The translations under genes and the position numbers were made by a program. A DNA stretch of 51,228 nt from Halioglobus sp. (GTDB taxonomy: Bacteria > Pseudomonadota > Gammaproteobacteria > Pseudomonadales > Halieaceae). The DNA lies in contig PABK01000015.1 in the NCBI GenBank assembly GCA_002699145.1, positions 1 to 51,228 of the forward strand. The letters are read 5' to 3'. Below are positions 1-51,228 of the stretch, piece by piece (positions within the stretch are counted from its first letter, which is position 1; each line of letters starts with the position of its first letter). The notes beneath the pieces were generated by a model. It worked only from the letters and a program-made list of their open reading frames with translations, was not told where the DNA came from and searched no databases.

Positions 1-1
1 C

Positions 2-655
2 CAGCCATCGAACGGCTCCGTGCGTCGATTTGTCGACTGCCCGTTCGCCTGGCGAAAGCACCGATGTCTGTTTTTGCCTTCAAATCAGACGTTCCCTAGA
101 GACCTTGATGTTAAAGACGGACCTGGTTACGAATTTGAGGTCGACGAGTCACGTCAAAAATACTGCGGTCGGGTGATTGTGTCTTTTCATAACAAGGTCC
201 AGAACTTAATTCGGAATGCATCGACCGTCTTGCATAAGTGCTACGTTGCCGAAGTTCTCGAATCCGCCTATAAAGACGATGAGTTTCCAGGTTATGACGA
301 AGTAGATCTTGCGTGGCAGGACCTTGCTCGTGTGATTGACAATAAGGTATGGAAATCTGCGTTGGAGAATCAGAAGGGTGTGTATTTGATTTCCGACCAG
401 AGCAACGGGAAACAGTATGTTGGGTCTGCTTACGGCGAACAAATGTTACACGGTAGATGGTCGAGGTATGTGAACAATTACCATGGCGGAAACGTAGAAC
501 TTATGACGCTCGATGATAACCACATCCGTACGCAGTTTAGATACTCAATTTTAGAAACGTATCGCTCAACAACCGCGGACGACCTCATTCTGAGAAGAGA
601 AAATTGGTGGAAGCGAGTTCTGCAAACCAGAGAATTCGGTTACAACAAGAACTGA
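2..655 (+). CDS. GIY-YIG nuclease family protein, 5' end outside window
   Basis: The reading frame is open from the first bases, so the gene probably starts upstream; an internal GTG at 20 would give 211 residues. The last ~95 residues form a GIY-YIG nuclease domain. GVYLI and, about ten residues later, YVGSA replace the canonical GIY and YIG strands, followed by GRW with the expected arginine and, near the C-terminus, a RRENWWK segment supplying the usual glutamate. The first ~115 residues are not recognised; in this subfamily an N-terminal domain precedes the nuclease. GIY-YIG proteins cut DNA and occur as homing, repair or restriction nucleases; which applies here is unknown. The gene stands alone on the plus strand at the edge of the cargo region. 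Confidence 0.7.
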   Translation, partial: QPSNGSVRRFVDCPFAWRKHRCLFLPSNQTFPRDLDVKDGPGYEFEVDESRQKYCGRVIVSFHNKVQNLIRNASTVLHKCYVAEVLESAYKDDEFPGYDEVDLAWQDLARVIDNKVWKSALENQKGVYLISDQSNGKQYVGSAYGEQMLHGRWSRYVNNYHGGNVELMTLDDNHIRTQFRYSILETYRSTTADDLILRRENWWKRVLQTREFGYNKN

Positions 656-1115
656 CATATTCTTGGGTCGAATCATAGGCTCTGATGTAGAAGTTCAGAG
701 GTGATCTGAAAGATAGGTCAGGTTCTGTAGAAAAGCAGACGTTGACAAGCCATCGGCGCCAGGCCCATGTCGACCCATTACGGCCGTACGTCCCGCTTAA
801 CCTTTGAGGAATGGTCGCGGGGTCGCCAGTTCATCGGCATCAGGTAAACGATGAACAGCTGTCAGATGGGGTGCAGAACGGATCGATCTGGCATGCACGC
901 GCAGCGATTGGTCGATGATGGCCGGGCTGTGGAGAAGCGGACCGCGACTTGCACCGTTTATCCACGTTAAGTTTATACTAATAACGTGTGATCAGATTGC
1001 TGATTAGGAAAGGCTGGCGTAGTTTTTTGGTTCCTCTAACAGATAGAGCGTGACGCGAAGGTCGTGGAATGCTTCGGAGCGAAGGGTGGATTGTAGGAAG
1101 ATTTTTTTTGAGGAC
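656..1115. other. Gene-free gap with operator-like palindrome
   Basis: No convincing coding sequence is present in these 460 bases. The one visible signal is near the right side: the arms CACGTTA (963-969) and TAACGTG (982-988) are a perfect inverted repeat enclosing a -10-like TATACT (974-979). A weak -35-like TTGCAC lies at 949-954, 19 bases upstream. Confidence 0.4.
949..988 (+). promoter_or_regulatory. Candidate promoter under a palindromic operator
   Basis: TTGCAC (949-954), a 19-base spacer and TATACT (974-979) could form a sigma-70 promoter for the membrane protein gene starting near 1116. Seven-base arms at 963-969 and 982-988 flank the -10 box symmetrically, as expected for a dimeric repressor site. 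The assignment is inference from layout only. Confidence 0.35.
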
Positions 1116-2111
1116 ATGGGGTACGAATGGGTACTAAAACATCTCCCATTTCTCACTGTTGTGGTCGGTTTTTTGGTTTTGGTTGCTGGTTCTTTTTTTG
1201 ATTGGAAAATAGCGGAAACTACTGGAACCACGGTGCTCGCCGCGGGTGTTTTTTCCTCGCTGCTTAAGTCATATCAATTCAAAGGAGTTTTCCATCAAGA
1301 CCTTGAAAGTATTGTATATTCGGAGAAATACTTGGGGACGCTCAAAAATCCATTTGTAGTTCTGAGAACACTGATGCGGGGCCAATTAAGCGATCGGTTT
1401 CCCGGTTGGACGGAAGAGTACTTGGATGTGGTCCTGCAGGAGTATGTCCCCACAAACCATACATATTACATTGAGGATATTGAGCGACGTTTGCATGTCA
1501 CTAGAGACGAAAACGATGTGGACTTCCTGCTGCTTGAAGATGTAGTGACCTGTCGATACTACCCAGACTCTACGGCAGGAGACCACAAGTATTCCATACC
1601 CGCGAGGATTCGCAAGGCGGCGGTAAAAGGCGACCAGTTCTTCGATAGTCTTACCATTGAGGTCGACGGCATAGATTGTACCGCCGCGATTTCAGAGTCT
1701 GAGCCAGTAGAGATAAATGAGGGCGGTGAGCGTTTGCTGCTGTTCGAGCGATCATTGCTTCTGCCAAAGACAGAGCGTGAACGGCCTTATTACGATATAA
1801 TACGTCGATCTAGACGGCGACAGAACATCGCCGAAGATCCACACATGCGAGTTTATGCACAGAGTTTTATTAAAGGGTACGCGTTACGCATATCAGGATT
1901 GGATGAGTTGTTGGATCAGGGGGTTTGTTGTGAATTTATTAATTCTGGAGTGCGTGTGAATTTCCTTGATCACAATGGAAATGATGAAGTACCGAGTGAC
2001 CTGAACGGAGATTTCTACCGGTATACGCCCGAGTTGATATTGCCTAGGCAGGGCTATATACTCGCGTTCATCGTACGTGGCCAGCAAGGTGGTGAAGCAG
2101 AAAATGCTTAG
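1116..2111 (+). CDS. Two-helix membrane protein of unknown function
   Basis: I do not recognise this family. From ATG 1116 it is 331 residues. The N-terminus holds two hydrophobic segments (about residues 9-27, rich in V, L and F, and about 37-50), followed by a soluble, charged domain of ~270 residues with many predicted beta-type stretches and no nucleotide-binding or nuclease motif that I can see. The layout, a short two-helix anchor and a cytoplasmic domain, is shared by several membrane effectors of phage defence systems, but that is only an analogy. An in-frame GTG at 1050 would add 22 residues; ATG 1116 is preferred because the hydrophobic segment follows it directly, although its GAGG is close to the start. 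A palindromic promoter candidate lies upstream and a terminator lies 25 bases downstream, so the gene is probably monocistronic. Confidence 0.6.
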   Translation: MGYEWVLKHLPFLTVVVGFLVLVAGSFFDWKIAETTGTTVLAAGVFSSLLKSYQFKGVFHQDLESIVYSEKYLGTLKNPFVVLRTLMRGQLSDRFPGWTEEYLDVVLQEYVPTNHTYYIEDIERRLHVTRDENDVDFLLLEDVVTCRYYPDSTAGDHKYSIPARIRKAAVKGDQFFDSLTIEVDGIDCTAAISESEPVEINEGGERLLLFERSLLLPKTERERPYYDIIRRSRRRQNIAEDPHMRVYAQSFIKGYALRISGLDELLDQGVCCEFINSGVRVNFLDHNGNDEVPSDLNGDFYRYTPELILPRQGYILAFIVRGQQGGEAENA

Positions 2112-2135
2112 TACAGAGGGAATGTAATACGACGG

Positions 2136-2160
2136 AGCCCGCTTAATAGCGGGCTTTTTC
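2136..2160 (+). terminator. Rho-independent terminator
   Basis: A perfect 8-bp stem (AGCCCGCT at 2136-2143, AGCGGGCT at 2148-2155) with a TAAT loop is followed by a short T tract ending at 2159. It lies just behind the membrane protein stop codon at 2109-2111. Confidence 0.85.
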
Positions 2161-2467
2161 GTATTGTACCCACACTCTTTGCAGAGTCGCTATTTCGTGT
2201 GTGCGATGGTTCGGCTTTACTTGCCAATTGATGGCGTTCATACACAAGACGCCGGTAGCGGTAAGCGCTTCCACGTAGTGAAGCTCGGCCACCTAGCCTG
2301 AGAGGATAGACAAGCCCTTGGCATCGACGACCCAGGGGTTGTTCCGGACCGAGGTTACTAACTGTAGCGAGCTCGGGAATAGTGGCTTAAGATCCGTCTG
2401 CCAAATCCGTGTGACGTCGGTACTAATCTCCACAAGCTTCGTTAGTGCCGCACTGCTTCGAGTGCTA
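2161..2467. other. Gap without recognisable features
   Basis: This stretch lies between the terminator of the membrane protein gene and the 3' end of the HNH nuclease gene on the other strand. I see no convincing gene, repeat or terminator. A plus-strand open frame starting at 2318 runs into the antisense of the HNH gene and is treated as a shadow. Confidence 0.5.
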
Positions 2468-3448
2468 CTAGGGCGCGACGCGATCCCGAAAGTCTTTCAG
2501 CCAGGCTTGCACCATGGCGCTGAAGGGCGCTGCATCACGGCCCATACGGGCCATCTCAGCTATCGTGTCTTTGGCCAGATTGCGCACCAGTCGACTCCCG
2601 CGGCTTAGCATATCGTCGTCACTCGACGCCTCTGCTTCCATTTGCTCCGCCAGGCCAAGCATTGTCACAACAGCCGTTTCCAAAAACTCTAAACGGCGCA
2701 GGACCTCGGTGCGAGCTTGAACAAGGTCAAGACGATTCAGGCCATAGACATGTATGGAGGTCGCCCCTTTTAAACTGAGATCATCGTCTCCACGAAATGG
2801 CTCGTGTTGGGAAGCTTCGGGCAGCTTTTTCGGCAACAGAAATGACACCGGCGACTCTTTGTCGAAGTAATACTCCAAATGATCGCCAGGGTTTGGTTCG
2901 CAGGGGTTCAACAGCAGTGCCTGTTCTTCTGACAGGGGCCCCTCTCCGGGTGTTAACAAGCGCGTTCCTGTTGGTGCGAGGGGAAAGCTGTCCATCTTGC
3001 CGCCGTTTTGTCGCTCGGACGCGCTGAACTCAAATGCGTCCTCTTGCAACTTAACTTGTCGCACATCACCAGACGGGGTTATCTGTTTGCGGCGTCGATT
3101 ACAGTCGATGCAACTAGGGAAAAGGTTGGACCACTCCATTGCGAGCCACCAGTACCCGGGATGATTTTCATCCTCGGCCACTGCTCCTTTGGGTCGATAA
3201 TGCTCCACGTCCATGGGATGTACGCTGGCGTAGGGAGCTTCGCAGTAAGCACATTTTCCGTGGAACAGTTCATGCAACGCCTTTTTGACGTGGGCGTTTT
3301 TGTACGCGCCGAATTTATAGGTTTTGATTTGCGCTGGGTCCGGCGCCTGCCCCGGAGGCTGATAGTGATTCCTGGCCCTCTCGAACTCTCGCTCCGCAAC
3401 TTCGAGGTACTCCTCAGGCGGTTGGTCGGGTCGCTCAACGTAACGCAT
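2468..3448 (-). CDS. HNH endonuclease, PtuB-like
   Basis: This 326-residue protein contains a zinc-stabilised HNH nuclease domain at about residues 62-121. Cys66-x2-Cys69 and Cys113-x2-Cys116 bracket the site, the Glu82-His83 pair in VEHYRP supplies the general base, and Asn117 directly after the last cysteine completes the motif. This is the layout of PtuB, the nuclease of Septu defence systems, and of related HNH proteins that work with an ATPase. The start codon lies inside the upstream ATPase gene (14-base overlap), so the two are translationally coupled. The N-terminus begins MRYVER followed by two prolines shortly after, the same opening as the partner ATPase, which suggests a shared ancestral HNH module. 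The expected role is cleavage of foreign DNA under control of the ATPase. Confidence 0.8.
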   Translation of the reverse strand: MRYVERPDQPPEEYLEVAEREFERARNHYQPPGQAPDPAQIKTYKFGAYKNAHVKKALHELFHGKCAYCEAPYASVHPMDVEHYRPKGAVAEDENHPGYWWLAMEWSNLFPSCIDCNRRRKQITPSGDVRQVKLQEDAFEFSASERQNGGKMDSFPLAPTGTRLLTPGEGPLSEEQALLLNPCEPNPGDHLEYYFDKESPVSFLLPKKLPEASQHEPFRGDDDLSLKGATSIHVYGLNRLDLVQARTEVLRRLEFLETAVVTMLGLAEQMEAEASSDDDMLSRGSRLVRNLAKDTIAEMARMGRDAAPFSAMVQAWLKDFRDRVAP

Positions 3449-5774
3449 CGAATTCCATCAGCGCGTCGATGATGTCTTGTCGGGTCTTGCCATGCAGAGC
3501 CTTGAGTTGGACTTGCGTGGCCTCACGCCGTTTCGCCAGATAATGCTGTATGGCCTCCTGTACGATGCGGTGCACATCATTATCGCCGATGGGTAAATCA
3601 GCGCTGAACTGTCGAAGGTATTCCTCAACCTCTTCACGTTCCTCCTCCGTATTGGCGCCTCGCGCAAGGATATCCTCGATTCTCGCGCGTTTGTGTTCAG
3701 CCGTTGCACTTTCGGTGCTGCGAAGCTGAAAGAAATCCGCGGTGAGGAGTTGTTGAACGGTCCAGCCCTGGTTGTCCGGCAGGTCCACTAACGCCTCGGT
3801 GAAAACCGGCAGGCCAGCTTCGCTTTCGCCGCCATGGGTTTGTTCCATGACCAGTACTTCGCCCGCTGCCATGCCGCGCAAACAGAGCGGGTCGTGGGAC
3901 GTGGCGATAAAAAACACATGTGGCAGGGCTTCACGCAGGCCGGTCATGATTGACAGCTTCCAGCGGGGATGTAAATGCGCTTCGATCTCGTCGATCAGGA
4001 CTACCGCACGGGCGGTCTCCAGGGTTTGAAATTCGGGGTTGAACTGCCGGTTCATCAACCCCTGCATGATGTCGCACAGCATGGCCAGGACGGACCGAAA
4101 TCCAGAGGAGACGATTGATAGCGGGGTGCGCTGGACGATGCGCGCGTCTCCGTCGCCTCGATGCGTGACAACAAAAACGCGCTTGTCGTCACGCTCCAGA
4201 ACGTCGAACTCCCCGTCGATGCTAAAGACCGAGCGCAGGGCGCGGGTGACCATGTTGAAGTCGCTCTGATTCAGGCGAACCAGCCATTTCTCGGGATTGG
4301 ACAGGAGGTAGTCGGCCTGAAACAGCGACCGCACATGGCGGTGGAGATCGTTCCGCCGCTCCGTTTTCAAGTATTGGCGAAAGGCACCGTAGGCAAAGAT
4401 AGGCAGCGTCGTGGACGTACCATTTTCGTGAAACCCTTCGCTGTAGCGACCCTGGCCGTCGCGGACAATCTTGAGTGAGAGCTCTGTCCCGTCGTCATAG
4501 GTCAGGTCAACCTGGGCTGTGTTGAATGGGGACCGGTCGCTGCCCAGAAACTGGGGGTCGAGTACCAGGTGTTCGGCCTTGAGCTTCAATCGCAATCGCC
4601 GGTCGATCCCCATCAAAGCCAGTGCGAGCGCCTCCAGCAATGTGCTCTTTCCCGACGCGTTTTCTCCAAGGACCAAGAGGGACGGGGCGGGCGCCTCCGT
4701 GGAGGGGGGCGCATCGGGTACGGGGGGCATGGAGAGCGTGAGGTGCTCCAGGGATTTAAAGTTTCGGATCGTGAGTTTGTGCGGAAACGCGCTGGTTTTC
4801 TTCGGGCGAGCCCCAAGCTTCGAAATGTCGATCTCGGGCGGCGCGGCACCCATGGCGATCGTCACAGGGTTGGTCTCGGATTCCAGAGCGGCTATTGCTC
4901 GATCCATGCGCTCGTAACCATCGGAGAGCTTGCGGAGAGAGGTCAGCGCGCCGTCCAGATCGGTGGGGGCGCGGCTTTGCCCAAGGGCGCCTTGCAGTAG
5001 CTCCCGCAGAAGGATGTGCCACGCCCCGGTGTGGCGCCGCTCACCCAGATATTCTTGCGATGCCTCACTGTCCCGGCCGCGGAACATCTCCTCAAGGGAT
5101 GCGAGTTGCTCAGCAAAGGCCTCCGCTCGCGCTTCAACCAGCGCAGGTCGGTCTAGCTTGAAATGATCAATGGTTTCACGCCCTCGGCGGTCACGTCCCC
5201 TAACGGTGCCATTGGGTAAGAAACGGAAATGTCGCCATAGCTTGCGGTCATAGCAGGGGTCAACGAAGACGGGGTTTTCGTCGAGGGGAAAGCTCGGCCA
5301 CCGGCCATCCTCGCGATCATGGAAAGTCCGAAGCTCTTCCAGTTCCGGGAGAGGCGCACGCTGACCTGAGCTCACGGGGAAGTGCTCGACCTGTTGTGGC
5401 TCACACTCGCGACAGAGCGGATAAAGGTTTTGCCAAGCATCTTTCAACCAGGCGTAGTAAAGATGAGAGGTGCTTGTATCGCTGACCGGCGTTGCGTTGG
5501 ACGCGGGTCGAAACCGGTGCATGATGGGGTCGGGTCCGGTGGGGGTTTCGCAAAACGCACACCGACCATCAAAGAGTTTCAGTAGCGCCTCGATGCGGTC
5601 ATCGCTGATACTGTCGGATGTATCGAAAGTACCTGTTTTTGTCGCCATGCGAGACTGCTGCACGGCTGCCTCGCCCTTTTCGAAGAAATCGATCAGGTCC
5701 TGCCGTCCGCGGCGCGCCTCGGTACTGGCAAACCATGCCGGAGGGGGTACCTTGTCTCGTTCAACGTATCGCAT
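3435..5774 (-). CDS. ABC-type AAA ATPase with degenerate N-terminal HNH domain, PtuA-like
   Basis: The 779-residue protein has two parts. Residues ~1-130 resemble the neighbouring HNH nuclease: the same MRYVER opening, zinc ligands Cys72-x2-Cys75 and Cys121-x2-Cys124, and an HRFRP segment aligned to the partner's EHYRP. The catalytic Glu-His is replaced by His-Arg and the Asn after the last cysteine by Glu, so the fused domain is probably not a nuclease. Residues ~333-680 form an OLD/RecF-type ATPase: Walker A GENASGKST (370-378), signature-like SSGFR (556-560), Walker B VVLIDEIEAHLHP (591-603) and the switch histidine in ATSHD (624-628). This matches PtuA-like sensor ATPases. The start at 5774 is 10 bases after the hydrolase stop, with AAGGAG overlapping the last hydrolase codons. 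Upstream in-frame codons would run through the hydrolase gene and were rejected. Confidence 0.8.
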   Translation of the reverse strand: MRYVERDKVPPPAWFASTEARRGRQDLIDFFEKGEAAVQQSRMATKTGTFDTSDSISDDRIEALLKLFDGRCAFCETPTGPDPIMHRFRPASNATPVSDTSTSHLYYAWLKDAWQNLYPLCRECEPQQVEHFPVSSGQRAPLPELEELRTFHDREDGRWPSFPLDENPVFVDPCYDRKLWRHFRFLPNGTVRGRDRRGRETIDHFKLDRPALVEARAEAFAEQLASLEEMFRGRDSEASQEYLGERRHTGAWHILLRELLQGALGQSRAPTDLDGALTSLRKLSDGYERMDRAIAALESETNPVTIAMGAAPPEIDISKLGARPKKTSAFPHKLTIRNFKSLEHLTLSMPPVPDAPPSTEAPAPSLLVLGENASGKSTLLEALALALMGIDRRLRLKLKAEHLVLDPQFLGSDRSPFNTAQVDLTYDDGTELSLKIVRDGQGRYSEGFHENGTSTTLPIFAYGAFRQYLKTERRNDLHRHVRSLFQADYLLSNPEKWLVRLNQSDFNMVTRALRSVFSIDGEFDVLERDDKRVFVVTHRGDGDARIVQRTPLSIVSSGFRSVLAMLCDIMQGLMNRQFNPEFQTLETARAVVLIDEIEAHLHPRWKLSIMTGLREALPHVFFIATSHDPLCLRGMAAGEVLVMEQTHGGESEAGLPVFTEALVDLPDNQGWTVQQLLTADFFQLRSTESATAEHKRARIEDILARGANTEEEREEVEEYLRQFSADLPIGDNDVHRIVQEAIQHYLAKRREATQVQLKALHGKTRQDIIDALMEFDALR

Positions 5775-5784
5775 TGAGGAAAGT

Positions 5785-7194
5785 TCAAAGCTCCTTGGCG
5801 AGGATGGGGGTGTCTTCCTTCCTGTCACCCCAGAGTTTTTGCTCCGTGGTGTGTCCCGCAAGGTTGAGCGACTGTCGCAGTGCTTTGAGCGTTTCGTTGG
5901 CGGTATCGTCAATGGATGCGTGCCAATAGTTCGTGTGACGAAACCCTGGGGGTTCGCCGATCTGGATTTCCACATCCAGGGCGCCGCGGCCAAAGAGCGG
6001 CGAGACCTTGCCGGAAATGATGTCACCCCGAATTAGCCGACGATAGGGAACATACACATTGGTCCAGACGACGGGCGCGAATACGGCGGCGTGGTGTGGA
6101 CGTCGACTATCTGAATTCAGTGGATAGGAAAACCGTTCGATGGGCTTCCCCCCGTTTTCCCCTGCCTCAAAGATCGGCGGAGAGGTTGGTAGCTCCCGTC
6201 GCTCCTTTCGATCGTCCAAATCAGTGGAGTTGGCCGCCATCAGCACATCCGCTTTTGACAGCGGTGAGCCCAGCGTGACCAGATCGCTCACCAACCAAAG
6301 GGGATCGTCATCAGCTGAAAGCTCGGCAAAATACGCCCGCTGCGCCTCTCGATAGGCAACGCGGGCGGTCCCCACATCCTTGGGCGCGGCATCGCGGAGC
6401 GCGAGGCCAGCTAATTCAACATCATGCAATGCGGCGGCAGCGGGGGTGTTCGCGGCATGGTACTTCTTGCAGGCTGCCTGGGGGAGTCGGTTCCACAGGA
6501 AGTTCACGATGTCATAGGCAATGACTGATCCCAGAGAATGGCCAACGATCACAATGCGATCATAGTCATTACTGGCGCTCAGCGTCTCGAGAAGCTCCAC
6601 CCCTTCTTTGCGAATTTGTTGCCGCACAGCGACATTGCCCGGTGCGGCACTGAGGTATCGGGCCGCATCACCTGCATAGGGCAGGATCTTTATTGTCAGC
6701 AGTAAGCCCCCGATGCTCGCAAGGATGGGTAGGCCGACTACCAGCCAGGGGTGAATCGTCACTCCCGGGATTCGATCCTGTGCGAACCACAGTATGGCGA
6801 GCGCTAGGGTCGTAAGGAGCAGAAAACAACCAAAGGACCAGACACCGAGGAGCCTCTCGGGGACGTTTCGAGGGTGCCGCACAAACAGATCTTTCAGCCA
6901 GGCTAGCAATGCAGCGACCGTATGGCTTTGCATATGGTGTGCCCAGTAGAATTCAAAAAAATCCATGCGTTGCCGGGTCCCGGCGCTGGCTTGCCGTGTG
7001 GTAATCCGGCGCAATTCATAGGAGCCGGATACCAGTTCGGGTTTTGAAAAAACCTCAGCGCGTGAGGGGTGTACCAGTTCCGCGTCGTCGCCCCATACAG
7101 CCTTCACGAACTCCGGGAGCGTCTCCATCGGGCGTTGTTCACCGATACCATGGATAACGACGACGGCGATTTTTTTGCCAGATGCTTTAGACAA
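5785..7194 (-). CDS. Membrane-associated alpha/beta hydrolase (lipase/esterase-like)
   Basis: The 469-residue protein has the alpha/beta hydrolase landmarks: an N-terminal strand followed by HGIGEQ (15-20), which forms the oxyanion hole, and a nucleophile elbow GHSLG with Ser220. A late histidine in the HTNYW segment (~residue 430) could complete the triad. Two strongly hydrophobic helices (about 116-138 and 149-171) sit between the oxyanion strand and the nucleophile, so the protein is probably anchored in the inner membrane. The start is TTG 7194 with AAGGAG five bases upstream. It is the first gene of a minus-strand operon followed 10 bases later by the HNH-ATPase. Related soluble proteins are lipases or esterases; the substrate is unknown. 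Its position suggests a lipid- or membrane-directed effector, or a regulator, of the Septu-like pair. This is inference. Confidence 0.65.
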   Translation of the reverse strand: MSKASGKKIAVVVIHGIGEQRPMETLPEFVKAVWGDDAELVHPSRAEVFSKPELVSGSYELRRITTRQASAGTRQRMDFFEFYWAHHMQSHTVAALLAWLKDLFVRHPRNVPERLLGVWSFGCFLLLTTLALAILWFAQDRIPGVTIHPWLVVGLPILASIGGLLLTIKILPYAGDAARYLSAAPGNVAVRQQIRKEGVELLETLSASNDYDRIVIVGHSLGSVIAYDIVNFLWNRLPQAACKKYHAANTPAAAALHDVELAGLALRDAAPKDVGTARVAYREAQRAYFAELSADDDPLWLVSDLVTLGSPLSKADVLMAANSTDLDDRKERRELPTSPPIFEAGENGGKPIERFSYPLNSDSRRPHHAAVFAPVVWTNVYVPYRRLIRGDIISGKVSPLFGRGALDVEIQIGEPPGFRHTNYWHASIDDTANETLKALRQSLNLAGHTTEQKLWGDRKEDTPILAKEL

Positions 7195-7399
7195 GCGGCT
7201 CTCCTTTTGGCTTGAGCGCCATACAAAGGGTGGCTAGCGACGTCGAGCGACTGGGCAAAAAACACCCTCCACGACGTGTGAAACCAGCATAGCATTTCGT
7301 CGCCGATTGTCATGGGAAGCACTGTACTCGCTCGGCGAGCACGGGTGAATGCGTTAGCGGGTGAGAAAGTGGCCGGTCAGCGCAGCCGTCGCGGCTTCG
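7195..7399. other. Short intergenic region upstream of the hydrolase operon
   Basis: These 205 bases separate the 3' end of the CI-like gene from the hydrolase start on the same strand. Apart from the AAGGAG just before TTG 7194 I see no terminator or clear promoter, so read-through from the repressor gene into the defence operon is possible. Confidence 0.4.
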
Positions 7400-7969
7400 C
7401 TAAATGGCATCCAGTATGGCGAGCTCCAGAAAGGCGCTGGCCGTCGCCAACACCGTGTCTTCGTCTGGGGCGCTACCCTTGCCGATCTTTATCGCGTAGT
7501 AGCGAGCGACCCGGATAAGCACTTTGGTCCACAGCGGCAGTTGTTCCGGGGCCAACGGATCCAGCCCTTTCTCCTTCATTGCGCGGGCCACCACGGTCTG
7601 CACAAACCCCTGTTCTGGTGGCGTCAGTCCACTGCGGGCCAGCTCGGCATTCACATCCAGAGCAATGTATTTGCCGGTCAGAAAGTCCAGTAATTCCTCC
7701 TGAGTTGCGTTCACGGGGTAGTGCGCAGTGATGTAAGCGGTAAGCGTTGTCAGATTACTCCGCCGGGGCTTCGTCCCGGTAAACCACTTACCTGCCGCCA
7801 CCGGCTGAATACCCGCCGCGTTGACCAACCACTTGGATCGACCCTGGCCCTGGGGGGGCACTGAGAGTGCATCAAGCAGTGCATTGAGCCGGTCCGCAAA
7901 CGCCGAGTGAGCGTGGGCCAATGCTTCCAGGTCGAGGAGCATGCTCTGTGTCACTAGTGTGGTCGCCAT
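7400..7969 (-). CDS. Putative CI-like DNA-binding repressor
   Basis: From ATG 7969 the protein has 189 residues (a GTG two codons upstream is an alternative). Residues ~15-75 look like a lambda-repressor-type helix-turn-helix: FADRLNALLD, then GRSKWLVNAAG and AAGKWFTGTKPRRSNLTTL, the spacing expected for two helices and a recognition-helix flank. The C-terminal half, rich in Leu and Ala, is unassigned and has no LexA-type protease Ser-Lys motif that I can see, so RecA-induced self-cleavage is not indicated. It is transcribed divergently from a Cro-like gene that leads the transfer operon, which suggests that it holds transfer genes off and competes with the Cro-like protein at shared operators. 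Confidence 0.5.
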   Translation of the reverse strand: MATTLVTQSMLLDLEALAHAHSAFADRLNALLDALSVPPQGQGRSKWLVNAAGIQPVAAGKWFTGTKPRRSNLTTLTAYITAHYPVNATQEELLDFLTGKYIALDVNAELARSGLTPPEQGFVQTVVARAMKEKGLDPLAPEQLPLWTKVLIRVARYYAIKIGKGSAPDEDTVLATASAFLELAILDAI

Positions 7970-7975
7970 GCGCAC

Positions 7976-8147
7976 CTGTGTCGTCGGTCATCCGAAGCGG
8001 TCAATTCTATATCTATTGTTGACATTGTTGCGTTTATCACAGAATCTATAAACCGATACTAAAACAATGCATACATACATATAAACAGTGACTAGGTGCC
8101 TCGCGTTATTCAAGGGGGAGCTGTCATTCCGTACACAGGGGACGAGC
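7976..8147. promoter_or_regulatory. Divergent control region between CI-like and Cro-like genes
   Basis: This AT-rich region carries two direct copies of ATTGTTG (8015-8021 and 8024-8030) and an inverted AACAAT (8063-8068), plausible repressor half-sites. A consensus -35 TTGACA (8019-8024) overlaps the direct repeats, with a weak -10 (GAATCT, 8042-8047) after 17 bases, pointing towards the transfer genes. An SD-like AGGGGA (8137-8142) serves the Cro-like start. Confidence 0.45.
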
Positions 8148-8369
8148 ATGTCAGTAGACGAGGTGATCAGGTATTTCGGAAACAATGCCTCGGCCGCGGC
8201 ACGGGCGCTCAATACCACGCCGCATAATATCTACCGCTGGCGCCGTGAGGGGCAGGTGCCGCGCGGTCGTCAGTATGAACTGCACCTAAAAACCCATGGT
8301 GCCTTGAAGGCCGAGGGGTTTGATCCGGATGCCGACTACCTGATGATCGGACGGACACTGGCGCAATGA
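8148..8369 (+). CDS. Cro/YdaS-like helix-turn-helix protein
   Basis: This 73-residue protein is almost entirely one helix-turn-helix domain: VIRYFGNNASAAARALN, followed by TTPHNIYRWRREGQVP, in which NIYRWR is the recognition helix, as in YdaS/Cro-type phage regulators. ATG 8148 is chosen over an upstream in-frame start at 8088 because AGGGGA lies five bases before it and the fold begins there. The stop overlaps the next start (ATGA, 8366-8369), so the regulator is translated as the first gene of the conjugation operon. It probably counters the divergent CI-like repressor and autoregulates. Confidence 0.7.
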   Translation: MSVDEVIRYFGNNASAAARALNTTPHNIYRWRREGQVPRGRQYELHLKTHGALKAEGFDPDADYLMIGRTLAQ

Positions 8370-9046
8370 GTCGGGCATGGTTGGCAGCTTATGTCGTGCT
8401 ATCCGCTGCGGTGTTCGCTGAAGAGCCCGAGGTCTTGATCACCCGCCAGATTTCCCTGTCAGAACGCGCGCAGGTCTGGGGGCTCAGCGAATCCGAGTTC
8501 CGCCACTACGAAAACCTCATGGCGGGTCAGCGGGGGCACTGGTCACCGGGCCTCGATCCCATTACGGCGCTGGGGGTGAGCACCGAGTCGGCGGTGGAGC
8601 GCCAGCGGTTTGCGGAGTTGTTTGTCAAAACCGAGTTTGAGCGCACTCGAAAGGAACTCGCGTTTCAGGTCGCGGTGGATACCGCCTGGCAACGACTCTA
8701 CCCGCAAACACCACGTCTATTGTCCCCCGGACGTTCTCTGCAGGCACCTTCAGCGACGCTCTATCCGCCACGGACGGCATTGATTCTCCGCCTGACCGAT
8801 ACGCAGGGTCGCGAACGGCTGATCAATCTGCTCCAGCGACGTTCGGAGCAACTTGACGTGCACGTGGTCGGTACTCGCGGCGATGACGCTGCGCTGCGTG
8901 AATGGGCCGCGGATTTGCCACGGCTCGAGCAAGCGCTTGCCGAAGGCCGGGTGACTCTCAACCACGGCGATCAATTCCGCACGGAAGTCGATCTGCCGGC
9001 CCTGTATCGCAGGGATGGGGTAGGACAATGGGCGCGCGTCGAGTGA
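8366..9046 (+). CDS. ICE conjugation protein, PFL_4693 (TIGR03759) family
   Basis: A 226-residue exported protein with a signal peptide (cleavage expected near residues 18-19, after VFA). The conserved block WGLSESEFRHYENLMAG, then RGHWSPGLDPITALG, is diagnostic of the PFL_4693 family found in the transfer cluster of PFGI-1-like elements. The rest is helical, with a conserved WQRLYP. The function is not known biochemically; it is a periplasmic component of the genomic-island type IV secretion system. It overlaps the Cro-like gene by four bases and the transglycosylase gene by 19. Confidence 0.8.
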   Translation: MSRAWLAAYVVLSAAVFAEEPEVLITRQISLSERAQVWGLSESEFRHYENLMAGQRGHWSPGLDPITALGVSTESAVERQRFAELFVKTEFERTRKELAFQVAVDTAWQRLYPQTPRLLSPGRSLQAPSATLYPPRTALILRLTDTQGRERLINLLQRRSEQLDVHVVGTRGDDAALREWAADLPRLEQALAEGRVTLNHGDQFRTEVDLPALYRRDGVGQWARVE

Positions 9047-9618
9047 TGCAAGCACTGGTGGGCGCAGTTCTGGGAGGCGTTGCGATATTCGCGATCGCCG
9101 ACCGGACGCACTATGACGGGGTCGCTGATTATGTCGGCGTACCCAGGGACATTTTTTATGCGATGGCGTTGGCAGAGTCCGGGCGGGCGCGGGATGGGCA
9201 CTTCGAACCGTGGCCCTGGAGCCTGAACATCGCGGGCGACGCCCATTTCTACCCCGATCGCGACGCGATGTTCGCCGCCCTGATGACCGCACTACAAAAC
9301 GGTCAGTTGCGTGTCGACGTGGGTCCGCTGCAACTCAACTGGTACTGGCAATTCGAGCGGATTGACTCGCCCTGGCGGCTTACGGACCCCGTGGTGAATG
9401 CCAAGCTCGCTGCCGCGTTCCTTAAAGAACACTATGAGCGGTCCGGTGATTGGTGGTTGGCGGTGGGGCACTATCACCGCCCCCGTGAGACTACTGACGT
9501 GGATCGGGCAACGGCAGCGGCCTATCGCGAACGGGTGAGGTCCCTGTATACGCGCTACGCCGAGAAGTCCTCCCGGCGGAGCGGGTCCATCACGCTGGAG
9601 GTGGCCGATGCGCATTAG
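9028..9618 (+). CDS. Lytic transglycosylase (SLT-type) of the transfer system
   Basis: This 196-residue protein opens with a hydrophobic signal or anchor segment (VMQALVGAVLGGVAIFAIA). The catalytic region reads FYAMALAESGR, with Glu in the ES motif, followed by PWPWSLNIAG, DVGPLQLNW and a GHYHRP block typical of SLT domains in ICE clusters. It should open peptidoglycan locally so the secretion channel can assemble, as VirB1 does. ATG 9028 follows TAGGA closely and lies inside the preceding gene; the longer open frame from 8902 is antisense-like overlap and was not used. Confidence 0.8.
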   Translation: MGARRVMQALVGAVLGGVAIFAIADRTHYDGVADYVGVPRDIFYAMALAESGRARDGHFEPWPWSLNIAGDAHFYPDRDAMFAALMTALQNGQLRVDVGPLQLNWYWQFERIDSPWRLTDPVVNAKLAAAFLKEHYERSGDWWLAVGHYHRPRETTDVDRATAAAYRERVRSLYTRYAEKSSRRSGSITLEVADAH

Positions 9619-10171
9619 CCCGCTTCACTTCCTGCCGTTACTCATCGGGTTGGCGTTTGCGCCGACTCAGGCCGCACAACCCATCAGGGCACCGGTGGTG
9701 GTTTACCGCGGACCACAGGCGGTTGCGGCGGCACCTTATATTCAATCGCTCGCCCAACCACGGCCGCAAAGCAACCGCCGCGCGAACACTACGCCAAAGC
9801 CGGGTGTGATGCCCCTTGAAAGCCGTTTGCCCCTTATTCCGCGGCAACTGCGACTGGGTGCGCCGTCAGTGCAGCGGACCCGGGCACCGGTAAAACCCTT
9901 CTTTATTATGGGCATGGATCGCGCCAGCCTTGATTGGCTGGCCAGGACACTCCCGACTCTACTGTCGATCCATGCCATGGGCATGGTGGTTCAGGCGGCG
10001 AACCGGGACGATTGGCTGCTACTGCAAAACAAGGCGCAGGCCGCTGGTCTGACACTGGCGTTATATCCCGACACCGGCCTGAAGGACGCCTACGGCATTA
10101 CGACCTATCCCATGCTGGTGGTACCGCCGGGTATCCTGGAGCGGGATGACGTCGGGGAGGGCGGGCCATGA
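9608..10171 (+). CDS. ICE conjugation protein, PFL_4695 (TIGR03765) family
   Basis: The 187-residue protein has an N-terminal signal peptide. Its C-terminal half carries the family pattern FFIMGMDRASLDWLARTLP, a GMVVQA strand, LTLALYPDTGLKDAYGI and a TYPMLVVP ending; the alternating strands and helices suggest a thioredoxin-like or TrbC-like fold without catalytic cysteines. It is a periplasmic factor of the mating-pair machinery whose exact role is unknown. The start at 9608 has GGAGG six bases upstream and overlaps the transglycosylase stop; its own stop overlaps traD (ATGA). Confidence 0.8.
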   Translation: MRISPLHFLPLLIGLAFAPTQAAQPIRAPVVVYRGPQAVAAAPYIQSLAQPRPQSNRRANTTPKPGVMPLESRLPLIPRQLRLGAPSVQRTRAPVKPFFIMGMDRASLDWLARTLPTLLSIHAMGMVVQAANRDDWLLLQNKAQAAGLTLALYPDTGLKDAYGITTYPMLVVPPGILERDDVGEGGP

Positions 10172-12210
10172 GCGCGCCGATCGAAGCCCTGCTGCGTCCC
10201 CCCGTGGAACAGTCCGCCATCGCGACACACCTGGCGCTGGCCCTGTTAGGTGTGGGTGCGCCCCAGGTGCTATTGCTGCCGGGCGGCGTCGGTTATGGCC
10301 TGGCCGCTGCTTGCTCCCTGCGCGCTCTGTGGCTGTCCCGGCGCGTGACCCGCTTGCTGCGCTACCAGCGCCGCTTACGGGTGTTGCCGAGCTACCGTAT
10401 CCACCCTAAAACACTCCGTGCCCCGCAAGGCGAGCTGTTCCTGGGGCGGGGTTTTCTGTGGGATGCACGGCATACACAGCGCTACGCCGATACTCAGCGC
10501 TTCGAGCACGCCCATTTCGACCGCCGCGGCCTGTTTTATAGCAGTGTGCGGGCGACGGTGGACGGTGTTAGTACCACGCCCCTAAAACCCCTGATGACGC
10601 CACTGAACAGCCAGTGGCTGCTGAATCCCTTTCCACCGCGGAGCTATGTGGAGGGCAGCCCGGAACTTCACGGGGTCGGCCTGTTCGAGAAGGAGCAGGA
10701 CGTTACCCTGCAGCAGGCCGAACGAGTCGCTCACACCTTTGTTGTCGGTACCACCCGGGTGGGTAAAACCCGCCTGCTGGAAGTGATCGCCAGTCAGGAT
10801 ATCCGGGGTGGCGACGTGGTCATCGTCTTTGATCCCAAAGGGGACGGCGATTTGCTGGCGCGCCTGTATACCGAGGCCCGCCGGGTGGGCAGGGCCGGGG
10901 AGTTCCAGGTGTTTCACCTGGGCTTTACAGAGCAGTCGGTGGCCTACAACCCCGTGGGCTCGTTTTCCCGGGTGACGGAGGTCGCGAGCCGCATCGCCGG
11001 GCAACTGCCCAATGAAGGGAATTCCGCCGCGTTCAGGGAGTTTGCCTGGCGCTACGTCAATGTACTGGCCAAGGTGCTTGATGTCCTTGGCGAACCCATC
11101 AACTACCAGGTGTTGCTGGAGTGCAGTACGGACATCGACGCCCTTGTGGTGCGCTACCTCGCCTGCGTGGCCCGGCAACACCAGTTCGAGGACTGGTCCG
11201 AACAGCTGGCGGACCTGGTCGCGAGCGAGGCCAAGATGCCGGTGCAATACAAAGGCCGGGATCGCACGGCCTGGGCCAGTGTCGAGCTATTTCGGCGCAA
11301 CGGGTTCAATGACCCCACGGCAACCTCGCTGATCAAAACCTTTGAACACGACAAGAGCCACTTTGACAAGTTGGTGGCCAGCCTCTACCCCCTGTTGGAA
11401 AAACTCACGTCCGGTCCGGTGGCCCAGCTCCTCTCCCCGGAAAGTAGTCCCGAGGACACCAGGGAGCGGCTGTCCTGGAAACGCGTGATCGAACGTGGCG
11501 GTATCGTCTATGTCGGTTTGGACGCGCTCTCTGACCCGGATGTCGCCAGTGCCGTGGGCAATGCCATGTTCGCGGATCTTACCTCGGTAGCGGGTAGCCT
11601 TTATAAGGACGCCCAGCGCGGTGCGCCCCTGAAAAAGGTCTGCGTGCATGCGGATGAGTTCAATGAGCTGGTGGGCAGGGAGTTTATTCCGCTGGCCAAC
11701 AAGGCCGGCGGCGCCGGGTTTCAGTTGACCGTTTATACCCAGACCCTCTCGGACATCGTCGCCCGTTTCGATAACCCGGCGCGGGCGGGGCAAGTGGTGG
11801 GTAACCTCGGCACCATCATCATGCTGCGGGTCAAGGAAAAAGCCACGGCGGAACTGCTGACCACACGCCTGAAAGACGTCGAGATCAACCACCTCATGTT
11901 GGACTCGGGCAGCACCGACAGTGCCGACCCCACTACTGATGTGCATTTCACCTCGAGTACTCGCCAGCGAATCTCCAGCCAGCGGGTACCGATGCTCCAC
12001 GCCGGGGACCTGGATGCCCTACCGAAAGGCCACGCCTTCGCTCTGATTGCCGGTCGTCTCTACAAACTGCGCCTGCCGTTGTTTTCCGATGAGGCGGAGC
12101 TGCCCAGCGGCCTGCAGGCGATGGTTGAGGCCATGCGTCGGGACTACCAACACGGTGACACGGCGAGCACGGATTGGGCGACCACGACACCCCTGGGTTG
12201 GCAATCATGA
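10168..12210 (+). CDS. traD: Conjugative coupling protein TraD (VirD4 family)
   Basis: The 680-residue coupling ATPase delivers the relaxase-DNA complex to the secretion channel at the inner membrane. Two N-terminal transmembrane helices (about residues 16-55) are followed by the ATPase domain: Walker A GTTRVGKT (about 194-201), a VIVFDPKGDGD segment after it, and Walker B VCVHADEFNE (~490). The QTLSDI and GNLGTIIMLRVKE segments are typical of the PFGI-1 class (TIGR03743) of TraD. Its length fits that class. Start and stop both overlap the neighbours by four bases, so translation is coupled. Confidence 0.92.
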   Translation: MSAPIEALLRPPVEQSAIATHLALALLGVGAPQVLLLPGGVGYGLAAACSLRALWLSRRVTRLLRYQRRLRVLPSYRIHPKTLRAPQGELFLGRGFLWDARHTQRYADTQRFEHAHFDRRGLFYSSVRATVDGVSTTPLKPLMTPLNSQWLLNPFPPRSYVEGSPELHGVGLFEKEQDVTLQQAERVAHTFVVGTTRVGKTRLLEVIASQDIRGGDVVIVFDPKGDGDLLARLYTEARRVGRAGEFQVFHLGFTEQSVAYNPVGSFSRVTEVASRIAGQLPNEGNSAAFREFAWRYVNVLAKVLDVLGEPINYQVLLECSTDIDALVVRYLACVARQHQFEDWSEQLADLVASEAKMPVQYKGRDRTAWASVELFRRNGFNDPTATSLIKTFEHDKSHFDKLVASLYPLLEKLTSGPVAQLLSPESSPEDTRERLSWKRVIERGGIVYVGLDALSDPDVASAVGNAMFADLTSVAGSLYKDAQRGAPLKKVCVHADEFNELVGREFIPLANKAGGAGFQLTVYTQTLSDIVARFDNPARAGQVVGNLGTIIMLRVKEKATAELLTTRLKDVEINHLMLDSGSTDSADPTTDVHFTSSTRQRISSQRVPMLHAGDLDALPKGHAFALIAGRLYKLRLPLFSDEAELPSGLQAMVEAMRRDYQHGDTASTDWATTTPLGWQS

Positions 12211-12875
12211 GCCGTGATACGACCGTTCGCAACGCGCGGGATAACGCACCGGCACGACCGGTCAAGCGCGGGATGTTCGGTAGGACATTGGCCACCCTGG
12301 GGGCGTTGATGGGCGCGGTGTTAAGCGCTGCACTGCTTTCCGTGCTTCTGGAAGGGGCCGGCATCGCGCTGGGTTGGTGGCCGGATACCCACAGTCGTGA
12401 TCTGCTCATCATCGAGCGCGGCTATATCGAGGCCCTCGATGACTATCCGCTGTCACCGCTACGACCCACCCAACTGACCGCCCTGGCCTGGGGCCAGTTC
12501 GACCGGGGTCTGTCGTTTGTCGGCATCACCGCGACGGTGGGCGCTCAAGGGGTGGCAGCGATCAACACCGTGAAGCTGTTGCTGCTGCGTCTGGTGATTG
12601 TGGTGCTGGCTCTGCCCGGTTACGCCCTCGCGGTTGTGGCAGGTCTATTTGAGGGTCTGGTGGCCCGGGACATTCGCAAGTTCACCGGCGGCCATGAGAG
12701 CGCGTACGTGTTCCATAAAGCCAAACGCTGGATTACGCCGAGCGTGATGCTCACCGTGACGCTGTATCTGATGCTGCCCTGGTCGGTGCCCCCAGCGCTG
12801 CTGTTCGCGCCGACCCTCATGTTGACCGCCGGACTGGTTTACATCGCTGCCAGTCGGTTCAAAAAGTTTGTGTAG
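12207..12875 (+). CDS. ICE membrane protein, PFL_4697 (TIGR03747) family
   Basis: A 222-residue integral membrane protein with a helix near residues 30-55 and further hydrophobic segments in the C-terminal half (LLLLRLVIVVLALPGYALAVVAG and VMLTVTLYLMLPW). The GLFEGLVARDIRKF and GHESAYVFHKAKRW segments between them are the family signature. Members always follow traD and may help couple TraD to the channel. ATG 12207 overlaps the traD stop as ATGA; the longer frame from 12174 would run back into traD. Confidence 0.85.
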   Translation: MSRDTTVRNARDNAPARPVKRGMFGRTLATLGALMGAVLSAALLSVLLEGAGIALGWWPDTHSRDLLIIERGYIEALDDYPLSPLRPTQLTALAWGQFDRGLSFVGITATVGAQGVAAINTVKLLLLRLVIVVLALPGYALAVVAGLFEGLVARDIRKFTGGHESAYVFHKAKRWITPSVMLTVTLYLMLPWSVPPALLFAPTLMLTAGLVYIAASRFKKFV

Positions 12876-12889
12876 GAGACCGGGACGCT

Positions 12890-13150
12890 ATGCCACTGAT
12901 GAGCCCCGCACAACAGAGTGCCTTTGACGGTGCCAATGGCAGCGGTCACAGCGCCGCGGATGTGCACACCCTGGTGGTCTCGGTGCTGATGGTTCTGATG
13001 TTGCTGTGGCTTGCCTGGGTTGCGATCAGTGCCTACCAGCTTCTCAAGACTCCAGGGATCAAAACCCCGGAGGCCGCCGGCAAGGTTGTCCGCGCGGCAT
13101 TCATTGCGATGGTCACCATGGCCGTCGCCAACATCGTATGGGGAACCTGA
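12890..13150 (+). CDS. ICE conjugation protein, PFL_4701 (TIGR03758) family
   Basis: An 86-residue protein with two hydrophobic helices (LVVSVLMVLMLLWLAWVAISAY and VVRAAFIAMVTMAVANIVWG) joined by a short polar loop. Size and topology match the PFL_4701 family and resemble VirB2/TraA-type pilin subunits, so a pilus or channel role is plausible. AGGAGA lies about 10 bases before the ATG. In many related clusters a RAQPRD-motif protein gene precedes this one; here only 14 bases separate it from the PFL_4697 gene, so that gene is absent. Confidence 0.8.
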   Translation: MPLMSPAQQSAFDGANGSGHSAADVHTLVVSVLMVLMLLWLAWVAISAYQLLKTPGIKTPEAAGKVVRAAFIAMVTMAVANIVWGT

Positions 13151-13162
13151 GAGGACCTGACT

Positions 13163-13567
13163 ATGCAACGAATGAATATGGTGATCACCGCCGATCGAGG
13201 CAGCCCGGCGCGTCTGCGTGCCAGCCAACAGTGCCTGGGATTGCACGTCACCGGCCTCCTGCTGGGAGCCGGTACCACCGGCGCACGGGCCCAGGGCCTG
13301 CCGACCACGGCACCGCCTTCCCGCGGCAGCACGGACGGTGACTATATCGGGTTGATGCAGGACTACGCCTTTGATATTGGCGTCTTCATCGGCCTGGCGC
13401 TGGCCACCCTGGCCATGATCGTTGTCGTGAAAAACACCTTAGGTGCGTATTCCGAAGTGCAGGACGGCAAGGGCACCTGGGGACAACTGGGTGTCAACTT
13501 CGGCGCCGGCGTGTTGCTGTTGGTGTTCATCGTCTTTTTGCTCACCGAGGCGGCGACGATTCTTTGA
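13163..13567 (+). CDS. ICE membrane protein, PFL_4702 (TIGR03745) family
   Basis: The 134-residue protein has a signal-like N-terminus (a hydrophobic LHVTGLLLGAGTTGARAQ segment ending in Ala-x-Ala) and two later transmembrane helices around IGVFIGLALATLAMIVVV and GVLLLVFIVFLL. The motif DGKGTWGQLG before the last helix and the ending AATIL identify the PFL_4702 family. Like its upstream neighbour it has the size of a pilin-type subunit. Its TGA shares bases with the next ATG. Confidence 0.8.
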   Translation: MQRMNMVITADRGSPARLRASQQCLGLHVTGLLLGAGTTGARAQGLPTTAPPSRGSTDGDYIGLMQDYAFDIGVFIGLALATLAMIVVVKNTLGAYSEVQDGKGTWGQLGVNFGAGVLLLVFIVFLLTEAATIL

Positions 13568-13932
13568 TGCATGCCCGTCGCGACATCGACTTTTTGCCTG
13601 ACCGGCTGAACGAGGAGCCGGTCGTCTTCCTGTCGATGACTAACTCGGAGATCAAGTACGCCGCTTTGCTGTGTCTGGGCGTCTGGGTGCCGGTGTCAAC
13701 GTTGCTGGGTGCGCTACTGGGTTTTGCTCTGATGGGTTTTGCCCTGTCGCTGGCTTTCGTGTTTGCCAGTCTGTGGTTGATCGGCAAGCGCCTGCGGGTC
13801 GTCAAACGTGGCAAACCCCGCCAGTACCACGTCCTCGCGATCCAGGCCTGGCTGCAGGATCGCGGCCTGGCACCGCGGACCCTGATTCGGGAAAGCCGCC
13901 GCTGGGACATCCATCGCTGGAGAACGCCATGA
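13567..13932 (+). CDS. Conjugative transfer region protein, TIGR03750 family (TraL/VirB3-like)
   Basis: A 121-residue inner-membrane protein: a polar opening with FLPDRLNEEPVVF, two adjacent transmembrane helices (ALLCLGVWVPVSTLLGALLG and LSLAFVFASLWLIG), then a basic tail containing GKPRQYH. This is the TIGR03750/DUF3487 layout, functionally comparable to TraL or VirB3, which partners the VirB4 ATPase. The ATG at 13567 shares its A with the previous stop (TGATG); a TTG three bases earlier is a less likely start. Confidence 0.85.
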   Translation: MHARRDIDFLPDRLNEEPVVFLSMTNSEIKYAALLCLGVWVPVSTLLGALLGFALMGFALSLAFVFASLWLIGKRLRVVKRGKPRQYHVLAIQAWLQDRGLAPRTLIRESRRWDIHRWRTP

Positions 13933-14567
13933 GTCGATACGATAGCCTGGTTCATTCCAAGGAGGCGATGATCCGCCTGCTGTTGGGTGTGCTCGCGGTC
14001 CTCAGCCTGCTTCTGTTGGTCACCCTGATTGGCTGGAGCCGGGCGCCCGACAATATCCGCCTGCACTATCCCCCGGATTTGAGCCGCGGCGCGGTGCAGC
14101 AGCTCGGCGATATCCCGAAGGCCAGCATCTATGTCTTTGCCCACTACGTGTTTCAGCAACTCAACCGGTGGCCTGCGGACGGCAAAGAGGACTACTACCA
14201 GCAGATTCACCGCCTGCGGGCGTTTTTTACGCCCGCCTGTTTTGAGGAGCGATTGCAGGACCTGGATGATCGCGAGCGGGAGATTGACGGCCGACAGCGG
14301 TCGGTCTGGGAGATACCGGGTCGGGGTTTTTCCAATGCCCGAGTGCAAGTGGTGGCCCCCAATCAGTGGGTGGTTGGCCTCGACCTGCACGTGCAAGAGA
14401 CCTATCGGGGCGAGCGGGTCAAGGATCGCCTGATTCATTATCCCCTGCGCGTGGTGACCTACGACGTCGATCCCCAGGCCAATCCCTGGGGACTGGCGCT
14501 GGATTGCCTGGCCGATGTGCCGCGGCTTATCGAGATCAATGAACCAGCAGGGGAGGGCACTCTATGA
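13929..14567 (+). CDS. ICE protein PFL_4703 family (DUF2895, TraE/VirB8-like)
   Basis: A 212-residue protein with a single N-terminal transmembrane helix (about residues 19-38) and a periplasmic domain, the topology of TraE and VirB8. Family marks include IRLHYPPDLSRGA, YVFAHYVFQQLNRW and FFTPACFEERLQ. VirB8-type proteins link the outer-membrane core complex to the inner-membrane ATPases. ATG 13929 overlaps the previous stop by four bases; an open frame extending upstream to 13671 is an overlap artefact. Confidence 0.85.
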   Translation: MSRYDSLVHSKEAMIRLLLGVLAVLSLLLLVTLIGWSRAPDNIRLHYPPDLSRGAVQQLGDIPKASIYVFAHYVFQQLNRWPADGKEDYYQQIHRLRAFFTPACFEERLQDLDDREREIDGRQRSVWEIPGRGFSNARVQVVAPNQWVVGLDLHVQETYRGERVKDRLIHYPLRVVTYDVDPQANPWGLALDCLADVPRLIEINEPAGEGTL

Positions 14568-15427
14568 GCGCGATGGGACAACGGATGCGAGGCATGGTGT
14601 TGCTCTGTCTGGCGGCCGGTGGCCTACTCATTGGCGCTGCACAGGCGGAAACCGTGGTGTGGCGCAAGACGCCCATTGCGGTGGAGTTGGTCGTCGGCGT
14701 TGAGCAGTTACTGATCCTGCCGAGCAACGCTGAGGTGGGCCTGCCGCCCGCGCTGACTAACCCCAATGTGTTCCGGACCCTGGTCACCGGTGGCGCGGCC
14801 TACTGGACAGCGTTGGAACCCTTCGACACCCAGCGGGTGCAGCTGCGTTTAGAGAGCGGTGAGTTCCTGCTGTTCGATGTCAGCGCCCGAACCCTAAAAC
14901 AACCGCCAGTGACCGTGGATACCCTGCACGTGGTGCTGTCGGAGAGCGAAACCTACCTGGGTGGACTGGGCTCGAGTACGAGCGGCTCGCTGCCTGGAGA
15001 GACCAATCTGTTTGAACTGCTGCGCTACGCCGCCCAATCGATCTATGCGCCCCAACGTCTGATCGCACCGCTTCCGGGTGTGAAAAAAGTGCCGGTGGGT
15101 CTGGCCGGCAACCTGAATAAACTCTATGACGCGGGCCGTCATCCACTGGTGATCCAGCCCTATCGGGCCTGGTCTGCGGGCGACTTCTTCGTCACGGCCT
15201 TTGTGGTAACCAATGAAGCGAGCCACCCGATAGCGTTGGATAACCGCCGGATTATGCACACCCCCCATGCGCACCGTACCGGGGTGGATCCCCACTTTAT
15301 CGCCAGCGCGTTCTATACCCGGAGTCTGTCGGGTCGTAACACCCGGACTACGGGCGACCACCGCACGGCCTTGTTCGTGGTCACGGACCGCCCAATCCGC
15401 ACTGTGATTCAGGGGTTGGGCCAATGA
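14564..15427 (+). CDS. ICE protein PFL_4704 (TIGR03749) family (TraK/VirB9-like)
   Basis: This 287-residue periplasmic protein has a signal peptide ending near AAQAET. It shows the family features TPIAVELVVGVEQLL near the mature N-terminus, a NVFRTLVTGGAAYWTA strand pair and a C-terminal region with FFVTAFVVTNEASHPIALD. Position and secondary structure match TraK or VirB9, which form the outer ring of the core complex. ATGA overlaps link it to both neighbours. Confidence 0.85.
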   Translation: MSAMGQRMRGMVLLCLAAGGLLIGAAQAETVVWRKTPIAVELVVGVEQLLILPSNAEVGLPPALTNPNVFRTLVTGGAAYWTALEPFDTQRVQLRLESGEFLLFDVSARTLKQPPVTVDTLHVVLSESETYLGGLGSSTSGSLPGETNLFELLRYAAQSIYAPQRLIAPLPGVKKVPVGLAGNLNKLYDAGRHPLVIQPYRAWSAGDFFVTAFVVTNEASHPIALDNRRIMHTPHAHRTGVDPHFIASAFYTRSLSGRNTRTTGDHRTALFVVTDRPIRTVIQGLGQ

Positions 15428-16824
15428 GTGCGATCGGCGCAAATCGCTGGGTTCAGGCTGGCAGTGCTGCGCTGCTGCTCCTCGTGCTGCTGTTGCTGTT
15501 TCGGGGCTGCGGGAGGGAGCACCGCACCACGGAGGAGGTTCTGCGGGTGGCCGGTGGCGATCCGGTGCCCCGAGGGCTGGCTGTGGATCTGGGCGTTGAA
15601 GGTGACACCGAGGCAGACACGGTAAAAACCCTGGTGGCCGAAGTAAAAAACCTGCGTGATGAGGCCGATGCCCTGCGGGACTCCAATGTCGGGTTGCGCA
15701 AGGACAATGCTGAGCTGCGCAAGATGGAGTCCCGCCTGGGGCGGGGCCTGAGTACGGAGCTGAACAATACCCGCCGCGAAGTGCAGGCCCAGCTGGATGA
15801 CGATGTGCAACGAGTGCGGCAGCAGCTGCGTGAACTGGAACAACAAACGCGGGCCGTTGAAGGTCGCCTGGCCCGGGGTGAGTTTTCTACCAGCGGCTTT
15901 GCGGCGAGTGGGGCGGGCACAGCGACCGCCCCGGCTGCCATTACCTGGGTGGCGCCGCTGGGTAGTGGGATGGGTAGCGCGGGCAACAGCTTGAGCGATC
16001 ACCTGAACCGGGTGACTGGCCGGGACGGTCAAGGCCTGCCGACGAGTGCCCGTGTTGCTGCCGAGGCAGCCCTTGAGCCCTGGTACACGGTGCCGCGCAA
16101 CGCGACCCTGATGAATGCCACTGCCATGACCGCCTTGGTGGGCCGGGTGCCCATCGGGGCTCAGGTGACCGACCCCTACAGCTTCAAGGTCATCGTCGGG
16201 ACCGACAACCTGGCCGCCAATGGTATCGAGGTACCTGAAGTGGCCTACGCCATTGCCAGCGGCAAGGCGGTGGGGGACTGGACCCTCGGTTGCGTGCGCG
16301 GGGATCTCCACTCCCTCACCTTCGTGTTCGTGGACGGGACCATCCGGACGGTGCCGAAAGCGGAGAACGTCTACGAGGGCAATACCCAGCAAGCCAACAT
16401 TGTCATCGGTGAACTCTCCGACGAGTACGGCAACCCCTGTGTGGTGGGACAGCGACTTTCCAACGCCTCCACCTACCTCGCCCAGCGCATCGGGGTGGTG
16501 AGTGCCGCTGCGGCGGCGGAGGCAGCCGCCGCCAGTCAGACGACGCAGATCACCACCTTCGGTGGCGGTGGCGCCGGGGTGGGCAGCATTGTCACCGGCA
16601 GTATGGGCGAGTACATCCTCGGTCAGGCCATTGCCGATGGCGGTCTGGAAATCGCCCGCTGGCTGGATGAACGTCAGACCCAGCAGTTCGACGCCATCTA
16701 TGTTGACCCCGGCGCCCGGGTCAGCCTGCACATCACCGAACAGCTGGACATCGACTACGACCCTAACGGTCGGCGCACGAATCACATGAGTGCCCGTCAA
16801 GGAGACTACCGTGCACTGGATTAA
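15424..16824 (+). CDS. ICE protein PFL_4705 (TIGR03752) family (TraB/VirB10-like)
   Basis: The 466-residue protein spans the inner membrane once (about residues 14-27), continues through an acidic linker and a coiled coil (about 70-150, rich in Leu, Arg and Glu), and ends in a large periplasmic domain. GRVPIGAQVTDPYSFKVIVG and NPCVVGQRLSNASTY are typical of the PFL_4705 family, the counterpart of TraB and VirB10, which connect both membranes and gate the channel. It overlaps the lipoprotein gene by 14 bases. Confidence 0.85.
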   Translation: MSAIGANRWVQAGSAALLLLVLLLLFRGCGREHRTTEEVLRVAGGDPVPRGLAVDLGVEGDTEADTVKTLVAEVKNLRDEADALRDSNVGLRKDNAELRKMESRLGRGLSTELNNTRREVQAQLDDDVQRVRQQLRELEQQTRAVEGRLARGEFSTSGFAASGAGTATAPAAITWVAPLGSGMGSAGNSLSDHLNRVTGRDGQGLPTSARVAAEAALEPWYTVPRNATLMNATAMTALVGRVPIGAQVTDPYSFKVIVGTDNLAANGIEVPEVAYAIASGKAVGDWTLGCVRGDLHSLTFVFVDGTIRTVPKAENVYEGNTQQANIVIGELSDEYGNPCVVGQRLSNASTYLAQRIGVVSAAAAAEAAAASQTTQITTFGGGGAGVGSIVTGSMGEYILGQAIADGGLEIARWLDERQTQQFDAIYVDPGARVSLHITEQLDIDYDPNGRRTNHMSARQGDYRALD

Positions 16825-17533
16825 ATCCCCCGCTCTCCTGACTGCTGCGCTGGCGCTTGTCGGCTGCGCCAGTCAGGAGACCCTCCTCCCCGAGACCGAA
16901 CACACCATGCTGCATATCTATCGCGGCGCGATGACAGCGCAAGGGCGGAACGATCTCGATCCCCTCCAGATGGCAGATGTTTGCAGCGTGCTCGCGCTGC
17001 CGAATGAGAAAATGGCCATCGAGGACTGCGAGCACACGGTACGCGATCACGTATCCGCGATGTACCGGCACATCGACGCACAACCAGCCGGAGAGGATCT
17101 CGATTACCTGCCCTATACCCGGGAAGTCGCCACAGAAATCGACAACCTGTTCCCGCGCCTCGAAAACCCCGACATTGTCATTTACGTCTACCCGCACCTG
17201 GCGACCCGTACCCGCGCACCCATCCCTGGCTACAGCACGGTGATCCCACTGTATGACCAGGTGCATTACCGCCTGCCGGGTGAGTCGCAACGCAGCACAT
17301 CGGCGGCGCTGGCCGGTACCGCCGTGGCGACGGGCCTTCCAAAAGACATTCCGGCGGGCACCGGCCACAGTGCGCCTAACGATAGCTCTGCCCTGGAGCG
17401 TTATCACAAAAGTAGCCACCTGGAGGGACGCCCCCAGACACCGGAAACAGCACCGGAAACAGCGCCGATAACCGCGCGGGATGGCGCTGCCGGGGAAGCA
17501 CCCGGCGACGCCAGCGTGGAGGACGAGCAATGA
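16811..17533 (+). CDS. Conjugative transfer region lipoprotein, TIGR03751 family (TraV/VirB7-like)
   Basis: The 240-residue protein begins MHWIKSPALLTAALALVGC; the lipobox LVGC puts the lipidated cysteine at residue 19. GTG 16811 is chosen because AAGGAG (16799-16804) ends six bases before it; an ATG at 16790 would add seven residues before the signal peptide. The family block LHIYRGAMTAQGRNDLDPLQM follows. The C-terminus (about 190-240) is low-complexity, with Pro-Glu-Thr repeats. The likely role is anchoring the core complex in the outer membrane. Confidence 0.88.
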   Translation: MHWIKSPALLTAALALVGCASQETLLPETEHTMLHIYRGAMTAQGRNDLDPLQMADVCSVLALPNEKMAIEDCEHTVRDHVSAMYRHIDAQPAGEDLDYLPYTREVATEIDNLFPRLENPDIVIYVYPHLATRTRAPIPGYSTVIPLYDQVHYRLPGESQRSTSAALAGTAVATGLPKDIPAGTGHSAPNDSSALERYHKSSHLEGRPQTPETAPETAPITARDGAAGEAPGDASVEDEQ

Positions 17534-20268
17534 CCGCCTCGGAACCGATACCCCGGCGTGCGGATCCGGTGCGCAAGCGGCCGCTATCGAAAACCGCGCA
17601 GCAAGGCCTTTTCCGGCGCCAGCGCTCCTTCGTGGACTTCCTGCCCTGGGTGGAGGCGCTACCGGAGCACAAGGCGATCTTGCTGGCTGATGGGGTCAGT
17701 GTCGGCGCCGTCCTGGAAGTGACCCCGATTGGCACCGAGGGACGTAGCACTGACTACCTGGGCCAGGTGCGCGACACGGTGCAGGATGCTCTGCAGGACA
17801 GCTTTGATGAACACGACACCGCGCCCTGGGTGATCCAGACCTACACTTTCGATGAGCCGGACCTCGAAGGGCCCGCCAGTGCGGTGGCGGACTATGTGCG
17901 TCCCGTGGCCCGGGGAACCGAGTACACCGAGGCCTATCTGGCCCTGCTCAACCGCCACTACCGGGGGATCAGTAAGCCCGGCGGTTTGTTTAGGGACGCG
18001 GTGGTGACCCACAGCCCGTGGCGCGGCGCGGTGCGCCGCAACCTGCTGGTGCTGTACCGCAAGCTCCCGACCCACAAACGCCGACGGGGTAAGCACGAAC
18101 CCGCGATGAATCGCGACATGGCGTTGTTGGATCTGTCTGAGGCGGTGGACAAGTTCACCCATGCCCTGCAGCCCGCCGGGGTTCAGCTGCGGCGTCTTAG
18201 TGGCACGGAATTCCACGACTGGCTGCTGGGTTTTTTCAACCACGGCACGGATCTGTTTGGCGGCGATCTGAAGGCTTTTATGCACGAAACCCGACGTGAT
18301 GACGAGACGCTGCCCTACGGAGACCGGTTCGCCGAAACCCTGTTCTATGATCACCCGCGCAGTGACCAGGATAACCAGTGTTGGTGGTTTGGCCAGTCCG
18401 CCCTGCGCTGCCTGTCCATCGATGGTTTGCGCCGGCGCCCCGCGGTCGGGCAGGTCACCGGAGAGACCCGGCGGGGGGATGGGCACAACACCCTGATCGA
18501 CTTCCTGCCGCCGGGCAGCGTGTTCGTGAGCACCCTGGTAGTCATCCCCCAGGACACCCTGGAAAGCCATATCCAGGCCATTGACGCTTCGGCCATCGGC
18601 GATAACAGCGAATCGGCCCAGGTCCGCAAGGATTGCGAGACCGCGCGGGAGATTCTGGCCTCCCGGCAGAAGTGCTACCGGGCCCAGTATGCCGTGTACC
18701 TGCGCGGCGATTCAGTCACCCAACTGAACGAGCGCACCACGGCCCTGCGCGCTCGCTTACTGAATTACGGCTTCCGGGCCATTGCGCCACGGGATGACTT
18801 CACGGCGCTGGATGCGGCGATCCGCAACCTGCCGATGGTCTACGACCCGGCGCAGGATGCCAGGGAGGGCTGGCGGGGCGCCCAGATCACCCTGGTGCAG
18901 CACATGGCCAACCTGTCGTGCTGTTTTGGGCGCGCCCGGGGGACCGGCCATCCCGGGATTGCGCTGTTCAATCGGGGTGGCGAGCCGATGTTCTTTGATC
19001 CCCTCAATCCCGCCGACCGCCAGAAAAATGCCCATATGCTAATCCTGGGGCCCACCGGGGCGGGCAAGTCCGCCACGGTGATTGCCATGCTGGCCCATGT
19101 GATGGCGATCCACCGACCGCGGCTGTTCGTGATCGAGGCCGGCAATTCTTTCGGGCTGCTGGGGCAGTGGTTTGCCTCCCTCGGCCTGTCGGTTAATCAG
19201 GTGTCCTTAAAACCTGGTGGCGGTGTGTCCTTGAGCCCATTTGCGGACGCCCACCTGCTGCTCGAACTCGACGGCCCGGTCTTCGATACCCTGGAGGCCG
19301 CACCGTCGGAGGACGACGAGGACGAGCCCCGGGACATCATGGGCGAGCTGGAAATTGTGGCCCTGTTAATGATTACCGGCGGCGAGGAGCGCGAGGCGCG
19401 GGAGATCCGCCGGGCCGACCGCAGCATGATCCGCCGGGCGATTCTGGAGGCGGCACGGGCTGCCCATGCCGAGGACCGGGCGACCCTGACTCAGGATGTG
19501 CGCGACGCGTTCTTTACCCTCGCAACACAGGCCCAGACCGATCTCGAAGCGAACAAGCTGCGCAACATGGGCCAGGCCATTGATATGTACACCCACGCTT
19601 TCAACGGTGAGGTGTTTAATTCGGTGGGTACTCCCTGGAAGGAGGCGGACGTCACGATTATTGATCTGGCCACCTTTGCCCGGGAGGGCTACGAGGCCAA
19701 CCTCGCCATTGCGGTGATCAGCTGCCTTAACCGGATTAACCACATCGCCGAGCGCGACCAGTTCACGGACCGGGAGATCGTCGTGACCATCGATGAGGCC
19801 CATGTAATAACGACCAACCCGCTGCTGGCGCCGTTTCTTGTAAAGATCGTAAAAATGTGGCGCAAGCTCGGCGCCTGGCTGTGGAGCGCCACTCAGAACA
19901 TGGAGGATTACCCGGCGGCCGCCAAGAAGATGTTGAACATGGTCGAGTGGTGGCTGTGCCTGGTGATGCCCAAGGAGGAGGTCGAGGCCCTGGGGGAATA
20001 CCGCCAGCTCGACGATGGCCAGCGCGCGATGTTGCTCTCCGCCAGCAAGGCGCCCTTGAAATACACCGAAGGGGTGCTGATGACCGAACGCCATGAATAC
20101 CTGACTCGCAATGTGCCGCCGTCCTTGATGCTGGCCCTCGCCCAGACGGAAAAGCATGAAAAAGCCACGCGCAACGCCCTGATGCGCGAGCATGGTTGTT
20201 CCGAACTGGCCGCGGCGCTGAAAGTGGCGGAGCAGATCGACCGGGCCCGGGGGATCGGTCATGCGTAG
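17530..20268 (+). CDS. Conjugative transfer ATPase, PFL_4706 family (TraC/VirB4-like)
   Basis: The 912-residue VirB4-class ATPase powers pilus assembly and substrate transfer from the cytoplasmic face. The N-terminal half is the VirB4/TraC structural domain. The C-terminal ATPase has Walker A GPTGAGKSA near residues 507-515, ViEAGNSFGLLG after it, Walker B IVVTIDEAHVI near 750 and a WSATQNMEDYP segment. A Glu/Asp-rich loop (about residues 595-607) interrupts the ATPase domain, as in other PFL_4706 members. It overlaps both neighbours and is the best marker of this transfer class. Confidence 0.92.
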   Translation: MTASEPIPRRADPVRKRPLSKTAQQGLFRRQRSFVDFLPWVEALPEHKAILLADGVSVGAVLEVTPIGTEGRSTDYLGQVRDTVQDALQDSFDEHDTAPWVIQTYTFDEPDLEGPASAVADYVRPVARGTEYTEAYLALLNRHYRGISKPGGLFRDAVVTHSPWRGAVRRNLLVLYRKLPTHKRRRGKHEPAMNRDMALLDLSEAVDKFTHALQPAGVQLRRLSGTEFHDWLLGFFNHGTDLFGGDLKAFMHETRRDDETLPYGDRFAETLFYDHPRSDQDNQCWWFGQSALRCLSIDGLRRRPAVGQVTGETRRGDGHNTLIDFLPPGSVFVSTLVVIPQDTLESHIQAIDASAIGDNSESAQVRKDCETAREILASRQKCYRAQYAVYLRGDSVTQLNERTTALRARLLNYGFRAIAPRDDFTALDAAIRNLPMVYDPAQDAREGWRGAQITLVQHMANLSCCFGRARGTGHPGIALFNRGGEPMFFDPLNPADRQKNAHMLILGPTGAGKSATVIAMLAHVMAIHRPRLFVIEAGNSFGLLGQWFASLGLSVNQVSLKPGGGVSLSPFADAHLLLELDGPVFDTLEAAPSEDDEDEPRDIMGELEIVALLMITGGEEREAREIRRADRSMIRRAILEAARAAHAEDRATLTQDVRDAFFTLATQAQTDLEANKLRNMGQAIDMYTHAFNGEVFNSVGTPWKEADVTIIDLATFAREGYEANLAIAVISCLNRINHIAERDQFTDREIVVTIDEAHVITTNPLLAPFLVKIVKMWRKLGAWLWSATQNMEDYPAAAKKMLNMVEWWLCLVMPKEEVEALGEYRQLDDGQRAMLLSASKAPLKYTEGVLMTERHEYLTRNVPPSLMLALAQTEKHEKATRNALMREHGCSELAAALKVAEQIDRARGIGHA

Positions 20269-20668
20269 GGTGCTGCCTTCGCTGTTCCTTCTCTTACATC
20301 TGGTGTCGGCCCACGGGTTTGAGGTCACGGTCTTTACCGCCGAGGATCTGCCGCCGCTGCGCGGGCTCGAACAGGCCAGCATGGTTTATACCCTGGGTGA
20401 CACCCGAATGCCGTTGGCGCGGCTGACGTTTTCCAACCCTGATAATGCCGAACAAGCAAAGCGCGCCGCATTGCATCGACTGAACTCGCCGGCCGGCCAG
20501 GCGGTCCTGGAGGCGGTACGCGACAAAGCGACTGCGGTGGCGATGGCGCAACTGCTGCACATCGAGCGCTTGCCCGCCGTGCTGGTCTCGCCGGGCTATG
20601 TGGTGTACGGCATTTACGATGTGGCCGAAGCCCTGCGTAAGGTGGAGGCTTATCGTGCGACTCCGTAG
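20261..20668 (+). CDS. ICE protein PFL_4709 (TIGR03757) family
   Basis: A 135-residue exported protein with a signal peptide (LPSLFLLLHLVSAHG). It shows EVTVFTAEDLPPL, a LNSPAGQAVLEAV helix and a C-terminal IERLPAVLVSPGYVVYGIYDVAEAL, a thioredoxin-like layout without a CxxC pair that matches the TrbC-like half of F-type TraW/TrbC proteins. It overlaps the ATPase gene by eight bases and the following gene by 14. Confidence 0.8.
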   Translation: MRRVLPSLFLLLHLVSAHGFEVTVFTAEDLPPLRGLEQASMVYTLGDTRMPLARLTFSNPDNAEQAKRAALHRLNSPAGQAVLEAVRDKATAVAMAQLLHIERLPAVLVSPGYVVYGIYDVAEALRKVEAYRATP

Positions 20669-21611
20669 TGCGTGTCTGCTGTGGCTGCTGCTGTGGTGGG
20701 GATCAGGACCGGCCAGCGCCCAGATAACCGGTGGTAATGCCACCGTCAGCTCCGGCGAGATTGTCACCGCGGCTTTGGACCTTACCTGTCAGGCTTATCG
20801 TCCTATCGGTCTGTGTGTGTGGATGACGTGTACTCCGCTGGGGTGTGAGTTCGACTTCTCGGTGCGGGCGGAGCACTACATCCCCGAAGTCGTGGTGACC
20901 GCCTATCCCTTTCTCGGCAACACCAGCTGGCCAGAATCGAGTGGCTTTGCCCGACGGACCGAATTTGCACAGGACGGCGGTGCCAGCGATGAAGGTGGCG
21001 CGTCCGTGCGCGAGCAGGCGCTCAAGTTCAAACACAGCGATGTGATCGGCTCGCCGGGTGTGAGCAACTACTGGCGGTACGCGGCGGCCAGCACCGAGGC
21101 GCTGCCGTTCTGTACACCGCTTACCTTTCCGATGACGCCCTATTTCGTCAGCAGTTTTGACCCGGCCTGGCGCGATCCCACGGTCGAGGCAGGGCTGTCG
21201 CTGCTGCATGTTTTCGAGCGGGTAGGACGGGGCGCCGCCACCTTTGCCAACCTGTATCCGCGTCACGGCTTCGTTACCCAGAGCCATGACTATAAAAGTG
21301 CACTGACCGCGGCGATCCGCGCGATGGATATCGTCAGCCAGGACTACCAGCCCCATGTCTATGTGCCCCTCGATGCGTACGGCGCCCCGGGGCAGGGCCA
21401 GTGGTCGCCACAGGGGCTGGGAGAGGTGCGGTATCAGCAGCTGACGCCGAGTCTTAAGGCCTGCGCGGTGCTGCCGGATATCGACGACACCCTTTATCCC
21501 CACGATCCCTATACGGGGCGGTTGAACCAGACCCGTGGCAACGCCTGGCAGGTGTGGCGCCCTTACCGCTGCTGCGAGCCCGCCGGGGCCGCACTGATAC
21601 TGACGCTCTAG
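20655..21611 (+). CDS. ICE protein PFL_4710 (TIGR03756) family (TraU-like)
   Basis: The 318-residue protein starts at GTG 20655, with GGAGG six bases upstream, which gives a clean signal peptide (MRLRSACLLWLLLWWGSGPA, cleaved after SAQ). The mature protein is cysteine-rich (CQAYRPIGLCVWMTCTPLGCEF), a TraU hallmark, and shows FYxxP-like segments typical of the family. It is a periplasmic mating-pair component. The longer frame from 20598 lacks a signal peptide at its start and was rejected. Confidence 0.85.
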   Translation: MRLRSACLLWLLLWWGSGPASAQITGGNATVSSGEIVTAALDLTCQAYRPIGLCVWMTCTPLGCEFDFSVRAEHYIPEVVVTAYPFLGNTSWPESSGFARRTEFAQDGGASDEGGASVREQALKFKHSDVIGSPGVSNYWRYAAASTEALPFCTPLTFPMTPYFVSSFDPAWRDPTVEAGLSLLHVFERVGRGAATFANLYPRHGFVTQSHDYKSALTAAIRAMDIVSQDYQPHVYVPLDAYGAPGQGQWSPQGLGEVRYQQLTPSLKACAVLPDIDDTLYPHDPYTGRLNQTRGNAWQVWRPYRCCEPAGAALILTL

Positions 21612-21620
21612 GAGACGTCG

Positions 21621-22949
21621 ATGGCTCCCATAGTTCAAAGGCTCCTGCCGCTCTTCGTCATGCTCGGGACGGTGTTTTCCAGCGTTGGGGTACAGGCTAC
21701 CGACCAGACCTTCTATTACGGCATCGGAGGCGGCGAGCCAATATCCCGGCCGGCGAGCAATCGCAACAGCACGGTACGGGTCGGTGGCGATGTCGCCTGG
21801 AACACCGATCTAATGTGCGGGAATTTCGACATGTCGGTTTCCGTCAGCGAGCAGCTGGCGGGAATCAAGGGTTCATTCACGGACATGATGGACAATGTCA
21901 TCAGCTCGGCTACCGGTGCGGTGGCCTCCCTGCCGGCGCTGGTGATCCAGCGGGTAAACCCGGCCCTCTACGATCTGCTGCAAAACGGAGTGTTGCAGGC
22001 CTCTGCAGAATTCCAGATCGCGCGAACCTCTTGCGAGGAACTGGTAGGCAAAATGGAGGAGGCGATCGGCAATGACCGCTGGGAAACAGTTGCCCGGGGC
22101 GGTTGGTGGGGCGAGCAATCCGTGGGTGGTGCGGAAATCCTGCAGACCAAGGAAGGCGCCGATTCCGATGGTATAGACCGGGGTGTGGTGTGGGTTGGCG
22201 GTGGACGTCGTGGCGGTCGCAATCAGCCGCCGATAGCACCCGTCGAGGATGCGGCCCGGGCGGGCTACAACCTGCTGCTTAACCGCACGGCCACCAACAC
22301 TACGAGCACAACAGCCACCTGCGCCGGGGCAGCGATCTGCGAGGAATGGGAGAACCCGCAGGCCTTTGCCGACTGGGCGGTGCGCGTCGTGGGCGATAAA
22401 TCCATCCGCACCTGTAGCGGCTGCGACAAGATCGAGGTGCAGGCGGGAATGGGCTTGGCCCACGAGGTCGCCCGGCTCTCCGAGGACATCGACATCGAGC
22501 TGACCGCACTGGTGGCGGCGGCCGATGCCCCCTCCGCCGCAGAACTGGAGGCTGTGTCCGGTGGCCCCAGCCTGCGCATCTCACGCCCGGTAATCGAGGC
22601 GCTGCGCGAGGAAAACGTGAACCTGCAGCCGCAGCTGATTACCCGTCTGGCCGGAGAAATGGCGTTGGCCCGGACGATGGAGCGAGCCATGATCGCTCGC
22701 CGCGCTCTGCTTGCTGGTCGCGATGAGCCCAATGTGGCGAATGTCGCCGTGGGCGTCGAAGAAATAGAGCGCTACATCGGGGAACTCGAGCAGGACATTG
22801 ACAACCTGCTCTACGAGATCGACATCCGCCAGCGAGTGGCGACCAGCATGCCCGCGGCCCTGTTGCAGCGCCAGGCCGCGCGCAACCAGGTCATGCAGGT
22901 GGAGCCGGTACCGCCTTCGAAGTTCCGCGACGGGGCGACTACGCCATGA
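21621..22949 (+). CDS. ICE protein PFL_4711 (TIGR03755) family (TraH-like)
   Basis: The 442-residue protein has a signal peptide (LLPLFVMLGTVFSSVGVQA) and the family opening FYYGIGGGEPISRPA. A WNTDLMCGNFDMSVSVSEQL block follows, then helices and a coiled-coil C-terminus. In F-type systems TraH and TraF/TraU stabilise mating pairs in the periplasm; this family takes that position. AGGAGA lies about seven bases before the ATG. Confidence 0.85.
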   Translation: MAPIVQRLLPLFVMLGTVFSSVGVQATDQTFYYGIGGGEPISRPASNRNSTVRVGGDVAWNTDLMCGNFDMSVSVSEQLAGIKGSFTDMMDNVISSATGAVASLPALVIQRVNPALYDLLQNGVLQASAEFQIARTSCEELVGKMEEAIGNDRWETVARGGWWGEQSVGGAEILQTKEGADSDGIDRGVVWVGGGRRGGRNQPPIAPVEDAARAGYNLLLNRTATNTTSTTATCAGAAICEEWENPQAFADWAVRVVGDKSIRTCSGCDKIEVQAGMGLAHEVARLSEDIDIELTALVAAADAPSAAELEAVSGGPSLRISRPVIEALREENVNLQPQLITRLAGEMALARTMERAMIARRALLAGRDEPNVANVAVGVEEIERYIGELEQDIDNLLYEIDIRQRVATSMPAALLQRQAARNQVMQVEPVPPSKFRDGATTP

Positions 22950-23293
22950 GCTGGCGCTGGGCGCGCATTGCTCTGGGCTGGCTGGCCCTGACCATGGCGG
23001 TACTGGTGGGGATGAGCCTGGTCCTGTGGTGGTGGGGCATGGATCCCCGTGCGCCGGGAGATCGGGTCGGTGAGTTGAACACCGCGATTGGGCCCTGGCG
23101 CGGGGCGTTACAAGTCTTGCGTGTCATCCTCTGGTGCCTGGCCGGGTATTTCTGGGAAACCCTCGGAAAATACTGGCTCAGGCTGACCCCGGATCAACTC
23201 CGGCAGTGGATGCGCCTGCGGCGCACCGTCGTCGGTGGGTTGCTCATCCTCGAGGGACTGATGGTGTTCAGTCGGCTGTTGGGCGCGGGATAG
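22946..23293 (+). CDS. Small membrane protein of the transfer cluster
   Basis: A 115-residue protein with a transmembrane helix at residues ~7-30 (WLALTMAVLVGMSLVLWWWGM), a second hydrophobic stretch around VLRVILWCLAGYFWETLG and a third near the C-terminus (GGLLILEGLMVFSRLLG). Proteins of this size lie between PFL_4711 and TraG in related elements; the role is unknown. Its start overlaps the previous stop (ATGA). Confidence 0.75.
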   Translation: MSWRWARIALGWLALTMAVLVGMSLVLWWWGMDPRAPGDRVGELNTAIGPWRGALQVLRVILWCLAGYFWETLGKYWLRLTPDQLRQWMRLRRTVVGGLLILEGLMVFSRLLGAG

Positions 23294-23304
23294 GGAATAG
23301 AGCG

Positions 23305-24960
23305 ATGGGCGTAGCGAGTTACTTTGAGTTTGTGACGACGCTGTTCGGGTGGATTTTGTACCAGGGTATTTGGGCAGTGTTGGTGGATACGGGAATTGTG
23401 TTCATCCCCCTCATCGCCATGGTGCTGGGTCATGTCCTGGACAGTCACAAGGGCGGGGACGATGAAGGATCCGCCGCGATCCAGTCGCTCAAGAAAGTCG
23501 AATCCGACTTTATTGCGATGTTGGGTGTTCTGATATTCGCGGCAATCCCGATGCTCGATGTGGAGCTAACCGATATGGAGTACCACAAGCCGGCCCTGCG
23601 CTGTACGGATACACCGGAAACCATTCCGGGCACGGCGACCGGTACCACCTATGATGCCACCCTGGCGACCATCGCAGATGAGACGGGCGCCATCCCCCTG
23701 TGGTGGGCGATGCTGCACTGGGTGTCGAAGGCGGTGACCGCCGCGTCGGTGGCGGCGGTTCCCTGCTCCTACGATGTGGCGAGTGTCGAGTACCGCCTGG
23801 CTGAAGCAAATCTGGACGATCCGGTGCTCAACCAGGAGTTGGAGCAGTTCAAGAACGATTGCTGGCGGCCGGCGTACTCCCGCCTCAGTCGGACCACCAT
23901 GGCGAGCCTCACCACGGCGGAGAAGCAGGACGCGACCTGGCTGGGCTCTGAATATCTGCTGGGTTCGGGGTTGTACGATCGCTACCACAGCACCGTGCCC
24001 AACCCGCAATTCGCCTTCGATGCGACTCGGGACGCGGGCTACGAGGCCTATCAGGTGGAGGGCGGTTTTCCGGACTGTCGGGCGTGGTGGAGCGATGGTG
24101 CTGTAGGGCTGCGGCGCCGGGTGCTGGATAACATCCCGGCGGATCTGCGCAACGAGATGATCTACAACGCGGACAACCTGATCCAGGAAACCTCGACAGT
24201 GACGCTCAGTGCATCGGAGCGGGAGGATGTGTTCCTGCGCAAATACCTGGCCGTGAAGCGCGCCTCGGAGGCGGTGGGTTCTGACATGCCCCTGGCGGTG
24301 ACCTACGGCGACGGTGCTGGGCAGGTTCGCCAGGGACGATTCGCCGACTGGCGTAACAGTGAAAACCCAGTTCTACAGCGTGCGGGTAACGTGCTCAACA
24401 CCGGCGCGAGTTTGATTCTTGGCGAGCCGGTGCGTGATGCCGGTGCAGCGGGGGTGGCGCTCATCGGCTCGGCCCTGAAAGCTCCCGCGGCGATGGGGGA
24501 AGGCTATGCCATGCGTAATGGCATCAGCCTGTTCCAATCTCTGGCGCTCATGATGATGATCATTGCCCTACCGTTCCTACTCATATTCGGGCGCTATGGC
24601 CTGCGCGCCCTGATCACGCTTAGCGTCATCTACTTCGGGTTCCATTTTCTGACGTTTATCTGGGCCGTCGCCTTCTGGGTCGATAACAACCTGATACATC
24701 TATTGACCAGTGCGGGTGGCCTGAGCGTGTTCGCCTCGGGTACCAGCGTCACCCAGTCATTGATCCTGCTTTATGTATCCCGGTTTTTGTACATCGTGTT
24801 TCCCATCCTCTATCTCACCGCGGTTGGGTGGGTTGGCTATCATGCGGGAACATCGGGCTTGCTAGAAGGGTATGGTCAGAAGTCAGGAGCGATTGGTGCC
24901 GCAGGTGGTCATGCGGTTGGGCAGGTAGCGACCAAAGTCGCTACCAAGGGGAAAGCCTAG
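23305..24960 (+). CDS. traG: TraG N-terminal-domain protein, mating-pair stabilisation
   Basis: From ATG 23305 this is a 551-residue inner-membrane protein. N-terminal helices (YFEFVTTLFGWILYQGIW and VFIPLIAMVLGHVL) and a cluster of helices at about residues 400-515 enclose a large periplasmic region. The conserved CSYDVASVEYRL and GFPDCRAWW segments fit the TraG_N family, which acts in mating-pair stabilisation and, in F, in entry exclusion. The frame open from 23134 overlaps the previous gene; the start at 23305 is the first that places the N-terminal helix correctly. It ends the continuous transfer operon. Confidence 0.88.
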   Translation: MGVASYFEFVTTLFGWILYQGIWAVLVDTGIVFIPLIAMVLGHVLDSHKGGDDEGSAAIQSLKKVESDFIAMLGVLIFAAIPMLDVELTDMEYHKPALRCTDTPETIPGTATGTTYDATLATIADETGAIPLWWAMLHWVSKAVTAASVAAVPCSYDVASVEYRLAEANLDDPVLNQELEQFKNDCWRPAYSRLSRTTMASLTTAEKQDATWLGSEYLLGSGLYDRYHSTVPNPQFAFDATRDAGYEAYQVEGGFPDCRAWWSDGAVGLRRRVLDNIPADLRNEMIYNADNLIQETSTVTLSASEREDVFLRKYLAVKRASEAVGSDMPLAVTYGDGAGQVRQGRFADWRNSENPVLQRAGNVLNTGASLILGEPVRDAGAAGVALIGSALKAPAAMGEGYAMRNGISLFQSLALMMMIIALPFLLIFGRYGLRALITLSVIYFGFHFLTFIWAVAFWVDNNLIHLLTSAGGLSVFASGTSVTQSLILLYVSRFLYIVFPILYLTAVGWVGYHAGTSGLLEGYGQKSGAIGAAGGHAVGQVATKVATKGKA

Positions 24961-24963
24961 TGG

Positions 24964-25194
24964 TCAGCTATGGACGTCGTGCGTGCTATGGGGTTTTGAG
25001 AAAACTCGAACACCATTGCGGCCATCACCATGAGGTGAGTCATGATACTGCTTCTGAACCGGGCCAGGGAGATGATCGTCCTCAGTGTCTGGGAGATCAA
25101 CGTGACGCAGGACCTCGACAGCAGCAGAGCCAATCTCGCTCACGAGACTGGTACAGGCGCGCATCAGCCCAAAGAAAATGTCTTTCATCGTCAT
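24964..25194 (-). CDS. Possible small protein gene, start near a hairpin
   Basis: This 76-residue open frame is not recognised. It opens MTMKDIFFGLMRACTSLVSEIGSA, a plausible amphipathic helix, and becomes polar and His-rich towards the C-terminus. Support: a good GGAGG lies eight bases before ATG 25194. Against: the C-terminal half has unremarkable composition and the gene runs antisense between traG and the csrA-like operon. The GGAGG falls inside the left arm of the inverted repeat at 25197-25263, so translation could be masked by RNA folding. Confidence 0.3.
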   Translation of the reverse strand: MTMKDIFFGLMRACTSLVSEIGSAAVEVLRHVDLPDTEDDHLPGPVQKQYHDSPHGDGRNGVRVFSKPHSTHDVHS

Positions 25195-25196
25195 CT

Positions 25197-25263
25197 CACC
25201 GCCCTCCAAGCCGGTGTGTCGGCTTTTCAAGCGTAGCACGACAAACCGGTTTGGAGGGCGGTG
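25197..25263. repeat. 25-bp imperfect inverted repeat
   Basis: Arms 25197-25221 and 25239-25263 are reverse complements except at two positions, with a 17-base loop (25222-25238). Each arm carries GGAGGGCGGTG facing outwards, on the minus strand to the left and the plus strand to the right. No T tract follows on either side, so a classical terminator is unlikely. It could be a hairpin masking ribosome sites, a palindromic operator or a recombination or transfer site. Confidence 0.8.
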
Positions 25264-25377
25264 GATTCAGGATACGCCCGTTCCGGCTGGTTCCGCAAAA
25301 AAGGCGCGATACGCGGACGCATTGGCCGGATCAGTGTCAGAAGTTTGTTTCATCACATACCGCCAGGAAGTTGGTCT

Positions 25378-25590
25378 ATGCAGCGAACAACACTCATGCT
25401 TGAACTAGAGCCGCGCCAGGTGAAGGCGTTGCTGGCCTTTTCCCGGCAAGTCTCGCGAGATGACGTCAAGCGCCTGTTGGGCGAGAACGTCGACCCGGAG
25501 CCAGTGATCAGTGCGCTGGAAGAGTTCCATTGGCAGCTGGCGTTCTCGGGAAACCGTGAAGCGTTGGAGCTGGTATCGCGATATGGATAG
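25378..25590 (+). CDS. Small protein upstream of csrA-like gene, unknown function
   Basis: From ATG 25378 (AGGAAG eight bases upstream) the protein has 70 residues; an ATG at 25396 and an upstream GTG at 25261 are alternatives. It is amphipathic and probably all-helical (LEPRQVKALLAFSRQVSRDDVKRLLGENV, split by a turn, then VISALEEFHWQLAFSG). I do not recognise the family. It precedes the csrA-like gene by 14 bases and is likely co-transcribed with it. Confidence 0.55.
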   Translation: MQRTTLMLELEPRQVKALLAFSRQVSRDDVKRLLGENVDPEPVISALEEFHWQLAFSGNREALELVSRYG

Positions 25591-25604
25591 CAGGAGATGT
25601 AAAG

Positions 25605-25796
25605 ATGCTGATACTGGCCCGTAAGGTGGGTGAGGGACTCCACATTGGCAATGACACGACACTGGTGGTCGAGGCGATCGCACACGGTGAAGTCAGGTTT
25701 CGCGTGGAGGGTTGCAAGGTCACATCCCGGGTGCGGGAGAAGGTGGCATCGACGGGGCGCTCCCTGCCGATGCTTAGATCCCGGGGAGACCGATGA
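25605..25796 (+). CDS. csrA: CsrA/RsmA-like RNA-binding regulator
   Basis: The 63-residue protein matches CsrA along its length: MLILARKVGEGLHIGNDTTL opens as CsrA does (MLIL-x-R-x-x-GE...IG), a Val-rich strand follows, and RVREKV keeps Arg44 and Glu45 at the positions of the RNA-contacting VHREEI segment. The valine before that arginine is changed, and the C-terminal tail is unusual. CsrA dimers bind GGA motifs in mRNA leaders and block or stabilise translation. AGGAG lies eight bases before the start, and the stop overlaps topB (ATGA). Csr paralogues on ICEs are known from Legionella, where they affect element and host traits; a similar job is inferred here. Confidence 0.85.
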   Translation: MLILARKVGEGLHIGNDTTLVVEAIAHGEVRFRVEGCKVTSRVREKVASTGRSLPMLRSRGDR

Positions 25797-27913
25797 GAGT
25801 TTTCGTCGCTGAGAAGCCGTCGCTTGGCCGGGCGATTGCGGCGGTACTGCCTGGTCCACAAGAGCGTCACAAGACACATATTGTCTCTGGCGAGGGCAAT
25901 GTCGTGGTCTGGTGCGCCGGTCATCTTCTGGCGCAGTGTATGCCGGAGGACTACAACCCCGCCCATAAGACGTGGGCGATCAAGGACCTGCCCATTGTCC
26001 CCGATGACTGGCGACTCAAGCTGACCCCGAAGGCCCGCGAGCTCTACAGCACCATCAAGCGCCATGTGAAACAGGCTACGATGATTGTTCATGCCGGGGA
26101 TCCGGATCGGGAAGGGCAGTGGGTTGTCGATGCGGTCCTTGAGCAGATCGGTACTGGCAACACGCCGGTCAAGCGCGTCCTGATCAGTGACCTGAATCCG
26201 CAAGCGGTGCGCAAAGCCCTGCGCGCGATGCCGGATAACGCCCAATACCGCGGTTTGCGGGATGCCGCGGTGGGTCGCGCCCGGGCGGATTGGCTCTACG
26301 GACTCAATTTGACGCGGCTCTACACCCTGGAAGGACGGAGCGCGGGTCTTTTCGGTGTGCTGAGTGTCGGTCGGGTGCAGACCCCCGTGTTGGGCCTGGT
26401 CGTGCGTCGGGACCGCGAGATCGCCGATTTTCAGGCGCACCCGTTCTATGCGGTAGAGGCCGGTGTGATGGCCGATGGCACTGAGTTCATCGCCCAGTGG
26501 AGACCCGGCGAGCGAGCAGAACCCTACCTTGACCCCGACGGGCGTGTGATCGACAAGGCTTATGCGCAATCCGTTGCAACCGCACTGACCGGGCAGCCGG
26601 GGCAGGTGATCGCATACGTGCGCAAACCGGAGAAAATTCCACCGCCCTTGCCGTTCTCCCTGCCCGAGTTGCAGAAACTGGCCGCCAAGCTGAAGGGTCT
26701 CTCTCCCCGGCGAACCCTCGATCTGGCCCAGTCACTCTATGAAAAGCACCAGCTACTGACCTACCCACGTTCGGACTGCCCCTACCTGCCTCAGGATCAC
26801 CACGCCGAGGCCAGTGAGGTACGAGAGGCTATCACGCGGACCCTGGGCCGGGATCATTATTTGGCGCCTCTGACCGATGCGGTGGATTTGACACTCCACG
26901 GCCGCTGCTGGAACGACAGTAAGGTGACGGCCCACCATGCCATTATTCCGACCACGCGAGCCCTGTCGGCAGCAAGCCTGTCAGCCGATGAACACTTCAT
27001 CTACGGCCTGGTGGCGCACCGCTACCTGCTGCAGTTCCTGCCGCCCCGCACATTGCAGAAAACCGTGGTTGATATCGTTGTCCCGACGTCGGCCGGCGAC
27101 GAGCGGCTGCAGGCGAAGCAGGCCCTGGAGATCGACGCGGGTTGGTACGTCTGGCGACATGCACTGGCGGTCGTAGACGCAGCTGACAAGGCAACTGATG
27201 AACCGGTGGAGGAGGGTGGAGTGCCGCTGCCTACCCTAAAACCGGGACAGGGCATCGAAGTGACTGAGGCACACCTGCAGGAAAAGATGACCTCGCCACC
27301 GAAGCCCTTTACCGAAGCGACGCTACTGGACGCCATGACCGGGGTAGCCCGGTTTGTGGAGGATCCGTTGATCAGAAAGGTGCTGCGGGAAACGGACGGT
27401 CTTGGTACGCCGGCCACACAGGCAACGATACTTGAGACCCTCTTCAAACGGGAGTATCTCGAGAAGCAACGCAAGACGGTGGTGTCCACAGATCTGGGCA
27501 AGGCGCTGATTGATGCGCTGCCGGAGTTCGTGACGCTCCCTGACATGACCGCGTTGTGGGAGCTCAATCTGAATCAGATCGTGGAAGGCGACGAGACGCT
27601 TGCTCATTTTATGACCAGCATCCAGAAGCACGTGGAAGGCCTGGTGGAGGAGGGTGCCGGTGGATTGGTGATCCCGGAGGCACTGAAGGGTAACCGCACG
27701 CCACCCCGGAAAACGACCCGGAAGCGGGCGTCGGGGAAAGGTACCACGACCGCCACTACCCACCCCTGCACTCGCGAAGGCTGTAACGGTCAGCTACGCC
27801 GGATCAAAGGCAAGCACGGGTTTTTCTGGGGGTGCTCCAACTACCAGGATGGTTGTCGGGAGACCCGCAAGGATCGTCGGGGAAAACCAGCCAGGGACTC
27901 AGCTAAGGCATAG
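25793..27913 (+). CDS. topB: DNA topoisomerase III
   Basis: The 706-residue type IA topoisomerase relaxes and decatenates DNA by cutting one strand. The Toprim domain opens with MRVFVAEKPSLGRAIA and contains HAGDPDREGQ (the DxD and Glu that bind Mg). The active-site tyrosine is Tyr324 in LLTYPRSDCPYLP, close to Tyr328 of E. coli TopB. The C-terminus carries a basic linker and one topoisomerase C4 zinc finger (CTREGCNGQL then GCSNYQDGC). ICE-borne TopB copies are typical of this element class and may help replicate or resolve the element. It is translated together with the csrA-like gene. Confidence 0.93.
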   Translation: MRVFVAEKPSLGRAIAAVLPGPQERHKTHIVSGEGNVVVWCAGHLLAQCMPEDYNPAHKTWAIKDLPIVPDDWRLKLTPKARELYSTIKRHVKQATMIVHAGDPDREGQWVVDAVLEQIGTGNTPVKRVLISDLNPQAVRKALRAMPDNAQYRGLRDAAVGRARADWLYGLNLTRLYTLEGRSAGLFGVLSVGRVQTPVLGLVVRRDREIADFQAHPFYAVEAGVMADGTEFIAQWRPGERAEPYLDPDGRVIDKAYAQSVATALTGQPGQVIAYVRKPEKIPPPLPFSLPELQKLAAKLKGLSPRRTLDLAQSLYEKHQLLTYPRSDCPYLPQDHHAEASEVREAITRTLGRDHYLAPLTDAVDLTLHGRCWNDSKVTAHHAIIPTTRALSAASLSADEHFIYGLVAHRYLLQFLPPRTLQKTVVDIVVPTSAGDERLQAKQALEIDAGWYVWRHALAVVDAADKATDEPVEEGGVPLPTLKPGQGIEVTEAHLQEKMTSPPKPFTEATLLDAMTGVARFVEDPLIRKVLRETDGLGTPATQATILETLFKREYLEKQRKTVVSTDLGKALIDALPEFVTLPDMTALWELNLNQIVEGDETLAHFMTSIQKHVEGLVEEGAGGLVIPEALKGNRTPPRKTTRKRASGKGTTTATTHPCTREGCNGQLRRIKGKHGFFWGCSNYQDGCRETRKDRRGKPARDSAKA

Positions 27914-27933
27914 CACCCTCGGAGGGCGAAGCG

Positions 27934-28125
27934 GTGAGCAAAAAGACCTCGAATTACGAGAAGTGTGCCTGGCCGACGGTAGGTGTCCGGGAAGGGACCA
28001 GGGTCGAGGACTATGACTGGGGCTACCTCTATATCTATCCCGATGGGCGACCACCGGAGTTTCGAGTCAGCGAAAAGCCGACCGAACAGGAAATAAGGGA
28101 TCGCTGGGGGCATTACCCGAACTAG
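27934..28125 (+). CDS. Small protein downstream of topB, unknown function
   Basis: A 63-residue protein starting at GTG 27934, with GGAGG eight bases upstream. The opening SKKTSNYEKCAWPTVGVREG and the Tyr- and Pro-rich middle (DYDWGYLYIYPDGRPPEFRV) do not resemble a family I know. It is probably the last gene of the csrA-topB operon and converges on the Mrr-like gene 13 bases away. Confidence 0.6.
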   Translation: MSKKTSNYEKCAWPTVGVREGTRVEDYDWGYLYIYPDGRPPEFRVSEKPTEQEIRDRWGHYPN

Positions 28126-28138
28126 GGTCGGTCGAGGT

Positions 28139-28915
28139 TCAGGCATCGCGTGTATAGCGACACTGGGGGAATGACGAGCACCCCCAGAACGCTTGCCCGG
28201 CCTGCTTGCCACGCCGAGCTTTGCGCCTTACAGGCAAGGAACCGCAGCGTGGGCAGTCGATGGTGGTTGATTCGGCTTGTTTCGGTTGGGCGTGCCTTCG
28301 GGTGGCTGCTCCCATCAGGCCTTCCAACTGGTTGCCATCGATGAGATCGATGGCCTTGTCGGCCGCGAACTGGCAGGCCTCTCCGGTGAACAGGCCCGTG
28401 GTGACTACCGAGGCGCTCAATGCTCCCTCACTGACCATGACACCGTAGAGCTCGCGGACTACGGAGACACCCACTTTCTTGGATTTCCAGTGCTTGCATT
28501 GGACGAGGTGGGGCTTGCCGTCCTGCTCGAGGTGAATATCAATCCCGCCGTCAGGGCCGCCTGCGAGATTTTCGCGTACGGTGTAGCCGCGGCGACGGTA
28601 GATCTCGGCAATGTACTCTTCAAACTCGCGCCAGGGCAACCCGCGGATATCATTGAGTCGTCTGTGCGTGTCTACCAACTTTCGCTTTCGGTGACCATTT
28701 AGGTACGCGAAGGGCATGGGTGTCAGGAATAGGGTCGCCAGGAAGGGTGCAACCGCTGGTCCTGCTGTCTTCATGGCCAGTAAGAGCGGGTGTTCCGGGA
28801 TAATGGCGGGGACTACATATTTCAGTCCGATGAAAGCGGCCGCGGCCACCATGGGGCTTACCCACCATGGCGCGACCATCAGATCATCGAGTATTGACCG
28901 CTTCCTGCGTCCCAT
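28139..28915 (-). CDS. Mrr-like restriction endonuclease with membrane anchor and topoisomerase-type zinc finger
   Basis: The 258-residue protein has three parts. Residues ~15-75 hold two hydrophobic helices (WWVSPMVAAAAFIGLKYVVP and AVAPFLATLFLTPMPFAYL). Residues ~92-205 form the Mrr_cat nuclease: FEEYIAEIYRRRGYTV, then GGPDGGIDI and LVQCKHWK, giving the Asp...Gln-x-Lys catalytic set. The C-terminus is a topoisomerase C4 zinc finger (CPRCG then GCSSFPQC), similar to the one at the end of the neighbouring TopB. Mrr proteins cut modified or foreign DNA. Membrane-anchored Mrr-zinc finger proteins are widespread, but their targets are largely unknown. The gene converges on the topB operon. Confidence 0.85.
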   Translation of the reverse strand: MGRRKRSILDDLMVAPWWVSPMVAAAAFIGLKYVVPAIIPEHPLLLAMKTAGPAVAPFLATLFLTPMPFAYLNGHRKRKLVDTHRRLNDIRGLPWREFEEYIAEIYRRRGYTVRENLAGGPDGGIDIHLEQDGKPHLVQCKHWKSKKVGVSVVRELYGVMVSEGALSASVVTTGLFTGEACQFAADKAIDLIDGNQLEGLMGAATRRHAQPKQAESTTIDCPRCGSLPVRRKARRGKQAGQAFWGCSSFPQCRYTRDA

Positions 28916-29388
28916 CTGCTTGTCCTTTCGAGGCTCTCAGCCTGCGATTTTAGCGGCAAGGCGTTATTGCCGTACTCGAAAGCCTGAAAACTGGGAGACT
29001 GGTCACAGCCACAACGACATGGGATAGGCCCTCGCAAAGTTGCTATGTGGACTTGCACAGTACTCTCGGTCGTCGGTAACTACGTGTCGCTGAACGCGGT
29101 CGCAAACATCGATAGTTTCATCACAAGGAGCAGAATCCCTGCCTGAACGCGTCGAGTTGCGCGACCGCTAAATCTGCATCGCGCCCTCTGGCCATTTCCA
29201 ACAATAACGCTTCCGAGATTGGGGCGCTGAATGCCTAACCCGGTCTACCTCACTATTCGCCCAACCTTGCACAATTGCTCGATTACGCACCGACGAAGTG
29301 TCTACTGAAAATCAGTGGGTTGCGGGTTGAGAAATCCTGTTGCGATCTAAAATCATTTGGCAACTCCATTACTCAAATCGGAGGACCT
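28916..29388. other. Gap between Mrr-like and recombinase genes
   Basis: No intact gene is visible. A small hairpin (CGGCAA and TTGCCG arms around 28955-28973) and a perfect short palindrome (ACTGA at 29304-29308, TCAGT at 29312-29316) are present; the latter, 70-85 bases before the recombinase start, could belong to its resolution site. On the minus strand around 29130-29245 an in-frame stretch reads SEALLLEMARGRDADLAVAQ and ends at a stop, which looks like the tail of a decayed gene. Confidence 0.35.
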
Positions 29389-29967
29389 ATGATTATTGGA
29401 TATGCACGCGTTTCAAAAGTAGAAGACCAGGATACTGCCGCACAGCTCCAGGCGCTTAAAATCGCTGGAGCAGAACGGATTTTCGAGGAAACCGCCTCTG
29501 GTGGCCGCTGGGATCGGCCAGAGCTGCACAGGGCGTTGGACTTTCTGAGGGAAGGTGACGTTCTGGCGGTGTGGAAGCTGGACCGCCTGTCCCGCTCGTT
29601 AAAAGACTTGCTGTCAATTATGGACAAGATTGAAGGGCGGGGCGCGGACTTCAAGAGTCTGACTGAAGCTATCGACACTACAACGCCGGCGGGGCGGATG
29701 ATGATGCAAATGGTTGGATGCTTCGCCGAGTTTGAGCGTCAAATGATTCGGGAACGCACCAAGGTGGGGCTGGAGCACGCCAGGGCCAGAGGCGTTAGGC
29801 TTGGTCGGCGGCCGAAACTCACGCCCATGCAGCGGGCCGAAGTGATTGAAATGGTCAGAAGTGAGCGAAAGACGGCTGCGGAAGCTGCCAGGATCTTCAA
29901 TGTCCACCCATCGACGATATGCCGCCTTCTCGCGGTAGCGGAACAAAGGCGTAGACAAGGCATATAG
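29389..29967 (+). CDS. Serine site-specific recombinase (resolvase/invertase family)
   Basis: The 192-residue protein is a small serine recombinase. The catalytic serine is Ser9 in GYARVS, with partner arginines in LDRLSR and in the FERQMIRER block, and a C-terminal helix-turn-helix (TAAEAARIFNVHPSTICRLL) binds the site. Members resolve cointegrates or invert DNA; its length and close match to Tn3-type resolvases favour resolution. ATG 29389 has GGAGG four bases upstream; the frame upstream from 29275 is non-homologous. It sits at the left edge of the AbiE/type I defence block and may have helped deliver it. Confidence 0.85.
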   Translation: MIIGYARVSKVEDQDTAAQLQALKIAGAERIFEETASGGRWDRPELHRALDFLREGDVLAVWKLDRLSRSLKDLLSIMDKIEGRGADFKSLTEAIDTTTPAGRMMMQMVGCFAEFERQMIRERTKVGLEHARARGVRLGRRPKLTPMQRAEVIEMVRSERKTAAEAARIFNVHPSTICRLLAVAEQRRRQGI

Positions 29968-30087
29968 CTATATCAGATCGCACTGAATTACCTTTAATAT
30001 GTAATACTCTGCTAGTTTATATAGTGCTATAGTGTTTGGCAGTAATTCCGCTAAAAAAGGTAATATGTTGCGTTTTGATATAGTTCC
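29968..30087. promoter_or_regulatory. abiE promoter region with widely spaced inverted repeat
   Basis: A perfect 9-base inverted repeat, ATTACCTTT (29987-29995) and AAAGGTAAT (30056-30064), flanks 60 bases that include a palindrome TATAG-TG-CTATA (30020-30031). AbiEi antitoxins are known to repress their own promoter by binding inverted repeats, and this arrangement fits that. Confidence 0.5.
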
Positions 30088-30888
30088 ATGAAAGACCAGG
30101 TATCTCTTAGACAAAAGCGGCTCGCCTTATTGCTCCAGTCTACAAATGGCATGATTCGCGCTGAGGATGCGGCGCGTATTTTGGAACTGGACAGGCACAA
30201 AGCCGCCAGGCTTTTGGCCGGGTGGCACAACCAGGGCGTCATTCGCAGAGTCGCTCACGGTTTGTATGTGCCGGTACAACCGACGGCGCTGGGAAAGAAT
30301 CAGGTACTCGATGATCCCTGGATTCTTGTTCCCGAACTCTACGACCCCGGATATGTGGGAGGATGGTCGGCCCTTGAGCACTGGGAACTCACCGAGCAAC
30401 TTTTCAGGTCGGTTTGTGTGCTGACAAGTAAAAGGACTGTAGCAGGCGAGGCCAAGCATCAAGGAGTTGGCTTTTATATCAGTCACGTTCCTGAGATCCG
30501 GCTTTTTGGAACAAAGACTGTATGGCGTGGACGCATCAAAGTTCAGGTGTCCGACCCCCATAAGACGGTGCTCGATATACTTGATGACCCGTTCATCGGT
30601 GCAGGGTTGCAGCACACCATGGATGTAATCGCTACATACAAAAAGGAGTACGCTTCATCCAGTGATAGAGAAACGCTTCTTTCGCATGCTGACAAGTTCG
30701 GCAGCGGCGCGATTTTCAAAAAGCTCGGATTTGTAGCCGAGTATCTCGACTTTGAAGACGATTTTGTAGAGGAGTGCCGGAAGCGCCTGACACAAGGATA
30801 CACTCACCTTGATAAAAAGGCTAAAAAAACAAAGCTCATGACCCGTTGGAGGCTTTGGGTGCCAAAGGAATATGGCATAAATGATTGA
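30088..30888 (+). CDS. abiEi: AbiEi-type antitoxin and transcriptional repressor
   Basis: The 266-residue protein starts with a winged helix-turn-helix (LRQKRLALLLQST...GMIRAEDAARILELDRHKAARLLAGW, then GLYVPVQ as the wing), followed by the AbiEi C-terminal domain (PWILVPELYDPGYVGGWSALEHW, then VLDILDDPFIGAGLQH). AbiEi proteins repress the abiE operon and neutralise the AbiEii nucleotidyltransferase without a stable complex (type IV toxin-antitoxin). The stop overlaps the toxin start by eight bases. Confidence 0.88.
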   Translation: MKDQVSLRQKRLALLLQSTNGMIRAEDAARILELDRHKAARLLAGWHNQGVIRRVAHGLYVPVQPTALGKNQVLDDPWILVPELYDPGYVGGWSALEHWELTEQLFRSVCVLTSKRTVAGEAKHQGVGFYISHVPEIRLFGTKTVWRGRIKVQVSDPHKTVLDILDDPFIGAGLQHTMDVIATYKKEYASSSDRETLLSHADKFGSGAIFKKLGFVAEYLDFEDDFVEECRKRLTQGYTHLDKKAKKTKLMTRWRLWVPKEYGIND

Positions 30889-32347
30889 TAAGGAAGAGCT
30901 AATAGCGATTGCTGACGAGACCGGTTTAACGCCGGTAGTGGTTGAAAAAGACTATGTTCTCGGATGGCTGCTAGCTGCGATCAACGCTAGTAGACGATTG
31001 GCGGAATCGTGGGTGTTTAAGGGCGGAACCTGCCTCAAGAAGTGCTATTTCGAGACGTATCGTTTCTCCGAGGACCTGGATTTTACATTACGCGACGCCG
31101 GACAAATTGATGAGCAGTTCCTGCTTGAGCGATTTACGGAGATGGCAGAGTGGCTGTATGAACAGGCCGGTATCGAGATTCCCTCCGATAGATTCAAGTT
31201 CGACATTTATGATAACCCCAGAGGGGGCCGTTCCTGTGAGGGGCGCGTCTATTATCAAAGCTTCTTTGTAAAGGGAAACAAGAACCTTCCCAAGATCAAA
31301 TTCGATCTCACTTCGGACGAAGTACTCGTGATGCCGCCCGCTCGCCAGCCGGTGTTCCATGGCTATAGTGACGAGCCGGAGGAGGGTATTTATATCGATT
31401 GCTATGACTACCCAGAAGTCTTTGGCGAGAAAGTCCGTGCGTTGGGAGAACGCGGAAGGCCGCGCGATCTTTACGATGTTATCAATCTCTATCGCAACGA
31501 TAATCTTCCAGCTCCGGCTGTTGTGAGGGATGTTCTCGATCAGAAATGTGCCTACAAGAATATTGACCGGCCCGGCATTGCAGCCATGGCAAACTACAAA
31601 GACGCACTGGAGCAGAACTGGGAGCCTATGTTGGCACACCAACTGCCATCGCTACCGTCTCTGGATGTTTACTGGGAGGCTTTGCCGGAATTCTTTGACT
31701 GGCTGGAAGGGGTTGTTGAAGCGGCTAGACCGGTGCTTGGTGCCGTGCCTGGCGGCGGTGAGATCTACCGACCGACCTATGGCCGCTTGGGGCTGCGAAC
31801 GACTCAAGGCGGTTCGCTGGAGGTCATACGATTTGCTGCCGGTAACAGGGTGTGTGTGGAGCTTGATTACACCGATCAGCAGGGTAGACGCAGTACCCGT
31901 ATTATCGAACCGTATTCGCTGCGGCGGGCACAGAATGGCAATGTTCTTCTCTACGCCGTGCGCTCCGACAATGGACAGATCAGGGCTTACAGCGTTACCA
32001 ACATAAACAATGCCTCTATTACAGATAAGGTCTTCGTACCGCGCTACCAAGTGGAACTAAGTCCAGGATCAATGTCGGTGATGCCTGTCAGTTCTGGATC
32101 GGGGGACTCCCAATCGCTTGGATTGCCGCAAAGTACGAGGAAATCTACAGTATCCCGGCGCAGGCCCTTCGGCAGGCAGCAGACTTCGGCACGCCAAAAC
32201 ACCGGCCCCACTTATGTCTTCCGTTGTCCAATGTGCAACAAAACCTTCAAGCGCAAGACAATGAATGGGAAGCTTAATCCGCATAAGGACAAGAGCGGGT
32301 GGAATTGTTCGGGGCGCATGGGAATCTATGAACGAACAGTTTACTGA
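30881..32347 (+). CDS. abiEii: AbiEii nucleotidyltransferase toxin with extra WYL-like domain and zinc finger
   Basis: The 488-residue protein is far longer than usual AbiEii toxins (~300). Residues 1-270 form the nucleotidyltransferase: KGGTCLKKC (47-55) and RFSEDLDF (61-68) are the GS(T) and metal-binding motifs, and VFGEKVRALGERGRPRDLYD is the conserved helix. Residues ~315-395 look like a WYL domain: VELDYTDQQGRRSTR, then IIEPYSLRRAQNGNVLLYAV and a RAYSVTNINNASI segment. The C-terminus carries a zinc-finger-like motif, Cys449-x2-Cys452, then a His and a Cys about 20 residues on. AbiEii-type toxins transfer nucleotides, in studied cases to tRNA 3' ends, and cause abortive infection. The added domains suggest ligand sensing and nucleic-acid binding; this is inference. 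Confidence 0.8.
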   Translation: MIDKEELIAIADETGLTPVVVEKDYVLGWLLAAINASRRLAESWVFKGGTCLKKCYFETYRFSEDLDFTLRDAGQIDEQFLLERFTEMAEWLYEQAGIEIPSDRFKFDIYDNPRGGRSCEGRVYYQSFFVKGNKNLPKIKFDLTSDEVLVMPPARQPVFHGYSDEPEEGIYIDCYDYPEVFGEKVRALGERGRPRDLYDVINLYRNDNLPAPAVVRDVLDQKCAYKNIDRPGIAAMANYKDALEQNWEPMLAHQLPSLPSLDVYWEALPEFFDWLEGVVEAARPVLGAVPGGGEIYRPTYGRLGLRTTQGGSLEVIRFAAGNRVCVELDYTDQQGRRSTRIIEPYSLRRAQNGNVLLYAVRSDNGQIRAYSVTNINNASITDKVFVPRYQVELSPGSMSVMPVSSGSGDSQSLGLPQSTRKSTVSRRRPFGRQQTSARQNTGPTYVFRCPMCNKTFKRKTMNGKLNPHKDKSGWNCSGRMGIYERTVY

Positions 32348-32452
32348 GATAGGCATTGAGTATGATACGCCGTTCGCGTAACAACTTTAGGTAAGTTTTT
32401 TGGAGCAGCTCAATAATTGCTCAGTAATTTAGACAGAGGAACACCACGAACA

Positions 32453-34468
32453 ATGGCACAACTGGAAAACATCGAGGCGATAGAGCGCCGTCTTTGGGGT
32501 AGTGCGGATAATCTGCGGGCCAACAGCAACTACGCCAGCAATGAATATTTCATGCCCGTCATGGGGCTCATTTTCCTTCGTCATGCCTATAGCCGCTATC
32601 TGGCCATCAAGCCGGAAATCGAAGCAAGTCTTCCCAGCCGGGGCGGCAAGACCCGTCCACTGACCAAGGAGGACTTTTCCAGTAAGAGCGCTATCTATCT
32701 GAGACCGGAAGCACAATTCGATTATCTCGTTAATCTGTCTGATGCCGATGATCGCGCCCAGGCCATTATCAATGCCATGGATATGATCGAAGAGGACTAC
32801 GAGACTCTGGATGGTGTTCTACCCAAGAGTGAGTACCAGGAGCTCGATAACGAAGTTCTCGGAAATCTGTTCCGAACTTTCAATGACCCGGCTTTGAAGA
32901 GCGCCACAGGCGATATCTTTGGCCGGATTTATGAGTATTTCCTGACGCAATTTGCCGATCAAAAGGCTCATGACGGCGGTGAATTCTTTACGCCGGTGTC
33001 TCTGGTTCAAACGCTCGTTAACGTGATTGAGCCTGATCACGGTGATGTGATTGACCCGGCTTGTGGTTCAGGCGGTATGTTTGTGCAAAGCGCTCACTTT
33101 ATCGAGCATCTTCACAAGAGCCCGCAGGACGTGGCTACCTTCTATGGGGCAGAGAAGAACCCCACTACGATCCGCCTTGCCAAGATGAACCTCGCCGTTC
33201 ACGGCTTGGAAGGCAAGATTTCCAAAGCGATTTCCTATTACGAAGACCCCCATGAAATGCTGGGTAGTGCCGACTTTGTAATGGCCAATCCGCCCTTCAA
33301 TGTCGATGACGTTGACGCGGAAAAGATCAAGAACGATCCGCGCTTGCCGTTCGGCTTGCCGGGAGTTAATAACAAGAAGAAGGTCTCCAATGGTAACTAC
33401 CTCTGGATTTCCTATTTTTACAGCTACCTCAGTGACAAAGGGCGCGCCGGGTTCGTCATGTCTTCGCAAGCCTCCAGTGCTGGAAGCGGAGAAGCGGAAG
33501 TAAGGCGCAAGCTCGTGGAAACCGGCCATGTAGACGCCATGATGTCTATACGTGGTGATTTCTTTTACACCAGGTCCGTACCCTGTGAACTATGGTTTTT
33601 TGATAAAGCTAAGCCGGTAGAACGCAAAGACAATGTCTTGATGATTGACGCCCGGAATGTCTTCAGAAAAGGCCACGTGAAGCGCACCAAGTGTGACTTC
33701 TCACCGGAGCAGCTTGCCAAGCTGACATCTATCGTCTGGCTATATCGCGGTGAGAATGACCGTTTTGTAGCGCTGATCGAAAGCTATTTGCAAAGAACGC
33801 TGGATGAGGCGCAGGCCGCCAAAGAACCGATGGACGATTTCATCGCCAGCCTTGATGGCGTGATCGACAAGCTACCGGCAGTCGATGAAGAAACCACGAA
33901 AGCCTTTGCGTTGCTTAGTGTTGATATCAAATCTTTTGAAAACGCTATCGAATCTGAAAGTAAAGCCTGGGGCAAAGCCTCTCGTGACAACGCAGGTCTC
34001 ATTAAAGCTGCGGAGAAGCTGGAGCCCATCGCAGAAACGAGCCGTGTTCTCATCAAACAGATAGATCAACTCTTAAAATTTGCCGAAAAGCAGGCCAAAG
34101 AGACCCATGAAAAAGGGCTAAACAAACTGATTAAGGAGCTAGATATCCAGCGCAAGGCTGCTGTCGAGCAGCTTAAGGAAGTTCGCTATATCTTCAAGCA
34201 AGCACACTGGCTGCAAGAGCACTTCCCTGATGCCGAGCTTTGTGATGTAGAAGGGCTCGTCAAGCTTGTCGATATTGAAGAAATTGAAGCCAATGACTGG
34301 AGCCTAACGCCAGGTCGCTATGTGGGTATTGCACCGGAGGAGGAAGATGACGATTTCGACTTTGAAGAAGCCCTCACAGATATGCACATTGAGTTGAATG
34401 GACTAAATGAAGAAGCTACTTTGCTTGCTGCTCAAATTCAGAGAAACTTCGAGAGCTTGGGTATATGA
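32453..34468 (+). CDS. hsdM: Type I restriction-modification DNA methyltransferase HsdM
   Basis: The 671-residue N6-adenine methyltransferase subunit begins at ATG 32453; a TTG 36 bases upstream is less likely. After the N-terminal HsdM helical domain the catalytic domain shows GEFFTPVSLVQTLV, SAM-binding DPACGSGGMF and catalytic NPPF in VMANPPFNVDD. The C-terminal ~200 residues are rich in charged coiled-coil helices, longer than in E. coli HsdM. With HsdS it methylates host sites and with HsdR it restricts. The stop overlaps hsdS (ATGA). Confidence 0.93.
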   Translation: MAQLENIEAIERRLWGSADNLRANSNYASNEYFMPVMGLIFLRHAYSRYLAIKPEIEASLPSRGGKTRPLTKEDFSSKSAIYLRPEAQFDYLVNLSDADDRAQAIINAMDMIEEDYETLDGVLPKSEYQELDNEVLGNLFRTFNDPALKSATGDIFGRIYEYFLTQFADQKAHDGGEFFTPVSLVQTLVNVIEPDHGDVIDPACGSGGMFVQSAHFIEHLHKSPQDVATFYGAEKNPTTIRLAKMNLAVHGLEGKISKAISYYEDPHEMLGSADFVMANPPFNVDDVDAEKIKNDPRLPFGLPGVNNKKKVSNGNYLWISYFYSYLSDKGRAGFVMSSQASSAGSGEAEVRRKLVETGHVDAMMSIRGDFFYTRSVPCELWFFDKAKPVERKDNVLMIDARNVFRKGHVKRTKCDFSPEQLAKLTSIVWLYRGENDRFVALIESYLQRTLDEAQAAKEPMDDFIASLDGVIDKLPAVDEETTKAFALLSVDIKSFENAIESESKAWGKASRDNAGLIKAAEKLEPIAETSRVLIKQIDQLLKFAEKQAKETHEKGLNKLIKELDIQRKAAVEQLKEVRYIFKQAHWLQEHFPDAELCDVEGLVKLVDIEEIEANDWSLTPGRYVGIAPEEEDDDFDFEEALTDMHIELNGLNEEATLLAAQIQRNFESLGI

Positions 34469-35610
34469 GTATGCGGTGGGAAAGGGTCGAACTAGGTAGT
34501 GAAGTAACCCTACTTTCCGGTGGGACGCCCAAGAAGAGTGTTCCGGCTTTTTGGGATGGAGAAATTCCTTGGGTAAGCTCCGGCGAAATGACTCAAAGAA
34601 GGATTTGGGACACTGCGCTGCATGTTACAAACGAAGGTGCTATCAAAGGTACCAAACTGATACCGCCGAAAACGGTATTGGTCGTAGTTCGTGGCATGTC
34701 ACTGGCAAAAGAGTTTCGCGTTTCGCTAACGCAGCGTGAAGTGACTTTTAATCAGGATATAAAGGCACTGAAATGCTCTGAACGCCTGAATCCCGAATTT
34801 CTTTACTATTATTTACTATCTCAGGCACGCTCTATTCGAGATTCCACTACCGAAGCATCGCATGGCACAAAGAAACTCGAAAGTGTGATTCTCCAAAAAT
34901 GGCCGCTCCCAGTGCCTAGCGACCATGAGCAGTTGGCTATAGTGGAGGTTCTCTCAAAATATGACGATCTCATATTTAATAACAAACGCCGAGTTGAAAT
35001 ATTAGAAGAGTCAGCGCGACAACTCTACAAAGAGTGGTTTGTACGATTTAGATTTCCAGGTCATGAGCATGTCAAGATAGTTGATGGAGTGCCAGAAGGT
35101 TGGCATAGATGTCAGGTCGGCGACTTGCTTACTCTCCAGCGTGGTTTTGATTTGCCAGTCAAAAACCGCATAGAGGGAACTGTTCCTATATATGCATCTA
35201 CCGGAATAAACGGATACCACAATGAATACAAAGTAAAAGCTCCGGGTATCGTGACAGGCCGAAGTGGATCATTGGGAACGGTTTTATATGTTTCGAAAGA
35301 TTTTTGGCCCCTTAACACCGCATTGTGGGTTAAAGAATTTAAGAAAGTTACGCCATACTACGCACTATTTTTCCTACAGAGCTTAAAACTGGAAAATTAT
35401 AACGGTGGTGCGGCTGTGCCCACGTTAAACCGGAATGATGTTCATCGTATTGAAACATTTTCACCGCCAGAAAAATTGCTTGAATCGCTCAATGATTATT
35501 TAAACCCCATATTTGATCAAATAGACACTTTAGCTCAACAGAACCTTAAGTTATCTCAAGCCCGCGACCTCCTTCTCCCAAATCTCATGAACGGGGAGAT
35601 TGCTGTATGA
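34465..35610 (+). CDS. hsdS: Type I specificity subunit HsdS
   Basis: The 381-residue protein has two target-recognition domains: residues ~1-150 (opening WERVELGSEVTLLSGGTPKKS) and ~205-345 (GWHRCQVGDLLTLQRGFDLP), each followed by a conserved helix (the first with SKYDDLIFNNKRRVEILEESARQL, the second ending LSQARDLLLPNLMNGEI). It sets the bipartite DNA target, which cannot be read from sequence. The gene is visibly richer in A and T than hsdM and hsdR, as expected for a specificity gene exchanged between loci. It overlaps both neighbours by four bases. Confidence 0.93.
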   Translation: MSMRWERVELGSEVTLLSGGTPKKSVPAFWDGEIPWVSSGEMTQRRIWDTALHVTNEGAIKGTKLIPPKTVLVVVRGMSLAKEFRVSLTQREVTFNQDIKALKCSERLNPEFLYYYLLSQARSIRDSTTEASHGTKKLESVILQKWPLPVPSDHEQLAIVEVLSKYDDLIFNNKRRVEILEESARQLYKEWFVRFRFPGHEHVKIVDGVPEGWHRCQVGDLLTLQRGFDLPVKNRIEGTVPIYASTGINGYHNEYKVKAPGIVTGRSGSLGTVLYVSKDFWPLNTALWVKEFKKVTPYYALFFLQSLKLENYNGGAAVPTLNRNDVHRIETFSPPEKLLESLNDYLNPIFDQIDTLAQQNLKLSQARDLLLPNLMNGEIAV

Positions 35611-38600
35611 CACCAATGAATGAAGACACATTGGTGCAGCAGACCACGGCTGATTATCTTGAGGATAATCTGGCCTGGGATGAAAATGTCTTCGCTTATA
35701 ATAACGAAACCTTCGGGCCGGAAGGAACTCTGGGACGCAGCTCTGATAAAGAAGTCGTATTAACGCGCTATCTGGGGGAAGCGCTTGTAACGCTTAATCC
35801 GGGATTACCACAGACGGCCTATAAAGACGCTGTGCGGCAGATTACGGATAGTTCTTCCTTTGCCAATACATTGCAGATCAACCGCGAGAAATACGAGCTC
35901 GTTAAAAGCGGTGTTCAGGTCCAGTACAGGAACGAGAAAGGCGCGCTTGTTAAAAAGCGGCTCAAAGTTATCGACTTTGATAATCCCGAGAAAAACCATT
36001 TTCTTTGTGTCCGTGAATTATGGGTGCGGGGTGACATCTATCGCCGCCGCGCCGACATAATGGGTTTTATAAACGGCCTGCCCTTGCTCTTTATCGAATG
36101 CAAGACCGTCCATAAAGATATACGCCGGGCCTATGAAGAAAACCTGTCTGATTACAAGGACACGGTGCCGCACCTGTTCCATCACAATGCGTTTGTTGTA
36201 TTGGGTAATGGTGTCAATGCCAAGATCGGATCGATCTCCAGCAAGTTTGAGCACTTCAATGAATGGAAGCGCCTGGCAGAAGATGAGCCCGGTATTGTTG
36301 ATATGGAGACCTTGCTCAAAGGTGTCTGTAACAAGCGTGACTTTCTTGATCTCTTCGAGAATTTCATTCTCTTTGATGAAAGCAGTGGCGGGCTGATCAA
36401 GATTGTGTCCCGCAACCACCAGTTTCTGGGTGTCAATCGGGCCATCGAGGCGACCAAAGACCGGAGGAACCGGGAGGGGAAGCTCGGTGTCTTCTGGCAT
36501 ACGCAAGGATCGGGCAAGTCATACTCGATAGCGTTCTTTACAAGGAAGATTCACCGCAAGCTGGGGAGTAATTTTACCTTCCTGATCTGTACGGACCGTG
36601 AAGATTTGGATGGGCAGATATACAAGACCTTTGCTGGATGCGGACTTGTTGATAATGACGCCGATCCCTGCCGTGCGAGCTCCGGTGATAATTTGCAGCA
36701 GCTCTTAAATCAGCATAAGGCATACGTCTTTACTCTGGTCCAGAAATTCAACAAAGATGTGGACCCGAACGAGCCTTATTCGGGCCGTGACGACATTATC
36801 GTCATCACTGATGAGGCGCACCGCACACAATATGGGCGGCTAGCGCTCAATCTGCGCAATGCGCTGCCTAATGCCAGCCGGATCGGATTTACCGGCACGC
36901 CGCTCTTTAAGGATGATGAAATCACGCGCCGTGTCTTTGGTGACTATATCTCGACCTATGACTTTCAGCGGGCTGTAGAGGACAAAGCCACAGTGCCGCT
37001 TTACTACGATGCGCGCGGCGAGAAGCTGGGGCTTGAAACGAATGATCTCAATGAGCGTATCGCTGAAAAGCTGGAAGAATATGAGGCGGAAGATGTCGAT
37101 ACGGCAGAGCGCCTGGAAAAGGAGCTCAAGCGCGATTATCACCTGATTACAGCCGAGAGCCGCCTGGAGCAGATCGCCCAGGACTTTGTGATCCATTACA
37201 GCACGCAGTGGGAGACCGGTAAGGCGATGTTCGTCTGTATCGATAAGATCACCTGCGTAAAAATGCACGGTCTTATCATGGCGTGTTGGGAAAAACGTAT
37301 CGCTGAGCTAGAAAGGGAGCTCGCTGCTTGCTCTGACGAGCAGGAACTCGCCCAGCGGCAACGCCAGCTTGGATGGATGCGTGAAATCCTGATGTCCGTC
37401 GTGGTGAGTGAAGAGCAGGGCGAGGTCGATAAGTTCCGTAAATGGGGTTTTGACATTACGCCTCACCGGAAGCTGATCAAGGAAGGATTTGAAACCGAAG
37501 ACGGCAAGCGCATTGACATGGAAAGTGCGTTTAAGAAGGAAGAGCATCCTTTTCGCGTTGCCATCGTCTGCGCCATGTGGCTCACCGGCTTTGATGTGCC
37601 GAGTATGTCTACGCTGTATCTCGATAAGCCGCTTAAGGCCCATACCCTCATGCAGGCGATAGCTAGGGCGAATCGTATCCATGAAGGAAAGAATAACGGC
37701 CTGATCGTTGATTACTGCGGTATCTTGAAAAACCTGCGCAAGGCGCTGGCCACTTTCGCAGGTCATACCGGGGAGGGCACGCTTGGCGGCGATGATGTTC
37801 CCCCCGAGGTCGATCCCGTCCGGCCCGAGGAGGAACTTCTAGCCGATCTAGAGGAGGCCATAGAAGCGGTGAAGGCCTATCTTGAAGCGCATGAGTTCAA
37901 TCTTGCTGACATTAACGAGAAGACCGGTTTTGAACGGAACAAAGCCATTATGGAGGCGAAGGAAGCAGTCAATATCAATGATGAAACCCGCAAGCGATTC
38001 GAGATCATGTGCCGGGAGGTCTTCAAGAAGTTCAAGGCTTGCCTGACGATCAAAGGGGTAAATGCCTACCGTCACAGCTATGATGCGATCAATATCATCT
38101 ATAAGAGCCTTCAGCAGGATGTGGAGAAAGCGGATATCTCGGACATTATCCGCGAGCTTCACAAGATCATCGATGAAACTGTGGATACCGCTAAGGCCGA
38201 CGCTGTGGCAGAGGAGAAGCTCTACGATATCAGTCAGATCGACTTTGACCGCCTGCGCAAAGAGTTTGAAAGAAGTCCCGCCAAGAACACGACTGTCCAG
38301 GCCTTAAAGGACATGATTGAGAGCAAGCTACGCAAGATGCTCATGCAAAACCCCATTCGCACTGACTTTCAGAAGCATTATGAGGAGATCGTCGCTGACT
38401 ATAACAATGAAAAAGACAGGGTGACTATAGAAAAGACCTTTGAAGCGCTGCTTAAGATTACGCAGGAACTTAACGAAGAAGAGAAGCGGGCGGTAAAAGA
38501 AGGCCTGGACGAGGAGTCACTGGCGCTCTTTGATTTGTTGTTAAAGCCTAACCTATCCAAGCAGGACATTGCGCGGATCAAGAAAGTCGCTGAAGGCTTG

Positions 38601-38825
38601 TATAAAACGCTCAATGCTGAAATAGCCAGGGTGCAGGATTTTTTTGCCAAACAGGCAACGCGGGATGAAGTGAAGATACAGATCAAGAACTATCTCTGGG
38701 ACGATAAGACTGGCCTTCCGGAAAGCTTCGGGCCGGAGGAGATTGATGAAAAGACCGATGCCGTGTTTGCGCATTTGGTGATTACACAGAAAAACACAGC
38801 AAAAGAGGCGTTTCAGGCCGTCTAG
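35607..38825 (+). CDS. hsdR: Type I restriction endonuclease subunit HsdR
   Basis: The 1072-residue motor and nuclease subunit has an N-terminal PD-(D/E)xK nuclease (GFINGLPLLFIECKTVHKD carries the Glu-x-Lys), then an SF2 translocase: Walker A TQGSGKSYS, DEAH box in VITDEAHRTQYG, GFTGTPLF and a late QAIARANRIH motif VI. The C-terminal ~350 residues are helical and bind the methyltransferase. It translocates unmodified DNA and cuts far from the site. ATG 35607 overlaps the hsdS stop; an ATG nine bases later is also possible. Confidence 0.93.
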   Translation: MTPMNEDTLVQQTTADYLEDNLAWDENVFAYNNETFGPEGTLGRSSDKEVVLTRYLGEALVTLNPGLPQTAYKDAVRQITDSSSFANTLQINREKYELVKSGVQVQYRNEKGALVKKRLKVIDFDNPEKNHFLCVRELWVRGDIYRRRADIMGFINGLPLLFIECKTVHKDIRRAYEENLSDYKDTVPHLFHHNAFVVLGNGVNAKIGSISSKFEHFNEWKRLAEDEPGIVDMETLLKGVCNKRDFLDLFENFILFDESSGGLIKIVSRNHQFLGVNRAIEATKDRRNREGKLGVFWHTQGSGKSYSIAFFTRKIHRKLGSNFTFLICTDREDLDGQIYKTFAGCGLVDNDADPCRASSGDNLQQLLNQHKAYVFTLVQKFNKDVDPNEPYSGRDDIIVITDEAHRTQYGRLALNLRNALPNASRIGFTGTPLFKDDEITRRVFGDYISTYDFQRAVEDKATVPLYYDARGEKLGLETNDLNERIAEKLEEYEAEDVDTAERLEKELKRDYHLITAESRLEQIAQDFVIHYSTQWETGKAMFVCIDKITCVKMHGLIMACWEKRIAELERELAACSDEQELAQRQRQLGWMREILMSVVVSEEQGEVDKFRKWGFDITPHRKLIKEGFETEDGKRIDMESAFKKEEHPFRVAIVCAMWLTGFDVPSMSTLYLDKPLKAHTLMQAIARANRIHEGKNNGLIVDYCGILKNLRKALATFAGHTGEGTLGGDDVPPEVDPVRPEEELLADLEEAIEAVKAYLEAHEFNLADINEKTGFERNKAIMEAKEAVNINDETRKRFEIMCREVFKKFKACLTIKGVNAYRHSYDAINIIYKSLQQDVEKADISDIIRELHKIIDETVDTAKADAVAEEKLYDISQIDFDRLRKEFERSPAKNTTVQALKDMIESKLRKMLMQNPIRTDFQKHYEEIVADYNNEKDRVTIEKTFEALLKITQELNEEEKRAVKEGLDEESLALFDLLLKPNLSKQDIARIKKVAEGLYKTLNAEIARVQDFFAKQATRDEVKIQIKNYLWDDKTGLPESFGPEEIDEKTDAVFAHLVITQKNTAKEAFQAV

Positions 38826-38850
38826 GGCCTAAAAGGAATAACGAAGAATA

Positions 38851-41442
38851 ATGGATGTTTTAGCGGAAATTCTTGCATGGTCTGCCGGGCTGCCGCTTTG
38901 GCAGCGAGATGCCTTGCGCCGGATTCTTGTTCATGGCGATCTGTCAGAGGACGATATCAGCGCCCTTACAGAACTTTGCAAGAAGGCGCATGGTTTGGCC
39001 GATTGTGAAGATGCTGCCGTATTGGCGGCGGAGCATATTCCCGAAGCAGTCGGAGATGCGGGACAGGTTTTTATAGACTCAATTTACCATCACCAGGGCG
39101 TTAATAACCTCGCGCAGAAACAGACTTTAAAATTTGGTCCGAACCTGACTATTGTCTATGGAGATAATGGTGCAGGTAAAACTGGATATATCAGAATTCT
39201 TAAAAGTGCCTGCCGGGCACGAGGGGTAGAGGACATCCTTGGTAATGTAACGTCTGAAGCCGCCGCTCAAGACCAGATATATTCCCTTAAATACAAGAGG
39301 GGCCAGGACGGGGAATTGGTAGAATGGACGGGAGAGGAAGACGATGAGGCCGTGGCTCAAGTCAGCGTCTTTGATACGAATTCCGCTGCCGTCTATCTCT
39401 CTGAAAAGACGGATGTCGCTTTCAGGCCTTTTGGTCTCGACCTCTTTGATAAGCTCGTAAAAGCCTGCAAGGCCGTTCGTGAGAATTTGACCAAGGAAAA
39501 GCAGGCGCTCTCGGCAAGTGCTGTTCCAGGGATAGAGGTGCCGGACAGCACGCAGGTTGCCAAGCTTCTGGCCGGAATTACGTCTCTTACAAAGCCGGAT
39601 GATGTAACCGCTCTTGCAACCCTGTCTGATGAAGAAAAGCAGCGAATTGCCTCCTTAAGGAAGCAGCTTGCCGACCTGCAAGCAGCCGATACTGAAAAGC
39701 TTTCCCGCGAGCTTCAGCTACGCTCCGGTCGCCTTCGGACGCTTGCCGAGAAACTGCGATCTATAGGATCGGCCCTTTCCGATGAAGCGATTATGGAGAT
39801 ATTCAAGGCGTTGGATGTCGCAAAGAGCAAGAAAGAAACGGCGGAGGCCCTGCGGGCGGCGACATTTGGCGGCGAGCTCCTGAACGGTACGGGCTCTGAA
39901 TCCTGGGTGGACTTGTGGGAGGCTGCCAGGAGCTTTTCTACAGAAGAGGTGTATCCCAATCAGCAATTCCCTGCCGTAGAGAATGACAATCTCTGCGTTC
40001 TTTGTCAGCAGGGGTTGGATCATGACGCTTGTGAGCGCCTCAAACAGTTCGAGAGCTTCATACAGTCTTCGGCAGAGGCAGAGCTCCGCGCAGCGGTTCA
40101 GGACTTCCGCGAGCGGTCACGGGGTGTGTCAGCGCTTGTTATTTCAGATGAGGCGATTGAGCAGGCCATTGCCGAAGTGCTTATCGAAGATGAGCCCCTC
40201 TCTGAAGGCATCAAGGCCGCTCTTGCTAACGCGCAGCAGTATAAGGACGCTTTGATAAATGCCCTCAAGAACAAGGAGGAAAAGCCCGAAAGCTATCCAC
40301 CGTTTGCATTTCCGATAGCGCCCCTTGAGGCCATGTGCGCTCAGCTTGATGAGCGGGCGGCGGCATTGAAGAAAGAAGCCACCCCTGAACTAAAGGAAAA
40401 GCTGGCAGCAGAGCTTAACGAATTTAGAGCAAGGGCCATCCTGGCGAAAAATCTTCAGATTGTTCTTGATGACATTGAAAGGCATAAGAAAATCGCGGCT
40501 TACGGTTTGACCGAGAACGATACGAGACATAATGCGGTCACTGTGAAAAGTACTGAAGTGACCAAAGCCGTTGTCACCGAAAAGTTAAAGAGCAGCTTTA
40601 ATGACGAGCTCAAGGAGCTAAAGTTCAGACATATTAATGTTGAACTTAAAGAGGTCGGCGGTGCGCAGGGGAATTTATATCATCGCCTCATTTTAACCAA
40701 AGCGCCCGGCATTGATCTTCCCCGCGTGGCCAGTGAAGGGGAGCAGCGATGCCTGTCGATTGCCGCTTTCTTTGCTGAGCTGAGTACGGCGGATAATCCG
40801 TCTGCGATTATATTTGATGATCCCGTGTCATCGCTTGATTACAAATGGCGGGAAAACGTCGCGCGTCGTCTGGTACGTGAGGCGAAGGACCGGCAGGTCA
40901 TTGTATTCACCCACGATATCGTGTTCTTGCTCTATCTGCATCAATATGCCGAGCAGCTTGGTGTCGCTTATCTGGACCAGCATATCTTTCAGCAGGCCGC
41001 TTTGGGTGCGGGCCTGTGTGCGGAAGAATTGCCATGGGTCGCCATGAAGGTGGGTAAGCGTATCGGATATTTGAAAAACGAATGGCAGGTGGTCGATAAG
41101 CTCTTCCGCGAGGGTCATCAAAATGCCTATGAAAGGGAGGCCATTCATATCTATGGTCTTCTGCGCGAGTCATGGGAACGCGCCCTGGAAGAAGTGCTCT
41201 TGGTTAGCGTGGTAGAAAGATTCAGGCCGGGTGTACAGACGCAGCAAATTGCAAAGATTGCAGATATTACCCCCGAAGACTGCGCGCAGCTTGAAGCGGC
41301 CATGACCAAGACCTCGAAATGGCTGCCTGGCCATGATATGGCCGCCGCTGCTCATCAGGATGTACCTGAGCCCCAGGAGTTGTTGGATGATATTAAAGAC
41401 CTGGAGGCATGGGTGAAGGCGATTAACCAGAGGAGAAAATAA
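38851..41442 (+). CDS. SMC/Rad50-like ATPase with zinc hook, RloC-like
   Basis: The 863-residue ATPase lies 25 bases after hsdR. Walker A is GDNGAGKT (~106-113). Long coiled coils flank a CVLC zinc-hook motif near residues 382-385 (followed by QQGLDHDACERL), as in Rad50. The second half-site has signature SEGEQRCLSIAAFF, Walker B AIIFDDPVSSLD and the switch His in VFTHD. About 170 residues follow. This is the layout of RloC, an anticodon nuclease kept with type I restriction loci that cuts tRNA when restriction fails. An Arg-x3-Glu pair (RESWE, ~771-775) is followed by histidines at ~827 and 834, further away than in PrrC, so the nuclease assignment is tentative. Alternative: another AAA_13 defence ATPase. 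Confidence 0.7.
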   Translation: MDVLAEILAWSAGLPLWQRDALRRILVHGDLSEDDISALTELCKKAHGLADCEDAAVLAAEHIPEAVGDAGQVFIDSIYHHQGVNNLAQKQTLKFGPNLTIVYGDNGAGKTGYIRILKSACRARGVEDILGNVTSEAAAQDQIYSLKYKRGQDGELVEWTGEEDDEAVAQVSVFDTNSAAVYLSEKTDVAFRPFGLDLFDKLVKACKAVRENLTKEKQALSASAVPGIEVPDSTQVAKLLAGITSLTKPDDVTALATLSDEEKQRIASLRKQLADLQAADTEKLSRELQLRSGRLRTLAEKLRSIGSALSDEAIMEIFKALDVAKSKKETAEALRAATFGGELLNGTGSESWVDLWEAARSFSTEEVYPNQQFPAVENDNLCVLCQQGLDHDACERLKQFESFIQSSAEAELRAAVQDFRERSRGVSALVISDEAIEQAIAEVLIEDEPLSEGIKAALANAQQYKDALINALKNKEEKPESYPPFAFPIAPLEAMCAQLDERAAALKKEATPELKEKLAAELNEFRARAILAKNLQIVLDDIERHKKIAAYGLTENDTRHNAVTVKSTEVTKAVVTEKLKSSFNDELKELKFRHINVELKEVGGAQGNLYHRLILTKAPGIDLPRVASEGEQRCLSIAAFFAELSTADNPSAIIFDDPVSSLDYKWRENVARRLVREAKDRQVIVFTHDIVFLLYLHQYAEQLGVAYLDQHIFQQAALGAGLCAEELPWVAMKVGKRIGYLKNEWQVVDKLFREGHQNAYEREAIHIYGLLRESWERALEEVLLVSVVERFRPGVQTQQIAKIADITPEDCAQLEAAMTKTSKWLPGHDMAAAAHQDVPEPQELLDDIKDLEAWVKAINQRRK

Positions 41443-41470
41443 TGGATTTGCACAAGATTAGGGAGGGGCA

Positions 41471-43255
41471 TTGAGCTTATTGTCCGGTGATCCGCTAACA
41501 CAGCTTGCCTTCTCGGTGTATGAGAATAAAGGTGTTTTCGCTCTACTGCTCGGCTCGGGAATTTCGCGCGCCGCTGAAATTCCTACCGGATGGGAGATTA
41601 CCCTTGATCTTGTCCGGCGGGTAGCGGTCGCGGGTGGTGTGGAAGATCAGTCTGACTGGGCCCAGTGGTATCGCGATGAAGAGGGCGAGGAGCCGAATTA
41701 TTCTACATTGCTCAAAGAACTGGCAGCCTCACCCGAAGAGCGCCGCTCCATTCTTCACAGCTATATCGAGCCCACCGAAGAAGACCGTGAAGAGGGCCGT
41801 AAGGTCCCGACTGCCGCCCATCACGCCGTAGCCGATCTTGTCCAGGCAGGGTATGTGAAAGTTATCGTGACCACCAATTTTGATCGGCTTTTGGAGAATG
41901 CGTTGCGGGAAAAAGGTGTGGAACCAACCGTTGTCGCCTCGGTCGATGCGTTAAATGGCGCAGAGCCGATAACCCATACCGCGTGTTACATCCTCAAATT
42001 GCATGGGGACTACAAGGACGCCCGTATTCTCAATACCGATGAGGAGTTGGGTGATTATCCACCGGAATATGTTTCCTTACTCGACCGGATATTTGATGAT
42101 TATGGGCAGATTGTCTCCGGATGGTCCGGGGAATGGGATCACGCCCTGCGTGCTGCCCTCATGGCTACACCTAACCGGCGCTATCCGATGTTCTGGGCGG
42201 CACGCGGGGAGCCGGGAGAAGGGGCCCGTGAACTTATCAGTCAGCGCGGCGCACGCGTTATATCTGTCAGTGATGCCGACGGTTTTTTCAACGGGATACG
42301 CGAACGTGTAAAGACGCTCGCAGATACCCATCGCGAAAACCCTGTCAGTATCGAGCTGCTTGTGAGTAGCACGAAACGCTATCTGGCAAAGCCCGAATAC
42401 CGTATCAAGCTTGACGATCTGATTTCCCGGGAGGTGGAGCTGTTATGCGAGCGGATCGACATCCCGGATTTTGTACCGGGCGGTGGCTGGAACGAGCATG
42501 AGTTTCGAAACCGCGTTGCCCGCTATGAGGCCGCTACAGAATCTCTGGCCCGCGTTGCCGGTGTGCTCGGTCGTTGGGGTGACGGCACCGAATTATCGCA
42601 TATTAAGGACATTATCAGTTCGGTATGGGCCATTGCAGATAAAGAGCGTTCAGGCCTTACGGTCTTTATCAATATACGGTCTTATCCGGCTGTATTGATC
42701 TTTACGGCCTATGGTCTGGGACTTGTGCGGTCCGGGCGATGGCAGGCCCTGCATGATCTTTTTTCTACCCGGGCCTATTACAGAGATCATGATGAGCCGG
42801 AACGTCTCGTCGCATTCATGTTCTTATGGGCATGGGCCGGTGGAGATAAGGATTCCTGGAAGTTTTTGGAGGGACTTGATCGACACAAAACTCCTTTGAG
42901 TGAGCATCTCTTTGCAGTTATGACTTCCTGGCGTAGCAGCTTTATTGGTATGACTCCTGATTTCGAATATCTGTTCGAATACTTCGAAGTCTTGGGCGCG
43001 CTTGTCTATTTGGAAATGTATTCTCTGGACGATTTGACGCAAGGGCTGGAGTCGGGCAACCCGCGTTATTCTTCGTGGACACCGATGGGGCGGAGCGGCT
43101 GGCATAGTGCTACGCGCAATCGCATTCTCAAAGATATTCAGTCTCCTGAAACGCAGACGAAGTTATTGGGCTTCGGCTATGCGAACGGTGATGACGCGTT
43201 TTTAGAAAAATCGATTGCCAACTACCAGCGCCTTGCCGCAACCATGGCGTTTTAA
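41471..43255 (+). CDS. SIR2-family protein, probable NAD-degrading defence effector
   Basis: The 594-residue protein has an N-terminal SIR2 domain: LLLGSGISRAAEIPTGW (27-41) binds NAD, TTNFD (~134-138) and KLHGDYK (catalytic His ~178) complete the site. The C-terminal ~300 residues are helical and unassigned. It lacks the zinc-binding cysteines of deacetylase sirtuins, so, like ThsA, DSR and related effectors, it more likely destroys NAD in infected cells. The start is TTG 41471 with GGGAGG four bases upstream. It follows the RloC-like gene by 28 bases and ends the five-gene operon. Confidence 0.8.
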   Translation: MSLLSGDPLTQLAFSVYENKGVFALLLGSGISRAAEIPTGWEITLDLVRRVAVAGGVEDQSDWAQWYRDEEGEEPNYSTLLKELAASPEERRSILHSYIEPTEEDREEGRKVPTAAHHAVADLVQAGYVKVIVTTNFDRLLENALREKGVEPTVVASVDALNGAEPITHTACYILKLHGDYKDARILNTDEELGDYPPEYVSLLDRIFDDYGQIVSGWSGEWDHALRAALMATPNRRYPMFWAARGEPGEGARELISQRGARVISVSDADGFFNGIRERVKTLADTHRENPVSIELLVSSTKRYLAKPEYRIKLDDLISREVELLCERIDIPDFVPGGGWNEHEFRNRVARYEAATESLARVAGVLGRWGDGTELSHIKDIISSVWAIADKERSGLTVFINIRSYPAVLIFTAYGLGLVRSGRWQALHDLFSTRAYYRDHDEPERLVAFMFLWAWAGGDKDSWKFLEGLDRHKTPLSEHLFAVMTSWRSSFIGMTPDFEYLFEYFEVLGALVYLEMYSLDDLTQGLESGNPRYSSWTPMGRSGWHSATRNRILKDIQSPETQTKLLGFGYANGDDAFLEKSIANYQRLAATMAF

Positions 43256-43390
43256 TCGGAGTGAATGCTCAGGACCTCGATACGTTTTATGTGATCGTGT
43301 TCGTCTTCATTTCGGCCATAGCGCGCGACATGAATATCAACGGCGAAATCACTGAAATTGAACGCGAATTGATCGTTATGAAAGCTTAGG

Positions 43391-44551
43391 TCAGAAACTA
43401 AGTCGCTGCCACTCATCGTGCCACCGATGATCCTCGGCATGCTGGTAGATCGCTGTGGTTTCAAGCTTTTCGTGGCGGGCAGAAGCTTGAATATATTTGA
43501 TTCCGATGCCCGAATCATCGCTTCGAGTGACTGCGGTATGCCTGAACCAATGGCAAGATGCTCTCCGAAGTTTTCGAGCATTGTTCGGTGAATCAGCTTC
43601 CAAGGTATCAGCGGCCCCTTTGACGATTTCTTTTACTAACCGATGAATCATATTGTCGGATACGCCGCTTGTACCCTTGATGCTCCGGAAAATGGGGGAC
43701 CTATCATCTTCTTTGGGCAGGTCATCTAAGTCCAGGAATCGGCGATAGCGCATCAATGCATCGAGCATTTCGTCGTTGACCGGCACCTTGGCGCGTTTGC
43801 CCCCCTTGCCTTCGACGAACCACCACCATTTGCCCCGAAACTCCCGGAAGCTATTCATAGAATGGCTGGCCACCTCTGAAACCCGGGGCGCCAATAGGAA
43901 TAGAAAATGAAATAGAAAGCGTACGCGCTCATATTGCTCGATCTCTCGGCGAGTCCCTTGGGGAAGGGCAACGATGTAACCCTTCAGGTGCTCCCAGGTC
44001 TTCTGATCAAGGAAGCGTTCCTGTGCGATCACATCATGCGTTGATGGCGTTAGCTTCTTATTGCGCCGGCGAATCAAGGACAGGGGATTCCCCCGGATAT
44101 AGCCGGCGTCCACCCAGTAGGAGAGTAGGGCATTGACCACGATGAGGGATTGCCGCTGACTGCTTTCACGCAGGGGTCCCTGGAACGGTTTCCAGGCTGC
44201 GGAATGTCGCGGGGATCGAGGGCCGCACCAGTAGGCTTCGGGCTGCGGGTTGGCCAGAAACACTTGGTAGGCCTGAAAGTCCTCGCGCAACAACGAAGAG
44301 ATCGGTCTGCGTCGCTCCTTGATGGACCAGAGGAGCAGCCGCTCGGCCTCCTTACGGTAATTCCGGTGGGTTTGCGGGGAATCCTCGAACTCGGCCAGCC
44401 AGCATTGGATCGCCTGCCAGTCATTGTCCGCTTGGATCTGGCAATGGTCCTGCGACAACCGGTTGTCTCCCCGGCTGCCGTCCAGTTCTTCCGGCAGGGC
44501 AGCCAGGCCATCCAATGGCACCGGATGCGCCCTGAAAACGACCAATTCCAC
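43391..44551 (-). CDS. tnpS: Tyrosine recombinase, TnpS-like cointegrate resolvase
   Basis: The 386-residue integrase has a SAM-like core-binding domain (about 45-155) and a catalytic domain with Arg223 (LAPRVSEVASHS), Lys252 (GKGGKRAKVP), His334-x2-Arg337 (CHWFRHTA), His360 (SARHEKLETT) and nucleophile Tyr369 (AIYQHAED). The GTG start at 44551 follows AGGAG by about 11 bases. It is divergent from a KfrA-like coiled-coil gene, and a Tn3 transposase lies downstream; this is the tnpS-tnpT layout of Tn4651-type transposons, in which TnpS recombines a site between the two genes to resolve cointegrates. An integrase of another element is the alternative. Confidence 0.75.
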   Translation of the reverse strand: MELVVFRAHPVPLDGLAALPEELDGSRGDNRLSQDHCQIQADNDWQAIQCWLAEFEDSPQTHRNYRKEAERLLLWSIKERRRPISSLLREDFQAYQVFLANPQPEAYWCGPRSPRHSAAWKPFQGPLRESSQRQSLIVVNALLSYWVDAGYIRGNPLSLIRRRNKKLTPSTHDVIAQERFLDQKTWEHLKGYIVALPQGTRREIEQYERVRFLFHFLFLLAPRVSEVASHSMNSFREFRGKWWWFVEGKGGKRAKVPVNDEMLDALMRYRRFLDLDDLPKEDDRSPIFRSIKGTSGVSDNMIHRLVKEIVKGAADTLEADSPNNARKLRRASCHWFRHTAVTRSDDSGIGIKYIQASARHEKLETTAIYQHAEDHRWHDEWQRLSF

Positions 44552-44764
44552 CCTCGGCGGTCTCCTACTGCTAAATCGTTGATTTCGAGATTGTACTGCT
44601 TGTTAATTCAAGAATATAGGGTTAATCATGAATATATGTCAAAAAGTGCTCTAAAAGTATTAATAACGATACATCATACATAGCACATTTGATAAAATCG
44701 GTAGTGTTGAGAATGTTTATGTTAAATACGGCGGGCACATTCCCCCGCCGGGAGGGGAGTGACC
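44552..44764. other. Putative resolution site between tnpS-like and tnpT-like genes
   Basis: In Tn4651 the resolution site lies between divergent tnpS and tnpT. This 213-base AT-rich interval contains two near-identical direct repeats, GTTAATTCAAGAATATA (44602-44618) and GTTAATCATGAATATA (44621-44636), and a GC-rich inverted repeat at 44729-44750. These are candidate binding sites for the two proteins. The crossover point cannot be placed from sequence alone. Confidence 0.5.
44729..44750. repeat. GC-rich inverted repeat before tnpT-like gene
   Basis: Arms CGGCGGG (44729-44735) and CCCGCCG (44744-44750) are perfect complements with an 8-base loop. It ends 14 bases before the ATG, just ahead of the GGAGG (44751-44755), so it may act as an operator for the KfrA-like protein or as an RNA hairpin near the ribosome site. 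Confidence 0.6.
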
Positions 44765-45793
44765 ATGCCCAAGACCATCGCCACCGCCAGTAACGTGTTC
44801 GCTGCTTGCGACAGGCTTGATGCCGCCAATGAACGTTGGAATCGCGAGGATGTGCGTAGCGAAGTCGGGGGCGGTGGCTGGGTGGTCATCGATCCGCTGA
44901 TCCAGGCATGGCGTGCGTTGCGGCCATTGAAGGAACTGGCCCCCAGCACGCCAACAGAGTTGCTTCAACAGGTGGCTGCCTCATTGGAGGCGCATATTGC
45001 TGGGTTTACCCAGGAAGCTGAGGGTCGACTTACCGAGAGTCAGAAGATTTTCGATGCAACGATTGCTGAGTTATCAGAAAAGTTGGTGAGCCTGGAAACC
45101 GAGCTGGAAGAGAAAACAGCAAGCTTAGCGTCCAGCGAATCCGAGAATGCAGCACTTACCGAGCAACTCGAGCAAGCCAAAGCAGAGCTTGAGACCTCAA
45201 GGACAGAAAATGCCCGACTAGTAACCGAGAACGATGGCCTTATCGGCCAGGTGTCTCGTATGGAAAAAGAACACAGGACTACGATTCAGGCGATGCAAAG
45301 TGAGCAACGGGAATTGCTCAAGCAGCATGCCGAGGAGCGTTCGCGGGTAGTAGAGGAGCACGCTGCAGCAATTGCAGCTCAGCGTAAAGAACTGGCGCAG
45401 GAGGCTGAACAGGCTGAAAATCGGTTAATGGTACTCCTCGACCAGGAGAGACAGGAAGCCAAGGCAGTCGAATCAAAATTGCTCGGCAACCTCGACAAGG
45501 TCACCCAGAAGGTGCAGTCTCAGCGAGACACTATTGTTGCCTTGGAAACCAGCGTAACGGAGCTCACTCGTCAGAACGAAAAGCTGGACTCAGAGTTGGC
45601 TGCCCGACTTGAGCACAACACAGCTCTAAAGGCATCACTTGAAGAGCAGAAGGCGGCTACCGCGTCGATCGAGCAGGAATTCACAGCTTATAAGCAACGG
45701 CATGCGTTGGGTAGCGAATTGGGAGCACTCCAGGACGCTGTAGCTGGCCTTCAGGCGCAGTTGACTGCACGTAATAAGAAAAAGAAGGGGTAG
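44765..45793 (+). CDS. tnpT: KfrA-like coiled-coil DNA-binding protein, TnpT-like
   Basis: From ATG 44765 (GGAGG nine bases upstream; GTG 44759 is too close) the protein has 342 residues. The N-terminal ~80 residues resemble the KfrA N-terminal DNA-binding domain (VFAACDRLDAANERWNREDV then GGGGWVVIDPLIQAW). From about residue 80 to 330 it is a long coiled coil rich in Glu, Gln and Leu, ending in basic KKKKG. KfrA is a plasmid-encoded autorepressor; TnpT of Tn4651 has the same build and helps TnpS at the resolution site. The divergent partner supports the TnpT reading. Confidence 0.75.
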   Translation: MPKTIATASNVFAACDRLDAANERWNREDVRSEVGGGGWVVIDPLIQAWRALRPLKELAPSTPTELLQQVAASLEAHIAGFTQEAEGRLTESQKIFDATIAELSEKLVSLETELEEKTASLASSESENAALTEQLEQAKAELETSRTENARLVTENDGLIGQVSRMEKEHRTTIQAMQSEQRELLKQHAEERSRVVEEHAAAIAAQRKELAQEAEQAENRLMVLLDQERQEAKAVESKLLGNLDKVTQKVQSQRDTIVALETSVTELTRQNEKLDSELAARLEHNTALKASLEEQKAATASIEQEFTAYKQRHALGSELGALQDAVAGLQAQLTARNKKKKG

Positions 45794-45891
45794 GCGGAAA
45801 GTCAGCTCACAATAGGCAGAGTCTAAAAGTTGTCGGTTACGACAGCTACGCGGTTACTACCTCTAGATGGAGAGTTACGAGCGCAGCATTG

Positions 45892-45929
45892 TTGACCTTC
45901 CCCCAGGGGGAAGGTGTAGATTTACCAGA
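45892..45929 (+). promoter_or_regulatory. MerR/CueR-type metal-responsive promoter, probably leaderless
   Basis: TTGACC (45892-45897) and TAGATT (45917-45922) are separated by 19 bases, the overlong spacer typical of MerR-activated promoters. The spacer holds a perfect palindrome: ACCTTCCCCC (45895-45904) and GGGGGAAGGT (45906-45915) around one A. The CCTTCC and GGAAGG half-sites are those of the copper/silver/gold sensor CueR. The ATG at 45929 sits seven bases after the -10 box, where transcription should begin. No MerR-family gene is in the window. Confidence 0.8.
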
Positions 45930-46435
45930 TGAGTACAGCAAAGACCCTGTTCGGCTACATCGTGGCCCTGCTTGAACACCATACGCCGATCAAAATCACC
46001 GGGGACTCCCTGGATGATATCTACAACCATCTGCCAATAGATGAGCATCTCTCTACGTCAGGGCAACCATCGGAGCCGCAATTTGCCCGGATGCAGAGCG
46101 CTGGTTACAAGACTGTCATCAATTTGGCGCCTAGCAGCTTCATCGAGAATTCTTTGGCGGACGAGGAGGCGGTGGTGACCGGACTCGGTATGCGCTATGT
46201 CCACATACCGGTGAACTTTAATAACCCCAGGGAGCAGGAATTCGATCGTTTCGTCGAGGTTATGCAAGTGTCTGTTGGGGAGAAGACCTGGGTGCACTGC
46301 GCTGCTAATGCGCGAGTGTCGGCCTTTGTATTCAAGTATCGCAGGGATGTACTTGGCGAGGACCCTGCGTTAGCAGCAGAAGACCTGCGCAGGATCTGGG
46401 AGCCCATGGGTGTGTGGAAGAGTTTTTTGGACTGA
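45929..46435 (+). CDS. Protein tyrosine phosphatase family protein
   Basis: The 168-residue protein has a phosphatase-like fold: LSTSGQPSEPQFARMQSAGYKTVINLAP at residues ~41-68 is typical of the DUF442-like/dual-specificity class, and HCAANARVSAF (123-133) is the P-loop, with Cys124 and Arg129 spaced as in that class (four residues between, one fewer than classical CX5R). ATG 45929 immediately follows a MerR-type promoter and has no close ribosome site (AAGGTG about 12 bases upstream), consistent with a leaderless message. Related proteins occur next to metal- or sulfur-stress genes; the substrate is unknown. It seems to be a passenger gene of the transposon. Confidence 0.75.
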   Translation: MSTAKTLFGYIVALLEHHTPIKITGDSLDDIYNHLPIDEHLSTSGQPSEPQFARMQSAGYKTVINLAPSSFIENSLADEEAVVTGLGMRYVHIPVNFNNPREQEFDRFVEVMQVSVGEKTWVHCAANARVSAFVFKYRRDVLGEDPALAAEDLRRIWEPMGVWKSFLD

Positions 46436-46872
46436 GCCGTCTGCTCCCACCGTCAGGAGAGTATGAATAAATGGGGTGGGGGGAGCTTTCGAGAATCCAG
46501 ATGAATATAGGCGCACAAGATACTCGACTATGCAAGATCTTCGTAGGACACCAGTTGAAACCATTCGCGTTGTCCCGGGTTTGTTCTACTCTCTAGATTG
46601 AGCCTCTGAATATGGCTGCCATAGTTGCCCATATCTCGGATTCCTAAGCATTGCCGTGGCGAAAACGTGGGTAGGGATGTAGGGCCGATTTTGGCTAGCG
46701 AACCTTTTCGGCGTGTATGGACTCCTCCTCGTTTGCAAGCGTTCTTTTCGACGATGAGTGGATCGACCGCTCAAGATGATCCGGGTCTTCATCGTGCCAG
46801 TGGCACGGGACCCTAATGTGCTATCCGCACGCCAGCTCCCTTGCGATTTGTCGGGCTGAAAGCCCTAGCCGA
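46436..46872. other. Gene-free gap inside the transposon region
   Basis: No convincing coding sequence is present on either strand in these ~440 bases; the short open frames show no family features. A terminator for the minus-strand gene follows directly at 46873-46898. Confidence 0.45.
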
Positions 46873-46898
46873 AAAACGGTCTTCTTGGCCCAGACCGC
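46873..46898 (-). terminator. Rho-independent terminator
   Basis: Read on the minus strand, CGGTCT and AGACCG form a 6-bp stem with a 9-base loop, followed by five T (the AAAAA at 46873-46877 on the plus strand). It lies 27 bases downstream of the small basic protein gene. Confidence 0.7.
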
Positions 46899-46924
46899 CG
46901 AATAGGTTCACTAGGGGAGGGGGC

Positions 46925-47170
46925 TCACCAGTAATACTTGTGCGGTTTGTGGTTTCCGAGCGGAAAAACCACCTCGTCGCCATCAACTGATCCCCGTTCC
47001 AGCAACCGGCACAAACGCGCTTCCTCCCTACGGCGGGGACGTGTCATGAATAGCTTCACCCACCATCCAGGTGTCCCTCCCGAATGAATCCATGACCGGT
47101 CGTGATGGGTGTATTTGCGGCGAATACGACCGTATTTGTCGCGATCTTTCGCTTTGTTTTTGACAGACAT
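46925..47170 (-). CDS. Small basic protein, unknown function
   Basis: The 81-residue protein is strongly basic: an opening MSVKNKAKDRDKYGRIRRKY, a TRPRRREE middle and a C-terminal HKPHKYYW. ATG 47170 is preferred to ATG 47176 because AGGAG ends six bases before it. The charge suggests nucleic-acid binding; I do not recognise a family. It is divergent from the tnpA gene and has its own terminator, which argues that it is a real gene. Confidence 0.6.
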   Translation of the reverse strand: MSVKNKAKDRDKYGRIRRKYTHHDRSWIHSGGTPGWWVKLFMTRPRRREEARLCRLLERGSVDGDEVVFPLGNHKPHKYYW

Positions 47171-47334
47171 TGCCATCTCCTATGTGTGAATACCTAGAAG
47201 ATGTCCTGCCCCCAATAGAAGATACCCATAGTCGGCTCCTGAATTCCGCCGACCCAAATTTTGGCCGACCGCACAGGTTATGCCTCTGGATTGGCCATTT
47301 CAAGCTTGTTAGCACTTCAGCCAGGGGATAATCC

Positions 47335-49959
47335 ATGCCACGACACAACGATGAAATAAGCGATGACAATCTGCCACAGAGTGAGCGCCTTCAGGCGCTG
47401 TCTCCGGAGGAGTACGAGCTGCTCTGGGGGCACCCGGTTTTCTCAGATTCTGACCGTGCCCTGTTCTTCCAGCTGAACGCTCGTGAGCAGAAATACTTCG
47501 ATCAGCTGCGAACACCCAAAACGCGAGCGAACTTCCTGCTCCAACTTGGCTACTTTCGGGCGCGGCAGCGCTTCTTCGTCCTGACGTCTGCATTGGTCGC
47601 TGACGACCTGGCTTACCTCGGAGAGAAATACCTGGATGGTAATCCGGTCCCCAATCTGAAGATGTCCAAGGTGGTGCGCCAGCGCCAATTGGCCTGGATT
47701 CTCGATCACTTCGGGTTCGAGAGCATGTCCCCACAGCACCGGGATACCCTGGAGCGCAGGGCATTGGATACAGTGCGGATATCCGGTCGTCCGTTGTATG
47801 TCATGCGAGATCTGATCGACTATCTCCGTCGAGAGCGCATTGTTCTGCCGGGGTACACCACACTGCAGGACATCGTCCGCAGCGCCCTATCTGACGAGAG
47901 AAACCGCCTGGCGGATGCCCTGGATGGGGTGATCTCAGTGGAAGAGGAGGCATCGCTGACCGAGTTGTTTGCCAATGATGCTGGGTTACACGCGGTTACA
48001 CAGCTCAAGCACAATCCCAAGGATTTCAGCCACAAACAGCTGCTGATTGAGCTGTCTCGAGGGAAACGACTGAGGCCACTATTTTCGCTGGCTCAGCGGG
48101 TAATCAGGGCAACGAAGCTTACCCCGGAAAGCGTGCGGTTCTACGCCTCGCTGGTGGATTACTACACGGTGTACAAGCTGAAGAGAATGGCCGAATCGAG
48201 CAGTCGATTGTACGTGCTGTGCTTTATCCACGATCGGTACCGCCGGCTGAACGATCATCTTCTCAATGCACATTGTGCGCTGATCCGTCGCTACAGCGAG
48301 GAGGTGAAAGAAGCCACTCGGGAGGCCATTCTGGAACAGCGCCAGCAAGTTTCCGGTGACATGGACCGGGGCATCGAGATCCTGCAGATGTTTCTCGACT
48401 CGGACATCGACGACGCGGTGACCTTTGGCAATATCAGGCGCATGGCCTTCAAAAAGCTGCCTAAGGCTCGCCTCGAGCGACTATGCGATTACCTGGCAGA
48501 AGATGGCGCCATTGATGATCGTGTGCTGGAGTGGCAGGCGGTGGATCGCATAATGCCGAAGGTGAAGCGTAACCTCCGGCCGCTGCTCCGGTTTCTAGAT
48601 CTGTCGGGCACACGTTCTCAGGCCACGCTGGTATCAGCAATCAATAGAATGGCGGATTCCTTCCGTGATGGAGGCCACATGCCCGATAACATGCCGTTAT
48701 CCATTATCCCAGAGCGTTATCGGCGTCACCTCATCGAGAGCGATGGAACGCTCAACCGCAACCGCTACGAATATTTTGTCTATCGGCTATTTAGAGATCG
48801 TCTGGAAGCAGGTGACATTTTTTGCGCTGAGAGCACGCGATACCGGAGTCTTGAAGATGACCTGGTTGATCGCGAGGTGCTGGAGAACAAAGAAGCCCTG
48901 CTGCCGAACCTCGGATTGGTCGAGGCCAGTTCGCCGGTCCGAGATCAGCTCGACAACTTGAAAGAGGAACTGGCGGCGCGATATGAGGCGGTGAATGAGC
49001 GCATCAAGGGTGGAGCCAATCCCTATGTGCATTTGCGTAATGGTCGACTCGTCTGGTCGAGGAGCCTGGAGGCTGATGAGCCAGCTGAGCACGAGCCTCT
49101 GTTCGATGTGGCCGAACGGATCGATATTGACCAATTATTGCTCCATATCGATCGGCGAACGCATTTCCTGTCTTCCTTTGTACATGTGATGGGGCGGTAC
49201 CAGCTGGGGAGGGGCAATAAGCCGCTACTCATTGCCGGGCTGATGGCCTTCGCCACTAATATGGGCCTCGGGCGCATGTCTGAGATCTCCAACTTCACAC
49301 GGGACCAGCTAAGCACGGCCACGGCTAACTTCATAAGGCTGGAGACGCTCCGGGAAGCGAATGACCGTTTGGCGGATGCCACTGCCAAGCTGCCGATCTT
49401 CCGTTACTTTGACATTGGGGACACCGTGCATTCCTCCAGTGACGGACAGAAGTTTGAGACTGAAGTGCCCACAGTGAATTCCCGCCACTCAGCCAAGTAC
49501 TTTGGGCTGAAGAAGGGGGTTGTTGCATATACGCTGTTGGCCAGCCATGTCCCCCTCAGCGCGCGGATTATTGGCGCCAATGAGCACGAAAGTCATTACG
49601 TATTTGATGTCCTGTTCAACAACACTTCTGATGTTCAGCCCAGCACCCACTCGACTGATACGCACGGGTCAAACCAGGTGAATTTCGCGCTGCTTCATTT
49701 TTTCGGCTACCGGTTTGCACCGCGGTATCGCGATTTCCGGCACAAGATTGAGACTGGACTGTATGGATTTGAAAATCCCCGAACAGCCACGGGGCCGCTG
49801 AAACCCATTCGGAAGATCAAGGAAGATCTCATTATCGCGGAGTGGCCAAATATTGAGCAAATCCTGCTTTCACTGGCGCTAAAATCGACGTCTCAGAGCG
49901 TGATCGTCTCCAAACTTTCGACCTATCGCCGGTCAAATCGCACCAAACAGGGGTACTAG
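47335..49959 (+). pseudogene. tnpA: Tn3-family transposase, C-terminally truncated
   Basis: The open frame codes for 874 residues of a Tn3-family DDE transposase; full-length members have ~990-1000. The N-terminal DUF4158-like region and most of the catalytic core are intact: first Asp ~703 in SSDGQKFE and second Asp ~775 in TDTHGSN. The frame stops at RRSNRTKQGY, before the NRGEAYHQLRR segment that carries the third catalytic residue, Glu. Without it the enzyme should be inactive. The start at 47335 follows AGGGG. The resemblance to Tn4651-type transposases fits the tnpS/tnpT-like pair upstream. Truncation probably followed a later insertion or deletion near 49950. Confidence 0.85.
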
Positions 49960-50025
49960 GGACATTCCCGCCGCAAATAACACTTTCCTCTGAAACCCAG
50001 GCCTGGCAAGGCTTTCAAAGGGGGG
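49960..50025. other. Junction between two Tn3-family elements
   Basis: These 66 bases separate the truncated tnpA from the converging tnpA fragment. They end in six G (50020-50025) directly against the stop codon of the second gene; Tn3-family terminal repeats usually begin GGGG and often touch the tnpA stop, so an element end near 50020 is likely. The partner repeat is outside the window. Confidence 0.4.
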
Positions 50026-51228
50026 CTACTTTTCGAGTTCTCCCATTTTACCGGTCAGCGGGCTGAGAATCTCCGCCATATTGATCACGTTTTGCTCAAA
50101 CGTGAAGCTGTAGGTGCCATTGAGATTGACGTTCAGCCAGGCCACAGGAGACACTTTTTTCACCAGATCCAGATTTTTCTGGTCCCCCGTGGCCCGGTAG
50201 TACGCCAGCAAATTGCTCAGTATGAGTGAGTTGAAGTAGATAATCGCGTTTGTCAGCAAGCGAGCGCATTCATTCCAGATATCGATTTCCTGGTCCGAGG
50301 AGCCGCGGAACCGGTTGCCATTGACCGAGGCCACCGCTCTTCGTAACTGGTGATAGGCTTCTCCCCGATTCAGCGCCCGTTGTACATAGTTGCGCAGGGC
50401 TGCATCGTCAATGTAGTTCAGTAGATAACTGGCCTTAACCAACCGGTCATACTCCGTCAGGGCCTGCACCAGCGGGTGCGTATTGCTGTACGTGGATAGT
50501 TTTCGGATCAGCGCAGCCTGCGATGTCGTCTTGCGCTGAAGCGAGATAACAATGCGCTGGATGGTCTCCCATTCCTCCACAATGGCATCCGCGCGGATCG
50601 GCTTTTTCAGGGATAACACGGGCTTATCGTCATCACTGACGTTGACCGTGAACATATCCTCGATGACCCGTCCGACCTTGGCGTAGCGTGGCGCGAAGGC
50701 ATAGTCAAAGAGGTCGAGTAACGCAAAGTTCACGTGGTTCACGCCGTGCGTATCCGTGGTGTGGACAAAACATCCGGCTTGATCTCCGATGAATTGTTGA
50801 ACAGCAGGTCGAAGATGTAGAGGGACTCGTGTTCGTTGGCGCCGATAACCCGGGCGTTAACCGGCACGTGGTTCGCGACCAGGGTTACGGCGGACACGCC
50901 CTTGTTGGTGCCAAAATACTTGGACGAGTAACGTGTTTTGAAGGTATGCAGCCGAGACTCAAATTTCTGTCCGTCGGCGCTGGCATGCAGGACACCTTCC
51001 TGGATATTGTAATGCTGAAAGATCTCCAGTTTGGCAATGGCATTACTAATGGCATCGTTGGCCTGGTTCAGGGATTCCATGCGCAGGTAGTTGGCCTGCG
51101 TCGAGCGCAATTCTTCATAGGAACGATCAGAGATATGCGCCATGCGGTAAAGGCCGTAGTTGGTGCCGTTGGCAATGATGGCAGCAATCAGGTTGTTGGC
51201 GTTCACCGCCTGCCTGGCTTGCACTTGC
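50026..51228 (-). pseudogene. tnpA: Second Tn3-family transposase, frameshifted and cut by window end
   Basis: Two consecutive minus-strand frames (51224-50739 and 50742-50026) encode adjacent parts of one Tn3 transposase: SADGQKFESRLHTF with the first Asp in the upstream part, HTTDTHGVNHVNFALL with the second Asp around the join, and RALNRGEAYHQLRRAV with the third residue, Glu, in the downstream part. Near 50770-50776 the frame shifts by one missing base, so the protein is interrupted unless this is a sequencing error. The 5' end lies beyond the window. It differs clearly from the first tnpA and therefore belongs to a different transposon. Confidence 0.85.

Follow-up and report, generated by a model that had tools for sequence, protein, structure and literature searches.

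Operon architecture

The window, a 51,228-nucleotide stretch of Halioglobus sp. DNA (contig PABK01000015.1), carries three minus-strand genes that span positions 7194 to 2468 in the order hydrolase, ptuA, ptuB. The leading gene (5785–7194, TTG start) encodes a hydrolase of 469 residues, and a Shine–Dalgarno-like AAAAGGAG, spotted by eye, lies on the same strand at 7201–7208, just 5′ of the TTG. The second gene, ptuA (3435–5774, ATG start), encodes 779 residues that combine an HNH-like N-terminal domain with an ABC/SMC-type ATPase, and the third, ptuB (2468–3448, ATG start), is an HNH nuclease gene of 326 residues. A 10-base gap separates the hydrolase gene from ptuA, and ptuA and ptuB overlap by 14 bases; these open-reading-frame coordinates, gap and overlap agree with the preliminary description of the locus. 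The ptuA frame is open upstream to a GTG at 6026, and the ATG at 5774 was taken as the start because the PADLOC model PDLC00291 begins there, at residue 85 of the longer frame. Chance is a poor account of the trio, because three long proteins, each with many homologues, recur in identical order in other genomes.

The source genome (5.2 Mb in 61 contigs; the window starts at the first base of contig 31) contains one match to the hydrolase. Conjugation genes of an integrative element adjoin the trio, among them a TraD of the TOL/SXT type and a PFL_4706-type TraC. For the next gene upstream of the hydrolase (7400–7975), a Pfam search at E 1 gave no match.

PtuA and PtuB

Both nuclease-associated proteins match PADLOC models over their full length, PtuA to PDLC00291 (E 1.8e-249, 828 bits) and PtuB to PDLC00329 (E 3.1e-116, 386 bits), and the earlier assignment of the last two genes to PtuA and PtuB of Septu is thereby confirmed. 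The length of PDLC00291 includes the HNH-like domain, and PADLOC describes the model only as an AAA ATPase domain; the fused PtuA is not new, since PADLOC already has PtuA models of such length. A profile built from 29 PtuAs matches solved PtuA chains, and its positions 35–226 also match a solved PtuB chain. The N-terminal part of PtuA is therefore a PtuB-like domain.

In the alignment of the 29 PtuAs, the HNH-like core (residues 72–124; 5403–5561, minus strand) keeps Cys 72, 75, 121 and 124 together with N116 in every sequence. Position 87, which we take to be the catalytic histidine from the alignment with the EH.RPK motif of PtuB and from general knowledge of HNH nucleases, is Arg in 13 sequences, His in 11, Gln in three and Leu in two. 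The window's PtuA has Arg here, so its N-terminal HNH domain is probably a pseudo-nuclease, and a second active nuclease in this protein was rejected on the same ground. Loss of the histidine is not general, as 11 of the 29 relatives retain it. The label HNH-ATPase in the preliminary description thus holds for the fusion of an HNH-like domain to an ATPase, but with the catalytic His missing it does not imply a second active nuclease.

The ATPase part contains a GENASGKS sequence at residues 370–377 (4644–4667, minus strand). G370, K376 and S377, as well as D595, E596 and H627, are present in 29 of 29 aligned PtuAs, and we read these residues as the Walker A, Walker B and H-loop of an ABC-type ATPase. 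The window's PtuB has intact EH.RPK and W.NL motifs, the former present in all 13 aligned PtuBs. Of 33 loci, 32 have ptuB 3′ of ptuA with both genes in one orientation, the exception being L094, where no ptuB was found.

The hydrolase and its helical hairpin

The hydrolase fell short of the curated cut-off of every Pfam family (best Lipase_3, 16 bits with the cut-off at 22) and of every NCBIfam family (EstD, 14.1 against 600). It had no match in PADLOC at E 1, and on that ground its reading as an already described defence protein was rejected. Its weak matches include Lipase_3, LCAT and PGAP1. Among 56 relatives, single members gave weak Pfam matches to Abhydrolase_6 (nine), DUF900 (six), Hydrolase_4 (six) and LCAT (four). 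An AlphaFold model computed with 56 aligned sequences (pLDDT 93.3, pTM 0.93) adopts the alpha/beta-hydrolase fold. When this model was compared with the PDB using Foldseek, the best 50 matches listed were nearly all alpha/beta hydrolases (best E 0.021); none of the matches listed reached E 0.001 or better, so the hydrolase has no close solved structure.

The GHSLG nucleophile and the two internal helices reported at the outset could both be located, the former in the sequence and the latter in the AlphaFold model. Sequence and alignment place the nucleophile elbow at residues 218–222 (6529–6543, minus strand). H15, G16, G18, D304, H367, D391 and H420 are invariant in 84 of 84 sequences and S220 is present in 83 of them. 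From the order of these residues along the chain, S220, D391 (or D304) and H420 form the probable catalytic triad, and all catalytic residues are kept in the 19 Septu-linked copies tested, the window's included.

A hydrophobic helical hairpin is inserted at residues 113–181 (6652–6858, minus strand), as judged from the model and from hydrophobicity. The hydrophobic stretches cover residues 114–140 and 147–175, and the modelled helices residues 113–138 and 149–181. The insert contains at least two hydrophobic 19-mers in 78 of 84 hydrolases and one in the other six, and 12 of the 84 have such a 19-mer outside it. The hairpin is probably a membrane anchor, which would place the enzyme at the membrane.

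Hydrolase-led survey

A scan of genome contigs returned 279 relatives of the hydrolase, and the surroundings of the best 80, ranked by likeness to it, were examined. Nearby ptuA genes were looked for by phmmer (E 0.001) with query proteins taken from the window itself, a search that may miss distant ptuAs and in which some contigs were short. A tight same-strand order hydrolase–ptuA–ptuB was found in 10 of these 80 loci (L008, L009, L011, L013, L019, L045, L060, L076, L081 and L085), with gaps between −4 and 37 bases (−4 in three loci, then 1, 5, 5, 9, 9, 15 and 37). Two of the ten, L008 and L009, are near-copies, and L081 is an 8 kb contig of a metagenome-assembled genome that is possibly mis-binned.

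Looser arrangements were also seen. Two of the 80 loci have a same-strand partner at a greater distance, L037 with a PtuA that lacks the HNH domain (gap 265) and L057 with a truncated PtuA about 440 bases off. The hydrolase is convergent with ptuA in one locus (L059) and divergent from a gene for a short PtuA in two (L020, L022). No ptuA was detected in the searched flanks of the remaining 65 of the best 80 loci.

Ten plasmid records carry a relative of the hydrolase, and ptuAB lies near it in four of the six whose surroundings were examined. In L003, which was retrieved via the hydrolase and stands outside the 30 PtuA-led records described below, the three genes form a tight trio with a gap of 29 bases. 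Two genes intervene between hydrolase and ptuAB in L002, the hydrolase of L004 is convergent, and that of L006 is broken. No ptuAB was found around the hydrolase in L005 and L007. On the gene-neighbourhood evidence of the ten tight trios and the plasmid cases, the hydrolase does co-occur with ptuA/ptuB in other genomes; a lack of conserved association, named at the outset as grounds for refuting the proposal, was not seen. Among viral contigs, with flanks of 8 kb, one has a fused PtuA without the hydrolase (L107) and another the hydrolase without PtuA (L108).

At loci where Septu was not seen, ten neighbours of the hydrolase were compared with Pfam at E 0.01: four fell into common metabolic or signalling families, one was a trypsin-endonuclease, and five had no match, of which that of L015 is likely a false reading frame. 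Pseudomonas copies occupy a conserved chromosomal site. Alteromonadales copies (L028, L031, L040) have two following genes of unknown function in common. A neighbour in L028 was considered as SMC-like, but its matches were weak (JetC, E 0.00014; LmuB, E 0.00037) and were read as coiled coil.

PtuA-led survey

The converse search started from PtuA. Of 398 genomes from the phylum, 5 have a fused PtuA; so do 1 of 385 genomes from another class and 1 of 369 from the window's own class, the last being the window's own genome. These draws overlap. Because fused PtuA is so rare, its adjacency to the hydrolase by chance is most unlikely. One of the four genomes other than the window's own (G241, locus L095) has the hydrolase, here 3′ of ptuB. 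The hydrolase was not found near the ptuA of L093, L094 and L096, of which L094 also lacks ptuB and has a short ptuA. The hydrolase in turn occurs in 5 of the 398 genomes, and the window's own genome and G241 contain both genes. Treating the 398-genome draws for PtuA and for the hydrolase as one draw, as the agreement of the listed genomes allows, a Fisher test of co-occurrence gives p = 0.04 without the window's own genome and 0.0012 with it. No ptuA was detected within about 7 kb of the other three hydrolases of this draw.

Among plasmids, 30 records contain a PtuA relative at E 1e-30, and 24 of these matches cover at least 80% of the query. The hydrolase lies near ptuA in seven of the 30 (three Phaeobacter, three Sinorhizobium and one Rhizobium etli), and no tight trio was seen in those examined. 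One of the three Phaeobacter hydrolases was examined and is probably broken, as are the other two, which give the same two-piece match. The Sinorhizobium hydrolase examined (S. meliloti, one of three) is convergent, and in R. etli two genes intervene. A hydrolase match is absent from the other 23 of the 30 records. With ptuA undetected at most hydrolase loci and the hydrolase unmatched on most PtuA plasmids, the hydrolase is an optional module.

Exchange of partners

We then compared the descent of the two proteins. On a tree of 86 hydrolases, built by a quick method without bootstrap, the label 'beside ptuA' (20 rows) requires 10 changes, at least seven of them forced by starred branches. Shuffled labels require 18.3 changes on average, and none of 500 shuffles was as low as the observed value. 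On the tree of 33 PtuAs, from which L094 was dropped and in which loci picked by hydrolase and by PtuA are mixed, the hydrolase label shows little clustering: it takes 8 changes, where shuffled labels take 10.5 on average and 35 of 500 shuffles are as low. In a Mantel test over 15 of the 21 loci with both genes, pairwise hydrolase identity correlated with pairwise PtuA identity (r 0.42, a value reached in 8 of 5000 permutations); L006, L020, L022, L037, L057 and L095 were excluded.

Individual loci nonetheless show clear swaps. The hydrolases of L060, L076, L081 and L085 are 64–77% identical; of the six pairs, five have PtuAs of 25–30% identity, and in the sixth (L060–L076) the PtuAs reach 64%. 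The opposite is seen in L002 and L004, where the PtuAs are 75% and the hydrolases 40% identical. Close hydrolases thus stand beside distant PtuAs, and the pairing was therefore re-made repeatedly.

These data bear on a rival reading, in which the hydrolase gene stands on its own and meets Septu only in common defence islands or insertion hotspots. In its favour are the 65 loci without a detected ptuA, the conserved chromosomal site of the Pseudomonas copies, and the orientation of the divergent L020 and L022 and the convergent L004 and L059. A gene annotated as an alpha/beta hydrolase, possibly of another family, marks a defence hotspot of P. aeruginosa in the accessible text of PMC10250203. 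Against this stand the ten same-strand operons, whose short gaps recur in distant lineages, and the repeated exchange of partners with the gene order kept. A pairing that is re-made while its order persists is hard to explain by hitchhiking, and we consider independence unlikely.

Lipase-type neighbours of ptuAB

Ten of the 30 PtuA plasmids (eight Rhizobium, two Paracoccus) carry a patatin-like gene directly 3′ of ptuB on the same strand. The ten were identified from coordinates, and the four examined (L098, L099, L101 and L117) have gaps of 12 to 33 bases; many plasmid records are near-copies, so the independent cases are fewer. Pfam Patatin was above cut-off in all three of the patatin-like proteins tested, and the three patatin rows form a single clade on the PtuA tree. 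A relative of the patatin that adjoins ptuB was found in 22 plasmid records, 10 of them beside a PtuA match; of the other 12, one from Tistrella was examined and has no ptuAB annotated nearby. The two patatins and the Tle1-like protein searched against PADLOC had no match at E 1e-5.

The Tle1-like gene (PF09994, E 8.9e-77) is that of L097, where it is convergent with ptuB. As a third lipase it is a weak candidate and was set aside, since it lies 12 bases from a same-strand helicase gene; it may belong with that gene or with another system. By position, neither hydrolase, patatin nor Tle1-like gene accompanies ptuA in 12 of the 30 PtuA plasmids, ten of which were examined (L100, L102–L106 and L118–L121). 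Two other genes in this set were not counted as lipases, a convergent PLD-like gene in L121 and an upstream fragment resembling an acyl-esterase in L103.

Together, the hydrolase and patatin neighbourhoods suggest that lipase-type genes joined HNH-fused Septu more than once, and we read the trio as a Septu variant that has a place for a lipase-type effector. A membrane- or lipid-directed killing step by the hydrolase, as first put forward from the window, is plausible and gains weight from the patatin genes that adjoin other ptuAB pairs. The hydrolase might instead act on a non-lipid ester tied to the PtuAB target, such as an acylated nucleotide, an aminoacyl-tRNA or a protein acyl group. The weak and mixed Pfam matches of the hydrolases leave room for this substrate, and some PtuABs cause loss of tRNA-Tyr in the accessible texts of PMC11555353 and PMC13096335. 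The hydrophobic hairpin, the Lipase_3, LCAT and PGAP1 matches among the weak ones, and the patatins of the sister operons all point the other way, and we regard a non-lipid substrate as very improbable.

Discussion

We propose, at what we judge to be even chances, that the operon is a three-gene Septu variant in which the hydrolase serves as a second, lipid-directed effector under PtuAB control. PtuA, whose ABC-type ATPase follows a probable pseudo-HNH domain at the N terminus, would assemble with the HNH nuclease PtuB. The complex would sense phage infection and attack nucleic acid in the manner of other PtuAB pairs. The hydrolase, a putative serine hydrolase that its helical hairpin would fix to the membrane, would be held inactive until the PtuAB trigger releases it, and would then cleave an acyl ester in the inner membrane and halt the infected cell. 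In sister operons, the patatin-like gene would take the equivalent place, 3′ of ptuB. The membrane location of the hydrolase, its substrate, its control by PtuAB and the abortive outcome are what we infer here, the control by PtuAB from the operon structure and the exchange of partners.

Alternatively, the hydrolase could belong to the system without being its killer: it would anchor PtuAB, sense membrane damage or restrain PtuAB, and its activity would be regulatory. The hairpin, conserved across the 84 sequences, would suit such a role, and the pseudo-HNH domain of PtuA might offer a docking surface. A second killer may also be unnecessary. In the accessible text of PMC11555353, PtuA and PtuB of retron-Eco7 are toxic jointly and not singly, and arrest growth without a lipase. 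The PtuABs of retron-Eco7 and of Septu EcB88 lead to loss of tRNA-Tyr, and another PtuAB is reported to act on DNA, in the accessible texts of PMC11555353 and PMC13096335. Such a non-killing role is nonetheless doubtful: the catalytic residues are intact in every Septu-linked copy tested, and the neighbour of the sister ptuAB pairs, patatin, comes from another family, which suits a shared lipid chemistry better than docking.

More broadly, HNH-fused Septu could be a platform with exchangeable lipase effectors (hydrolase, patatin and perhaps others), in which nuclease and membrane arms answer to one ATPase trigger and the HNH domain of PtuA often serves in regulation or docking. This wider proposal is tentative, and we think it less likely than not. 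It is weakened by the hydrolases of the PtuA-led plasmids, which are not in tight trios, and by the Tle1-like gene of L097, which lies closer to a helicase gene.

The window shares with Septu type I the adjacent, overlapping ptuA and ptuB, the ATPase and HNH motifs and the full-length matches to PADLOC PtuA1 and PtuB1. Its PtuA carries in addition an HNH-like domain at the N terminus, and its operon opens with a hydrolase gene. The departure from two-gene Septu consists in the hydrolase placed 10 bases upstream of ptuA, an arrangement that recurs elsewhere.

CBASS systems with the patatin-like phospholipase CapV defend against phage with a lipase effector directed at the membrane of the host cell itself. 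The trio resembles them in its candidate lipase effector, but it has no cyclase gene and its partner is PtuAB. Lamassu mounts exchangeable effectors on a core built around an SMC/ABC-type ATPase. The likeness to the trio lies in this type of ATPase core with varied effector enzymes; the trio differs in that a gene of its own encodes the extra enzyme and that an HNH nuclease is part of the core as well. Protease–nuclease pairs of Lamassu are described in the accessible text of PMC12799240. The hydrolase was also considered as the hydrolase–protease type of Lamassu and rejected, since the 'hydrolase' of that text is of the metallo-beta-lactamase type, another fold.

The PADLOC paper, in its accessible text, treats a reverse transcriptase (PtuC) as an added Septu gene, and Hma as a separate operon often near Septu (PMC8565338). 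We read the extra gene of the window as a Septu variant because PADLOC likewise admits a third gene, ptuC. Retron I-A, or Septu type II, shares with the window the PtuA and PtuB effectors and an extra gene before ptuA, as far as described in that text (PMC8565338). The gene in that place is a reverse transcriptase there and a hydrolase in the window. Within the open text of PMC, a search that leaves subscription papers and preprints outside, no Septu or PtuA was found paired with a hydrolase, patatin, phospholipase or lipase. The coupling of Septu to a lipase-type gene therefore appears to be new, whereas the PtuA/PtuB pair itself is known.

If the proposal is true, Septu, so far known for its nuclease activity, would also attack membranes by means of interchangeable lipases, as CBASS does. 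Thanks to the repeated swaps, the PtuA–lipase interface could be tested through comparison of natural pairs. A function would be suggested for an unnamed family of membrane hydrolases, whose relatives in the genome collection number at least 279. On the wider platform reading, Septu would be a two-armed abortive system, and the hydrolase would found a new family of defence lipases.

Other genes on the contig of the Halioglobus trio

The edge of the Halioglobus contig carries the C-terminal part of the Uzume defence protein UzuA, including its GIY-YIG domain (20-655, + strand), which matches the PADLOC UzuA model at positions 97-278 of 278 (E 1.9e-50). The reading frame begins at the contig edge, which may have truncated UzuA. 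Between UzuA and the hydrolase-ptuA-ptuB trio lies a gene for a 353-aa protein (1050-2111, + strand), for which searches of Pfam, PADLOC and NCBIfam at E 1 found nothing; by eye, it has a hydrophobic stretch close to its N terminus. The same contig encodes type I restriction genes (32417-38825, + strand), identified by an HsdR family match above the cut-off and an HsdM-like match below it, and a Tn3-family transposase (47335-49959).

Hydrolase relatives in other loci

Among the best 80 of 279 hydrolase relatives, locus L037 encodes a PtuA without the HNH domain (11559-13235) that adjoins the hydrolase. Hydrophobic helices visible by eye at its N terminus suggest that this is perhaps a membrane-anchored PtuA. 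In two Hymenobacter loci, a short, unfused PtuA is encoded with PtuB, divergently from the hydrolase and 449 (L020) or 505 (L022) bases away.

Trypsin-like proteases also occur close to the hydrolase, combined with the effector-associated domain EAD5 on plasmid L002 (8879-9976), a non-specific endonuclease in L062 (5254-7362) and a Schlafen AlbA_2 domain in L081 (708-2069).

In Alteromonadales (L028, L031, L040), two uncharacterised but conserved genes come after that of the hydrolase, and the product of the first has, by eye, a lipoprotein-like N terminus. In a set of Pseudomonas loci (L046, L047, L049, L054, L058, L067-L070, L073, L074, L077-L080 and L082), the hydrolase occupies a largely conserved chromosomal neighbourhood in which no ptuA was detected, suggesting that the hydrolases at this site have an ordinary function of their own.
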